Position numbers and translations under genes: made by a program
The notes under the pieces: model-generated
What the model was told of the DNA's origin: nothing
The model's database searches: none
The model's input: the letters and a program-made list of their open reading frames with translations, nothing else
Shown: one piece after another, positions 1-64,000 of the stretch
Layout of the letters: each line of letters opens with the position of its first letter
How positions within the stretch are numbered: the first letter of the stretch is position 1
Assembly: GCF_964204865.1 (NCBI RefSeq)
Contig: NC_135254.1
Span: forward strand, 11,599,001 to 11,663,000
DNA: 64,000 nucleotides
From: Styela clava
Lineage: Eukaryota > Chordata > Ascidiacea > Stolidobranchia > Styelidae
Direction: 5' to 3'

Positions 1-1215
1 GAATGCGCTTGAATCACATTTAACCGAGAATTTATTGACTGGAAATACAGGATAGAAAATGGAGCCACAGACTTGAGCAGTTCAGTAATATGGAGCCACA
101 CTCAAATTCTGTTATGAGGTGTGGATTAGTCTTATTTTTTGTGTGTTTAACAGGTTAGTGATGATCTTGAAGGTACAGGCAAACCTAATTAGTGAAAAGA
201 ATACGCTTGAATCACCTTTAACCGAGAATTTATTGCCTGGAAATACAGGATAGAAAATGGAGCCACAGACTAGAGCAGTTCAGTAATATGGAGCCACACT
301 CAAATTCGTTTTGAGAAGTGGATTAGTCTTATTTTTTGTGTGTTTAACAGGTTAGTAATGATCTTGAAGGTACAGGCAAACCTTATTAGTGAAAAGAATG
401 CGCTTGAATCACATTTAACCGAGAATTTATTGCCTGGAAATACAGGATAGAAAATGGAGCCACAGACTTGAGCAGTTCAGTAATATGGAGCCACACTCAA
501 ATTCTGTTATGAGGTGTGGATTAGTCTTATTTTTTGTGTGTTTAACAGGTTAGTAATGATCTTGAAGGTACAGGCAAACCTTATTAGTGAAAAGAATGCG
601 CTTGAATCACATTTAACCGAGAATTTATTGCCTGGAAATACAGGATAGAAAATGGAGCCACAGACTTGAGCAGTTCAGTAATATGGAGCCACACTCAAAT
701 TCTGTTATGAGGTGTGGATTAGTCTTATTTTTTGTGTGTTTAACAGGTTAGTGATGATCTTGAAGGTACAGGCAAACCTTATTAGTGAAAAGAATGCGCT
801 TGAATCACATTTAACCGAGAATTTATTGCCTGGAAATACAGGATAGAAAATGGAGCCACAGACTTGAGCAGTTCAGTAATATGGAGCCACACTCAAATTC
901 TGTTATGAGGTGTGGATTAGTCTTATTTTTTGTGTGTTTAACAGGTTAGTAATGATCTTGAAGGTACAGGCAAACCTTATTAGTGAAAAGAATGCGCTTG
1001 AATCACATTTAACCGAGAATTTATTGCCTGGAAATACAGGATAGAAAATGGAGCCACAGACTTGAGCAGTTCAGTAATATGGAGCCACACTCAAATTCTG
1101 TTATGAGGTGTGGATTAGTCTTATTTTTTGTGTGTTTAACAGGTTAGTGATGATCTTGAAGGTACAGGCAAACCTTATTAGTGAAAAGAATTCGCTTGAA
1201 TCACATTTAACCGAG
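1..1215. repeat. 198-bp satellite, about 6.1 tandem units
   Basis: Units begin with GAATGCGCTTGAATCAC at 1, 199, 396, 594, 792, 990 and 1188. The spacings are 198, 197, 198, 198, 198 and 198 bases, and the last unit stops after about 28 bases. Units are nearly identical, differing at a few positions (for example GATGATC/AATGATC), so the array is young or homogenised. Each unit has a pyrimidine-rich run ending TTTAACAG directly followed by GTTAGT. The window starts inside the array, so its full length is unknown. No coding function is evident; the longest in-unit frame is about 52 codons without a good start. Confidence 0.97.
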
Positions 1216-1316
1216 GTTCATATATAGGTTATAATATATATATATAGGTTCATAGTTTGTATATTTGAAAATCTCGTAATTCTCTACTTTTTAAGTTTGT
1301 TTTTAATAAATAAAAA

Positions 1317-1407
1317 TATAAGATATCCCCCGAAAATAAGCCCTAGTGTTATTTTTCGGAAGAAAATTGAAATGAGACCCAGTCTTATTTTTGGGGAAAT
1401 ATGGTAT
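1317..1407. mobile_element. Fragment of a palindromic DNA transposon
   Basis: The stretch contains CCCCGAAAATAAGCCCTAG at one side and GTCTTATTTTTGGGGAAATA at the other, which are imperfect reverse complements. This CCCCGAAAATAAG / CTTATTTTTGGGG pattern is a widely shared short transposon motif in animal genomes, as far as I recall. It sits between the satellite and its diverged copies. No coding content. Confidence 0.4.
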
Positions 1408-1730
1408 ATCTGTATATGGAGCCATACTTGATTTCTGTTATGGAGATGATTTTGTATTTTTTTTTTCATGGTTTTCAACAGGTTAGTAAAGATCTTCAAG
1501 TTACAGGTAACCATAATAGTATGAAATCATGTTTGACTGTCTGAAAAGTAAATACTTTGAAATTTGTTGCCGGGAAGTGCAGTTTAAAAAGTGGATTCAT
1601 ACAGCGAGGTGATTCGGGGACGCAATGTCTGAATGTTGTCGGAAGTGGAATAGTCATAGTTTTTATTTCATATAACAGGTTTGTAATGATGGTTAAGTTA
1701 CTTTACAACAATAGTACCATAAGATTTGTT
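1407..1730. repeat. Two diverged relatives of the 198-bp unit
   Basis: At 1410-1540 the order GGAGCCATACT, TTCTGTTATGGAG, a T-rich run, CAACAGGTTAGTAA and GATCTTCAAG..ACAGG follows the satellite unit with many changes. At about 1557-1725 a second, more distant relative has TTGCCGGGAAGT, GTGGATT, and ATAACAGGTTTGTAATGAT. They look like old monomers at the edge of the array. The T-run/ACAG/GT(T)(A/T)GT block is the best kept part. Confidence 0.6.
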
Positions 1731-3223
1731 TCACTTTTTGGGGAATTATTGTTTTTTGTTCAGTATATATGCTGATATGAGTAATGATCGCAGTGAAACA
1801 GATACTATACGATAACTGAGGAATGTATACAAGAATTAGGCTGTAAGAAGCTGGTATCATATCAATTTGATCATAGATTATGAATATGAAAGCTAATTTG
1901 TAGTTTACATTTACCAGGTTGGGAAAAATATTTCAAGCTTATCTTACTCAAACTATTTATAAGTAAACTATACATTTTAGCCTAATATTACAATGTATAT
2001 TATTTATTAGATAACATTAGCTGGCGCACTGGATTTTTCATTTAAGACTGGTTTTAGGGGAAGCTTTGATTCACACTTTTATATTCGTTCGTCATTCAAA
2101 TGGTTTGAGTAGAGATTTAAGTATATATTTGTTTTTGAGATTGTTCTGCAATGTTTTACGGTTGTGACAAAGCTAGAAATACTTATTAATATTCCTTATA
2201 TTTTTATATCCACCTGAAGCATGCATAACATATTTGTATTATATTCTTGTGATGATTACTACTACATACATAATTGGATCTGATTTCAGGGATTGTTTAA
2301 ATTGATAATGAAACCAGGAATCAAGCGAAAAAGTTTTTCCGAGAAGACATAAAAATATATTCCGAACGAGATTCCACTACAAAGATTAAATACTAAAATA
2401 GATGGAATAGTATGATGGTAAGATTTGGTATTATTTGCCTTGATCACATCATTGTAACAATAACTGTACAGATGAGACCTGAATACAATCTCCATGGTTA
2501 AATTTTTTTGTTCCAGTCAAGATTGTGTCTAATAGTCAAGTCTGAATTTTGTACATTTGTTTTCCTAAAATAACATTTGCAAGTTCTTTCACAATTTTTC
2601 TTGACTATTTGCTATTTTTATACTGTATTTGGAAAAATTTCATTTTCAAGAGATGTTCTCGCAAGATGTTTTTTGCAAATGGTGTTCCCTATTAAGCACT
2701 CTTTTTTTTATAAAAGTGTAAGATGTGAATTTTTCGCCACTATCGGTTTCATTTTTAAATATTGCCTCAATCACTAAGCATTGTAAAGAAATACATGTAA
2801 TGCCTAATATGTATTAATTGTATCACATGATAAAAAATTGTTCAGTATGGCTTTAACAAATAACATAATTTTTGTGACATCTCAGGTGCTCACGTCGTAA
2901 CGACATGCAAACAGTTGTCGTAGTTTCCATGTTATTGATTTTGCTTCTCCAAAACATCGCGTACATAAAACAATAGAATGACGTGGAATTGGCAAGTGTG
3001 GTATTATGATTGCTCGAAGATTTATTCAGATTCTACGTACCTCAATGTGAGTTTGACGTATTGTTTGTACTGAGCTTTATAGCAGGACATATGCAACAAT
3101 AAGTAAAAACAGAATAGAATATAAAAATTGGCCCATTCCATTTGTTTCCTAACCTAATGAGTTTTTGATAATAAGTGATCTGCGATGTATACAAATCAGG
3201 GATGGACCAAGCAGTCTTTAGTC
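1731..3223. other. AT-rich intergenic stretch, no gene seen
   Basis: Only short frames with no recognisable protein on either strand. No terminal inverted repeats or tandem repeats were noticed. I see nothing that can be annotated here. Confidence 0.6.
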
Positions 3224-3660
3224 CAGGGGTTCTCAACCTGAGGTTCGCGAAAAGATTTCAGGGGGTACTTGGATGGCAGTCGAGTTTTTGTGTGTTGCTG
3301 TTTTTAATATCCTTTATTACTACCAGAGGAAAATGCGTGCCAATTGAAACATAGATTTTCCCTGATCTTGCGTTGTTGTGATTGTGACGTAAACAATGTG
3401 AAATTCACAGAAAATACAGCGTGCTGCGAGCACTGGAGAGAGTGATATCCTTATTGAAACTTGAAAGGGATTTTATTAGTTAGGGCAATATTAGTAACAG
3501 GGAAATTAAATTTAGTTTTATCTGGTCAATAAATTGTTGTTTCAACAAATTGTTAATCGATATATCACAAATTTGTTCGGTGTCACATTACTGGGGGTTC
3601 GCGTTGATTGTTTCGTGCCTCGGGGGGGGTATTTTGCAGAAAAAAGGTTGAGAACCCCTG
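3224..3660. mobile_element. hAT-type MITE with Buster-like target site
   Basis: The 437-bp element begins CAGGGGTTCTCAACCT at 3224 and ends with its exact reverse complement at 3660, a 16-bp perfect terminal inverted repeat. The 8 bases before (CTTTAGTC, 3216-3223) and after (GTCTAGTC, 3661-3668) match at 6 of 8 and fit the nnnTAnnn target-site pattern of Buster-type hAT elements. CAGGGGTTCTCAACC ends are classic for this superfamily. There is no transposase frame, so it is non-autonomous. Confidence 0.88.
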
Positions 3661-3668
3661 GTCTAGTC

Positions 3669-5228
3669 GAATAAACACCATGTTTTATTGAATCTTCGTT
3701 AGATTTGAATTGACTAGTTGACAATGATAAAAATGATGTAATAATTCTATATGAAACCTACATACTTCCTTCTGTTAGATAAATTTCATCCCATATTGTT
3801 GCTAACAACCGTGCCATAAAACCCCACTCCCTAATATCACTACCATTTAATTTTACGTTTTACCTGTATTCTCAAAATGGTGTGCAGGATTAAAAAGTAT
3901 TTATTGGGGAAATAGGTATTTTGATTCCCAGTACTGTAAAATAATAAACCACTCAAGTCATCAAGAATTTTAACATAATTTTTTTGTTTATAGCTTGGAG
4001 AGAAGAAGAAATTAAATCATGATGACAACAATACAGACTCTATATAATTTTGGTTTTATATTGTGTAGGAGATACTCAACCTTACCAGTGTAGTTGCTAA
4101 AAACAAATCTGAAAAAATACCAAATTGAATTTTGCGAATTTTCCCTTGAATCTCTAAACCAGTTCCAGTCAAAAGAGTCTTACAATTTCCTTGCTTATGA
4201 TTATCTAATATGCGTTTGTACTACTGTTACTTTTCCGATATATCTATGATGACTTATATTGAAAAAACAGTCTTATGATTGAACATTTATCCCTGATATT
4301 CATTACGCTAAATATAATTGAAGTAATTATCGGTAATAGGAAAGTCTTAAGATGCTAACAAAAAGGACTCCCTCGGAGATGAATCTTATTTTAAAAAAGA
4401 TTATGTTGGAATCCTGCCAATCTGGTGTTTGCAATTTTTTTTTGCATATTTTCCAATAAATGAAACAGTTAATCAACTGGTATGCATGGATCTTGTTTTC
4501 TGTTAGGGATAATGTATAACGGAGAAGAGTAGTCTTTTTTGTATGTTGAGTATTGGGATACTAGTGGTTGTGATAGCTACCGATATGTTGTGCCTGCAAT
4601 TTGTATTACAAATCTAAAATATCTTAGCGTGTAAACCCCTGTCAATTGCCTATGCAATACAGGTAGAACTACACAATTTGTCAGTACGGACTTCATTTAA
4701 TAATAGCATTTGAGTCACTGGTGGAATTATTCACTGATCTATTAACCATGTATTGTATGAAAATAATTAAATAACAACACATATTTGCTAAAAAAATAAC
4801 AATCACAAAAAGGTATGCAATATCGATAATGTATCGCTCGCAATATAACCCCCTCACATAAGTAATACATTGGGTGAGCGAACACATACTACTTCTTTTT
4901 TCAATACCTTTCCATCTAAAATATGTAGGCTTCAAACTTTACTTGAGGTTTTGTTTGCTTTCCCGATTCTATAATCAGTTACTCTATCATTTGTTTGTAT
5001 CTATTATTTTATCGTCTATTGCTGATTATGGAGTCGAAATAAACTTATACCTCTACATTTGTAATGAGTACCGTAAGTGTTCGAATACAGCATTTTCCCT
5101 GGTTGTAACATACGATACGGTTCAATTGTACAAGTACCGTACATGTCTTAACATTACCAGTTTCCACATTACTTATAAACAAAAATATAACTAAACAAAT
5201 ACGGATGTCTTAACATTACCATTGCGCT
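3669..5228. other. AT-rich intergenic stretch
   Basis: No gene recognised. A segment at about 4944-5070 (TTTTGTTTGCTTTCCCGATT, ... TTATGGAGTCGAAATAAACTTAT) recurs in diverged form at about 18008-18115, inside or beside the copper monooxygenase gene. It is therefore part of a dispersed repeat, type unknown. Confidence 0.5.
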
Positions 5229-5370
5229 GGCCTGGCCCCAAATATTCTGAGGCCTGGCCCCATTTTCTCCGTGGCCTGGCCCCAATTTGTCCGTGGCCTG
5301 GCCCCATTTTCTCTGTGGCCTGGCCCCATTTTCTCCGTGGCCTGGCCCCTTTTGTGTGGCCTGGCTCCAA
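5229..5370. repeat. GC-rich 22-bp minisatellite, about 6 units
   Basis: GGCCTGGCCCC starts at 5229, 5251, 5273, 5295, 5317 and 5339, a strict 22-bp period, with a degraded unit at 5358. The consensus is GGCCTGGCCCCATTTTCTCCGT. Because 22 is not a multiple of 3, it is open in several frames on both strands, which explains the overlapping 90-150 codon frames here. It stands out sharply in GC content from its AT-rich surroundings. Confidence 0.93.
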
Positions 5371-5410
5371 AGCCACAAAAAAGTTATCACCCCTGTTGAC
5401 CTTTTTGGTG

Positions 5411-5510
5411 CTCCAGAAGTATGTGCAGCAATATGTCGCACAACCTGAATCCGCTACACACACATACTATTTTCAGGTTGTGCGCCATCTTGGTGCACAT
5501 ACTTCTGGAG
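5411..5510. mobile_element. 100-bp palindromic MITE (CTCCAGAAGTATG family)
   Basis: CTCCAGAAGTATGTGCA at 5411 is mirrored by TGCACATACTTCTGGAG ending at 5510. The arms of about 38 bases include GCACAACCTGA / TCAGGTTGTGC. The same end sequence (..GAAGTATGCGAACCAAGATGGCGG..) appears in elements at about 16862, 31506, 34566 and 60670. A T-run flanks both sides (CCTTTTT / CCCTTTTT) and may be the target site. CCTAACCCTAACCCTAAA follows at 5521. Non-coding. Confidence 0.82.
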
Positions 5511-6302
5511 GTCCCTTTTTACCTAACCCTAACCCTAAAGCCAACCATATCCATATGGAAAATGTTTTAAATTATGGTACCCAAAATGTGTCACCAGCAG
5601 GGTGCCATTACAGCATTACTGGCTACATACGTTGGTTTGTGTTTTTAATTTGCTGCCGTGGTACTCCAACTTAAAACAAGGTGCCCGAACTCATTGCAAA
5701 ATTTTTTTCTGCTTCACACTGTTTCCCTCTGTTTTGCGCTCTTCCGCGCTGTTTCCCCACTGTTTTGCGGTGTTTCGCGTTGTATTCGGTAAGTAGTAAG
5801 ACCGCAAAGATGCTATACCGGTACGCCACCATTTGGTAATGGTTGGCGCTGTAACCCCTACAAGTTTTACATTCGTAAATACCGGTATAAAAAGGATAAG
5901 TTTATTTCGGTAATTCTATCTCTAAAATCGAAATAAAATTGCAATGTAAGTTATAGACTACATTATAAGCTATAAGCGCTATATACGAATATTGGTAAAT
6001 TCCGCACTAATTTTTACATTCACAAATATCATATTTACAAATGGTGGTGCATAGCGGTTGTTGGGAATGTAGAAGTTACGGCACGTTGGTGTATGGCGGT
6101 ATTTACAAACAGTACCTACCTGCCATATCTGTAAATGCGAAACGGCGGTATTTACAAACAGTACCGGTATCTGTAAATGGCGGTGTGGTATGAGGGTATG
6201 ATAGTCGTTGGGTATGAGTTACCGTATCAGCGTATATGGGTATTTACGAACGTTGAAGTTATATCGCTTACCGGTATTCTGATGTATACCGTAGCAGTAG
6301 GC
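5511..6302. other. Intergenic stretch with CCGGTA tracts
   Basis: No gene. The stretch has repeated TACCGGTA/CCGGTAT words (5815-6300) and imperfect duplications such as GGCGGTATTTACAAACAGTACC near 6092 and 6144. This is low-complexity, locally duplicated DNA with no coding signal. Confidence 0.5.
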
Positions 6303-7216
6303 GGGTCTGGTAGGTACCGGTACCGGTATAGTTTAGTGCCACATGCACTTCTAGTTGGCCTGGCTCAACAATTTTTGCATATGTCAATCCTAACCCCCAC
6401 CTGACTACATCACCGAAAAATTACGTCATTTCGATGTCACAGTGGCGTAATAGGGCCCACCAAAGTATGCGGATGGTCGTCCAAAACGCGCAGACTACCG
6501 TACCGGTATCCCCCAAAATTGAGCAAGCTATTTCTTTCGTTCTCTCGCCACAACGATCACGATAGGAGAGAGATCGCCGGGTCTCATGTAGTTTCTTACC
6601 TAACATACTTCTAGTGGGCGTAGCATGACAATTTTTTCACGTATCAATCCTAACCCCCACCTGACTACACCATCCAAAAATTACGTCATTACGACGTCAC
6701 AGTGACGTAATAGAGCCCTTCAAACTATACGAACTGCCATCCAAGACGCGCAACCGAGCACCCGAAATCGAACAGTTATTTCTCACGTTTTCTCGTCGAA
6801 ACAATTCCAATAGGAGAGAGACCGATAACGTCAGTCAGTTCTTTATCGTCGGCGCCAATGCCATTTCGGTCGATCGGGCGTATATTTGGCAAGCTCTATG
6901 ACGTGATTGTGATGTCGTAGTGATTTAATTTTTGGTTGGCGTAATCAGATAGGGGTTAGGATTGACATATCAAAAAATTGTTATGCTACGCCCACTAGAT
7001 GTACGTTAGGTACGAAACTACACGAGACCCGAGATCGGCGCAGATCCCATTTCGGGCGATCGTAATTATACTTCGGCAAGCCCTATGACGTGATGGTGAC
7101 GTCGTAGTGACGTAATTCTGGATGGCATAGTTAGGTGGGGGTTAGCAATAACATATGCAAAGTTTGTTATGCTAGGCCCACTGGAAGTACTTGTGGTACT
7201 AAACTATACTAGACCC
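6303..7216. mobile_element. Foldback element with doubled inverted arms
   Basis: GGGTCT at 6303 and AGACCC ending at 7216 bound an inverted repeat. Arm words in order are TATAGTTTAGT, CACTTCTAGT, CCTAACCCCCACCTGACTAC, AATTACGTCATT and GTAATAGGGC. Each arm exists twice on each side: left copies near 6328-6450 and 6578-6725, right copies, reversed, near 6900-7033 and 7080-7216. The inner pair (about 6578-7033) has its own GGGTCTC / GAGACCC ends. The left outer end has a CCGGTACCGGTA insertion at about 6313-6327. No transposase frame is visible. Superfamily not assigned. Confidence 0.8.
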
Positions 7217-9109
7217 GAGGTTTCTTTTCAGTTGATTATATTTTGAACGCTGTTTTTCCTTGTGTTCCGACTGGCTAATTTTTATCGATAATTGCTTTTC
7301 TGTTTTGACGCGAGTTTCGCGGGCTTCACTGCATCTGACGTGTCACGCGTGGCTCTTGCATACCGACTTTACGCGCCGAAGGACGTCCTTGTTTAATCTT
7401 ATTATGATGTTAGTGGTTTCGCATTATCCGCTTTACTGACTTAGCGTGTGGGTGGCATTTGGTCTCGTTAGGTAGAGCTGTGTTGAGGGTATCGTAACCG
7501 GGGCCCCATATGACCATCGTCATCATTTATTGCTTTAATTGTTCATGTATTTTTATATTGCATTCCTATTAACTGCTTTCTAAATTTAGTTGCTATTTTT
7601 ATTCTAATAACATTATCGTTCACGTTACCTGTGAGTTTCTTGTCGATTTAGGCCTTTGGAGCGTTACAATATGTAAGTTTATCTTCTATTAACTATCTGG
7701 TTATGCATTTTCTTTCCGCCCTCATCTTGTGATTGTTTATTGATTAATGATTATTTCATTTTATTTACAGTCAACCGTTTTACAATAAACGCGTATGACA
7801 TGGAACATCTGTGTGCCTAAAGCTAAATCTGACAGGAATCTCATGTGGCATCACATTTTTTTAAAATACTACTTGAATTAAAAACGTGTACTTGATGTAT
7901 GACTGGATGTCTGGGGTGTTGAAGCCAAATCGTATTATTGCATCAGATAATAAAATCCAAATTCATATTTTTGCACATTCAGCCAATACTATTAGAAATC
8001 CTTCACCAAATACAGAAATAACTGATCACACTAAATTCATGCATGCGATTATTCAGATTATATCCTATTTTCATTAGTTGAATCATACTATTTGAGTATA
8101 ATATTAACATGGCCATTTCAGATATGTTTCCTTTATATACTGATATATCCTTGAGTTGTTTCCTATTGAAATTGATATATATACCGTACTGTGTCGAAGG
8201 GTAAGTAACTTTTTGTTTTCGATATTGCTTTTTAATAATCAGATTTCCTGAAAAAAAAGTTTTTCCATAGAATTAGAGAGTTTTTAGCAAAAAAACTGGT
8301 TACATAACGGCCATGATTCCTTTAGATTATTATCGAGACAAGCATGGCGTGATATGACCAATCTGCCTTCCCTGCTATCCCTGAATTGCAATTCAGATAC
8401 ATATGATCGGGGATCATAAGCCTATTATTTTCATGTAGTAGCTCTCTAATGAATCAACTATTTCACTGTGATTAATACACTTTCCAATGTCTAATAGATT
8501 GACAAATTGGAGAATGACATGGCAAAAAATATATTTTGGATTATCGTAATTTAGTTTGTTCCAGCCTCCCTGCTAAAATTATTGAATATTAGATTAAATA
8601 ACAGGTTTCAATAACAGATAGAATATTTGGATTTATATACTTGTAACTTAATATATTTGGTAATGAATTCTTAATTTTTGGAATATTTGCTTTAGGAATT
8701 GGAAACTCATTTAAAAAAAATATACCCCGGTCCTGATTAGATTCTGAGATTACTCCGAAATTCGTCTTCTTTCTAATCAGATCACGTTTTTTGTACACGG
8801 TGTATAGAGATTTTTATAAACTAAGAGTGGAACAAACCAGAACCTGTGTCTATTTATCTATTGTAAGTGGGTGTATTGGGTGGTATCTGACTCAGATACT
8901 AAATGGTTGTATCGTTACCACCCAGTCATCTACCGAAAACTTTTCTTATCATTTATATTTACCTATTATATGTTTTCTGGTTTGACGAAAAAATAAATTC
9001 TCTCTCTCTATTACAGTATTCTGATATTACCGTTCATAGAGACGGATATGTTTATCTGTGGATGTCGGGACAACGGTAAATGAAAAACTTAACACGACTT
9101 TATAGAATG
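7217..9109. other. Intergenic and 5' flank of the TatD gene
   Basis: No gene recognised. A block at about 7290-7510 is richer in GC and CpG than its surroundings (CGCGAGTTTCGCGGG, ACGCGCCGAAGGACG) but no family is recognised. A CT-rich run ending TATTACAG at 9016 would serve as a splice acceptor about 94 bases before the TatD start, so an untranslated 5' exon is possible. Confidence 0.45.
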
Positions 9110-10003
9110 GCCAAATTTATTGATATTGGAGCAAATTTGACTGATCCTGTGTTTAGAGGAGTTTATAGAGGTAAAGAGAAGCATGAAGATGATTTTAAGG
9201 ATGTCATTGATCGAGCGAAAAAAGTTGGATTGGATAAAATCATTGTAACTAGTGGATGCCTTCAGGATTGCGCGGATAGCTTGGAAATATGTAAAGCCAG
9301 TCAATTTTTGTTTACAACAGTGGGATGCCATCCTACCAGATGCCAAGAATTTGATGAACATGGTCCTGAAGTATATTATAAATCATTATTTGATATTGCC
9401 TCTAGCAATGGTGATGAAGTAGTAGCCATTGGTGAGTGTGGGTTAGATTATGATCGCTTGCATTTTTGTCCTAAGGAAACTCAGTTGAAGTATTTTGTTA
9501 AACAATTTGATTTGGCGGAACATACAGGCCTTCCAATGTTTTTACATTGCAGAAATGCACATGATGATTTTTTGGATATAATGCGACAGAATCGTAATAG
9601 AATATCTGGAGGTGTTGTTCATTCATTTGATGGCACACCTGAAGAAGCGAAAGCAATAATAGACTTAAATTTGTTTATAGGAATAAATGGATGCTCTTTA
9701 AAGCAAAAAGAAAATTTAATGTCCATTTGTTCTATCCCATCAGACAAACTTATGATTGAAACTGATGCACCGTGGTGTGAAATAAAACCAACGCATGCTG
9801 GGCATTCTTTTATTAAAACAAAGTTTCCAACGAAAAAGAAATGGGAAAAAGACCATTGTATAAAAGGTCGCAATGAACCGTGCAATATTGTTCAAGTATT
9901 AGAAGTAATGGCTGAAGCTAGAAAAGAGGATTTGACGGAACTGGCGACCACAATGTTTGAAAATACAAAAAAGTTATTTTTTGACAGGAAAAACGATGTC
10001 TGA
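9110..10003 (+). CDS. TATDN1: TatD-type metal-dependent hydrolase, TATDN1 orthologue
   Basis: An intronless reading frame of 297 codons from ATG 9110. It encodes a TatD-family metal-dependent DNase, a TIM-barrel hydrolase known as a 3'-5' exonuclease/endonuclease linked to DNA repair and apoptotic DNA breakdown. Visible family motifs, in order, are [11 protein letters not shown] at the N-terminus, [47 protein letters not shown] and FPTKKKWE. The metal ligands (Glu of GECGLD, His of LHCR, His of VHSF, Asp of ETDAPW) are present. Length matches animal TATDN1 (about 297). An in-frame ATG lies 30 bases upstream (9080), but 9110 has the better context (AGAATGG) and gives the family's normal start. 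No introns interrupt it, whereas vertebrate orthologues have many. Next gene, same strand, starts 572 bases on. Confidence 0.95.
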
Positions 10004-10575
10004 TTTTAGGATATAAAGCTAGATTTATCACTGAAAAAATCATCTTGCATTTTGACACATACAGTTCTATTTTTAAGTTTCATTATTGCACCAAAAAAGA
10101 ATCAAGAGTTCATATTGACAATTGACATTCTAGAAACATTTTTTGTGTGCAAAAACTAGAATTTACTTCGACAACAACAATTAGACTTCCTGATGTTTTT
10201 GAAGCTGATTTTTGTATCGCTTGTTTTAAAAGTTCTATCAATATGAAGGTGATCTTTAAAATGATAATATTTGCCTATTTTGTGATATATTGTTTATTTC
10301 AGCAATTCTGCTCAGATGCTTTTTGATTTTAGTTAGATACATTTATCAATCCTTTTCATTTGGCCACTGATCATGGCTAATTAGACGATTATACTTAGTT
10401 ACTGAGACTCTTTTTGAGTATCGTATTTGAAACCATTTTCAAAACAAATATAGATGAAAATGTAGTTCGAATGGGGATAGTTTGGGTTACATTTATCAAT
10501 TTATTCAAAAACTCAATTTTCAGCTTCCTAAATTTGTTACATGACTTTCTAATATAGTATCATCTTTAAATAATA
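10004..10575. other. Spacer between TATDN1 and GCP3
   Basis: The 572-base spacer has no AATAAA that I could find. Two acceptor-like sites are present: TGTTTATTTCAG ending 10302 and CTCAATTTTCAG ending 10523, the latter 52 bases before the GCP3 ATG. This would suit a 5' untranslated exon or a trans-spliced leader. Confidence 0.45.
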
Positions 10576-13500
10576 ATGGCAACGAAAAATCGAAATCAGC
10601 CAACTCCTGAAGTTCTAATTAACGAATTGTGTGTATTATTGAGTGATGATAATCCAAGGCATTCCCAGAAGTTGACTGCATATGCATTAAGAATGCTATC
10701 GGACCTTGGAGACCAACCGATACCGAACTGCAATGAAAACACTGTTATTGATCGCATTAAACGAGATTTGGCCACAAGAGGAATGCAAGAAAAAGCTGCC
10801 AAAATAAGTGATCTTTATAGAAGACTTGCTGCTTCAGGTCGAATACAAAACCTTTGGTCTGTCTTATACCTTCTGAGGAGTTTGTCAAAAGATAAATCTA
10901 AAAATTACACAAAAAATACGTTGCTTTTTCGACAGGGCCTTGCTATATCGTCAACACCACTTATGGATTTGACTCCACCAGCAAGCCGTCTGCATTCCTC
11001 TGGGAATGCCAGTAGTGGATTTGGAACTGTTAATAGTCAAGGTACTATAAGATCATCAAATAGTGGTTTGCCAAGTAGCATTGATACCCCTGCAAACGAT
11101 TTTCAAAGTATGTCTCTTGGTTCACGTCTTGCATGGGGAATAACACCTTCTACAGGATACAATTTGACATTGAAAACGGATCCAAGTACAACTGTACAAA
11201 GCAATGATGGAAAATATAAATCCAGTGTTCAGGACAAGTCAAGGGTTTCATCATCATCTTCTCATAGCAACAAGACAAAAGTTCCTGTGAATAGAATTGC
11301 AGACAGCACTCTACTTCGCGAACTTTTGCATGTTTTTCGTGGCACTGAAAGTGAAAATATTAAAATGAGTTCAAGAGAAGATGCATTTCGAATCACTCCG
11401 AAAGCAACTGTCGATAAGCGTACTGCTCAAATGGTTCATAAACTTGCAGAACTAGGCTGGTTGCATAACAGAATAAGAAAGTATATTGATAAACATAGTA
11501 AGGATTTAGCTTTCGGCTTAGTCGGTCAGGCTTTTTGTGCAGCATTGGTTCAAGAGTTGCAAGAGTATTACAGATTCTTATCTGTATTACAGTCCCAATC
11601 ATACAAAGAAGATCAGGGTTTTGCAGGTGATGCTGGGAGTCGTCTAACTTTTTACAAACTCTTGGATTGGACATCTGAACCTAAAGAGAGACTGCAATGG
11701 GTCGCTATGCTCGTAGATAATTGTAAGGACAGGAAAGGTGGTGCCTTGGCATCCACTATTCATGCTTTTATGCAAACTGGTGATGTTAGCATGCGGTTGT
11801 TGACAAAACGTCTTTTGGTCATATCGACGCAACCAATTTTTTACATTTTGAGTCGATGGATTTATGATGGTGAACTACAGGACACATTTCATGAATTTTT
11901 TGTTGCAATGGATCCTACCGTCAACAACGATCGGTTGTGGTATGACAAGTATCACTTGAGACAATCTATGGTTCCATCATTTATGACAGACAGCCAAGCA
12001 AGAAAAATTTTACTTGTTGGAAAGTCTTTGAATTTTCTTAGGCTGGTTTGTCGTGATCGTACAGAAGTTGATATCAGAAACAAGCAAGAATTTCAGTTAC
12101 CTGAAGATGCACATTTGGACAGTACGTTAGATTTTGGCACAGAGTTGCAAGAGAGAGTGGACGAAGCTTATGAGGCCACTAGTCGTTGCCTTTTGAATGT
12201 CCTGAGCGACAGATACAAACTTCTGACCCACCTTCGAGCAATGAGAAAATTCCTCTTACTTGGTCAGGGTGATTTTGTTCGACATTTACTAGACTTGTTG
12301 CATGACGATTTAGCGAGACCTGCTGGTCAATTGTACAGACATAACCTGAACGGCCTCGTTGAAGCTGCTGTCCGAGCCACAAATGCACAATTCGAAGATC
12401 AAGATGTTCAGTCTCGTTTGAACATACGTCTTCTGGAAATAAATCCAGGCGATACTGGATGGGATGTTTTCAGTCTTGATTATCACATCAATCAACCACT
12501 GAGTACAATTATCACTCCTGATATTATGCTACTTTATCTCAGATGCTTCAATTTTCTTTGGAGAGCAAAACGCATGGAACACAATCTTGCTACTATATGG
12601 ACAGATACAATGGAACAATCCATGAGACTTTCTCCTCACTTGCCTGAACTTAGAGGAATACTTCACATGTGCCACACTCTTGCTGCTCAGATGGTTCATT
12701 TGGTTCACCAAATTCAGTACTATATTGCATTCGAGGTATGGGAATTATTTTGCGTTTCATGCGCTATGTGTATGTGTTTCTATCACATCATTTGAATTTG
12801 GGATTGGAATCATCAATCAAGATCTATAACCTGTAATGTCAATTGTCGACATAGGCTCAATGTTTTAACCACTTGGCCACTGCACTCAACAAATTTTTTA
12901 CAGTGTTCGAAATTGTTATACTGATGTTTTTATGACAAACTGTTTCTTTTTTAAAGGTGCCTTATTCCTAATTTGGTTCAACTTTAACTTTCTTTTGTCA
13001 TCTAGGTTTTGGAGTGTTCATGGGCAGACTTGCTGAAGAGGGTTGAATCTGCTAAAGACTTAGATGAAGTAATTGTTGCACACAGACAGTTTCTTGAAGC
13101 AATCATGAAGAGATGCTTACTTGATCAAGGATCGCAGAATTTATTGACGCAATTACGTTCAATTTTCGATCAGATTGTCTTATTCGAGACTTTAAAGGTA
13201 GAATCCTTTTATATTGGTTTTTATTGGTTGGTTTTTTCATTTGGAAAATTAATTATGCACTACTTTACATCAAGTTGTGGAAAGAGACTGAAATCTTTGG
13301 GTGTGAGATATACTCACTTGGCTAACACAAATAAGTCCCTGAATTCGTAATAGAACTAAAATAAGGAAAATCGGAATCAAATTATGGCCTAGCCTAGTAC
13401 TCACACTACAGGAGTACCCAGTTTTGTTTCAGCCCTTATATATATCTAAGTAAGTAAGTGTTTATTTCGATTTTCCAATACAACAAAACAATACATGGCA

Positions 13501-14313
13501 AAACAAACAATTGTACGGAAAATCAGGAAAGGGGGCAAAATCTAAAAAAGATTTAAGACGTGCTGGTGCACGTGCCCACTTACGCCAAACAGCAAACAAC
13601 ACATTGAACTAAATTGAAAAAAAGGAACACGGAAGATAAAAGGAATCTATAATAAGTTTTCACATCCATTGCTCAACCATGAATTGTTGAGTTTGTTGAA
13701 AAACTTGTTCTGTTCCCCTGTTATTTGTCAATTATATAAAATGTGTTCCAGGGTAAAATCTATGAGAAAGCTATGGATGAAATGACGAGACGAAATCGTT
13801 ATGAGAATTTCGACAAAAAGGGAATTTGGAGTGAGGATAGCGTAGAAGAGGCAGAGGAAATTGAAAAAAGAAGAGTTTTCAAGAAAGAAAATGTTCCAAA
13901 AATGAGAGCGCAATTGAGTATACGGGCTCAAACATTTCAGGTACTTGTTTGGTCATTTTTTAAATTTTGATTCATAACTGATGACGTTTTCTCTTGACAT
14001 TGACTTTTATTGAAATATTAAAGTTGAAATATACCACTGTGGCACTCTAAAAACTTAAGCATTTCAGGAATCTTTTTTGAGAACTGAAATGAATATTTTT
14101 AGCAGTAGAAAAAAATCAAACGAAGTATATAACCATTGTATCTTAACACAAGTTTTTATCCCTTAGGATATGGTAATCAAGTTTCTTGGACAACTCACTT
14201 CACATGCTGATCCAAATCTACGTTATTTGAGTCAAAGACTAGATTTCAATGACCATTATAAACTCAAAGACCCTACCTGGAAACTCAGAGGAATTACCAA
14301 AGTTAAAAAATGA
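10576..14313 (+). CDS. TUBGCP3: Gamma-tubulin complex component 3 (GCP3), four exons
   Basis: Encodes GCP3 (Spc98 family), a core subunit of the gamma-tubulin small complex that nucleates microtubules at centrosomes and spindle poles. Exons are 10576-12735, 13006-13197, 13752-13940 and 14167-14313. All junctions are phase 0 and use GT-AG: GAG/GTATGG, CTAG/GTTTTG, AAAG/GTAGAA, CCAG/GGTAAA, CAG/GTACTT and TTAG/GATATG. The joined product is 895 residues, close to the vertebrate length of about 907. An N-terminal region (about 1-110, ending in NLWSVLYLLRSL) precedes a Ser/Thr-rich linker (about 120-235). GRIP1 starts near 241 (LLRELLHVF, ELGWLHNRIRKY, GLVGQAFCAAL, RWIYDGELQDTFHEFF) and GRIP2 near 560 (LLLGQGDFVRHLLDLL, ATNAQFED, PGDTGWDVFSLDYH, FNFLWRAKRME). 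The last exon gives the conserved LSQRLDFNDHYK. Poly(A) signal AATAAA at 14611. Exon 1 is unusually long. Confidence 0.96.
13265..13425. mobile_element. Truncated MITE in GCP3 intron 2
   Basis: CATCAAGTTGTGGAAAGAG through ATACTCACTTGGCTA, GAATTCGTAATAGAACTAAA, ATTATGGCCTAGCCTAGTAC and GGAGTACCCA matches the body and right end of the element at 16862-17069 and those at about 31506 and 34566. The left end of the family (GAAGTATG..) is missing. It lies wholly in the intron and extends the frame that runs past the exon 2 donor. Confidence 0.65.
13426..13660. repeat. Possible retroelement tail in GCP3 intron 2
   Basis: After a TAAGTAAGTAAG run at about 13449, the stretch GTGTTTATTTCGATTTTCC.. AATACAACAAAACAATAC reads like the 3' tail of a non-LTR element or SINE. 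No coding remains. The family was not identified; this is an impression only. Confidence 0.25.
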
Positions 14314-14610
14314 TTGTCGTCCACTTTACCTTTGTCTGTAACAGGCTAGGATTTCACTTATTCAATTCTGGAAAACTTTTCGCATCAAATTTTTAATATT
14401 GTTGAGGGTGCCATTTGTCAGATTTTTTCAGGTAATGGGAATACATTCATGAATTGAAACTGTTCTTTTTTGAGAGACACATTTAATTTAGTAGCACCTG
14501 TAGAACACTATAAAGTATTCAGATCGTACTTCTGATCTGTTATATTCATCCACTGTACATTATTATTTTATCGATCCATAACAAACATTAACAAAAGTAT
14601 ATATCCTGGG

Positions 14611-14616
14611 AATAAA
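14611..14616 (+). terminator. Poly(A) signal of GCP3
   Basis: AATAAA lies 298 bases after the GCP3 stop codon in the sequence CTGGGAATAAACACTTT. It is the first canonical signal downstream of the stop. Cleavage would follow within about 30 bases. Confidence 0.55.
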
Positions 14617-15753
14617 CACTTTATGTGGTCAATGCTACTTCGGCTAGTATTGGAAAATTCTTCTCCGACGTAGTAGAATTTGCAACCATGTCTTTCAATT
14701 GCTGTAAATATACTCCTGACATTGTCTTTGAAGTTCATTTAAAGATGACTCCAAGTTGATGAAACTTCTTACTCTGAATCACGACTCCAAATCAAAAAAA
14801 AACTCCAAAAGTGTAAATCCCAACTCCAGCTCACAGAGAACTATTTTTGATCATAAAGACTTTGCGAATTCAAGACATTTTTTTCAATTGGTTGTGCATT
14901 GTGCACAATGCCTACTCAACTTGATGCATCTGACTTCGATAATGTCATTAGAAGTATTTGATTTTTTTGATAATGGAGGTCGGAAATATGACTGCAGCTC
15001 AGTTTCCAATTTTTCTAAAATCTCATCAAACTGCATTTTGCAACCTGGTTTGCAACATCTCACTTTAGATTATGTTCTCGATTTTATCATAATTAGTTGA
15101 TGTTGCCAATGAACAATTTAGTCCTGGCACATTTGTTGACCGAGAAACCGTTTGTTTCTTAGGTGAATGGGATATTCATTCATTGTATCTACCGGTTTTG
15201 GCTGGAGTTCAGCTAACACTCGGACAGAAAAGTTTGCAGACTTCATTAGATTTAGTTTTCCGAAATGCAGAAGTGTTCACATTTGCCAAGTTTGGGACTT
15301 ACTCGTATTTCTCCAAACCGATCTATTTTTGCATGACTACATTTTTCATTCTTGTTTATTTACATAAATTTTTGAAAGCTTTGACATTCTGCTTATACAA
15401 CTTTACACTCAAGGAATTCGGTAGAAAATACCTTATGTCATCTAATTTGGCGACGTATGTCATCTTGTCCAGCCAGTAGAAGCAATCGGGCATAAGTTGG
15501 AGAAAGAGAATGAGCAACCGAGCAACAGCTGAGGACCTGACATTTAATTATATCTTTGGCTAGGCTACTACATTTCGTTTTAGTCAAATGATGGCAGCCA
15601 GCTCCCATCCCCAAGTTTGTGCTGGAAATTTTGTTATGTGTGAGAAACTTTCAATTGGCATTCTCAGCGCCACCCAGAATTTAATGTTTTAGTCACTCTT
15701 CCCCCGAATGTTATAGGTGTATTTTAATGCTCGACACATTTGAAAAAAAAAAC
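14617..15753. other. Convergent intergenic region
   Basis: Lies between the 3' ends of GCP3 (+) and the MOXD1-like gene (-). Frames of 114 and 98 codons on the + strand (14756-15100 and 15183-15479) have no recognisable domain and lack a supporting splice or family context. The minus-strand gene likely uses ATTAAA (the complement of TTTAAT near 15722) about 30 bases after its stop. Confidence 0.5.
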
Positions 15754-18700
15754 TTAGACGATAAGCATAAATATAAGAGATAGAATCCCCAAAAGAATAA
15801 TTGCAGAAGATGTCGTCTTATGTCCGTGACTCGTGGTCTGAGATGAAGGCGTTGGTAACCCAACCAGGCATTCCTTTCGTGGTGAGACGTATGGAGTTTC
15901 GATACTGATAGGTTCGAAGGGCGTAACTGTCTGAAATTTTTGAAAATATGATTTAATATAATGTAATATTTTTCGTTTAAATGGTTGGTGCAGGAAACCG
16001 ACGCTACTGTAATTGATAAGCAGTTGCGTGTAGTAGCTACGTCTGGGAATTGGCCACTTTCTTGCAATCGCAAGCTCAAATGATGGCTCGGAAACATATT
16101 GATCTCTTCCACTTAGCTGATGTTAGTCGACAATTTGAACACCACGTTTGCATCTTGTATTGGACAATTTTTGTATAACTGTTGAGCCGTCTGTGTATGT
16201 CGATTTAACGGTACAATAGTATATATACAATGAGCTTTATTGTCGTATGAGCAGTGAATGTTAGAATCCCCGAATATTCAAACTCGTGTAATCATGTCCG
16301 CAAAAAAAAAACGGTTAGGCTTATGCACCCAGCGTAGGTTTAACGAATAATGGATACGCCTTTTAGCAGTGATTTTTATAGACAACGCGAATGAAAATAC
16401 GGAATTCCGTTGAAAATATAATAAAATTCACCGTCTCGCTGACATTACTGGGAATGCAAAATCCGTGATGTTGAGCGGCATTGTAAAAACTTTCAAAATC
16501 TTCAATCTTTTGCTGCGTCCAGTTTAGCTATGTTGACAATGAAAATCAATACAATTTAATATCAGTTCATACTATAATGTGCTATTAATAAATAAAACTA
16601 AAGAGTATGCTAGGGTGGTATACATACTCATTTATAAATATTTGAAAGCTCTGAAAATCAATCTTTAAATGAATATATGGTGATCGTATATTTGAACCCA
16701 TGTGTATATCAGCGGGTTCAATCTATATGCGGGGGCTAAAACCCATTGGTTAGGGTTAGTATGGGTTCAAATATCCGTAAAACAAAAATAGTTCCATAGG
16801 TATGCAGGTGCAATTGTCGTGGGTTTAAATGTAATGGAACCGAATATATATATTCAATTTTTGGGCACTCCAGAAGTGTGTGTACCAATATGGAGGTAAC
16901 TAATATTGTTCGCCTATTTTCATCAAGTTGTGTAAAGGGATTAAAACCTATGGACAAGGGGTATATTCATTTGGCTAGCTAAGAGAGTCCCGAACTCGTA
17001 ATAAAACTAAAATAAGAAAAATTGGAATAAAATCATGGTCTAACCTGGTACATATAATGCGGGCGTACAAATTTTGTAATAAATACGGTGTCATTATGAA
17101 TACCAACAGCTATCTGCCACTGCGACCTTGTTTGAACTGTTTTTTATTTTATTTCGTTGTAGGCTATGACACTTGAATTCAATGTATGTATTAGATATTG
17201 CGTTGAATTAGTCATTAAAGGTTTATTTTTCTTCAAAGGGATAATTAATTGGATATAAAACGATGTGAACTTACTTCATTCATATATTCAAATACGGTTT
17301 TTCCAGCCACGTTGCTTGGTCCTGTAAGTTGAAAATGCGAAAGGATGGCGCCGGGAGTGTTTTCAACTCTGTTGAATATATATAGATAAGATTTTTTCAT
17401 ATTTCTCCGTTGGAGAGAAGAGTTGATTTAATTATTTGACGATCCACTGTCTCCAGTCCGATAACCAATACAGTTCGGGCGTGGAAAGAATTAACCTAAT
17501 TTTCGAAGAATTTGTAATCGAAATTGCGATGCCGAGAGGTTCACCAATCTTCCCGCACATAATCAACCCTCACGGGATTCTAACTGGCAAACTCATACAA
17601 TCGTGGCAAGCGTCTTGTTAGGATGCCTCCTACTAAGTTAAATAGCATGACTTTAGAAAAAGAACATAGTACGATTGCTCTTCGAACGAGATATAAACTA
17701 TTGTTTGGGGAGAAATTGGGAAAAAGAGAGATATATATAATACATTGCCCTTACTTGTTCACTTTTGTCATGTCAATGTCGAGGTATTGCCAAGAAGCAT
17801 ACATTGTAACTGAAGATTGACAAAAGCTCAAATCTATCTTCGGATAATACGAAATAAATGCAAGACACATCTCCTCTCGTACGCCTAGTCCTGCCTTGAA
17901 ATTAAAAAATAGAAGTAGAGCAATGGATACTTTTAGATGATTGAATAAGGGCCACTTCTTTGAGGCAAAACTTTCTCACATATATTCTGTATACGTTATA
18001 AACCCTAAGGTTTTGTTTGCTCTCCTGATTTTTAATCAGTTTGATTTATTTTTTTAATCAACTATTTTATCGCCGGATTATGCTGAATATTGAGTCGAAT
18101 TAAACTTATATTTATAAATAATACGGCCACGGAGTATTGTTATTTTACAATAGCCATTTATTTAGAACACCTTATCGAAATCAATCAAACCAATTTTTAT
18201 CACACTATATCTATTTCCAATAACAACCGGCACCAGGGATTCCAAGAGTAACTTGGAAAAATATAGGCAATTGACTATTGGACGACATTTTCATCTTCAA
18301 ATGCGAAAAACTGGTCTGGTTGTCGAAGATAAACCAATTATATAGGGCAAAAGTATCAACACTTTAATGGTTTAATCAACGAAATTTAGTCACTTTTATC
18401 AACACGTAACTGCGAGGTAGGAGTTTGACATGTTTTCAGTGGAGTCGGATTGGAGCCTTTTCCGTATACTTGAACTTTCCGGATTCGGGAGTCGAATTAA
18501 AATTCAGAATTTTCCCGGAGTCAGAATTCCAGACATTCAATTCATAAAAGATGTCGGAATTTCTACAACAACTGATTTCTCCGACATCGCAGCTGGATTT
18601 TCGAAGCCTCCGAAACCGGGAATTGGAATTAAACTATTTGAATCACTGTCCCTAAAAGTCCAAGAAAACTAAACTCCTGTCAATAGAATAGGCTACTAAT

Positions 18701-21700
18701 AACTTCATTCTCACCTCTGTGATTGCAACTCGTCCCTCCGTATTGTAATCGCATTCCAGTTGGAAATTGTCTGTACTTTGGAGACTAACACTTGGATTTA
18801 GATATCTTGCTTCTTGGTAATTGAAATCATAGTTTTCATCACTGGCGAGGTACGGAAGTTCAGTTCCATTTCTGATATTGGAGAAGGTGATCATTAAATG
18901 CAGTGATTAAAATTATCGTTTCAAAATTTGATTTTTTGTCCTCAATTTTTAAGAATAATTGTCGAATGTTGTAAATGGAATACCTGAGGTGGCGTAGTCT
19001 CATTTTTCTCCCGGCTTCATGAGAGTGAAGAACAACACTGAAAGCTGTAACGTGGTCTGTCTCGGATACTGACATTCTCTAGGTAAATTAGATATGTGAA
19101 AATTAGAATCTATCATCAATTTCTAGAAATGCGAACAAAATGATTTTCTTTATTCATATATATATCACTCATTACTGAAAAGTAATTTATCAAATTGTAT
19201 ATCAAATCATAATGTTTTGTACTAAATTTTCAATGGGATGATCCATAAAGGAATCTGGGTTGAGTATAAATTGAATCAACCTGCTTATAGACCTATCTAA
19301 TTCTTGACACTTGATGGGCGTCCTGGGGGCTAATTTCATCTATACATAGCACATGTGGTATATTATCACTTGAATACTGCAACAGAATGGAGGCCCCGTC
19401 AATTCGATCATATTTAAATACATTATCTGCACTATTTATGATTTGGATATACCCGATATTAATATATAAAATAAATGACTGATATGAGCTTATAATTTGT
19501 TTACCCAAGTTTTGTGCTAGAAAGTACATCGCAGTGAGATTTTACATTTCATTGCAAACTTTTTTGAAGAATAAACTTGCGATTACCGACTATTTGTTTA
19601 CAGCTAACAAACAATCGAACAAAATATTTTTTAATTATTATCAGCTTGACTTACAGATTTAACACATTCGTTTGTACAGTGTGCTATACTTTTGAAGCTC
19701 TCAGCTCCGGGGATCACATTGCAAACTTTTTTGAAGAATAAACTTGCGATTACCGACTATTTGTTTACAGCTAACAAACAATCGAACAAAATATTTTTTA
19801 ATTATTATCAGCTTGACTTACAGATTTAACACATTCGTTTGTACAGTGTGCTATACTTTTGAAGCTCTCAGCTCCGGGGGGTATGAAATGTTCTTTTGGA
19901 TTGACATAATTCCCGATTTGAAGAACGCCAACATCATATTTTCGAAGAGTAGGCGTATATGTAAACCGATATCCTGAATTGTCGCGAACTCCTGGAATGC
20001 CAGAAAAAGATTAACACTGTTAAACTATTTTATGACTGTCATGACAAGCTTCGATAAGTATGAATATATATATTTGATAGTAAAATAATATTAAACGAAA
20101 ACTTACACTTTTGCTTAGATTACGCCAGTTACAGTTTATGTTATACAATTCAGCTTAAGTCCAACAGAATCTTGACTTCTTAATACAAATGCTGTGTATT
20201 GTTTTCGCTGGAAAAAATTGATTTTTGAAGATTGTTACCTGCGACCATGTTAGGGTTGTTATAGTGAATTTCCAATTGTACATAAACCGGATCTCCTGGT
20301 CCACCGACTGGAAAACCCGCTTCTGCTGGAAACGTCATCGCCTGTTAATTCACACGCAAATATGTTGAAAACCATTTTTATATATTTCTCAGAGTTACTT
20401 AGAATGGATGACAACGTAACTAGTGAAAATACAGGGTAATTCGTGTTTAAATCAACAAATGAGAGTGTCAAGGCCTAGTATTCCAGGGCGCAGACAGCTG
20501 TATACTAAAAAACATACTCACAGAAACGAACATTTTCTGTTCGCAATCGTTGTGGCCGTGAGACAGAAGTTGTAATTGTAGCAGTTGCATGATTTTGATA
20601 ATTTACAAGTTCAAAAAAGGCGTAGTCAATATAAATCAGTGTTTGGATGTGTGGGGGCGAATACTTTGAATACTAAAACATAATATCGCATTCATATCGC
20701 AATAGCATTTCTTCTCTTATGAACTCGGGCGAGTCATTTAACAAACCTAGTAAACGACTTCTTGGGTTCACTATATGTTAGTATATACTACATTAGGTTT
20801 AACACATTACCCCAGCTCCTAATAGCCATTCAAAAACAATGGTCGTACACGTATCAAAATGAGCCATATTTGGGGAATAACACCGATCGTCCTTTGCCAG
20901 TTCAGACTCGTTCTGTAGAATTGAAAGGAAAATATGATTGTCATTAGTAGGTCAACTTGTAGCGATAGATTATTTTAAAAGTTAAAAGTTAAAAAGATTA
21001 TTACATTTCAAATATTTTGAACTTGTCATGCTGATGAAGTTCCCGTTCTTAAAATGATGTACGTCTTCTACATGATTTTTGTTTTTGTAAAATAGGATAG
21101 AAACCGTTAACAAAAATTCTACTTAAAAATATTTAAAATTTAAAGACTGCTGTACGAATTCTATTTTATTGAAATGATGATCATGATGTTACAATGTTAC
21201 ATTCTTACCTCCATGATATCGCCACATCTATAAATGAGCATGTGATGAAGGTAAGGTTCATTTCCAAGCTGAATCACAGGTTCCCACTAGAAAGTTGAAT
21301 GAACATTAATTATATATGATGAATCTAATAAATTGTTGCTTGTTTCAAATTTGTTGTTTGTTCTCTTTTCTGTTTCAAGTTTAAATATTCAACGTTTTCA
21401 ATTTACTGGCAACGTCGATTCTCATCGATAGTGATGAAATAGGAGCTTAAATCTTTGTTTAGGTATACTTTTCTCTGATATCAAAATACAAATGACCATA
21501 ATTTGACCAAGGACCAATTTCTAAAACCAGAATATCTATCAGCTTGTACAAGTTGAATAGATTAAAGCTACGTATTCAACCTTTACAATATGTTGTTTTC
21601 CACCAAAATCAGGAAGTTTGTATAATATACAATTGTAGTATGTGCGTTCTGCTGGAATAAGAAAATTTGATGCAAGCACATCGAAAGTATCGTAGGTAGG

Positions 21701-24190
21701 TCCAGTTGGAAGATCAGCAAAATTTGTCGATGGTTCGAAAAAGTAAATACTTTCCACACCTACAAAATAACGAGCAGTTCAGTAAATTGAAAAATTAAGC
21801 TTCATATTCAGCTTCTTAGGTAAATATATGTGATTATCTAATAAATTTTATGCGTTATAAATAAACACAACTTATTTCCGATATACAACCCTTAATTTGA
21901 AAATCACAAAAATCATAATGGCTGAATAACTATTATGACAATGTTGCTAATCATTGTTCCTTTTTTATAATATCTAGTTATTAAATTTGAGAAAAAAGTT
22001 TCGACTTGTTCACTAACCTCTGTCAGTATTGTGATAATCACCAGAAACAAGGTCGTCTCCGGTTGGATCAGTATTTCCACAAGCCCATATAAGTCGTTCT
22101 GTGTTTGTCTGTATTTAACACAAACAAAATATTTGCAGAAAAATATTTTATTCATGACATGTGAGTCAATAAACAAGGACATACATAGAGTCAAATAGAG
22201 CACTTTTTTAAGTTCACGAGTGACTTTTTGCCATTTTTTCTGTGTGACTCACAATAAGGTGTTAATGTATAAGAAAAGAGACTAGGCCTATGTATCCACA
22301 TGCAATTTACTATTAATTTACGATATATATTGCATATTGTCAGATAAATCGAGACTAGATAGGAGACAAGCTCATGCGCAATGTAACATCGACACTCAAA
22401 CACATTGTGCCTAAGTCATTTCCCGACTCAATAAAACCACATTTGACGTAACCGGAGTCATATTTTCTCATTGCAACTTTTTGAGCTTTCCTTTAATTTT
22501 GAATTTGGTTGCGCGATACTAACTCCCTATCATTCCTCTATGCCTTTATGCTAGTGGATCCGTATGCGTATACTGCAAGGATGATGTAGCTGGAATAAAC
22601 ATGACTATTCTATCCAATTAAAGGGTCCAGTTCCCTTAATTCTTTTACTTCGTGACCTTCTCATTTTAAAAAATATCTATTTTGTGGCTGACATGGATCA
22701 AAGAAAGTTGGGGTTTTCAAATAAAGTATAATAACCCTTATTTACACAGTATTCAATATGTAACTGATTGTATAGAAGAGTACTATAATTACATGAACAG
22801 GTGGTGTCTTTGCTACTGTCTACCCGAATTCAACAAATTACTAATCTGCCTAGTAGCCTACCTATACTTTCCAACATGTAGGGGCGTACTAAAATTATTA
22901 TTCACGAGACACAACGAATAATTCTAATTGTTAAATTATTTCTTAAGTGTTATTGTTACTTAATGCATGGCAATGATAATGCCACAATTTCCCGATCTAA
23001 TTGAAAATTGTATATTACATTTGAAAATGCTTCGCGACTCACCAAATTGAGTATATAAAACTCCTTTAAAATCATGACATTTCGTCAGATTGAATAGCAT
23101 AATTCAGCAAGAAAATATTTGGGCATTGTAATAAAACTGTATATAAAAAATGAATATTGGAGTATTGCAAATAATGTAGTATTTGAAAAAGAAATGCATG
23201 TACCGAAATTTCTCGATCGTATTCTTCTTCACAAGCAGCAATTTGACGTGAAAATTTAATCATTGTCCATCCGTCTAATTCTTTTCCTCCCAGAACTTCG
23301 ATATTTTGTTGGGGATCAATAGGTGGGTATGTATTGGATGAACCTCCGTGTCTATCCTGTTGTCATGGGAATATTATGTCAATATTTCCATAATATACCA
23401 AACGAAAGTCAATGGATATTCAATTTCGCAAATTAGTTTCTCGCTTATAACTACTTCTGGGTGAACTTTTGACGGTTTATTTGAAGTATAGCAAAAATAT
23501 TGAAATGTTATATTATACCGTGACTGTTACTGCACCGTTTTTCACCCATCCTACTACAATATCCGATGCCGTCATTGCACCGTTAGAAGAAAACCCGATT
23601 CCAATCCATCCAGTTGTTTGACCGATCACCTGTGTATATATAGACAGCAAATTATTTATTATATCCTTCTTGCAATCGATAAAATAAAATTCTTTGTGTT
23701 ACAAATCATATATTGCCTTAAAGCAATTTTCATTCTAAGATTGTCAAAGAAATACAGTAAAGACGACATTTTCTTTCTGAGCATTCTCAATAATAACACG
23801 CATATTTCAATTTACATGATGTAACAGTTACAGCAACTCGAAAATTCCAATGTCGTCTGTGTCAACATATCATTTATTTCTTAATTTTTTTTTATCATCA
23901 TATAAACATAAATATTTATACTTCGGTTTGGATATAGATGGGTTTATAAATCATTTACATGTTGAAAATGCATTACTTTTGACAAAGCAATAAAAATTAG
24001 AATTCGTTTTTCTGTTTTGATTATCTCCAATACTTACTTCAAAAGTAATATGGCTGTCAGTATATTTCCAATATAATAAAATTTTCCCAGATTGCAACAT
24101 TGTAGAATGGCTGTAACTGTCACTCGGGGTCATTTGACTTTTCACACTCGGCGAAAACACGGCAATCCATATTACCAATATGAAATGCAT
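15754..24190 (-). CDS. MOXD1-like: MOXD1/DBH-like copper monooxygenase
   Basis: A secretory-pathway copper type II, ascorbate-dependent monooxygenase of the DBH/MOXD family. Exons, 5' to 3' on the minus strand: 24190-24038, 23629-23519, 23356-23204, 22108-22018, 21759-21581, 21286-21209, (a doubtful exon near 20560-20518), 20341-20239, 19991-19822, 19078-18984, 18871-18715, 17894-17755, 17368-17275, 16527-16432, 15930-15754. All placed junctions are GT-AG with consistent phase; they sum to 598 residues plus the missing piece, against about 610 for vertebrate MOXD1. Exon 1 begins with a signal peptide (HFILVIWIAVFSPSVKS). Exons 1-3 form a DOMON domain (GKILLYWKY, GWIGIGFSSNGAM, DIVVGWV). Copper-H ligands are YLHHML (exon 6) and LEIHYNNP; copper-M ligands are VLHSHEAG and REEMCLAF. 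The protein ends in SSAIILLGILSLIFMLIV with no tail, which suggests a GPI signal or tail anchor. Substrate unknown. Confidence 0.92.
16679..16841. mobile_element. 163-bp MITE in MOXD1-like intron
   Basis: Starts GGTGATCGTATATTTGAACC and ends in the imperfect reverse complement TTTAAATGTAATGGAACC. It is flanked by the exact 8-base duplication GAATATAT (16671-16678 and 16842-16849). The paralogous pseudogene intron near 61225-61245 lacks the insert. A relative with GGTGACCGTACATTTGAACC is at about 41958. Non-coding. Confidence 0.8.
16862..17069. mobile_element. MITE of the GAAGTATG family in MOXD1-like intron
   Basis: GGGCACTCCAGAAGTGTGTG at the left and AATGCGGGCGTAC at the right bound a body shared with the elements at 13265 and 31506 (CTCGTAATAAAACTAAAATAA). 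The short direct repeat AATTTT flanks it. The paralogous pseudogene intron near 61245-61260 continues from TTCAATTTTTATAATAG without it. Confidence 0.72.
19545..19880. repeat. 167-bp tandem duplication of part of MOXD1-like exon 9
   Basis: CACATTGCAAACTTTTTTGAAG... through ...CTCAGCTCCGGGG occurs twice, head to tail, with a period of 167 bases (GCTTGACTTACAG at 19644 and 19811). The two copies look identical over their length. The second copy contains the 3' part and donor of exon 9 (19822-19991). The first copy holds the same 3' part plus donor but no acceptor or 5' half, so it is an extra, incomplete exon end in the following intron. Confidence 0.9.
20518..20562 (-). CDS. Doubtful exon 7 segment of the MOXD1-like gene
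   Basis: On the minus strand a short stretch reads SHGHNDCEQKMFV and ends at a good donor, TCT/GTGAGTATG (20517). It matches the place of the vertebrate SGHECYHPNMP segment between the HH copper site and the next exon. No AG acceptor is visible in the T-rich/A-rich DNA just upstream, and an in-frame TAA lies about 40 bases upstream. The expected continuation (Cys..Trp-Ala-x-Gly-Gly) was not found before the next exon at 20341. Either a further micro-exon is missed or the gene is damaged here. Confidence 0.4.
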   Translation of the reverse strand, partial: LTATTIANRKCSFL

Positions 24191-25743
24191 GATACAGCTG
24201 AATATTACAACAGAATCTGCGTAAAAATTGGTTTCCGTATTGCATTAATAAAAATTCTTATTACACATGCATTGATAAATGGGCACTTACATATATAACT
24301 TGTTTACCGGTAGTACTTTTTTCACCATTATCATTTGTCTAATCTGGGTCGTTACTTGATCGTTTTATGTGAGCCCAATTATAACGAATAAACGCGGATC
24401 AGCTTTTGTGGGTTCTGGGATACTCGTGGATAGTATTTCGTACTGACTTTCCAGCTTACATTTACTTCACCTTCGATTTTTTCAAGCATTGGCTCTTCCT
24501 CACAAGTTCTCAAGTCCGAATATGTACACTCTTTGCTTGCTTCATCGAAGTTAACAAGTTACCCATTGTGGATATGCTCCCCAATAACTCGAGGAAAATT
24601 TTCTAATTAAAAAAGGAATATCTTCAATCGATAGAAGTATTTTATCGTCGGTACACATTTACTTATTTACCGTTTAATTTACAAATTTCTATAGCGACAT
24701 CATATAATCTGGCATCAACATTCTACATACAAATTCTGCCATTTGCTACAAACCAAATCGGCATTCGCATATCGTGGGCTACTTGCATGACTTGATTCCG
24801 GAAACTATTTTGTTTCGATTGTAGGTTAAGTGCCGTGCAAGAATTACTTTTGTATACTCTTTCAAAACATTTCTACGGTTACTTGTCCAGGGCTACCAAT
24901 TTAACAATCGCTTGCATATTTATGGAAATCTTGAAAGCCTAACATCCATGATTGACATTCGCCGTCACTTTTCAAAGATATGACCTTGATATAAGTTAGC
25001 GAACTCTCATATTCAAACCACCAATATGAATCCCTCGAGTATTCCGTTCGCTCAGATTATTCATGATTGAGCTTATATATAATTCGAGATGAAATGTCAT
25101 AGAAAGGTGTATCGATATATAACACTCAAAACTTCACTTGATACCCTGGAGTATTTTGCAGAACTCTTTTGAACTTATTAGACAGTTGGGTTAGTCTTTT
25201 CTGCTCTTGTCAAACATACAAAAAAAACTAGTAAATTTTTTTGCAGATCAGAAATTGGAGCAATTTTGAAATTTTACTCAGTTTTCAAAATAACGGAATG
25301 GATTATCGCACTCATGGTGCAAGATATCGCATTGAATGTGTCACTTCTTTCTATTTTATTCAGGATAACGGAATGGAGTAAGCTATCGCACGGTGCGAGA
25401 TATCGCAATAAATTAGGGATTTGTCAGCTGTGAACTGGTTTGATTCTTCTAGTCTTATGTTATTCTCCATTTACTGATATCTTTGTGACAAAGACAAACA
25501 CTCATAAATATAACCGATGAAAGATGTGAAGTGCGCGATGGATTATATGTTTTTAGTATATTATGTGTCTGGATCATTCCAATGAAAAAATGCACATACA
25601 ATTACATATTTTCCTAGTATTCGAGCATCGATTCGTTTCGAAAAAAATATTCTATTCTGAAATCATCAGATCAGGAAAGATTTATACAAACAAAAGTCGG
25701 TTGCTTTCGATAACCATGTCAGTGAATCAGCAACACCCGAAGA
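24191..25743. other. 5' flank of the MOXD1-like gene and intergenic DNA
   Basis: No gene. Two direct repeats of ATAACGGAATGGA..TATCGCAC..GGTGC.AGATATCGCA occur near 25291-25335 and 25363-25410. I found no clear TATA element for the minus-strand gene. Confidence 0.45.
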
Positions 25744-26520
25744 CAGTGGTTCTCAAACTGAGATCCGAGTAGGATTATCAGAGGGGCCGCAAGAGCTTTA
25801 GTTTTTGCCTTATAGGCTAACATTGTCATTTTGCATTTTTTTCTTGTTGTTATGAAAAAAGTCGCTTTTCTGTTTACCTACTGGATCAAATGCTTCGAAA
25901 CTTTCAGTGCATAAATATTGTTGTTGTCGCTAAAAGGCTATTACTTTTACTGATTTTAAAAAGTTATGTGTGCTCTAAGGAATTCGTTTTTCACTTTGAA
26001 TTTTTGCGTGATGGCGTCATCAAAATAGAAAAATTTGCACCGTGCGTGGTTTCTTGACCGCATTTCGGCGATCTGGTCAGATTACCGGTACTGTAAATTT
26101 TCACATTCATTTTAGGCCGTGAGACGAGGAGGCCCTGGAAAACGCCTAAAAAAGGAGTTTCGTAGCGCACATAAAGGAACCACCTGGAAATAATTATAAA
26201 ATGCTCCTTACAAATTTATCTTATCATATCAGTATCTTGCACGTTTCACGAAAAAGACGCTTTTACTACAAGAAATATGTGCTACGATCTGCTATATATT
26301 CTGTACTTTTCCGGCAACATTGGCTAATGAACGCAGACTTCTCTCATGACGTAACAAATAAAATTTTATCAGCTGTTTGCGGACGGATGAATCTCAGTTT
26401 GTACTGATCGATCGTGCGTTGAATTGGGTAGCCTTTCCATCGTCTCTTTAGCCGTTCCCCTAACATGGGCGCCTTAGAAACGCCCAGAAAATGAGTTTTG
26501 TAGCGCACATCGGGTAACTA
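25744..26520. mobile_element. hAT-like end and dispersed repeat remains
   Basis: CAGTGGTTCTCAAACTGAGA at 25744 is a typical hAT terminus; no matching right end or target duplication was found. Downstream, 26100-26300 (ACGAGGAGGC.., GTTTCGTAGCGCACATAA, GCACGTTTCACGAAAAAG, AAATATGTGCTACGATCTG) is homologous, in opposite orientation, to 33976-34265. The stretch GTTATGTGTGCTCTAAGGAA near 25964 recurs near 38500. This is a cluster of degraded transposon pieces. Confidence 0.55.
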
Positions 26521-27082
26521 AACAAATTCTTTAATTTTGTATGAAAATGAACATACTTAACGCATTACAGCTTGTTCCACAATCCTGATGTGAAATTGAA
26601 TATAAGGGGGTTCCCAAAAATTCAATAACAATAGGTTTACAACAACACAGCATACCATGCAATTCAAGAACCCTGCTGCACACCCACACAAATGTATTTC
26701 TGTAACGTTATGTCTGACCAAAATCAAACTTCCTCAGACAAGCAGCTTACAACAAAGAACAGCATAAGAAGTTGCATTTATTTTATAGAAGCTATCGAAC
26801 GTATTTATTTTTAAGCAATGAAGTCACAAATTAACATTGTGATTAATCAGATTGTGTATTTGAAACAAAAGCAATATTATTCATAGAAACAGGACTTTCG
26901 ACACTAACAAAATGTCTGAAAAAAAAATAATAAAATAATATAATTTAATTAAAAATAATATCTCATTCACTTTTTTCTGAATTGCTTCCGAAATCCACAT
27001 TGTCAAAAATCGACTTTTCTTCTATAAGTGTACTGTGGTTTTTGCAGACGATACAAAAACAAATTTTCGTGCAATTTAAGTT
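26521..27082. other. AT-rich intergenic stretch, nothing recognised
   Basis: No frame, repeat or terminus that I can identify. The sequence is AT-rich with poly(A)/poly(T) tracts and ends at the target duplication of the next transposon. Confidence 0.5.
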
Positions 27083-27090
27083 GTTTTTAG

Positions 27091-28832
27091 TAGAGCTCGA
27101 CCGATATCACTTTTTGGCACCGATACCGATATATCGGTCAACTAGTGACCGATAACCGATATCGACATACCGATATCTACAACCTGAACACGCGATAAAA
27201 AAAACGGAAGGAAAAATTCAGTTTCAGTCAATCAAAAGTTTATGTTGAAAAATAAAGCAGTCCTACACAGTGCTTGCATCATTGATAAAAGTTTCACAGC
27301 AATTAATAAGAACACACATTAATGCACAAAACAGAAGGCAAAGTTTGAAAAAACCAAGCACAAAAGAAAAAGGGCAATCAGTAAAAAGCTTATAGAAGTC
27401 CACTTTGATCCATACAGTAGTAGGTGGGGACTAGGCTTGCACGTAATTTAAGGAATTACGTAATTATTTCGAGTTACGGAAAGGAAGTTACAAATTACGT
27501 AAAGTCGCCATCCCGTTTGAGCGTTTGGTTTCACGATCAAAATGATATTATTATGAGCGTTATCACCGTAATGCAATTAACACCGACATAATTTTTTGTC
27601 TTCACGATTTGGTATCTTTTTTATTCGGCGCTGATATCGATAAATAAGAATGTGTGATAGTTGATTGTAATTCCGGAAAACGTATTTTTCTTTCTCTCCG
27701 TGAAACAGACATGAAACGAATTTTACCGCCGCTATGGAGCAAAGGGAGAGAAGGCTACTTAATTTTCCCGACTCAATCACTTTTATTAATACAAATTACA
27801 GCACATTAAAAAACAAAATAGAATTTATTAGCATTAATTTACAACGAGTTACGGGTAAGAATTTACCGCCGGCTAAATAATTAATATGTGATCTAAATTT
27901 ATCGCAAATAATGTTATAACATTTAGGCCGCGAAATGATTTGATATAAATGAAGCTTGGTAATCGGAACATCGTCAATAATTCAGCATCAATAATTATTG
28001 CAAAATGCTAACTAGGTAGCAAAGTCGGATAATGTAAAAAACGGAGCAATAACAAGTCTTCGTCGCGAGGCAAGCGCAGGTATAATCAAACGAAAGAATA
28101 CGCTCGTCGTTGATTAATAACTTGGAAACCCGACATTTTTATTCAATACGAAAGTCAATTTAAAAAAAAAGGCAACTATTGTTTCATAAATATCGGTATA
28201 CCAGTGTTGGTAGTGATAAAATTGATCGCATAAAATTGGGACGGTTAATTTGCGATGGTGATAAAGGAAAATCAAATCAACACAAAAGATAAAAATCAGA
28301 ATAAATACAATTTGAATTCACTCCTTGGTATTTGTCTTTAACATCTGTCTCCGGCGTGTAGTACTGTCGGTGATATGAAAACCAAACTTCGATGTCCCAT
28401 TCGGGAAAGAAGTGGTTTCAAATGATTTTTATGATAGGTTTAAATGCGTGAAAAAATATCGCACTTACGGGGTCATTACGTAATCGATTTTGCCGTATTT
28501 ACAAAATTGATTTTTGTCGATTACGTGCAAGTCTAGTGGGGACGCAAGAAATTCGAAGGCGAGGATTTTGCGCCGCACGAAGAGATAAAAGAGAGAAATA
28601 TAGAAGAGAACTCTCTGTTCATTGAGAGGCAAAATGAGAGAAGCGAAAAAAAGAAAACGCTCGGCCGCAGATATTTCCCGGGGAAAAAGACTCATTTTTT
28701 AGAACGTGGAAAAGCGACTAACGCTGATATATATCGGCCAGATATATCGGCCGGTTGGGCCGATATGATATATCGGCAAACACGCAATATCGGCCCGATA
28801 TATCGGTTGGCCGATATATCGGTCGAGCTCTA
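27091..28832. mobile_element. Outer hAT element interrupted by a second hAT
   Basis: Begins TAGAGCTCGACCGATATCA and ends GATATATCGGTCGAGCTCTA. The terminal repeat TAGAGCTCGACCGATAT is essentially perfect, and both ends are rich in CCGATATATCGG words. It is flanked by the exact 8-bp duplication GTTTTTAG (27083-27090 and 28833-28840). The span is 1742 bp, of which 1112 bp (27432-28543) are a later insertion with its duplicated target, leaving an element of about 630 bp. The TAGRGCTCGACCGATAT end is widespread in animal hAT elements. No transposase frame. Confidence 0.93.
27432..28535. mobile_element. Inner hAT element nested in the one at 27091
   Basis: Begins TAGGCTTGCACGTAATT and ends GATTACGTGCAAGTCTA. 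It is flanked by the exact 8-bp duplication GTGGGGAC (27424-27431 and 28536-28543). It is 1104 bp with no recognisable transposase, so non-autonomous. Both the inner and outer elements start with TAG and duplicate 8 bases, so they are probably mobilised by related hAT enzymes. Confidence 0.93.
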
Positions 28833-28840
28833 GTTTTTAG

Positions 28841-29652
28841 CACACCTGCATAATTTATTTTGCCGCCTATTTTGCTTACCCTTGCAGTTTGCCAACTCAA
28901 GAACTGATTTTCGGGCTGGAAGTAGATCTATCAATTTTACCCGCAAAAAATCATCATCAAGATCTCATCCATGGTTAGGGTTACCATATTTTTGTGACCT
29001 CAAAGCGGGACGCCTATAACATTCCGTTTCGACCTCAAAGCGGGATCACTAAATTTGAAAAGGAAATCCGCTGAGTATTTAAATGTTTATTGTAGCAATT
29101 TAACCTCAGGATGGTTACCCAATGGTCAGAAGGATTTAAAAAACGGCCTTTTTGAATATTTTTTTTTATTGAAATTCCGCTTTGTTTTATTTGTTTGTTC
29201 TATTATTAATCAAAATCCTATTTATCTTATATTTTGAACTAATTTCTGTAATTCTAAAGTTTCCACATTGTTGGGTAACTAGTTTCGTTCAAGAAATGTA
29301 ACATTTGAATTTTATTCTGACATGCTCATGATGAACTGAATTTGAGTTTTTTTTTATTTATATATATATGTATGAACTTGGTGTCACCGTTTGCCTTTGT
29401 CAGTGACCGAAGACTGTTTTGATTTGCATTTTGGACATTTTGATTTTTAGTGAAATGTTTTGAAAGTATTCAAATGTTTTTGTGTTTTACATTAGGAATT
29501 TGGTTATTTTTTATCCAAATTGAATCGAAATTACAGTCTCATCACTGAAATTTGCCCACTACATTAACGCCCACGTTTTCACACCTTCACTCCCGATAAG
29601 GGCTTTTATCCCAATTATCCTACTATGGCCAATCCACATTCACACTGCAAGT
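28841..29652. other. Intergenic stretch with transposon-like fragment
   Basis: GGTTACCATATTTTTGTGAC..CAAAGCGGGAC at 28979-29010 and a second GACCTCAAAGCGGGATCAC at 29032 resemble a common hAT terminus, but no partner end was found. An AT microsatellite lies at 29358-29372. No gene. Confidence 0.4.
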
Positions 29653-29660
29653 ATGTAGAT

Positions 29661-30806
29661 CAGGCCTGCCCAACCTTTTTCGTCTCGCGGGCCACTTTCA
29701 CGTGACGAAATCGGTCGCGGGCCGCAAACGTTTGTACCAAACATTAATGCCAGATAAGTCCTGATTTTGGTGTAGGTAATTACATAATACATAAAAGGTG
29801 AGTTTATTAAAATGAAATCAATCAAATTAATATTTGCTCTCTGGTTATTGGGTAGAGCTGGCAAATTATTCGAATATTAGAATAGCGGTTTACTATTCGA
29901 ATATCTGGTAAATGGGGCGTGGACATAACACTCTCGGGCGACCGAATCAAAGAATCAATCTTTGCACAACACACTTGTGGTTTTCTGGCGACCACGCAAG
30001 AAACACACACATCACGTCAAAGTTGAGTGTTATATTTGCGTTTTTATTCATTCCTTTCCAGTAGCTATGATACTGCTTCAATGTTTAAATGGGCATAATG
30101 TGCGGCAATATCAGGTTTTAGTGGGTCGTTTCGTAAAATTTGAAACACCAATACAAGTATTTAATGAGGTAACATAACGAGGATTTTTGAACGAATAGTC
30201 AATATATACTGATTTGTGACTGATTAGTAACAATGCCATTACGTCAATTTCATCAGAATTATTGACGAATACGCAGCGGAGACATTACCAAAATCCTATT
30301 TAACGCGAACATAACATGATCAAAAGTACAAACATAAAAAGACAACGAGTCCGGGGATCAGTGCCAGAGATATCGTTGACTTTTTATTTTACGTTGGCGA
30401 TAAAGACAATCAAAGCCGGTACAAAAGAAAGCAATCAGAATGAAATTAATTTGCAAACTTAGGCTCCAAGTTCATTCCTATATCTGCGCTCAGCGTTTGT
30501 TGTCCCCAATGGTCGAACAATATCTTTATAGTTCGTCTAACAGAGTGCACAGTTTTGCGAGAAATAAAAAAAAATGACGTTTATGTCCACCCGGGTGCAA
30601 GACTTGACACATACGTAATAATAAAAACCGGCATTTGAACGTAGATAGATGGCAGGAATAATTACACCAGAATCACGAGTTATGTATATGAAATAATACG
30701 AATTATGTATAGTAAAATGTATGTAAAAATTTAAAAAGTCTAATTACAAACTTTATAGAGCGGGCCGCAAAAAACACTCCGGCGGGCCGCGGGTTGGGCA
30801 GCCTTG
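29661..30806. mobile_element. 1.15-kb non-autonomous hAT element
   Basis: Left end CAGGCCTGCCCAACCTTTTT and right end GGGTTGGGCAGCCTTG form imperfect terminal inverted repeats. Further in are GCGGGCCAC.. and ..GCGGGCCGCGGG. The flanks are ATGTAGAT (29653-29660) and ATGTGGAT (30807-30814), an 8-bp duplication with one mismatch. No frame inside resembles a transposase; frames of 62-74 codons there are incidental. Confidence 0.88.
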
Positions 30807-30814
30807 ATGTGGAT

Positions 30815-31505
30815 CAACTTAGAAAGGCATATTTTTTAGAAGTCTATTACAACAGCTCGTTCAATTCACGAGATATATATTGCATTTATTATTGGAATCA
30901 GTTTTTGGTTGAATTGATAATTAGTAGTGTTTATCATTTGGCATGTGTATGCTATGCAGTTCAGGTAATGTAAATGGTTAATGAGGTCGCAGGCTCTGTT
31001 TTAAAGAATAAAGTAGCTTATGTATTAGCAAGTTACCGGACGTATGTATTTTCGGGATAAAATGTGCTATGTGGAAACAGCTGGGGTGTGTATTTTTCAC
31101 TAGTACACAACGTATGTTTTTAGAAAAATAGGTGACTCTGTTATAGTGACTATAGAGATACTCTGTATGTGTTGCGAACATGGGCTATGGATACACTGCT
31201 GTCCGAGATTTGGCATGAATTTTTTTTACAGTGATAGACTCAATCAACTGACTGCCAGTGAAACGTAGCCTACCTCCCGTAATTCACTCAACTTGACTCA
31301 AGACTTCAACGTCTGAGAACCATGTTGAAAACCACTGCTCATTTTAATAAAATTTCAAGCCATATGCTCTATGACAACTCATCATTATTTAATACTATTT
31401 GCATCTATCTAGAAACTGATCAGGTCCTTTCTACTTCTGACGTAGCAGAAAAATGGTTGGAACAAACCTTCAAACTCAGTTAAACGGATGCTAGTATTTT
31501 TTGGG
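30815..31505. other. Intergenic, nothing recognised
   Basis: AT-rich DNA without a supported frame, terminal repeat or tandem repeat. Confidence 0.5.
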
Positions 31506-31712
31506 GGCTCCCGAAGTATGCGAACCAAGATGGCGGACATCGGAATGTAATATGTGTACTAGGTTAGGCCATAATTTTAGGTATAAATACTACGGGAGGC
31601 TCTTGGTTAGTCTTCGAACTGATAATAGGACTAAAATAAAAAAGATTATCGCCTAACCCTAACCTGTTACGTTCCGATGTCCGCCATCTTGGTTCGCATA
31701 CTTCGGGAGCAC
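31506..31712. mobile_element. 207-bp MITE, best preserved GAAGTATG family copy
   Basis: GGCTCCCGAAGTATGCGAAC at the left is mirrored by GTTCGCATACTTCGGGAGC at the right. The arm continues through CAAGATGGCGGAC and ATCGGAA.GTAA..TGTACTAGGTTAGG; about 50 bases are paired. The middle has GGTATAAATACTACGGGAGG and ATAATAGGACTAAAATAAA. Contains CCTAACCCTAACC. Non-coding. Confidence 0.85.
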
Positions 31713-32930
31713 CGATTTTCAGCAATTATAGCTCAGTGTTTAATTACAAGTCTTTCAAATTTAGTTTTACATATGTTATTCTTGAGAATAATACGTATTC
31801 TGGTACTGCTGGCATATAATCCGTATGGTATTTGCTAGGCCAGTGGCACACAAACTGGGGGTACTTGACCCAAAAGAGGATACCTAGGCATATTATATAT
31901 TGTCTAGAATAAAATTGATCTAGATTATTATATATATAGCTGTGGTGGTAAAAGGTTAATGCGACAAACAGCATGTTCCATCATTTTTTTGTTGTTTCGC
32001 TATTATGTCACCTAGACATGTGATTCCTAATAACGAATGAAAAACCATCTTCATTTTGCGGTCTCCTCCACCTCTTGCTAAGACAAAGCGCAAAGCGTCC
32101 TAAAATAGAAGTGTGAGCCTGAAAACTGACTGAATAATGATAACCGTCCCATAAAATAGCTTCGCACTAATGACTAACAGTGCATTATCAACTAAAAACA
32201 AGAAATACAAAATATTGTTCAAAAAAATATAAAAATACTACACACCGCAACTTTAACGACTAAATTCCTCAACAAATCTCACTGGATTAAGTTTTTTGAA
32301 TCTTTGTTTTATTGTACTGTACTAATTAAAAAATTAGTTTATAAACTATTTTTGGTTTCACTGTTTTATTTTAAAGTTAAATACATTATTTGCAGTAAAA
32401 TATGGGTTGCTACATGTATATTATAAGGTAAAAAGGTCCACTAGTGCTATTTCCTCTACATATAGCTTTTTCGCCAAAGCTCTTACTCTATATGTGATCT
32501 TTAGGGAAACCAAAATACTTTCACACCTAGGCCAAACGTTAGGCTAAATACCAATTTGATTCATACAAACTAATCAATCTAATCCTATCTTCACATTAAC
32601 TTTTAACCTTCTTTATTTACTTACTTTTTACCGACGAACAGCTGAAGAACCGTTTTAAAACTACCTGCGTTTTTTCAATTGATATAACAAGTTGGGGTAA
32701 TGTTATTATATATTTTGCAATTGTTCAACTTATTTGATTGTTATGTTATAAATAAGTCACGGTTGACGAAACAACATGCCCTACCCGTGAAGTTTCAACT
32801 CACTTTTGTTTGAATGACCCATACAGATGTAATCGTTTTTATTAAAAAAAAAATATATATTTGCGTGAATTACATCCGCTTCCAGTTTTGAACGAAGCCG
32901 ACACGCTTACATGGCTTTATATTCCAGCAC
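31713..32930. other. Intergenic stretch, one hAT-like terminus
   Basis: CCAGTGGCACACAAACTGGGGGTAC at about 31840 resembles a decayed hAT left end (CAGTGGTTCTCAAACTGGGGG). No right partner was identified. Otherwise AT-rich with no gene. Confidence 0.35.
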
Positions 32931-32994
32931 GCCATGGTTGCCAGTAAATTCCGGGACAACAGTAGTCCAGCCCGGGACACGGTGGTGACACGTC

Positions 32995-33545
32995 GTCAGT
33001 CAAGGATGCCCTTTCTCGGCAATCATTTTCAATATGGTGATAGAAGTTCTTCTCCGGAGCGTCGAGAGTTTGCCGCACATCGGTTACCAGTTACAATGCG
33101 CGCCGGATGTGACCGTCAACGGCCAGGTCTACGCATACGATTCCGATCTATGTGCGTCGTCGCGGCAACAGTTGAAGGCGCAACGCTCAATATGTGAAGA
33201 GTTTACGGGATGGTCCAGATTCAGAATGCAATTAAAGCCATTCAAATGTCGTGTTCTTGCATTGGTTCGGTCGGGAGGCACGATGGTCGCGGACAGTGAG
33301 CCTTTTCATCTCAATGGAGGTGAGGTTGCTGTTCTCGGCCAGGATGAGTTCTGGAGGTACCCTGGCAAGAATATGGGATACCGGATCGTCGGACGGAGTG
33401 AGTTTTTAAACCAAATTTTAATTTACATTTGGAGGCTCTTTGCTTCTGAGCTCACTCCGTTTCAAAGACTGTTAGCGCTGAAGAGGTTTCTAAGCTCTTC
33501 TTCCAATTACGGATTCGGTATATTCGTCGGCGAGACCTCGAGCGG
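32995..33545 (+). pseudogene. Decayed non-LTR retrotransposon reverse transcriptase
   Basis: The + strand frame encodes the C-terminal part of a LINE reverse transcriptase palm and thumb. It shows QGCPFSAIIFNMVIE (RT motif B) near 33004, VYAYDSDLC (motif C, with the catalytic FADD-like core changed to YDSD) near 33131, and then SRQQLKAQRSICEEF, LNGGEVAVLGQDEFWRYPGK, GRSEFLNQ and ELTPFQRLLALKRFL. A stop codon lies just upstream of the QGCP motif (TGA at about 32988), and there are no endonuclease or N-terminal RT parts. It is GC-richer than its flanks, as expected of a transposed piece. The clade is uncertain; the motif order recalls R2/R4-like elements. Not functional. Confidence 0.75.
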
Positions 33546-34565
33546 CTGTACGCGAGCATCCGTTGTCTGATGTGAACCGTTTTTCGAAAACCAGGTCGGA
33601 CCTGTCAGCCATTTTTTCATTCCCCGACTGCGGTCGGAGATCTGAGTGTAACGAATATTGCACTCAAAGCGAACATATTTCGGGTCACCCATGCGTTCAA
33701 AACTTTGAATACTCCCGACTGCGTTAGGAACTTCTTCCGAGGATCCCATCGCGTCTGGAGGGCCTGGTGTGGTCTTCTTGACAGTGTTGAATTCCACTAG
33801 TGGATTCTCTATGCACTTTGAGCCCTTTGCTCATTAAATCAAGTTCAATGATATCGCGGCCTGGATTAGTTTGTTTGTATTCCACTTTTTCCCAACAACT
33901 TGCCTCCACAAACTCACGATCGGAGATGGGCTTAGGCCCACTTAGATGACATCCCGTGCCTTAGTTATTCCAATTTTAATTTGCAGTTATTGCACACTTT
34001 TTTTCCACGGGGATTACTTTAATTAGTTTGATCGTTTTCTTTTTAATCAGATAATTTATAAAACTTTCCCGAAAAAGCAGAGAATGTAGGACAGATCGTA
34101 GCACATATTTTTTGTGGTAAAAGCACCTTTTTCGTAAAACGTGCAATTTTGGAAATGGTAACAAGGTATTATTTGTTACTAAATTTCTAAGGAACATTAA
34201 AAAAAAAATTTCCAAGTAGTTCTCTACGTCTCTTATGTGCGCTACGAAACTGAAAGATAAACGGCCTCGTCTTGCGGGCTATTCGATTAGCTGCAAAATA
34301 GCTGAACAGCGGAAATACGACAAAGACCTATCCCAATTTAGGCCTTTTGTATCAAGATGTTGATATTTTTTCCATTACATCTGCACTTTTTTCAGTAGTT
34401 CTTAAAGGAGTGCAAAACAATTTCCGTTTTCGAAATTTCATAATATTCATGAATATGTCGCACAAAATTAAATGAGACCATAACGTCACTGCATTAAAAA
34501 TCATTATCCTCTTCGTCTTCGTCACTTACTTATGTGAACACGGGTTTTCTATACTTGTTCAAATC
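33546..34565. repeat. Dispersed repeat remains
   Basis: 33976-34265 is the inverted counterpart of about 26110-26300, sharing AAATATGTGCTACGATCTG / CAGATCGTAGCACATATTT words and GTAGCGCACATAA. The rest (33600-33950 and 34270-34560) has no supported gene. Part of 33600-33930 may still be retroelement 3' sequence, given its higher GC. Confidence 0.5.
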
Positions 34566-34807
34566 AAGACGAGTATGTGAACCAAAATGGCGGACACCGG
34601 AACGTAGTATGTGTATCAGGTTAGGGTTAGTCCATAATTTCAGGTACAAATACTATACGGGATTCACTTGGCTAGTTGCCAAACTAGTAATAAGACTAAA
34701 ATGAAGAATATTGTTATTAAATTATGGCTTAACCCTAATCTGGTACTGTGATACATATACTATTTTCCACAGTCCGCTATCTTAGTTCACATACTTCGGG
34801 AGTACCC
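34566..34807. mobile_element. 242-bp MITE, GAAGTATG family
   Basis: Left arm AGTATGTGAACCAAAATGGCGG and right arm CCGCTATCTTAGTTCACATACT pair imperfectly, followed on the right by TCGGGAGTACCC. The interior matches the 31506 copy (TTAGGGTTAGTCCATAATTT, GGTACAAATACTATACGGGA, AATAAGACTAAAATGAA). The outermost left bases (CTCCCGA) are lost. Confidence 0.75.
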
Positions 34808-34904
34808 AACTTGATGTGCAAGATCACATAAAATAAATCAGTAAGCTATTTCGTACGCGAGGAGTGGCAGCTATTTAAAATGTTGTCCGGATAGCTCTAT
34901 TTAT

Positions 34905-34992
34905 GCTATGTTCTTCTATTGTGTTTCCGGTTTGGAAATGGGGGTCCGCGGTTACTTCAGAGGCACAATAAAGTTTGAGAACCACTTCCCTA
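34905..34992. mobile_element. Solo right end of a hAT element
   Basis: GGGGGTCCGCGGTTACTTCA..AATAAAGTTTGAGAACCACTT reads as the right end of a hAT element (reverse complement AAGTGGTTCTCAAACTT). No left partner or target duplication was found nearby. Confidence 0.5.
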
Positions 34993-35459
34993 AGATGTGT
35001 TAAAATATAAATGCCAAAACAAGAGTAAACCAAAAATAAAAGTTTTCTCGAGTTTGATATATTTAAATATATATACGGTATATATATGTTTACTCGCTCA
35101 TTATCGTATCATTTACGGACCTACATCAATTTTTTATTAAAGAAATGAAACAGATAAATTCACTTGTTTTACCAACATAGAAAAGGAGATTTTTATATTA
35201 CATGTTACTGTCTAAATACATGTAATGTATTTAATGAGAAAATATTATGTTGTTCAAACTTCGCAATCATGTCAGCAAAACGTGACTTACTAAGTATTTT
35301 TAATTTATTTTGATAAAAATGAATTAAATAAAAACTCATTTCTGCCTCCCGGCAACCCTCAGGAGAGAATCAATAGCATCTTATCACGAACAAGAGAGCT
35401 ATGCTCAAATATATGGACACGTAGAGTCACATAATTTTGATGACGTCATAGCGAAAAAA

Positions 35460-36632
35460 AAGTAATAGCCTTCTGGAGAAAATTTTTATCTTTAACCACT
35501 AAAAATTTCAAAGCAATTGGTCCAGTATTCGAAGAGAAAAGCGACTTTTTAAAAACGTGACTTTTTAAAAGCGGTACTGAGTTAGCAGTCAGGCAGCATC
35601 TTACCTGTTCACTGTAGGCCATATACGGTAATTGATCACAGAACAGTTGTTCCCTTGCAAATTTTATGTTGTTTACACTTTAGGACAGATAATTGATCAC
35701 AGAACAATTCTTCCCTTTCAAATTTTATGTTGTTTCCAGTAGACTCTCATCAAAATAAACAAATATAGTAGGCTACAAGTGCTACAACGCTTGCATTACT
35801 GCACTGGTAGGACCGTGAAAGAATAAGTTACGGTAATTTCATTGTGGTAAGACACCGGTACCGGCACCAGTACGTACCGTACTTACGTACTGAGCTACCA
35901 GTACCGGTTAGCAGTCAGCCAGCATCTTACCTGTACACTGTAGGCCATATACGGTAATTGATCACAGAACGGTTGTTCCCTTGCAAATTTTATGTTGTTT
36001 ACACTTTAGGACAGATAATTGATCACAGAACAATTCTTCCCTTTCAAATTGTATGTTGTTTCCAGTAGACTCTCATCAAAATAAACAAATATAGTAGGCT
36101 ACAAGTGCTACAACGCTTGCATTACTGCATTACTGCACTGGTAGGACCGTGAAAGAATAAGTTACGGTAATTTCATTGTGGTAAGACACCGGCACCAGTA
36201 CCAGTTTCGTACTTACGTACTGAGCTACCAGTACCGAACCTGTAGGTCTGATATTCCGTTCCGCATACGATAGGCTATAAAACTTGCATTGCAGCATTAG
36301 TAATACCGCGGAAGGAATAAGTCAATTTCACTGCGTTACGGTACCTACCGGTATGGCAACTTACCAGTACCGACCTACAGTAGCTGTAGTACTGAGCAAG
36401 ACAATCGATCGCGAAACCGCTTGAAATAAGTGTAAAACAGTGTTCCCATGAGTAAAAATAAATACCACGAAATTTTGTATGAAATATCATATCTCATAGG
36501 ATTCATATAAAATTTAAGAATAAACAAAAGTAATAGCCTTCTAGCGAAAAAATTAATCTTTAACCACTGAAAATTTCAAAGCGATTGGTCCAGTATTCGA
36601 AGAGAAAAGCGACTTTTTAAAAACGTGTCAAA
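35460..36632. repeat. 326-bp tandem duplication inside a flanking repeat
   Basis: GTTAGCAGTCAG.CAGCATCTTACCTG starts at 35581 and again at 35907; the 326-base unit repeats nearly exactly to about 36240. Each unit itself contains two copies of GATAATTGATCACAGAACA..TTCCCTT.CAAATT.TATGTTGTTT. CCGGTACC/CCAGTACC words close each unit. Outside, CTTTAACCACT.AAAATTTCAAAGC.ATTGGTCCAGTATTCGAAG occurs at 35494 and 36552 in the same orientation, so an older direct repeat encloses the pair. Confidence 0.85.
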
Positions 36633-36671
36633 GAACAAGAACAAGAACAAGAACAACAACAACAACAACAT
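36628..36671. repeat. AAGAAC/AAC microsatellite
   Basis: AAGAACAAGAACAAGAAC passes into (AAC)n at 36636-36670. It directly abuts the end of the enclosing direct repeat at 36552-36627. Confidence 0.8.
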
Positions 36672-38715
36672 AATATTGAAACGATCGTTATGTCCACTAC
36701 GTGTCCAATAATCTAACCATATGTATCATGAAACAAACTACTTTCACAATTAAGTTGTAGAATATCAGATCATGAGTTATTATGCAATCGAACAATTTAT
36801 TTTTTAAGTACTTACTATGTTAAGAATTACTATGCAGTAAAAATATACAATTAATGCTCCATATATATGTATTCCTCCTCCTGCTTTTTTGAAGGTATGA
36901 TCAAAAGTGTAGATATATGGCATGAATAACGCAAATTTTCGGATTTGAAAGCAAATTTTGAAGCATCTCCATTGGCTATACTCTGAAAACAACCACCTTG
37001 AATCGAAAAACAAGTGAGTTCGAAGGAACACAAATATTTTAAATTTAAAATGCTCTTACAAATTTAATACATGTCCAAAGAAAAGAATATGGTAATGGTA
37101 AAATTCAAAAGTACGTATGGAGTTACAGTTCTTTTGGGTGGATGGGAAACCCCAGATTCCGCACAAGATTATTTATGCTAAATTCTCGGAGGAGTTATCA
37201 GCATGACTATACAATGTCAGCATAAATATAGTCATTTTTGTATCTTATATTTATTACGTTGCGGTTGGTCTAAACTCTAACAGGCTCACACAAAGCCTTT
37301 TCGTCATGTTAATGTGGTATAAACCTAAGGTATAAGACAATTTAAAAAATTTTGAGCCCTTCGAAGTCCAATTCATACGTTGAAGTTGCGAGAAAAGTCA
37401 TTATTAACTGGAAAAAAACCTACTTTATTTTAAAACAACATTTTAAAAACAACCTTGCGATTGTAATTTGGCAGTCAACTGACAAAAATAGAATCGATTT
37501 TGCCTCTGGACTGTTTATGATAAAAAACGTTATAAATAGATCTCAAGTATTCAGACTATTATCAAATTTATTAATCTTTACGTCACTCAAGATATTTGAG
37601 TTAATGAAAAAATGTAATAAAAATAATGAAAAAATAAATGAAGAAAATGTAACAACAATATGGTCTGTGTAACTTATATAAAGACGATGAATTTAAGTAC
37701 ATTCAATCAACACGTCTTTTGACAAAGTCGAGTCAGGCTAATAGCAGAGAAAATAAAATAAAGCCCGTTTGGTTCATACATTTGAATATTACCGTGCCCA
37801 AGGTCAAATCCGGGATAAAAGATCCTAGTTTATTATTGCTAATTTAAACTACAAAATCAGTGTAAAGTTGTCAGATAAATTTCGGCCGAATCAAAACGCA
37901 AATAAAAATTATTGTTTTGTTGCATATTTTTTCAAAGTTGTGATGAGACATAAATTGGTGAACACACATCTAATTATATATATTGACAGAATTTGTGTTT
38001 ATTTATTATGTAGAAAATTTACGCTTATCCATTAGTTCACGTGAACATTATTTAGAGAATACAGTAAGGATGTTCAAGATTTATATTCTGAGTGTGGAAA
38101 ACAATTCACCAACACACAAAAAGTGCTACAAGGTGATTCTGCAATATTCAAAAAATACCCTTGGATTGTAATTATTTTTATATATTTGTTGCTGTTTTCT
38201 TTATTATGCTTTTCTATATATATATAATTTCCAACAGTCACAAAGAAACAACGAAGCTTTATCTGCTTAAAAGCTATAAAGAACCGAACGATTATATATT
38301 TATGCCATAAGACGTGAGATATCCGATTAAGTTGATTAGCTTCAACTCTTAACTTAACAATATTGTTGTTGTTTATATTTTCCTTCCTATTGTCATAAAT
38401 AGAATAGCTTTCCTTATTAACTACTGAACTGAATCAAGGATTCCAAGTGGTTGAAGATTGTATTTTCAACTAGAAAACTATTAATATATATTTATTTCAA
38501 AAACTTCTGTGGGCTCTATGGGATTCGTTTGTTGGGTGCTATGAAGTCATCAAAAACTGAGCATCTTGTGGCGTTTTCACGATCGCGTTAGTCGTGTAGA
38601 TTGCTGCATCGACAGTCTACTGTGACAGATTGTATACCCTTGCGGTATAACTCCGTTTTGGTTTTCGAGTCCATATATTTTTCGTATAGTTTCTTAATAT
38701 TATTTATTTATAAAG
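36672..38715. other. Region upstream of the visible protease exons
   Basis: No exon with a signal peptide or an activation site (Ile-Val-Gly-Gly type) could be found, although the protease must have one somewhere upstream. A 106-codon frame at 37352-37672 is Lys/Asn-rich and unrecognised. Transposon-like sequence at about 38500-38600 repeats that near 25964. Confidence 0.4.
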
Positions 38716-41336
38716 GTGGCAATCAATGCAACTGTACCATTTGTTAGAAACAAACATTACTGCGCTGGAGCCTTGGTGTCTACGAAGCACGTTGTTACAG
38801 CAGCCCATTGTCTTGCGTGAGTATTTACTATGGATACATTCATTGTTGGTGGAGCAATTTCCTCCATGTTGCAAAATGGCGGTGTTCAACTAGTAAGATT
38901 TTATGAAACATTATTAATATAACACTCAAGAACGCCTTATACTAAAAACATTTTGTCTAAAACCAGTCTTATCTAAAAGGTAAGTACAAATGAGCAGCGA
39001 CTATGAACGTCAGAAAATGATTATATAGCGCAGGGATCGGCAACCTTTAGAATTGAAATAGCAATTTGGAATTCTTTCCATCAACTTCAAATCTACTCGC
39101 AGCCGCAACACGTCAGTGGTTATTGAACCTTTTAGATAACCAATTATGGTGCAATAAGCTGGTTCTTACTAAAAAATCCAAATGAAATAAGAATGGTACA
39201 ATAATTCATTCTATGTCAAAGTGAAAACAACTTGTAAAATAAATAAAAAATGTTATGGCCGATTTGAATCACATTACTGCAACACATTTTTACCCTCCGC
39301 GACCTACACTGGTAACAGCTGTGTGTAATTAGTGAAGTTAATTTGGCTCATACCTCCACCTTTCATTAAATCCTCACCGCTTCTAAAAACTACTCTAACC
39401 TATTTGCTTTACGGGAGTCAGAGCTCCGAGAACAAAGCGCCCCGTGCGGCTCCAGAACCGCTGGCATAGTGGAGAACGCTGATATTCTTATGCTATAATA
39501 TATATTCACAGGAATCGCGATACTGGAAAAGCGTATCCTTTGAATTCGTTTCTGCTCAGTTTTGGACTTCTACGATTGTCGGATTCTCCAATGGCTACCA
39601 GGACGGTAAAGAATATGTATTTCTGGCCACGAAAAACAAGTTATAATATTGGCAAAGTATTCGACTATCCTCGTCATGATATAGCCGTTATTGAGGTAGG
39701 TCAATATCGATTGAAAGAATTACATTTCAATTAGGAGCCAAATAGAATTATACTCACATGTACAAATATTACTATTTGGAAAATCTAGGTGGACGAGATG
39801 ATTTCCTTTGAGCCTAGAGTTTAATAACGTCTCTCGATATAATTTTACTTACATTTTTGCAAATTGACTTTGGTTTAACTATTTTTCTTGTTGTTATTGT
39901 TGTTTGCCGTTTGCTGTATATATTTCTCCTGATATGCCTTTTCTGTATAAATTTCTTCTCGATTGTTTTTCTTTAAATTAATTCATTATATATTTTGCAA
40001 GGTTGCGTTCACTGTGAAGTTTTCCAATAATTTATGGGTTATAGTCAAAATATGTTCTACTACAACTATTGCATAGTAATAATCTTGAGAGTTATTTTTT
40101 TACAATAAACCAGTAACAGAATAATAGTTGCCGCTGCTTAGACCTAACGAGGCCCTTCGCGACTCCTGTCGAACAACTAACGCCATTAATCTATTTATAC
40201 TCTGTGCCAATTTTAGTGCATTTGTTTTTTGTGACGACAAATAAAAGATTAGCTGACTAACTAGTCCGGCAAGTAACATGAGTGGTTCAGGTTTCATATC
40301 TTCATTTATTTTAAGACACCTTAGAATCAGATTTCATTTTCTTCATACAGCTTTCGCAACCGGTGAGAATATCCTCCAATATTTATCCCATCTGTCTTCC
40401 GCACGGGGAAATCACCCCTGAAGATACAACAGGGTTAATTGCAGGCTGGGGAATAAGTAAGTATTATATTTTTATGTTTATGATTGTAATACTCATTTGC
40501 TTCTACAGTGTTAAAAACACTACCCATTCCCTGTTAGTCGATTGTTAGTAGAATCGCACAGACTTGACAAAACTAGTACTGCGCCCAACCTGCAATGCTT
40601 TTCTATCATTTATACTGAAGTTATCTTTGATGGTGTATCAGGGTATGGATGGTGCCGGAAATGTTTAGTTTCACATCACCCACATGTAATGCTCAATACC
40701 AACCTGTGTTTGCCTCCCTGTTGGTTCTTATTGAATCAAGTGTGTCGTGACTCCTATTTTTTTGAAGCGTTTCATGAACTATTTTCAGATTCTGCGAATG
40801 GAATACTCAGCCAAACTCATTTGCAAGAAGCTGCTGTTCAAAATTTGGATATTGACATTTGTCGTGTTGGTTATGCAAAGCATAAATCATTAATACGTAA
40901 GGAAGTCAGTTATGCGCAAACAAGTAATGATATATTGTGTGCGGGAAGCATTCATAAAGTAGTAAATACATGCCGGGTAAGTCTAATTCAAAGTATGAAT
41001 GAAAATTCATATTTCATATATTACCAACTAACGTGAAAATATTCACGGTTCATAATGTTACCAGACAGATCCTGTTTCTCCCAACTGTTGCTATTGTTCA
41101 ATTATTTTTATTTTTAAAATTATAATTTCCAGGGTGACAGTGGCGGACCTTTGATGTTCCAAAGATGTGAAAGCTGTAGTTGGTATTTGGGTGGAATTGT
41201 GTCTTTTGGTCATCCAGATTGCACAAAAAAAATACCCGGCGCTTACACAAAAGTTTTGTCTTACGAAAAATGGATAAGAGAAATTATCAAAGAAGCACCG
41301 GATCACTTTTATTGTTCTAAAAAGGTCGGACCGTAA
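38716..41336 (+). CDS. Chymotrypsin-fold serine protease (S1A), 5' incomplete
   Basis: Five exons: 38716-38816, 39512-39695, 40351-40456, 40789-40976 and 41133-41336. All are GT-AG with matching phases and encode about 260 residues ending at TAA 41336. The catalytic triad is complete: His in VVTAAHCL (exon 1), Asp in RHDIAVIE (exon 2) and Ser in CRGDSGGP (start of exon 5). Other family marks are HYCAGALVS, IYPICLP, GLIAGWG, DILCAGS and IPGAYTKV. Disulphide cysteines surround His and Ser as usual. The S1 pocket position six before the active Ser is Asn (NTCRGDSGG), not the Asp of trypsins or Ser of chymotrypsins, while SFGH and PGAY supply the usual glycines. The signal peptide and activation site (Ile-Val-Gly-Gly region) lie on upstream exon(s) not found. 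Probably secreted. Partner and substrate unknown. Confidence 0.93.
39031..39465. mobile_element. Decayed hAT element in protease intron 1
   Basis: CAGGGATCGGCAACCTTTAG at 39031 is a hAT-type left end. About 430 bases on, GTGCGGCTCCAGAACCGCTGG is the usual sub-terminal piece of the same kind of element (normally followed by TTGCCGACCCCTG), but the last bases are lost. It is wholly intronic. Confidence 0.6.
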
Positions 41337-42055
41337 ATTTTATCCAACCTTGAGACGGATATATTGTGAATATTATTTGTGTCTTTCTTGTGATAGTACT
41401 ATTGACAATATTTTCAAGATATGTAGAAGGAAGTCCAACATCAGCAATGCATTTTTTATGCGCATATATATATATATATATAATAGTTTGAAATTAGGTA
41501 ATTCATCGAAAACAACTACACATAGTCGATAGACCACCGCAATTCAATAGTTTAAGGCCATATTATTGCTAGCCACGTGAGGCCGCTTAGATTCAAAATT
41601 TGCAGTATGTACATATTCAACTCTACGTTTATGTATATACACAATTTTACTTATACTAGGTGCTATTTTATTCTAATCAAATTGACGCTATTGTAATAAA
41701 ATGCTTTTAAATCTAATATTAGACTGATATCCTCTTCTATGTGACACGGGCAGGTGTTGTCTTGAGCAAGTGTATTTTGTAAAAAAAAAGAGTGTGTATT
41801 GTAAAATAAGATTACGACGGGATATTCACGACACTTATGGTGAAATCTGAGTTTCAGATTGAAGGAAACTATATACGTAGAAGCAATGTGCGCAATGGCA
41901 TAGGTAATATTTATTGCCTCTCGTCCTACCAGACGACCAACCGGATCTGTTACGCACGGTGACCGTACATTTGAACCCATGTACATTTGAACCCACGTGT
42001 ATATAATTCTTTAAATAAACGATTTTATTCATTATAATTTTACTTTTGAACGTTA
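41337..42055. other. 3' flank of the protease gene
   Basis: A (TA)n microsatellite lies at 41465-41483. GGTGACCGTACATTTGAACCCATG at 41958-41981 is an end of the MITE family seen at 16679. No gene. Confidence 0.5.
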
Positions 42056-42828
42056 GAGTAAGATATTTCGACTACATTGCAAATATGTTTTTCGCTTGAT
42101 ATACGTTTGTTCGAGTAGCGTCAGATTAGATTTTTAGTTTTTATATTGGCGTAATCTAAAGACTCTCAAGACTCACGGCTTACGGGTTTTGAATAAAAAC
42201 AGCTGGTTTTGCTGATAACGGGTTACCACCATTTATTTACTTTGTCACGTTCCATAAAAAGCAAACAAACGAAAGTGAAAGATTAAAATGATTACAGTTG
42301 AAGAATTAAATAAATCTCAACGAATCTTCAAATTAATAAATTCAGTACAAAGAGTGTTCTTGCACTCACCCGTGGAGATCTCTCAAATCCATCGCATTTT
42401 TTGAATTTTGTATTTTTGGACGCCAGGTCAAAAAAAGATGTTGCGAAATGAACGAGAATGACATAGGTCTTCTTGCTTAATAATTCTTGGTATAAATCAG
42501 AGAAAAATAAACAAAAACCAGATTTGTCAGTTCCGTTTCCAAATGCCAGATTTAATTGCATTCGAGACTTTAAACTCTGCTAACTATTTTGCTACTTCGG
42601 CATTCGAACCAATATCAATTTGATCTGCGATGCAAGTCTCTTCAAAGCTACATAGCGAACCGAGAACAGCTTTCTGGCCCCAAGTGGTGCCGAGACCAGT
42701 ATGTTCCCCAGCTTTTCTCTTTAGGGGGGGGGGTTCAAAATTTAGGGGGTGGTAAATAATTTGGTATTAGAGATAAAACTAGGCTATTTGCATTCTTAAA
42801 AAAATGGTATGTATTTAAGGCTGGGGTT

Positions 42829-42850
42829 CAGGGCGCGCTTAAGCGCCCTG
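42829..42850. other. Short GC hairpin
   Basis: CAGGGCGC and GCGCCCTG are perfect complements separated by six bases, giving an 8-bp GC-rich stem. It lies in sequence found only in copy A of the segmental duplication. No function can be assigned. Confidence 0.5.
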
Positions 42851-43769
42851 AGAAAATTTTGAAAAATAGGCTCTAAGCTTGATTTTAGATACACCTAGCA
42901 TCGCAGTTTGTTATGTAATAAAATCAATAATTATAATATTTAGCTGATAGAATTCTCGGGGAATAGATAACAAGCACGGCTTTCAACCGAAAATATATAC
43001 TACTACGTTTCAACAAGTAATTTGCAACTGATAGTGACTAATGAAGTTACTTGCTCATCTGGCATTGTATGAATGGCTACTTATGGCTTGTTTTGTTAAA
43101 CATTTCTAATTTTTTTGAACATGTTTGTTTGACTTTTGTATGAATTAAATTTTGAAATACGCTCGTCAACTGATCATGATGTCGCATAATGTTGTATTCC
43201 TTCAGAACTGAAATATTTTGTAAGGAGACAAATCGCTGAAGTTTGATTCTTTTCGATAAAGAAATAAAAACGCTGTCATTCATCTAAAAAACGTCTGTTT
43301 TCAGTTCCTAGTTTTCGTTTTGTGACATCTTTAAGCTTTCTTAATATATGGCTGATATCTAAAATACTGCAGTGTGTAATCATAATACCCATACCTATAC
43401 ATAAGATACCGGAATAATTCAATTGTTACGAAATAAACGTGCCACGTATTATATACTCCTGGTTGCTTGCGATTTTTTTTATTGTTATTGTATTCTTATT
43501 TGTGCGTTTAGCATATTTAACAATACAAAATATTTGTGATTTCTAAATTTTGCAAGGCAGCGATAGACTATCAGCCATGTGTGCAGTTTGGCCTGAGATC
43601 AAATAGATAATAACATTATCCAATCCACACTTGGGCCGATCACTCAAATCGTTTTTCTTTTACCTCATTTTCGTATTTGCACTTCGAGTCCAGATTGTTG
43701 GGTCGTTTTGAAAATATGTATAATTTGAGATTGAGTAGTGCATTGAAAATTGCACTATTTCCTCTAGGC

Positions 43770-44902
43770 CAGGGGCGGCCAACCTTTCACATACCATGCG
43801 CCACGTTTTAAACATAATGTTTCAGATGCGCCGTAAATCTCTTGTATTCCCACGCCTAATGTCCGCTTCTTGTATCCACTCATTTAGAGAATTACGGAAT
43901 CACTGAATTAAACACTGAATGAATAAATTACAATGACAGCCGCATATATATAGTTAACTCAACGAAAATTGTCGTATCCACGCAAAAATTCGAGCAATTT
44001 ACGATAAACAGATTACGATTGATTACGAAACAGGGAACCATTGTGACGCCATGCTTCAAGTAAAAACTACAGCCTTCCTGAAAGTAGGAGAAAAACGCAC
44101 TCTGTCTTAGTTATGAGCATTACGCAATAAAGCTGTTTTTAACAACGAAGAGAAAAAGGTACGATTAAGAAGTAAAGTTGGGCGTAATATTATGACAACA
44201 GGCCTTTAGTATCAATATCTACTCTACTCTACTCTACTCTACCCTCGATTCTAATTGGCCTTTGCTAATCAGCTGTTTGGCCTAGCGTCGCGTGATTTTA
44301 CTCCAGGCTTCTTCGAGATTAGTACCTGCGTCACAGCAAGCGATTTTACGCTTCGCTTTTGTTGACAACGGTCATTTGAAGTTTGGATGAAAAAGGTGGT
44401 ATTTAGGGGTCATTTTCAGCATGTTGTGGGTTGATTTATAATAAATTTTTTAGACTTGGGCAATTCAACTGGTTGTTCAATGGTTATTGGGTGACATTTG
44501 GGAAGTCTGGGCAATGGAAAATCCATGTTTCAAGCTGATAAATGACGATTTTCTATTTTTCCAGAAGTTCTGAACTTTTTACTTCAGTTGGAAAAAATAG
44601 TAAATTTTACTAATTTTTGCTAAAAGTCTAGAATGAATGTCATAAATTCCGTCCAAAAGCTAACGTCGATAATCGCCTGTTGTTTCTAATTCCAACAAGC
44701 CGTAAGTGGGCGACGTGGAGTAAGGAGAATAGATTTTAGGTACAATCAAAAGTCACCATGTAAATCGCAAAAAACGGCTTGGGGTGGAGAAGCCAAGTGC
44801 AATTAACAATTTTGGCATGAAAAGGGTTAAAGATGCAATGCGCCACCTCTAATCATGCAATGCGCCACGTTTGGCGCATGCGCCATAGGTTGGCCACCCC
44901 TG
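43770..44902. mobile_element. 1133-bp hAT element with perfect target duplication
   Basis: CAGGGGCGGCCAACCTTTC at 43770 and GGTTGGCCACCCCTG ending 44902 are inverted ends; CATGCGCCACG / TGGCGCATGCGCC words lie inside each end. CTCTAGGC occurs exactly at 43762-43769 and 44903-44910, fitting nnnTAnnn. It inserted three bases into the older transposon at 43767. No transposase frame. A CTACT microsatellite (44218-44244) is inside. Confidence 0.94.
44218..44244. repeat. (CTACT)n microsatellite
   Basis: Five consecutive CTACT/CTACC units within the hAT element at 43770-44902. Confidence 0.85.
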
Positions 44903-45930
44903 CTCTAGGCTATTCCAAGTGACACTACAGGACAATTCCAGAAATTTTGCATGTTGTTGGATGCAATATATTTTCACATTTTCAGCTACATGTTTTGTTT
45001 CATTGTCCAATCAGTTGCTTTATTGAATATGTAAAAAATTGCACAAAAGTTACACCCAACACTTACTTAATAGATAAAAAAAAATATAGTAAAATATAGC
45101 GTGACACTACAGGGCGGCAAATCCACCATGTACTAACAGTACGTTGTGTTATGCTGTAAATTTTTGCGATGGTACAGTGGGAGCACATAATATTTTCTGG
45201 TGCAGTAGCTGAACTACCCCTCTATGTGTTGCTCAAGTTACTCAATGTAACAATGTAAATCCATGCTAATAATGTGCATATTGTATGTGATACTACAGGA
45301 CGTGACACCACAGAACATTTTTCCATTTCGGAATAGCGGCCTCTATCATCTCTTAAAATTCTGGTAATAAATCGTTAAATGGGTGAAGAAATGTCCTACA
45401 ACACTGCAAACATTTAAACTTTATTAACTTAAATCCAGTGCGTCAATTCCATATGAAATAACTGTACCACACGATCAAACACTTTGTGTCAGGAATCATC
45501 ACAAAATATGTCAATTATACCAAAATTTCTACATTTCAGGCCATTTTTTATAAACTATCAAAAACCTGGGTGAAATTTTATATTGTTCGATGAAATGAAT
45601 GCAGTCCAATAAATTTCCAATGTCTTTTGATATCAAAAATAAAAAACATTACTTTCACTACACTTTTTAAAAAATTTATGGAATTCAACTTTTGCTTGGA
45701 ATGGCCCCTCTAATCAATTAAAATTATCTGAGCAAACATCGGCTCATTACTAAGAATCTACTAAACATATGTAATGAATTGATATTTCCTAATTTGCAAA
45801 AATAAGAAAAGAATTAACACTCATATATCGGAAGTATAAATATTTAAGGGATGGGAAAACGAATTTGACTTTCGTTGCCGATTCGCCAAACCGTTTATGA
45901 CTGCAAGAAGCAATTCTATCAATAAAATAA

Positions 45931-47115
45931 TATTCGATTATTCTTTCGATTGGAAAATTGAGCTATAATAAATAACACATATACTAGTATCTAAGCATTA
46001 AATAAACGAGACCAAATATTAAGTTTAGCAAAACATTGCAGGGTATCGGAAATATTTTCTTATCAGTCTATGTCAAAAATCAAAGTTCAGATATTTTTCC
46101 AACGATCATCCTTAGAACGTCAGTGATTCTGTGATAGAAATTAGGATGATAAAAATGTATTAATAAAAAAAACGGATATAGTCAAATGTATTCACGAAAA
46201 AAAACGGCTGTTTAACATTACATGTCAATATTCTATCATATATCAACTATATTCAACTTTTGAGTTATCAAAAGTATTGCATTTTTTGTCAAACAATTCA
46301 AAAATAGTACATGGCATCCCATTTTGGATTTCCCATTCAATCAATACATACAATCGTTACAGCATTAGAATTCTTGATAAGTGAATTTTATAACATTCAC
46401 TTCATTGGTTTTGTGTATTAAAGAAATTCGTCTTTAAATACAATAATAGTTTGTTGTACGACAAGAAACAAGTTATTACGCAAAACAATTTTCTCGCGTA
46501 AGTAATACCACAATAGGGTGGTTGCACGTACGTCAATATACCGCTGTCTGAACCTCAAAAACTAAAACAACAAACATATTTGGCGTCATTCGCATCAATA
46601 TTGTGGAAAAGGATCTGTATTAGAACTCTCAAGTCTCACACTTGAACTATAGTTTATAAATCCTCCCGTTGTATCCGAAGTAAAAACGCATAAAAAATAA
46701 AATTCCATAATTTATAGGTTTCTTCAACTTTTTTCGATAATAAAATTATTTTTCAGCTAAAGTCAAATAATCAAGTTAGTTTCATAACGCTAATTCTGTT
46801 CTATTTATATGCTTTCGATTGCATCAAGTATGATATTATTTACTCATAAGCGAAATGTTAAATGATTTTAAATAAAATCAACTAAATATCAATCATCAGA
46901 GATTATAGACAATCATGATCAGATTATACATATGACTAATACTGATAGAAAATAATAATCTGGCAATTATAATCTAGTAAATAGGAACGAACATGTATTG
47001 TCTTGACTGACCAGTTGAAGAACATCCAAATATGACCGCTTGCTGATTCATGCGAAACTTGTAAAAACACCTAATTTTATTTTATTTTTTTATTCTAACC
47101 GATTACCCTCTAGGA
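45931..47115. other. AT-rich part of copy A without counterpart in copy B
   Basis: No gene, terminal repeat or tandem repeat seen. The corresponding position in copy B holds the 72-bp satellite. Confidence 0.5.
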
Positions 47116-47850
47116 CAGTAGTTCTCAACCTTTTTGTCTTTGCGGATCCTTCTGGTGCTTTCAAAGCGGTCGCGGACCCCTCAAGAGTTTTTTTATTTGA
47201 AATTTAGTTTATAAAATAAACAGCAACCCGATGTTCCGGAAAGATTAAGCCAAGTCAAAAATAACACCAAACTAGTGGATATTTTCATTTATTTTGTCAA
47301 ATCGAATACACTTAATTGGATTTCTGCTGTTGCATATCAGAAGCAAGTCTTGAAATACGTAGTCGTGTTTTTGCTAACGATAGACGCATATCGTCTTCGA
47401 CGTTTAGTTGGTGACGAGCCTTGGATTTGATATGAACGAGAGCAGAAAATCCACTTTCACAAAGGTAAGTGGAGGCGAATGGAACAATAATACGTAATGC
47501 TTCCATCGATACTTCTGGGTACGACGGCATGATGGCGTACCAAAACTGAGAAAGTGATGTTTTCAGAAAACATTTCACGACTGGCTGAATCATTCCTTAA
47601 ATCAAGTAGATCATCTAGAATTTCCTCTGGAACAGTTGCTATATTTATCACAGGAGAAAATGGAATTCGTGGAAATGCTCGAAGTCCAACTCCTTCTGCC
47701 AGATCAGGAAAATACTTCTGGAGTTCTTTTTCAAGTGATTGTAAATGTTCACTAATTTTCTGTTTCATTTGTTTAACTAAATTTCAAATAAAAAACTTTT
47801 GAGGGGTCCGCGACCGCTTTGAAAGCAACAGAAGGGTCCGCAAAGACTAG
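47116..47850 (-). mobile_element. hAT deletion derivative with transposase 3' end
   Basis: Left end CAGTAGTTCTCAACC at 47116 is followed by TTTGCGGATCCTTCTGG and GCGGTCGCGGACCCCTCAAG. The right side repeats these in inverse order (GAGGGGTCCGCGACCGC .. CAGAAGGGTCCGCAAAG) but stops near 47850, without the final GGTTGAGAACTACTG. Between them is the C-terminal part of a transposase on the minus strand. The terminal sequences are related to other hAT elements whose cargo resembles ZBED-type genes. Confidence 0.85.
47318..47768 (-). pseudogene. hAT transposase C-terminal fragment, frameshifted
   Basis: On the minus strand the upstream frame (47768 to about 47560) reads KYFPDL..PFSP..VPEEILDDLLDLRND. 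The next frame (about 47575 to 47318) reads SLSQFWYAI, YPEVSMEALRIIVPFAS, TYLCESGFSAL, IKSKARHQLNVEDDMRLSLA and LRISRLASDMQQQ. This is the hATC dimerisation region of a ZBED/SCAND3-like hAT transposase. A frameshift near 47560-47575 separates the two parts, and the BED finger and catalytic core are absent. It cannot make a functional transposase. Confidence 0.88.
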
Positions 47851-48780
47851 AGACTAGACAAGTTTAATATAGCCTTGAGGACTTTTTTAGCAAGTCAGCA
47901 AACCAATATTTCCACGAAATTTGTATGCTGTCACTAATAAAGCCACGACAGATAATCAATAACAAATACTGTGTCATAAAATTGAACCACTAAGCTGAAA
48001 TAACCGATTACTAAAAAAAAACAATTTTCTGTTCGAAAGCACAATATTTTATCTGTATTTTAGTGCAATGTTCGATTTTTACGTCAGTATTAAAACATTA
48101 TTGAAAATGTTGACTGCATTTATCCATGGAACTGATAGTTAAAATAAAAAAATGCGTCACAGATTTTGCAATATCTAAAATTTAGAATGCATACAACGAT
48201 TTCAAGTGATCGTGCAGTTCAGCTGGTCTGAAATAGTCCTACTTTAATCGATTCTTCGAAATGTTTTTCTTATTAGATAACACAGGAAAAGCAAATAAAA
48301 TCTTTAATTGTTATTCTGCATGTTTTGTTGTTGCTAGAACGCCACGGGCATAAATTTCGAGTTCTTTTCGTTTAAAAACGACATCGCAGTTGAAGAAGAT
48401 CAACACTCATATTATGCGGACATGTGACGACTTGTTACAGAGTGCGGACAGTTTTCAGAAAGATGTTCCAATGCTCAAAAGATACATCTGTGACATATAT
48501 TTCAGGTTTGAATGTGTGCAAAAATGCCATAAATATACATTTGCGACAAAATGTCCAATGGCAAAGCAGTAAATAATTACAGCAAAGGTATTCATTCTGA
48601 TCGAATGGATTTTACAGAAAAACATCTAATAATAATTCAAGACGACATATTTGCAAGCAATGTTGAGTTCACATTGTCAAAGCACCAGTTATATATATTA
48701 TTATATTTAGAATGATATTTACATATATATATGTTGTGAAGTTTAGATATTTGTAAATTTGCTTATGTAAATTTGACACT

Positions 48781-48840
48781 GAATGCGCGCGCAAGGGGTT
48801 AACTCCAAATAAATTGCCAATAGGCACCCTTTATAAATAT
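48781..48840 (+). promoter_or_regulatory. Conserved upstream block of peptide gene 1
   Basis: AATGCGCGCGCAAGGGGTTA, then CTCCAAATAAA, the CCAAT-like TGCCAATAGGCA, and CTTTATAAAT (TATA-like, 48829-48838). The same order is kept at 59536-59590 upstream of copy 3, where the TATA-like CTTTATAA is about 30 bases before the shared 5' leader. In copy 1 about 130 extra bases separate block and leader. Proposed as a core promoter by position and conservation only. Confidence 0.5.
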
Positions 48841-48990
48841 TTTAGAATATGAAAATATATAGAAATGATCAACTCGTTTTAAATTGTTAAGATGCTATTT
48901 TACCACACTCATGTGCAAATGGCACTGCTTAAGTTCACAGTTCAACAAGTAGATGAAAATGTAGATAAAATATCTTGGTGCTCACGCTTA

Positions 48991-49040
48991 AGAAGAATAT
49001 AGTCTCGTCTTGTCGCCAACAATCACCGTCAATTATATTC
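48991..49040 (+). promoter_or_regulatory. Shared 5' leader block, peptide gene 1
   Basis: AGAATATAGTCTCGTCTTGT, then CG(C/T)CAACAATCA(C/T)CGTCAATTAT, occurs at 48994, 52019 and 59618 upstream of the three signal-peptide exons, always about 200 bases before the ATG. The conservation and position suggest the transcription start and first untranslated exon. Confidence 0.5.
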
Positions 49041-49207
49041 AACTATAGTCAGCAGATTTAATAAATTAAAAAAAATCTTATAATTCATTGCTGTGGTTGG
49101 TATTGAGAGAGACACAATAAAATCATTTTAGCAGATTGTAGGATGTTAACAAATGTTCATCACAAATCTGCATTTTGTTTTGTTTTTGCAGACAATAATA
49201 ACGTACA

Positions 49208-51255
49208 ATGGTAATTAAGTTGACCGTTGTTGTCGTGTGTTTGATTGCTGGAATTTTTGCTCAAAGTAAGTAAAAATTTCACGTTTGGTGATATATTATA
49301 TGTCAGCTATACTGTTATCAGCTATCGTCGTTTCCCGATGGTTTCTGATAATCTGTTACAGTCGTTGAATCTTGTTACTATCAATTGACCGATACTTTTT
49401 TCAAATCTATTTTGACAATTGCCACAACCAAACTAACGCCAATTTTTAATGTTTTAGCTAGAAAATAGCTAAAGTAATTTTTTAAGATTGCTATTAAATT
49501 TGGTTTATATAAATAATAGGGCCTGAAATACATAAATACCAGAACGATATTTATTTTTCAGTCGACGAAAACCCGCAATGATAATGATTGCCGAAATCAC
49601 AAAAAAAATAAATATGAATTGTCGCTTGTTAACCAATGACCCAGGGGGCACCTATTCTTTTCTCTGTTCAAAGCAGATATAAAACGAATAGCATGTTGCC
49701 GAAAAGCGGTTATTTAGTCAATCAAAAATAGTGGTATATATATAAATATACATGAGGTTTCTAAACTTTACAATTCTGGACGCAATTACCACAGAAAACT
49801 GAATTTGATTTTATTGAATTGGAAACAAACACATAAGAGTTTTACATTTCATGAACAACTATCCGATGCAACATGTGAGATTTGTGCACATAAACGATTA
49901 TATATCTGAGAATGCGTACAAACTTTAGTTTCCATGATTTCAGCGTTCATGCGGTCGAATAAAAATTATTAATCGAATGGATTGGTATTTCGCAACACAC
50001 TCAAATTATTTAGGAACAAATATCATATCATTTGTTTATTTTTTACATTCATGTTTTTTTTTTCGAGAATCATTTTCGTTGTATTTCGTGTACGTTCGCA
50101 AAAGAAAACTCTTGGGTGTCATCGTTCCTATAGTGTAATCGTAATATATGGAAACGTTGCAAGTGGCGTTGAGATGCACATATTTCATACTAGGTCTGCA
50201 GCATTAGAAAGCATTAGCTATTCATAAATGCTAAAGGTACGTGGCATTCCTAAAAAAATTGCCAATGTATGAGGTTTTCTACTGAATTTGAACTCCCACG
50301 CAAACCAGTGCAAGCCGACAGTTGAAAATTACATGTCTTTGCGTGATCGCTGAGATATAGTTTAAAATCGGCCAAGCTAGCTTATGGAAGGGGGGAGGAT
50401 CTTCAAATCGATCTTGGGTAATATTTGGGAAAAAAAAAATTTCGGATATAAAGTAGGTCACTTTATCTTCCAAACCAGCGAGATTTTCATGTTGATCTTT
50501 TTAAGGAAAAAGTGGCCGAGAAACATGACTCAATCCATCTCTTAAAAAAGAAGAGGGCAGACTACTATCAAGCATATTCTTTCGTACGAGGAAGCGTGGT
50601 ATACTAAAACGATATCGGTGACGGGGATGTTATTTTGCACTTGTTAAAATTGGCGAAAAGCACTTTCGCACTTTTTTTTCAACTGCGAAGCACTTTCGCA
50701 CTCATAATTTTCCAACAGTGAACACTGGAACACGGACTAACTCAGTTTGGAAAGCTCCAATTTTTAGCATTTTTTTTAAGACAAGTTACAACACTGAAAA
50801 ATAGAGGATCTTTTTTTGTAATGATTGGAAGATTAGCAGAAATATTAAAATTGATTCTTCTGTTGTCAACAACTTGCAGAGAATGTTATTTGAATAAAAA
50901 GTTTTTAGGAATCCGAGTTCTGTTGTTTTTGAACAAATCTGTGCCAAGCAGTCTGGGCCCATTTTTAATGCCCCAGAGCCAGTTAACGAAATCCTTTGAG
51001 ATTCTCAGACAAAAACTATGAAGTTAATAAAACTGTAATATCAACATCAAGGAATTATGTGAGCAGAAGTTTTTTAGTGTTTATTTGTTACTATTGTTAT
51101 GTTTTTCAGGTACTGAAGCTGCTTCTGGAATTATAGGAGCCAGGTCATTGTATATTGCACAAGATGATGTCACAGACAAACCATTCATATACGCAATATA
51201 CGAAAGAGGGAACATATTTTTTATAAGAAGAACGATGAATCCATCAGTAAAATAG
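49208..51255 (+). CDS. Small secreted peptide gene, copy 1 (complete)
   Basis: Two coding exons, 49208-49265 and 51110-51255, joined in phase 1 across GTAAGT..TTTTTCAG, give 67 residues. Exon 1 encodes MVIKLTVVVVCLIAGIFA, a textbook signal peptide, with likely cleavage before Gln-Ser. The mature part, about 49 residues, begins QSTEAASGIIGARS, has a Tyr/Ile/Phe-rich centre (FIYAIYERGNIFFI) followed by an Arg-Arg pair, and has no cysteine. No known peptide or domain is recognised. The 5' leader has an acceptor (TTTTTGCAG, 49191) 17 bases before the ATG, so there is an upstream non-coding exon. AATAAA at 51541 could end the transcript. Exon 1 and its leader are repeated at 52258 and 59839. Expression is not shown by sequence. 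Confidence 0.7.
49266..51109 (+). other. Intron of peptide gene copy 1
   Basis: The 1844-base intron has GTAAGT and TTTTTCAG ends. The stretch 49360-49455 (TTGAATCTTGTTACTATC, ACCAAACTAACGCCAATTTTT) is kept in copy 3 near 60450-60530. No other gene inside; an 81-codon frame at 49982 is unsupported. Confidence 0.55.
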
Positions 51256-52010
51256 GATCTTGAGAACAGAGAATAATATGTATTAGTTTGGCTGTTCGTT
51301 TTATAGTTTCTCATATAATTTGTTAAATTTTGAATCCGGTATTGAATTCTTTTAAAATTTTTGATATTACACCCTAACAAAAATACTGATATTAGTTTTG
51401 GTGTGACGTGTAAGATATATTATTTTAAAAAAACATCTTAATCTATTCATATTAGTATTGATAAGCGGTACTCATAAATTCTATCACATTTTCATTACTA
51501 CTTTCGTTAAAATTTGCATTCATGGAAATTCTTTACAAAGGAATAAAATACATTTTGTGATGACTAGAGTGAACTGAGTTATAGCCAGATTATATATGAG
51601 TCAGTCTTTCGGAATTGGTAATATTGTGATTAGAAATATCACCAAGCAAATCAAAAATGCAATTCTAAATTTTCTTGCTCTTCAAAGTACCGTATCTCAG
51701 AACAAGGGGTGCGTATTAGGCATTAATATGGAAAACATCGACAACAATTATTAATCCTTATTTTATGCTTACCGGTAACTTGCTAATAATTCTCACATAT
51801 ATTATTCTTAATTGTTTTATTTCATTTGTTATAATCAGATCATGCTTGTTTCGGCGGAAGCATACCCAATCTAACAAAATTTAGGGTTAGTAAAAGTAGA
51901 AAGAGTCTTAATCAATTCTTTACTTCAAGGTCAGGAAACGGGTAAATTCAAATCTATAAGAACATCCGCTGTACTCCGCTAACTGCTGTCATTGTCTGGT
52001 CTGGCCGTTT
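51256..52010. other. Spacer between peptide copies 1 and 2
   Basis: AT-rich. AATAAA at 51541 is a possible poly(A) signal for copy 1. Otherwise no supported feature. Confidence 0.5.
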
Positions 52011-52062
52011 CTATATAAGAATATAGTCTCGTCCTGTCGTCAACAATCATCGTCAATTATAT
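52011..52062 (+). promoter_or_regulatory. TATA-like box and leader block, peptide copy 2
   Basis: CTATATAAGA at 52011 abuts the shared leader block AATATAGTCTCGTCCTGTCG at 52019. The sequence upstream of this box does not match copies 1 and 3, so copy 2 has a different upstream region. Confidence 0.4.
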
Positions 52063-52257
52063 TCTCTTGTTATATTGTATTATTATAACTATAGTTAGCG
52101 GATTTAATAAATAAGAAAACAACAACCTGTAATTCATTGCTGTAGTTGGTAATGAACGAGGCTCAATAAAATCTTTTTAGCAGATTGTAGGATGTTAACA
52201 AATGTTCATCATAAATTTGCATTTTTATGTTTTTGCAGACAATAATAACGTACAAAA

Positions 52258-52316
52258 ATGGTAATTAAGTTGACCGTTGTTGCCGTGTGTTTGATTGCTG
52301 AAAGTTGTTGCTCAAA
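52258..52316 (+). pseudogene. Signal-peptide exon, copy 2 (frameshifted)
   Basis: Same exon 1 as at 49208 with acceptor TTTTGCAG at 52238. The end is altered from GGAATTTTTGCTCAA to GAAAGTTGTTGCTCAA, one base longer, so splicing at the donor (GTACGT instead of GTAAGT) would leave the wrong phase for the known second exon. The original hydrophobic run is also broken by SCC. No second exon was found: about 70 bases after the donor the sequence becomes copy B of the segmental duplication. Probably a pseudogene; read straight through it gives 60 codons. Confidence 0.65.
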
Positions 52317-53255
52317 GTACGTAATAATTTCACGTTTGGTGATATACTATACGTCATGTGTTGTAATTTTTCCTTTGGGCGGATATATTCCGTATACATT
52401 GCAAATATGTTTTTTGCTTGTTATAAGTTTGTTCGAGTAGCGACAGATTAGATTATTGGTTCTGAAATTGGCGTAATCAAATAACTCTCAACACCTACGG
52501 CCTCTGGGTTTTGAATGAAAATAGCTAGTTTTGCTAATAAAGGGTTACCACCATTTATTAATTTTGTGCCAACAAACGAAGGTGGAAGATTAAAATGATT
52601 ACAGTTGAAGAACCAAATGAATCTCAACGAATTTCTTCAAATTAATACATTCAGTACAAAAAGTGTTCTTGCATATGGAGACCTCTCAAATCCAGCACAT
52701 TTTTCAAATTTGTATTTTTAGACGCCAGGTCAGAAAAAGATGTTGCGAAATGAACGAGAATGACGTAGGCCTTCTTGCTTTATAGTTGGTATAAATCAGA
52801 AAGAAACAAACAAAAACTAGATTAGTCAGTTCCGTTTTTAAGTGCCAGATTTAATTGCATTCGAGACTTAACTCTGCTAACTATTTTGCTACTTCGGCAT
52901 TCGGGCCAATTCCAGTTAAATGAGTCTCTGCGTTATAGCGTTATAGTTGAAATACGATTAACTCAACAAAGACAATTTCAATTTGATCTGCCATGTAAGT
53001 CTCTTCAAAGCTACCTAGCGAACCGAGAACAGCGTTCTGGCCTCCAAGTGATGCCGAGACGCTGTTTGTGGAACCACGTATTATATACTCTTAGTTGCTT
53101 GCGATTTATATTTTATCATTGGGTATTTTTATTATGGTATTCTTATATGTGCGTTTAGCATATTCAACAATACAAAATATTTGTGATTTATAAATTTCGC
53201 AAGGCTGCAATAGACTACCAGCCATGTATGCAGATTGGCCTGAGATCAAATAGAT

Positions 53256-54305
53256 CAGGGTGGTCCAAACCCGGGCTCGCGGGCCACATGTGGCCCGCCG
53301 CTTCATTATCTGTGCCCCGCGTCGCATTTGCGCGAGGGGGAACAAAAAATCGCATTTGGTGTTGTTTCGTCATAAAAATCTTTTGACATATTGTTACATC
53401 AACAATGTCACTGAATTAACTAGTGTTATGGCTAGCTGAGGCAGCTAACGAAGATGAATAAGGTGTTTGGCTAGTCTAAATTATTTACTGGCTTTCTATT
53501 TTTTTGGTCGGGAATATATGCTAACAAAATAGCAATGTATTAGCCTAGGTTGGCTATGCATGATAACTAACTATTGATTTAATGGCCGAACGATATAATT
53601 CCTGCCGGGTGTTTTTTTCAAACAGCCGGAGCAGTAGTACAAAAAATGCTGCCTATATGTCAGAAAATTTAGTAATTACTCTTCTGTATCTCAAATTTGG
53701 TAAAATTCGGTAATCAATCAATCAATCTGCAGGTATTTGTGAGTTATTTTGTAAACATTACTTTGAAAAGAAAGTTGACGAATTCAAACAGATTTTTGAC
53801 TGGATATGGGAGGGAAAATTCCACAGTGCTTGCTCACTATTTCCGCAAGTTGTGTCGGTGACAATCTAAAACGTCATTTTCTCCTCATGGCACTTTCTCT
53901 GTTATGAAGAGTTTGAAATCTTACATTAAATGTTGAAATAGTAAGATTTTTGGACATTTCAGTAAGTTTTTTTTTTGGTGGTTTTTGCATGTTTTAGCTT
54001 TCAAATAATGATCAATGTGTTTAGACAATAAAATAGTGTTTTTTTCGTATTCCACTGTTTACCTCTTCTTAGCACTATTGTGACCCGCGAACTATACATA
54101 AATAATAGTGTGACAACCTTGCGCCAGACACAAATAATATTAAATAACAACAGACTCTTAGGACATCTTAACAAGGAATGATTAAAAATAGCATTACGCG
54201 CTCGAAGAGTGCGACGGGAAAAAGGTTACACGCATGAGCGAGTTGATTAGAGTGTTACATGTAATAATGTGAGGGAAACAAATAAACTGGCGTTGGACCA
54301 CCCTG
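53256..54305. mobile_element. 1050-bp hAT element with perfect target duplication
   Basis: CAGGGTGGTCCAAACCCGGG at 53256 and CGTTGGACCACCCTG ending at 54305 are inverted ends. AAATAGAT occurs exactly at 53248-53255 and 54306-54313 (nnnTAnnn). The paralogous position in copy A (ATCAAATAGATAATAAC near 43605) is a clean empty site with one AAATAGAT. GGGCCACATGTGGCCCG lies just inside the left end. No transposase. Confidence 0.96.
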
Positions 54306-54659
54306 AAATAGATAATACCACCATCCAATTCTCACTTGGGCCGATCACTCAAATTGTTTCTCTTTTACCTCATCTCCGCATTTGCATTCCGAATCAGGAT
54401 TATTGGGTTGTTTTGAAAATGTGTATAGTTTCAGATTGAGTAGTGCATTGAAATTGCACTATTTTTTCTAATCATCAAAAATATTTGAGCAAACGTCAGC
54501 TCATTACCTAGAAATTACTCATTATTGGAAGTATATATATATATATGAGTAAACGAATGAACCTTTGTTGCCAATTTGCAAAACCGTTTATGATTGCAAG
54601 AAGCAATTCTACCAATAAATTAATATTGGACAACACTTACAGGCTGAAGAAAGAAACGG

Positions 54660-57600
54660 ATGAATTGGGTGAATTCCAGAAGTTGGAGTGTTCTCAAAGA
54701 AGTAATATATAAAAACAATAAAAGGCTGAACACTAAAATGAAGAAGTTGATGAAATTTTGTTCGACGAATAATGAGGTAGTTGAAGTCACTGAAAAGCTG
54801 AACACTAAAAAGAAGAAGTGGATGGAATTTCTTCCAACGAATAATGAGGTGGTTGAAAACACTGAAAAGCTGAACACTAAAAGGAAAAACGGGGATGAAA
54901 TGTCTTCCGACGGGAGGTGAGGTAGGTGGTTTGAGTCACTAAAAAGCTGAACACTAAAAGGAAGAAGTGGATGAAATTTCTTCCGATGAATAATGAGGTG
55001 ATTGAAGTCACTAAAAAGCTGAACACTGAAAGGAAGCAGTGGGTAAAATGTCTTCCGAAGGGTGGTGACGTAGTTTGAGTCACTAAAAAACTGAACACTA
55101 AAAGGAAAAAGGGGATGAAATGTCTTCCGACGGGTGGTGAGGTGGTTTGAGTCACTAAAAAGCAGAACACTAAAAAGAAGAAGTGGATTAAATTTTTTCC
55201 GAAGGGTGGTGAGGTGGTTAAAGTCACTAAAAGGCTGAACACTAAAAAGAAGAAGTGGATCAAATTTATTCCGACGAATAATGAGGTAATTGAAAACACT
55301 AAAAAACTGAACACTGAAAGGAAGAAGTAGATGAAATATCTGAAATTAGATGAAATGAAACGAATGAATTGGGTGAATTCCAGAAGTTGGAGTGTTCTCA
55401 AAGAAGTAATATTTAAAAACAATAAAAGGCTGAACACTAAAATGAAGAAGTTGATGAAATTTTGTTCGACGAATAATGAGGTGGTTGAAAACACTGAAAA
55501 TCTGACCACTAAAAGGAAAAAAGGGGATGAAATGTCTTCCGACGGGTGGTGAGGTAGGTGGTTTGAGTCACTACAAAACGCTGAACACTAAAAGGAAGAC
55601 GTGGATGAAATTTCTTCCGACGGAAGATGAGGTGGTTGAAGTCACTAAAAAGCTGAACACTGAAAGGAAGCAGTGGGTAAAATGTCTTCCGACGGATGAT
55701 GAGGTGATTGAAGTCACTAAATAGCTGAACACTAAAAAGAAGAAGTGGATGGAATTTCTTCCGACGACTGATGAGGTGGTTGAAGTCACTAAATAGCTGA
55801 ACACTAAAAAGAAGAAGTGGATGAAATTTCTTCCAACGAATAATGAGGTGGTTGAAAACGCTGAAAAGCTGAACACTAAAAGGAAAAAAGGGGATGAAAT
55901 GTCTTCCGGCGGGTGGTGAGGTAGGTGGTTTGAATCACTAAAAAGCTGAACACTGAAAGGAAGAAGTGGATGATTTTTTTTTTCGATGGGTGGTGAGGTG
56001 GTTGAAGTCACTAAAAAGCTAAACACTAAGAGAAGAAGTGGATGAAATTTCTTCCGACAAACGATGAGGTGGTTAAAGTCACTAAAAAGCTGAACACTAA
56101 AAAGAAAAAGGGGATGAAATTTCGTCCAACAAATAATGAGGTGATTGAAAACACTAAAAAGCTGAACACCAAAAGGAAGAAGTGGATGAAATTTCTTCCG
56201 ACGAATAATGAGGTGGTTAAAAACACTAAAAAGCCGAACACTAAAAAGAAGAAGTGGATGAAATTTTATCCAACGAATAATGAGGTGATTGAAAACACTA
56301 AAAAGCTGAACACTAAAAGGAAGAAGTAGATGAAATTTCTTCCGACGAATAATGAGGTGGTTGAAGTCACTAAAAAGCTGAACACTGAAAGGAAGAAGTG
56401 GATGAAATTTCTTCCGACGGATGAATGAGGTGGTTGAAGTCACTAAAAAGCTGAACACTAAAAAGAAGAAGTGGATGAAATTTTTTCCGACGAATAATGA
56501 GGTGATTGAAAAACTGAAAAGCTGAACACTAAAAGGAAAAAAGGGGATGAAATGTCTTCCGACGGGTGGTGAGGTAGGTGGTTTGAGTCACTAAAAAGCT
56601 GAACACTAAAAGGAAGAAGTGGATGAAATTTCTTCCGATGAATAATGAGGTGATTAAAGTCACTAAAAAGCTGAACACTGAAAGGAAGCAGTGGGTAAAA
56701 TGTCTTCCGACGGGTTGTGAGGTGGTTTGAGTCACTAAAATGCTGTACACTAAAAGGAAAAAGGGGATGAAATGTCTTCCGACGGGTGGTGAGGTGGTTT
56801 TAGTCGCTAAAACGCAGAACACTAAAAGGAAGAGGTGGATGATTTTTTTTTTCGATGGGTGGTGTGGTGGTTGAAGTCACTAAAAAGCTAAACACTAACA
56901 GAAGAAGTGGATGAAATTTCTTCCGACAAACAATGAGGTGGTTAAAGTCACTAAAAAGCCGAACACTAAAAAGAAGAAGTGGATGAAATTTCTTCCGACA
57001 AACAATGAGGTGGTTAAAGTCACTAAAAAGCTGAACACTAAAAGGAAAAAGGGGTTGAAATTTCTTTCGACGGGTGGTGAGGTGGTTAAAGTCACTAAAA
57101 AATCGAACACTAAAGGAAGAAGTGGATGAAATTCTGTTCAACAAATAATGAGGTGATTGAAAACACTAAAAAGCCGAACACTAAAAAGAAGAAGTGGATG
57201 AAATTTCTTCCGACAAACAATGAGGTGATTGAAAACACTAAAAAGCCGAACACTAAAAAGAAGAAGTGGATGAAATTTTTTCCGACAAACAATGAGGTGG
57301 TTAAAGTCACCAAAAAGCTGAACACTAAAAGGAAAAGGGGGATGAAATTTCTTTCGACGGGTGGTGAGGTGGTTAAAGTCACTAAAAAATCGAACACTAA
57401 AGGAAGAAGTGGATGAAATTTCGTCCAACAAACAATGAGGTGATTGAAAACACTAAAAAGCCGAACACTAAAAGGAAGAAGTGGATGAAATTTCTTCCGA
57501 CGAATAATGAGGTGGTTGAAAACACTAAAAAGCCGAGCACTAAAAAGAAGAAGTCGATGAAATTTTATCCGACGAATAATGAGGTGGTTGAAAACACTAA

Positions 57601-58065
57601 AAAGATGAACACTGAAAGAAAGAAGTGAATGAAATTTTGTCCAACGAATAATGAGGTGATTGAAAACACTAAAAAGATGAACACTAAAAGGAAGAAGTAG
57701 ATGAAATTTCTTCCGACGAATAATGAGGTGGTTGAAGTCACTAAATAGCTGAACACTAAAAAGAAGAAGTGGATGAAATTTTTTCGGACGAATAATGAGG
57801 TGGTTGAAGTCACTAAATAGCTGAACACTTAAAAGAGGAAGTGAATGAAATTTCTTCCGACGGGTGATGAGGTGGTTGAAGTCACTAAAAAGCTGAACAC
57901 TACAAGAAAGAAGTGGATGAGATATCTTCTGACGAATAATGAGGTGATTCAAAACACTAAAAAGCTGAACACTAAAAGGAAGAAGTGGATTAAATTATTT
58001 CCGAAGGGTGGTGAGTTGGTTAAAGTCACTAAAAAGCCGCACACTTAAAGGAAGAAGTGGATGAA
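54660..58065. repeat. 72-bp satellite, about 46 units, with higher-order repeats
   Basis: The unit CTGAACACTAAAAGGAAGAA..GTGGATGAAATTTCTTCCGA..CGAATAATGAGGTGGTTGAA..GTCACTAAAAAG is 72 bases (24 codons). A 76-base variant has GGAAAAAGGGGATGAAATGT and GGTAGGTGGTTTGAGTC. A unique 65-base leader (GAATTGGGTGAATTCCAGAA..) occurs at 54660 and again at 55364, a 704-base higher-order period. A four-unit block of 287 bases repeats at 56830-57116 and 57117-57403. Because 72 is a multiple of 3, frames stay open: up to 96 codons on + and up to 295 codons on the minus strand. Frameshifts and stops recur, so protein coding is unlikely. Confidence 0.93.
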
Positions 58066-58814
58066 ATTTAAAGTTCAATTATATGGTAGAGAACGTCGTA
58101 TCAACCGGGTAACAATACCCGTCAGGGATGAAAATCATACTAAAAATACGTTATTGGCAGGCGCGCAGCCTGGATTTTTAAAAAAATGGCGGTTAAAATC
58201 AGAGTCGCAAATTTTCTGCAACGGACGTCGCCGCGATTGCGAAACAAGATTAAAGCATTACTACCCAGAAAATACCATAAAAATGTGTGATGAGGTGCCC
58301 GATTATACATTGTTTGAATTCATCAAATCTCAGCTGCTCCTGCAACACTTACTCTGTGACACACTCCATCGTAATGCGGACCATCCTAAAACCAAACATA
58401 TAGTTGTCTCCGTTTTATTTTTAGTATTTTACATTGCCTCCTTCTCATTCTTTACAATTTGAGTTGCAGAGACATCCCTTTATTTATATTTAGCATCTCG
58501 TCGCTGATGAATTCAGTATAATAATTCAGAGTTCCGTGTGAGAACAAAAAAGGAATTATTATCATCCTCGTGGCACAAGACTTATGTCGAAGCAAATTTG
58601 TGATCTCGGTAGAGTAAATACCGAAATAAAGTTGTTTACGGCCTAAATAACATGTCACGCTGACAAAAACAATCGGCTATTTTGACAAAATGCAATCACA
58701 TGCGTTATTAGCGACTTTTTCATTCCTTTAACACAATATATGTTTTTATAAATTTTGCGACTTTTCGCGAACTGCAAGTAGTTCAAGCAAAAAGAGTGGC
58801 AGACAAGGCCCAGA
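58066..58814. other. Right flank of the 72-bp satellite
   Basis: A frame of 133 codons starts in the last unit and runs to 58462 with a basic first half and a hydrophobic end. No domain is recognised. The DNA has no counterpart in copy A, so it came with the satellite or was lost from copy A. Confidence 0.35.
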
Positions 58815-59535
58815 GGCCTTTTTTAGCAAGTCAGCAAACCGATATTATCACGAAATTTTTATGCTGTCACTAATAGAGCCATGACAAATATATAATTATT
58901 TGTGTCATAAAATGGAACCACTAAGCTGAAATAACCGGTTACTGAAAAACATTTTTTTTGTTCAAAAATACAATATTTTATCTATATTTTAGTGCAATGT
59001 TCGTTTTTTACGTCAGTATTAAAACAATATTAAAAATGTTGACGGTATTTATCCATGGAAGTGATTTTTTGATCACTAAAACAAAAAATGCGCCACAGAT
59101 TTTGCAATATCTAAAATTTAGGATGCATAAAACGATTTAAAGTGTTCGTGCAGTTCAGCTTGTCTGAAATAGTCCTACTTTAATCGATTCTTCAATACGT
59201 TATTTTGTTTATTAAATAACACGGGAGAAGCAAATAAAATCTTTTATCGTAATTCTGCATGTTTTGATGTTGCTAGAATGCCACGGGCCTAAATTTCGAG
59301 TTCTATGCGCTTAAAAACGACACCGCAGTTGACGAAGATTAATTAACACTCATATTATGTGACATGTGACGACTTGTTACAGAGTGCGGACAGATTCAGA
59401 AACATGTCCCAATGCACGGAGGATACATCTGTGACATATATTTCAGGTTTGAATGTGGCCAAAAGGGCCATAAATATACATTTATATGTCGTGAGGTTTG
59501 AGTATTTGTAAATTTACTTATGTAAATTTGAGACT

Positions 59536-59665
59536 CAATGCGCGCGCAAGGGGTTAACTCCAAATAAACTGCCAATAGGCATCCTTTATAATTAATCCTT
59601 TATGCTTACGCTCGAGAAGAATATAGTCCCGTCTTGTCGTCAACAATCACCGTCAATTATGTTCA
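59536..59665 (+). promoter_or_regulatory. Conserved promoter and leader, peptide copy 3
   Basis: CAATGCGCGCGCAAGGGGTT, CTCCAAATAAA, TGCCAATAGGCA and CTTTATAA (59584) match 48781-48838. The leader block AGAATATAGTCCCGTCTTGT follows at 59618, about 30 bases after the TATA-like site, a normal distance to a start of transcription. Confidence 0.5.
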
Positions 59666-59838
59666 GGTATAGTTAACAGATTCAATAAATTAAAGAAAAA
59701 TCCTATAATTCATAGTGGTTGGTGTTGAAAGAGGCACAATGGAATATGGAATATTTTTAGCAGATTGAAGGATTTTAACAAATGTTTATCATTAATCTGC
59801 ATTTTTTATGTTTTTGTAGACAATAATAACGTACAAAA

Positions 59839-59896
59839 ATGGTAATTAAGTTGACCGTTGTTGTCGTGTGTTTGATTGCTGGAATGTTTGCTCAAA
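59839..59896 (+). pseudogene. Signal-peptide exon, copy 3 (second exon missing)
   Basis: The exon encodes MVIKLTVVVVCLIAGMFA with an intact acceptor (TTTTTGTAG, 59820) and donor (CAAA/GTAAGT), one residue different from copy 1. Its intron can be followed to about 60530. There the sequence switches to the MOXD1-like duplicate, and no match to the second exon of copy 1 (51110-51255) is seen up to the window end. It is either a truncated copy or spliced to an unknown exon further on. Confidence 0.6.
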
Positions 59897-60549
59897 GTAA
59901 GTAATAATTTCACTTTTGGTGATATACTATATGTCAGCTATATCACTGACTAAACCACAGATTATTATCTGATGCATCAGTTTCAAATATCCGTTGATTG
60001 ATACGGATTGAAATTGTTAACGCATACGGCAACGTAGAATTAAGAACGTGGAAAAAGATATATGAATGAAAGTATATCCGGAAATACAGAATGAAAGCTT
60101 TTGTCGCGATGATTGTGTGATTCTTTGACAAATGTAAGGTTTGTTTAATAACTGACAAAAAAACGCGGAATATGTAAACTTGTATACAGTGAATGGCAAA
60201 ATAATATCTGCATCTGCATTACACTATATCACAAATTTTATTCTGTAACATTCCGTTTGAACAAAAAAAGACTCCCTCAGACAAGCATCTAACAAATAAC
60301 ATCTAACAATTCATTGATGTAAACTGCTTGTCCGGCTTTGTTCACGTCCGGCTTAAAGTTTTGTTAACGTCCCCATAACGCTCTTTTTTGTTCATAATTT
60401 ATGCATTCTTGGCATGTATGTCGTTTCTAATAATATGTTTCAGTGGTTGAATCTTGTTGCTATCGATTGACCGATATACTTTTCAAATCTGTTTTGAAAA
60501 ATGCCACAACCAAACTAAAGCCAATTTTTTGAAATGCTCAGTCTTATGA

Positions 60550-63500
60550 AGCTGATATTAGTCGACAATATTAACACCACGCTGGCATCTTGTATTGGAC
60601 AAGTTTTGTATACCTGGGATGTTGAGCCGTCTTTGTGTGTCGATTTAACGGTACAATAGTATACAGTGAGCGGACCTCCTAAAGTATACGCACCAAGATG
60701 GCGCAAACCCGAACTCAGGTTGTGTATCAGGTTAGGGTTCAGGTTATGCGACATCTTGGTGCGCAGTACCCAATGAGCTTTAGTGTCGTATGAGAATCAG
60801 GGACAAAACTGGAAATGAATAATAAAATACCCGAATTATTAAACACGTGGAATCGTGTTTGCGAATAAGTATTAGGCTTATACACCCAGCGTAGATTTTA
60901 ATCTGAATAATCAATACGCATTTTAGTAGTGCATTTTATCGACAATGCGAATAAAAATAGGGAATTCCGTATAAAATATAATGAAACTCACCGTCTCGCT
61001 AACATTACTGGAAATGCAATATCCGTGATGTTGAGCGTAATTGTAGAGGTTTTCAAAATCTTCAATTCATTGCTGCGACCAGTTTAGCTACGTTGAAGAT
61101 GGCAATCAGTTAAATTTAACAGCAGTTCATTACTCATTTAATGTGGTATTAATAAATAAAACTAAAGAGTAGGCTATGCTAGAGAGGTATGAGCACTCAT
61201 TTATGAAATTGAATACTTGAAAAATCAATCTTCAAATATATTTATTCAATTTTTATAATAGTTACCTTTCAATGCATACGGCGTCTATCCGCTACTGCCA
61301 CCATGTTTGAACTATTTTTATTTTATTTCGCTGCATGACACTTGAATGTAATGTGATAGATATTGCGTTGAATTAGTCATTCAAGGTTTAGTTTTCTTCA
61401 AACGAAAAATAAACTGGATATAAAACGATGTAAACTTACTTCATGCATACATTCCACTACGGGTTTTCCAGCCACGTTGCTTGATCCTGTAAATTGAAAA
61501 TGCGGAAAGATGGCGCCGGGAGTATTTTCAACTCTGTTAAATATAGATAGGATTTTCATATATACGCATACGGGATTTTTAAATTGCAACCCCACGCAAT
61601 CGTGGCAAGTTCCTTGCTAGGATGAGCCGAAAACCGGCCATCAGGTATCAATTTGATTGCTTAAGTTACATCTGACGAAGTTAAATAGCATAGCTTATTA
61701 GGAATGAGAACATATTGTAACGTGATATACAGTACATATACAGCCAATTCAAATGCATATACAGCCAACCAAACAGCCAATGCAATATAACTGTTGTACA
61801 CACACAGTCAATGATTTATATGCACGTGCCAATTTGTGATGTCATAAGAATCCAACAGCGGATCGCTCATATTATATATGAAGAATGCATTCCAAGAAAG
61901 AGTGCTCATGTCTACTGTTTTGAATAAACTAATATTTCGGGAGAGATGGGAAAAGAGAGATGCACTGCACTTACTTGTTTATCTTCGACATGCCAATGCC
62001 AATGTATTGCCAAGAAGCATACATTGTAACTGAAGATTGACAAAAGCTCAAATCTATCTTCGGATAATACAAAATAAACGCGAGGCACATCTCCTCTCGT
62101 CCTGCTTTATATTAACCAATTAAGAAAATTAAAAGTATTGCAATGCATATAATATGTCGTGGCCATATAAATATATGGCCATGGAGTATCTTTATTATAC
62201 CTATGCCGTTTATTTAGAAAACATTACCGAAATCAATCAAACCAATTTTTCTCAAATCCATCACAATTTGCATTACCCAGGAAGCACCGGGGAGTCCAAG
62301 TTAAAATTGAAATAATATAAAAGCAATTGACTTTTAGACGAAATTTCCATTTTCAAATACGAATAGCCTTCATCTAGCTGTCGAAGATAAACTGATTATG
62401 GTGAAATTATCATCACTTGAGGCAAAACTGCGAGGTCGGAGTTTGGCATATTTTCGCCGGAGTCGGAGTTGAAATCTTTTTCGTATTTAAAACTCTCCGA
62501 ATTCTGGAGACTGAATTGAAATTCGGATTTTTTCAAAGTCATAACTCTAGGTCTAGGCTATCAATGGTCACAAAAGATGTCGTAATTTCTACAAAAACTG
62601 ATTTCTCCAACATCGCAGCGGGATTTTTTCTGCCCGAGGCCGGGAATCGGAATCAAGCCATTTGAATCACAGTCACTAAAAGTCCATGCAAAACAAACCC
62701 CAATTATTTATTTACTAATTGACACTGTCAATAGAGAGTTCTAATAAACTTTCCTTTTTGCCTCTGTCATTGCTACTCGTCCCTGCGTATTGTTATCGCA
62801 TTCTAGTTGGAAATTGTCTGTACTAACACTTGGATTTAGATATCTTGCTCCTTGGTAATTGAAATCATAGTTTTCATCACTGACGAGGTACGGAAGTTCA
62901 GTTCCATTTCTGATATTGGAATATATGATGATTAAATGCAATGATAACAAATTATCGTTTTAAAATTTGATGTTCTCTCCTCAATTTTTAGGAATGGTTG
63001 TGGGATATTCTAAATGGAATACCTGAGGTGGCGTGGTCTCATTTTTCTCCCGGCTTCGTGAGAGTGAAGCACAACACTGAAAGCTGTAACGTGGTCTCTC
63101 TCATAGATACTGACATTTTCTAGGTAAGTTAGATATGTGGAAATTAGCAACTTGCTTAGAGAAATTTGTTATAGACCTATCTAATTCTTGACACTTCTTG
63201 TTGGCCGTCCTGGGAGCTCATTTTGAGTGCATCTCTACTTAGCATATGTGTCATATTATCACTTGGATACTGCAACAGAATGAAGGCCCCGTCAATTCGA
63301 TCATATTGAAATATATTATCCGCACTATTTATTATTTGAATAAAACCGATATATGTAAAATAAATGATCGATATGAGCTTATAATTTTTTCACCCAAGTT
63401 TAGTGCTAGAAAGTACAAACTTGTGAGATTTTACATTTCATTGCAAACGTTCCTGAGGAATAAACTCAAGATTACCGGTTTACAGGTAAAACCGATCAAA

Positions 63501-64000
63501 CAAAATATTACTTTGCTTGTTATCAGCTTGACTTACAGATTTAACACATTCGTTTGTACAGTGTGCAGTGCAGACATAGTTCCCGATTTGAAAAAACGCC
63601 AACATCATATTTTCGAAGAGTAGGCTTATATGTAAACCGAAATCCAGAATTATCGCGAACTTCTGGAATGCCACAAAAGATTGACACTGTTAAACTATTT
63701 TATGACAAGTTTCGATAAGTATGATTATATTTGATAGGGGAGTATAATATTATACACAAACTTGCAATCTTGCTTGGATGATGCCACTTACAGTTTATGC
63801 TATACAAGTCTAACATAACCTTGACTTCTTAATACTAATGCTGTGTATTGTTTTAACTGGGGAAAAAAATATTTTCGAGAATGTGACCTTCGACCACGTT
63901 AGGGTTGTTGTATTGAATTTTCTATTGTACATAAACCGGATCTCCTGGTCCACCGTCTAGAAAACCCGCTTCTTTTGGAAACGTCAGTCCCTGTTAACTC
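60550..64000 (-). pseudogene. Partial, decayed duplicate of the MOXD1-like gene
   Basis: Co-linear with 16113-20341 in the same orientation; it runs past the window end. Remains of exons 14, 13, 12, 11, 10, 9 and 8 are at about 60990-61083, 61435-61535, 61975-62093, 62758-62911, 63027-63118, 63537-63668 and 63880-64000. Breaks: an in-frame TGA in exon 14 (CAGCAATGA); a 9-base deletion and lost G at the acceptor of exon 12; a 9-base deletion and donor GT changed to GC in exon 11; a +2 frameshift in exon 10; an internal deletion in exon 9. Exon 15 is absent: homology stops near 60550. Exon 13 is still open. The left junction lies in the intron of peptide copy 3. Confidence 0.9.
60665..60770. 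mobile_element. GAAGTATG-family MITE in the pseudogene
   Basis: CTCCTAAAGTATACGCACCA..GATGGCGC at the left pairs with GCGACATCTTGGTGCGCAGTACC at the right, with TCAGGTTAGGGTTCAGG in between. The parental sequence at about 16213-16232 (AGTATATATACAATGAGC) lacks it, so it inserted after the duplication or was never in the parent. Confidence 0.75.

Follow-up and report, generated by a model that had tools for sequence, protein, structure and literature searches.

The question raised by this locus is what kind of gene is formed by a signal-peptide exon and a short second exon whose joint product had been placed in no known family. In the original prediction no family came to mind for that product, but a profile HMM of serpin tails, phmmer and hhalign identified the second exon as a serpin reactive-loop/C-terminal exon. 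Within the window, i.e. the whole 64-kb stretch of DNA that was analysed, the locus is probably, judging from its sequence, a serpin locus without its core, composed of a putative signal exon, a 1.84-kb intron and a loop/tail exon of serpin origin. The elements of the gene model are as follows.

49192..49207, + strand: 5' leader, after a TTTTTGCAG acceptor (AG at 49190-49191)
49208..49265, + strand: exon 1 (copy A), putative signal peptide MVIKLTVVVVCLIAGIFAQ plus the first base of a codon, ending in phase 1; donor GTAAGTAA
49266..51109, + strand: intron, 1844 bases, the expected site of the serpin body
51110..51255, + strand: exon 2, serpin reactive-centre loop and C-terminus, (G/S)TEAASGIIGARSLYIAQDDVTDKPFIYAIYERGNIFFIRRTMNPSVK; TAG stop at 51253-51255
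51542..51547, + strand: AATAAA, candidate poly(A) signal 287 bases 3' of the stop, weak because AATAAA occurs 1.9 times per kb on the + strand

The exon positions, the splice sites (with TTATGTTTTTCAG as the acceptor of exon 2), the phase 1 join and the 67-residue product were all as originally predicted, and the Arg-Arg pair close to the C-terminal end of the product is present. The description of the product as cysteine-free holds for the mature part but not for the precursor, which has one Cys within the signal peptide. Inspection of exon 1 by eye showed Lys4, a 14-residue mainly hydrophobic stretch and an Ala preceding Gln, and it is possible that a small secreted product is made from this in-phase signal exon and the short second exon, which would fit the sequence. 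The open frame of exon 2 alone is weak evidence, because such a candidate within 2.7 kb is not rare: 16 candidates with a phase-1 acceptor and an open frame of at least 48 codons were found on the + strand, and by reading, six of these are in frame with recognised exons, one is exon 2 and nine are neither. The codon score of exon 2 exceeded that of 94% of 6707 stop-free non-coding windows, while the five exons of a nearby trypsin-like gene reached 77-98%; these trypsin exons were included in the training set for the score and exon 2 was excluded from it. What lifts exon 2 above chance is its apparent homology to serpins, which the original prediction had missed.

This homology was most evident in a search of 2885 window ORFs of at least 15 residues with an HMM of 17 vertebrate serpin tails, entered by hand, in which only the ORF of exon 2 was significant (23.8 bits, E 4.9e-6); the next-best window ORF scored 6.8 bits, and the maximum over 10 versions of the window, each shuffled within 1-kb blocks, was 11.0 bits. 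An hhalign comparison of exon 2 with 10 of those 17 tails gave 97.1% (E 7e-11, 30% identity over 46 columns). When the PDB was searched with phmmer, all six matches to the 67-residue product were serpin C-termini (weak, E 0.086-1.4) and all nine matches to exon 2 alone were serpin tails (weak, E 0.05-1.8), including one named 'ICE inhibitor', which we take to be a serpin. The nearest PDB sequences were those of the protein Z-dependent protease inhibitor and neuroserpin. The best match to exon 2, the protein Z-dependent inhibitor, aligned without gaps from the hinge to P1, with Tyr opposite Tyr, the latter presumably being the P1 residue of that inhibitor.

By our own count of P-positions, exon 2 encodes the hinge TEAASG, with P14 Thr, P13 Glu, Ala-Ala-Ser-Gly and P1 Tyr, and the count from P14 to P1 is that of the usual serpin loop. 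The loop is followed by DKPF, two strands and NPSVK, with the stop at the usual serpin end. The hinge consensus of inhibitory serpins has small residues at P12-P9 and Gly at P15. The P15 codon is split by the intron, so that an upstream exon ending in G would give Gly, and a join to exon 1 gives Ser. The locus resembles serpins in the hinge (G)TEAA, the loop length with P1 Tyr, DKPF, the two C-terminal strands and the NPSVK end; the corresponding end of antithrombin is NPCVK. It is unlike serpins in that the body was not found at the locus, that Arg replaces the near-invariant Gly of s5B and that the s4B-s5B turn is short, by two residues. The Arg-Arg pair starts at this s5B site, which in serpins is nearly always Gly; as its first Arg occupies the Gly site of the last serpin strand, the pair is not necessarily a site of hormone processing.

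Structure prediction for exon 2 alone (mean pLDDT 65.8) placed strands at 11-18, 25-31 and 35-39, which presumably correspond to s1C, s4B and s5B of the serpin topology. A Foldseek search of this fold against the PDB returned nothing significant (best E 0.26), and the best 50 of 672 rows contained no serpin and many chemokines; without a significant match, the fold search provides no fold evidence for or against a serpin origin. No Pfam family was matched by the 67-residue product or by exon 2 alone (48 residues), and the PF00079 model was not reached. An NCBIfam match to TraA (E 0.041; 14 bits, where the cut-off is 50) was rejected, as it spans residues 2-38, mostly the signal peptide. A scan of viral contigs for relatives of the product gave 24 pattern matches, none of which is a relative.

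The serpin body itself, which would comprise about 350 residues with sheets A, B and C and helices, was not found, and the locus was for that reason classified as serpin-derived rather than as a serpin. A full-length serpin HMM built from six serpins was run on six frames of the 64 kb and detected exon 2 (11.0 bits, E 0.033) but no body, the next match after exon 2 scoring 4.0 bits, and profile searches of the intron (49266-51109) in six frames detected no serpin similarity. As a leave-one-out control, each serpin in turn was withheld and pieces of 60 residues were scored; all 36 pieces rose above the noise of the window. The controls are vertebrate sequences and outscore exon 2 (15.5-71 bits versus 9-14 bits), so that a body exon that has diverged very strongly might escape detection. 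A tblastn search of the window with six full-length serpins gave matches at chance level only (best E 0.21; exon 2, E 0.65). Pfam was empty in the three + frames of 42.3-52.2 kb. The same X-masked Pfam approach picks up small copper-monooxygenase exons elsewhere in the window, but it misses exon 2 itself, and the empty + frames alone would therefore not exclude small exons. The window contains zero N. Absence of the serpin body from the locus, through deletion or assembly error, is the most likely explanation.

The original prediction also stated that the signal exon recurs, with its acceptor, donor and leader, twice within 11 kb. The two recurrences were found, 3.1 kb (copy B) and 10.6 kb (copy C) from copy A, but they are not exact copies, and they lie in a region that appears to be duplicated.

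52258..52316, + strand: exon 1 copy B, one-base insertion, frame shifted; weaker donor GTACGTAA (GTACGT)
59839..59896, + strand: exon 1 copy C, frame intact, one Ile changed to Met; acceptor TAG for CAG
42063-52384 and 52385-60529: the two units of an apparent tandem duplication (about 10 kb, with indels); identity in matched blocks 82-92%

The leaders of A and C are equal except for a 3-base insertion in C. Copies A and C agree at 57 of 58 exon positions and at 17 of the 17 preceding bases (49191-49207, with the 3-base insertion of C left out), as compared with 863 of 976 positions (113 mismatches) in three flanking blocks. At the flank rate, one mismatch or fewer in 75 has a P of about 0.001, uncorrected for the choice of the stretch. 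Exon 2 is single-copy in the window, as a profile search found no copy of it behind B or C. In-phase second-exon candidates of at least 35 codons numbered four behind A (exon 2 and three others without any likeness recognised by reading), one behind B and none behind C (to 63000).

Stretches of 42063-49447 repeat in the same order at 52385-60529 with offsets of 8.7-11.1 kb, and from the offsets and the order we infer a tandem duplication of about 10 kb. It is also possible that the apparent tandem consists of divergent haplotypes placed side by side by the assembler. Copy B lies directly 5' of the second unit, in which the copy of the 42063 region starts at 52385. The second unit breaks off at 60529, which leaves copy C without whatever came after, and a copy of the 16115-20351 region starts at 60550. 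The latter region belongs to a copper type II monooxygenase/DOMON gene, presumably MOXD1-like, at 16115-24200 (- strand), of which a partial second copy occupies 60550-64000 (- strand) up to the window end; the two copies are 76-88% alike in matched blocks. An element at 47136-47847, with inverted ends of about 90 bases that are 90% alike, lies 30 bases upstream of the duplicated block that holds copy A, and its interior has a weak likeness to a hAT dimerisation region (E 0.0093, below the cut-off).

The intron in the P15 Gly codon corresponds, by our own count, to position 344a in antitrypsin numbering, which is not among the intron positions given in the available excerpts of PMC2746811 and PMC2556349. 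Lancelet and vertebrate serpin genes are described as having only intron 339c in common (PMC2746811), and the sea urchin gene Spn-1 as having a single intron, in the signal-peptide region, although its authors mark that prediction as doubtful (PMC2556349). Insect and nematode serpins with multiple loop-exon cassettes are also described (PMC2556349). The nearest precedent found is provided by the short transcripts ST1C5 and ST1A5 of human SERPINA1, in which an untranslated leader exon is joined directly to the last exon and which could encode tail peptides of 44, 36, 21 or 10 residues (PMC5249162). These transcripts and the locus are alike in that a leader exon leads straight to the serpin tail exon and the body is skipped. 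In SERPINA1 the full gene is present and, the leader exon being untranslated, no signal peptide is added, whereas the locus does encode a signal and its DNA yielded no body. A second parallel is that synthetic reactive-centre-loop peptides block Manduca serpin-3, with insertion into sheet A as the most likely mechanism (PMC7359039). The likeness to the locus lies in the derivation from the hinge and, by analogy, in beta-sheet A insertion, but the Manduca peptides are synthetic, short (the best had five residues) and not gene-encoded (PMC7359039). Among the matches listed, the serpin literature contained no signal-plus-tail serpin gene.

The following origin is proposed. The ancestor would have been a secreted serpin gene with a signal exon, one or more body exons and a loop exon preceded by a phase-1 intron that splits the P15 Gly codon. 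The body would have been lost between two phase-1 introns, so that the remaining ends would still be in frame, and exons 1 and 2 would be spliced as originally predicted. Signal peptidase would cut after Ala18 (our own reading), giving QSTEAASGIIGARSLY-IAQDDVTDKPFIYAIYERGNIFFIRRTMNPSVK, and the mature peptide of about 49 residues would start with Gln-Ser-Thr-Glu-Ala-Ala, the serpin hinge, and would be almost exactly loop plus tail. Covalent protease trapping needs the serpin body, and a peptide without the body cannot trap a protease by itself. The peptide might instead fill the beta-sheet A gap of full-length serpins, as synthetic loop peptides most likely do; alternatively, it might act as a decoy substrate for proteases or as an immune signal, as proposed for antitrypsin tail peptides. 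We tentatively suggest, by analogy and with more doubt than confidence, that the locus may be a dedicated gene for a secreted serpin-tail peptide, which may regulate full-length serpins in trans via beta-sheet A insertion. Serpin tail peptides have reported activities in mammals, where they come from proteolysis or from unusual transcripts of full genes. A locus from which evolution removed the body and kept signal and tail would offer a natural experiment on whether selection acts on the tail by itself as a product.

That a functional tail-peptide gene is present is possible, on the sequence features given above, though short of an even chance. The other explanation of comparable weight is that the serpin gene died with the loss of its body, and that exons 1 and 2 are unexpressed and look intact as the loss is recent. 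Both explanations share the same origin of the exons and between them divide the probability attached above to a serpin-derived locus. A dead gene would agree with the broken copy B, the partnerless copy C and the truncated tandem duplicate, and also with the Gly to Arg change at a near-invariant site and the shortened turn, which fit relaxed constraint and hence decay. Features that argue for a working peptide are the frame, open to the natural serpin C-terminus, the consensus splice sites on both sides, the intact hinge and normal loop length, a codon score like that of real exons, and the conservation of exon 1 between A and C above that of the flanks. We consider it about equally probable that the tail peptide works and that the locus is a recent relic, with a slight lean to the former because the splice sites and frame are intact and because of the codon score. 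If the gene is dead, the locus is a defunct serpin of the ordinary kind, and a warning that the short tail of a serpin can be mistaken for an unknown peptide.

Several explanations that would do without a coreless gene were also considered. Exon 2 could be the ordinary last exon of a live, full-length serpin whose body exons are missing from the assembly, having been collapsed or misplaced. Exon 2 retains the hinge and loop length of an inhibitory serpin and the region is duplicated and rich in repeats, where assemblies often fail, but the window is without N, no frame of the 64 kb yielded a body fragment and conserved s5B positions are altered, which together make this unlikely. A still smaller probability is assigned to exon 2 being one of several alternative loop exons of a serpin with its body beyond the window, the signal exon belonging elsewhere. 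Multiple loop-exon cassettes are reported for insect and nematode serpins, also according to the title of a 2002 paper by Kruger cited in PMC2746811, and the intron sits in the loop hinge, as in serpin genes with such cassettes; against this, genes for a TatD-like protein, a gamma-tubulin complex component and a trypsin-like protease lie upstream on the same strand in the window, the 51 kb upstream yielded no body, and the window has no second loop exon. The least probable explanation is that exon 2 resembles a serpin tail by chance and that the product is a new family or there is no gene. Pfam is silent and it is not rare for an open frame to follow an acceptor of compatible phase, but such a coincidence is hard to reconcile with an E of 4.9e-6 against window ORFs of at least 15 residues, with shuffles of 11.0 bits at most and with 97% in hhalign.

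The trypsin-like serine protease gene lies at 38716-41336 (+ strand), and about 8 kb separate its end from the serpin-tail locus. Five exons were recognised, which carry the His, Asp and Ser motifs expected of such a protease (E 1.1e-37 for Pfam Trypsin; MASP-2 as the best match by sequence in the PDB); the 5' exons of the gene were not recovered. The possibility that the signal exon is part of this gene at 38.7 kb was rejected, as a profile built from copies A, B and C detected no further copy in the window. Further upstream, a tandem array of units of about 198 bases (97-99% alike) occupies 1-1215, a TatD-type DNase gene and, after it, a gene for a gamma-tubulin complex component that runs past 12735 lie at 9107-12735 (+ strand), and a reverse transcriptase-like fragment (RVT_1, E 2e-5, below the cut-off) lies at 32989-33570 (+ strand). 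Downstream of exon 2, a minisatellite of 72-base units at 54600-58070, with 33 overlapping matches of a 300-base reference, has long open frames on the minus strand, including two frames without a Pfam match.
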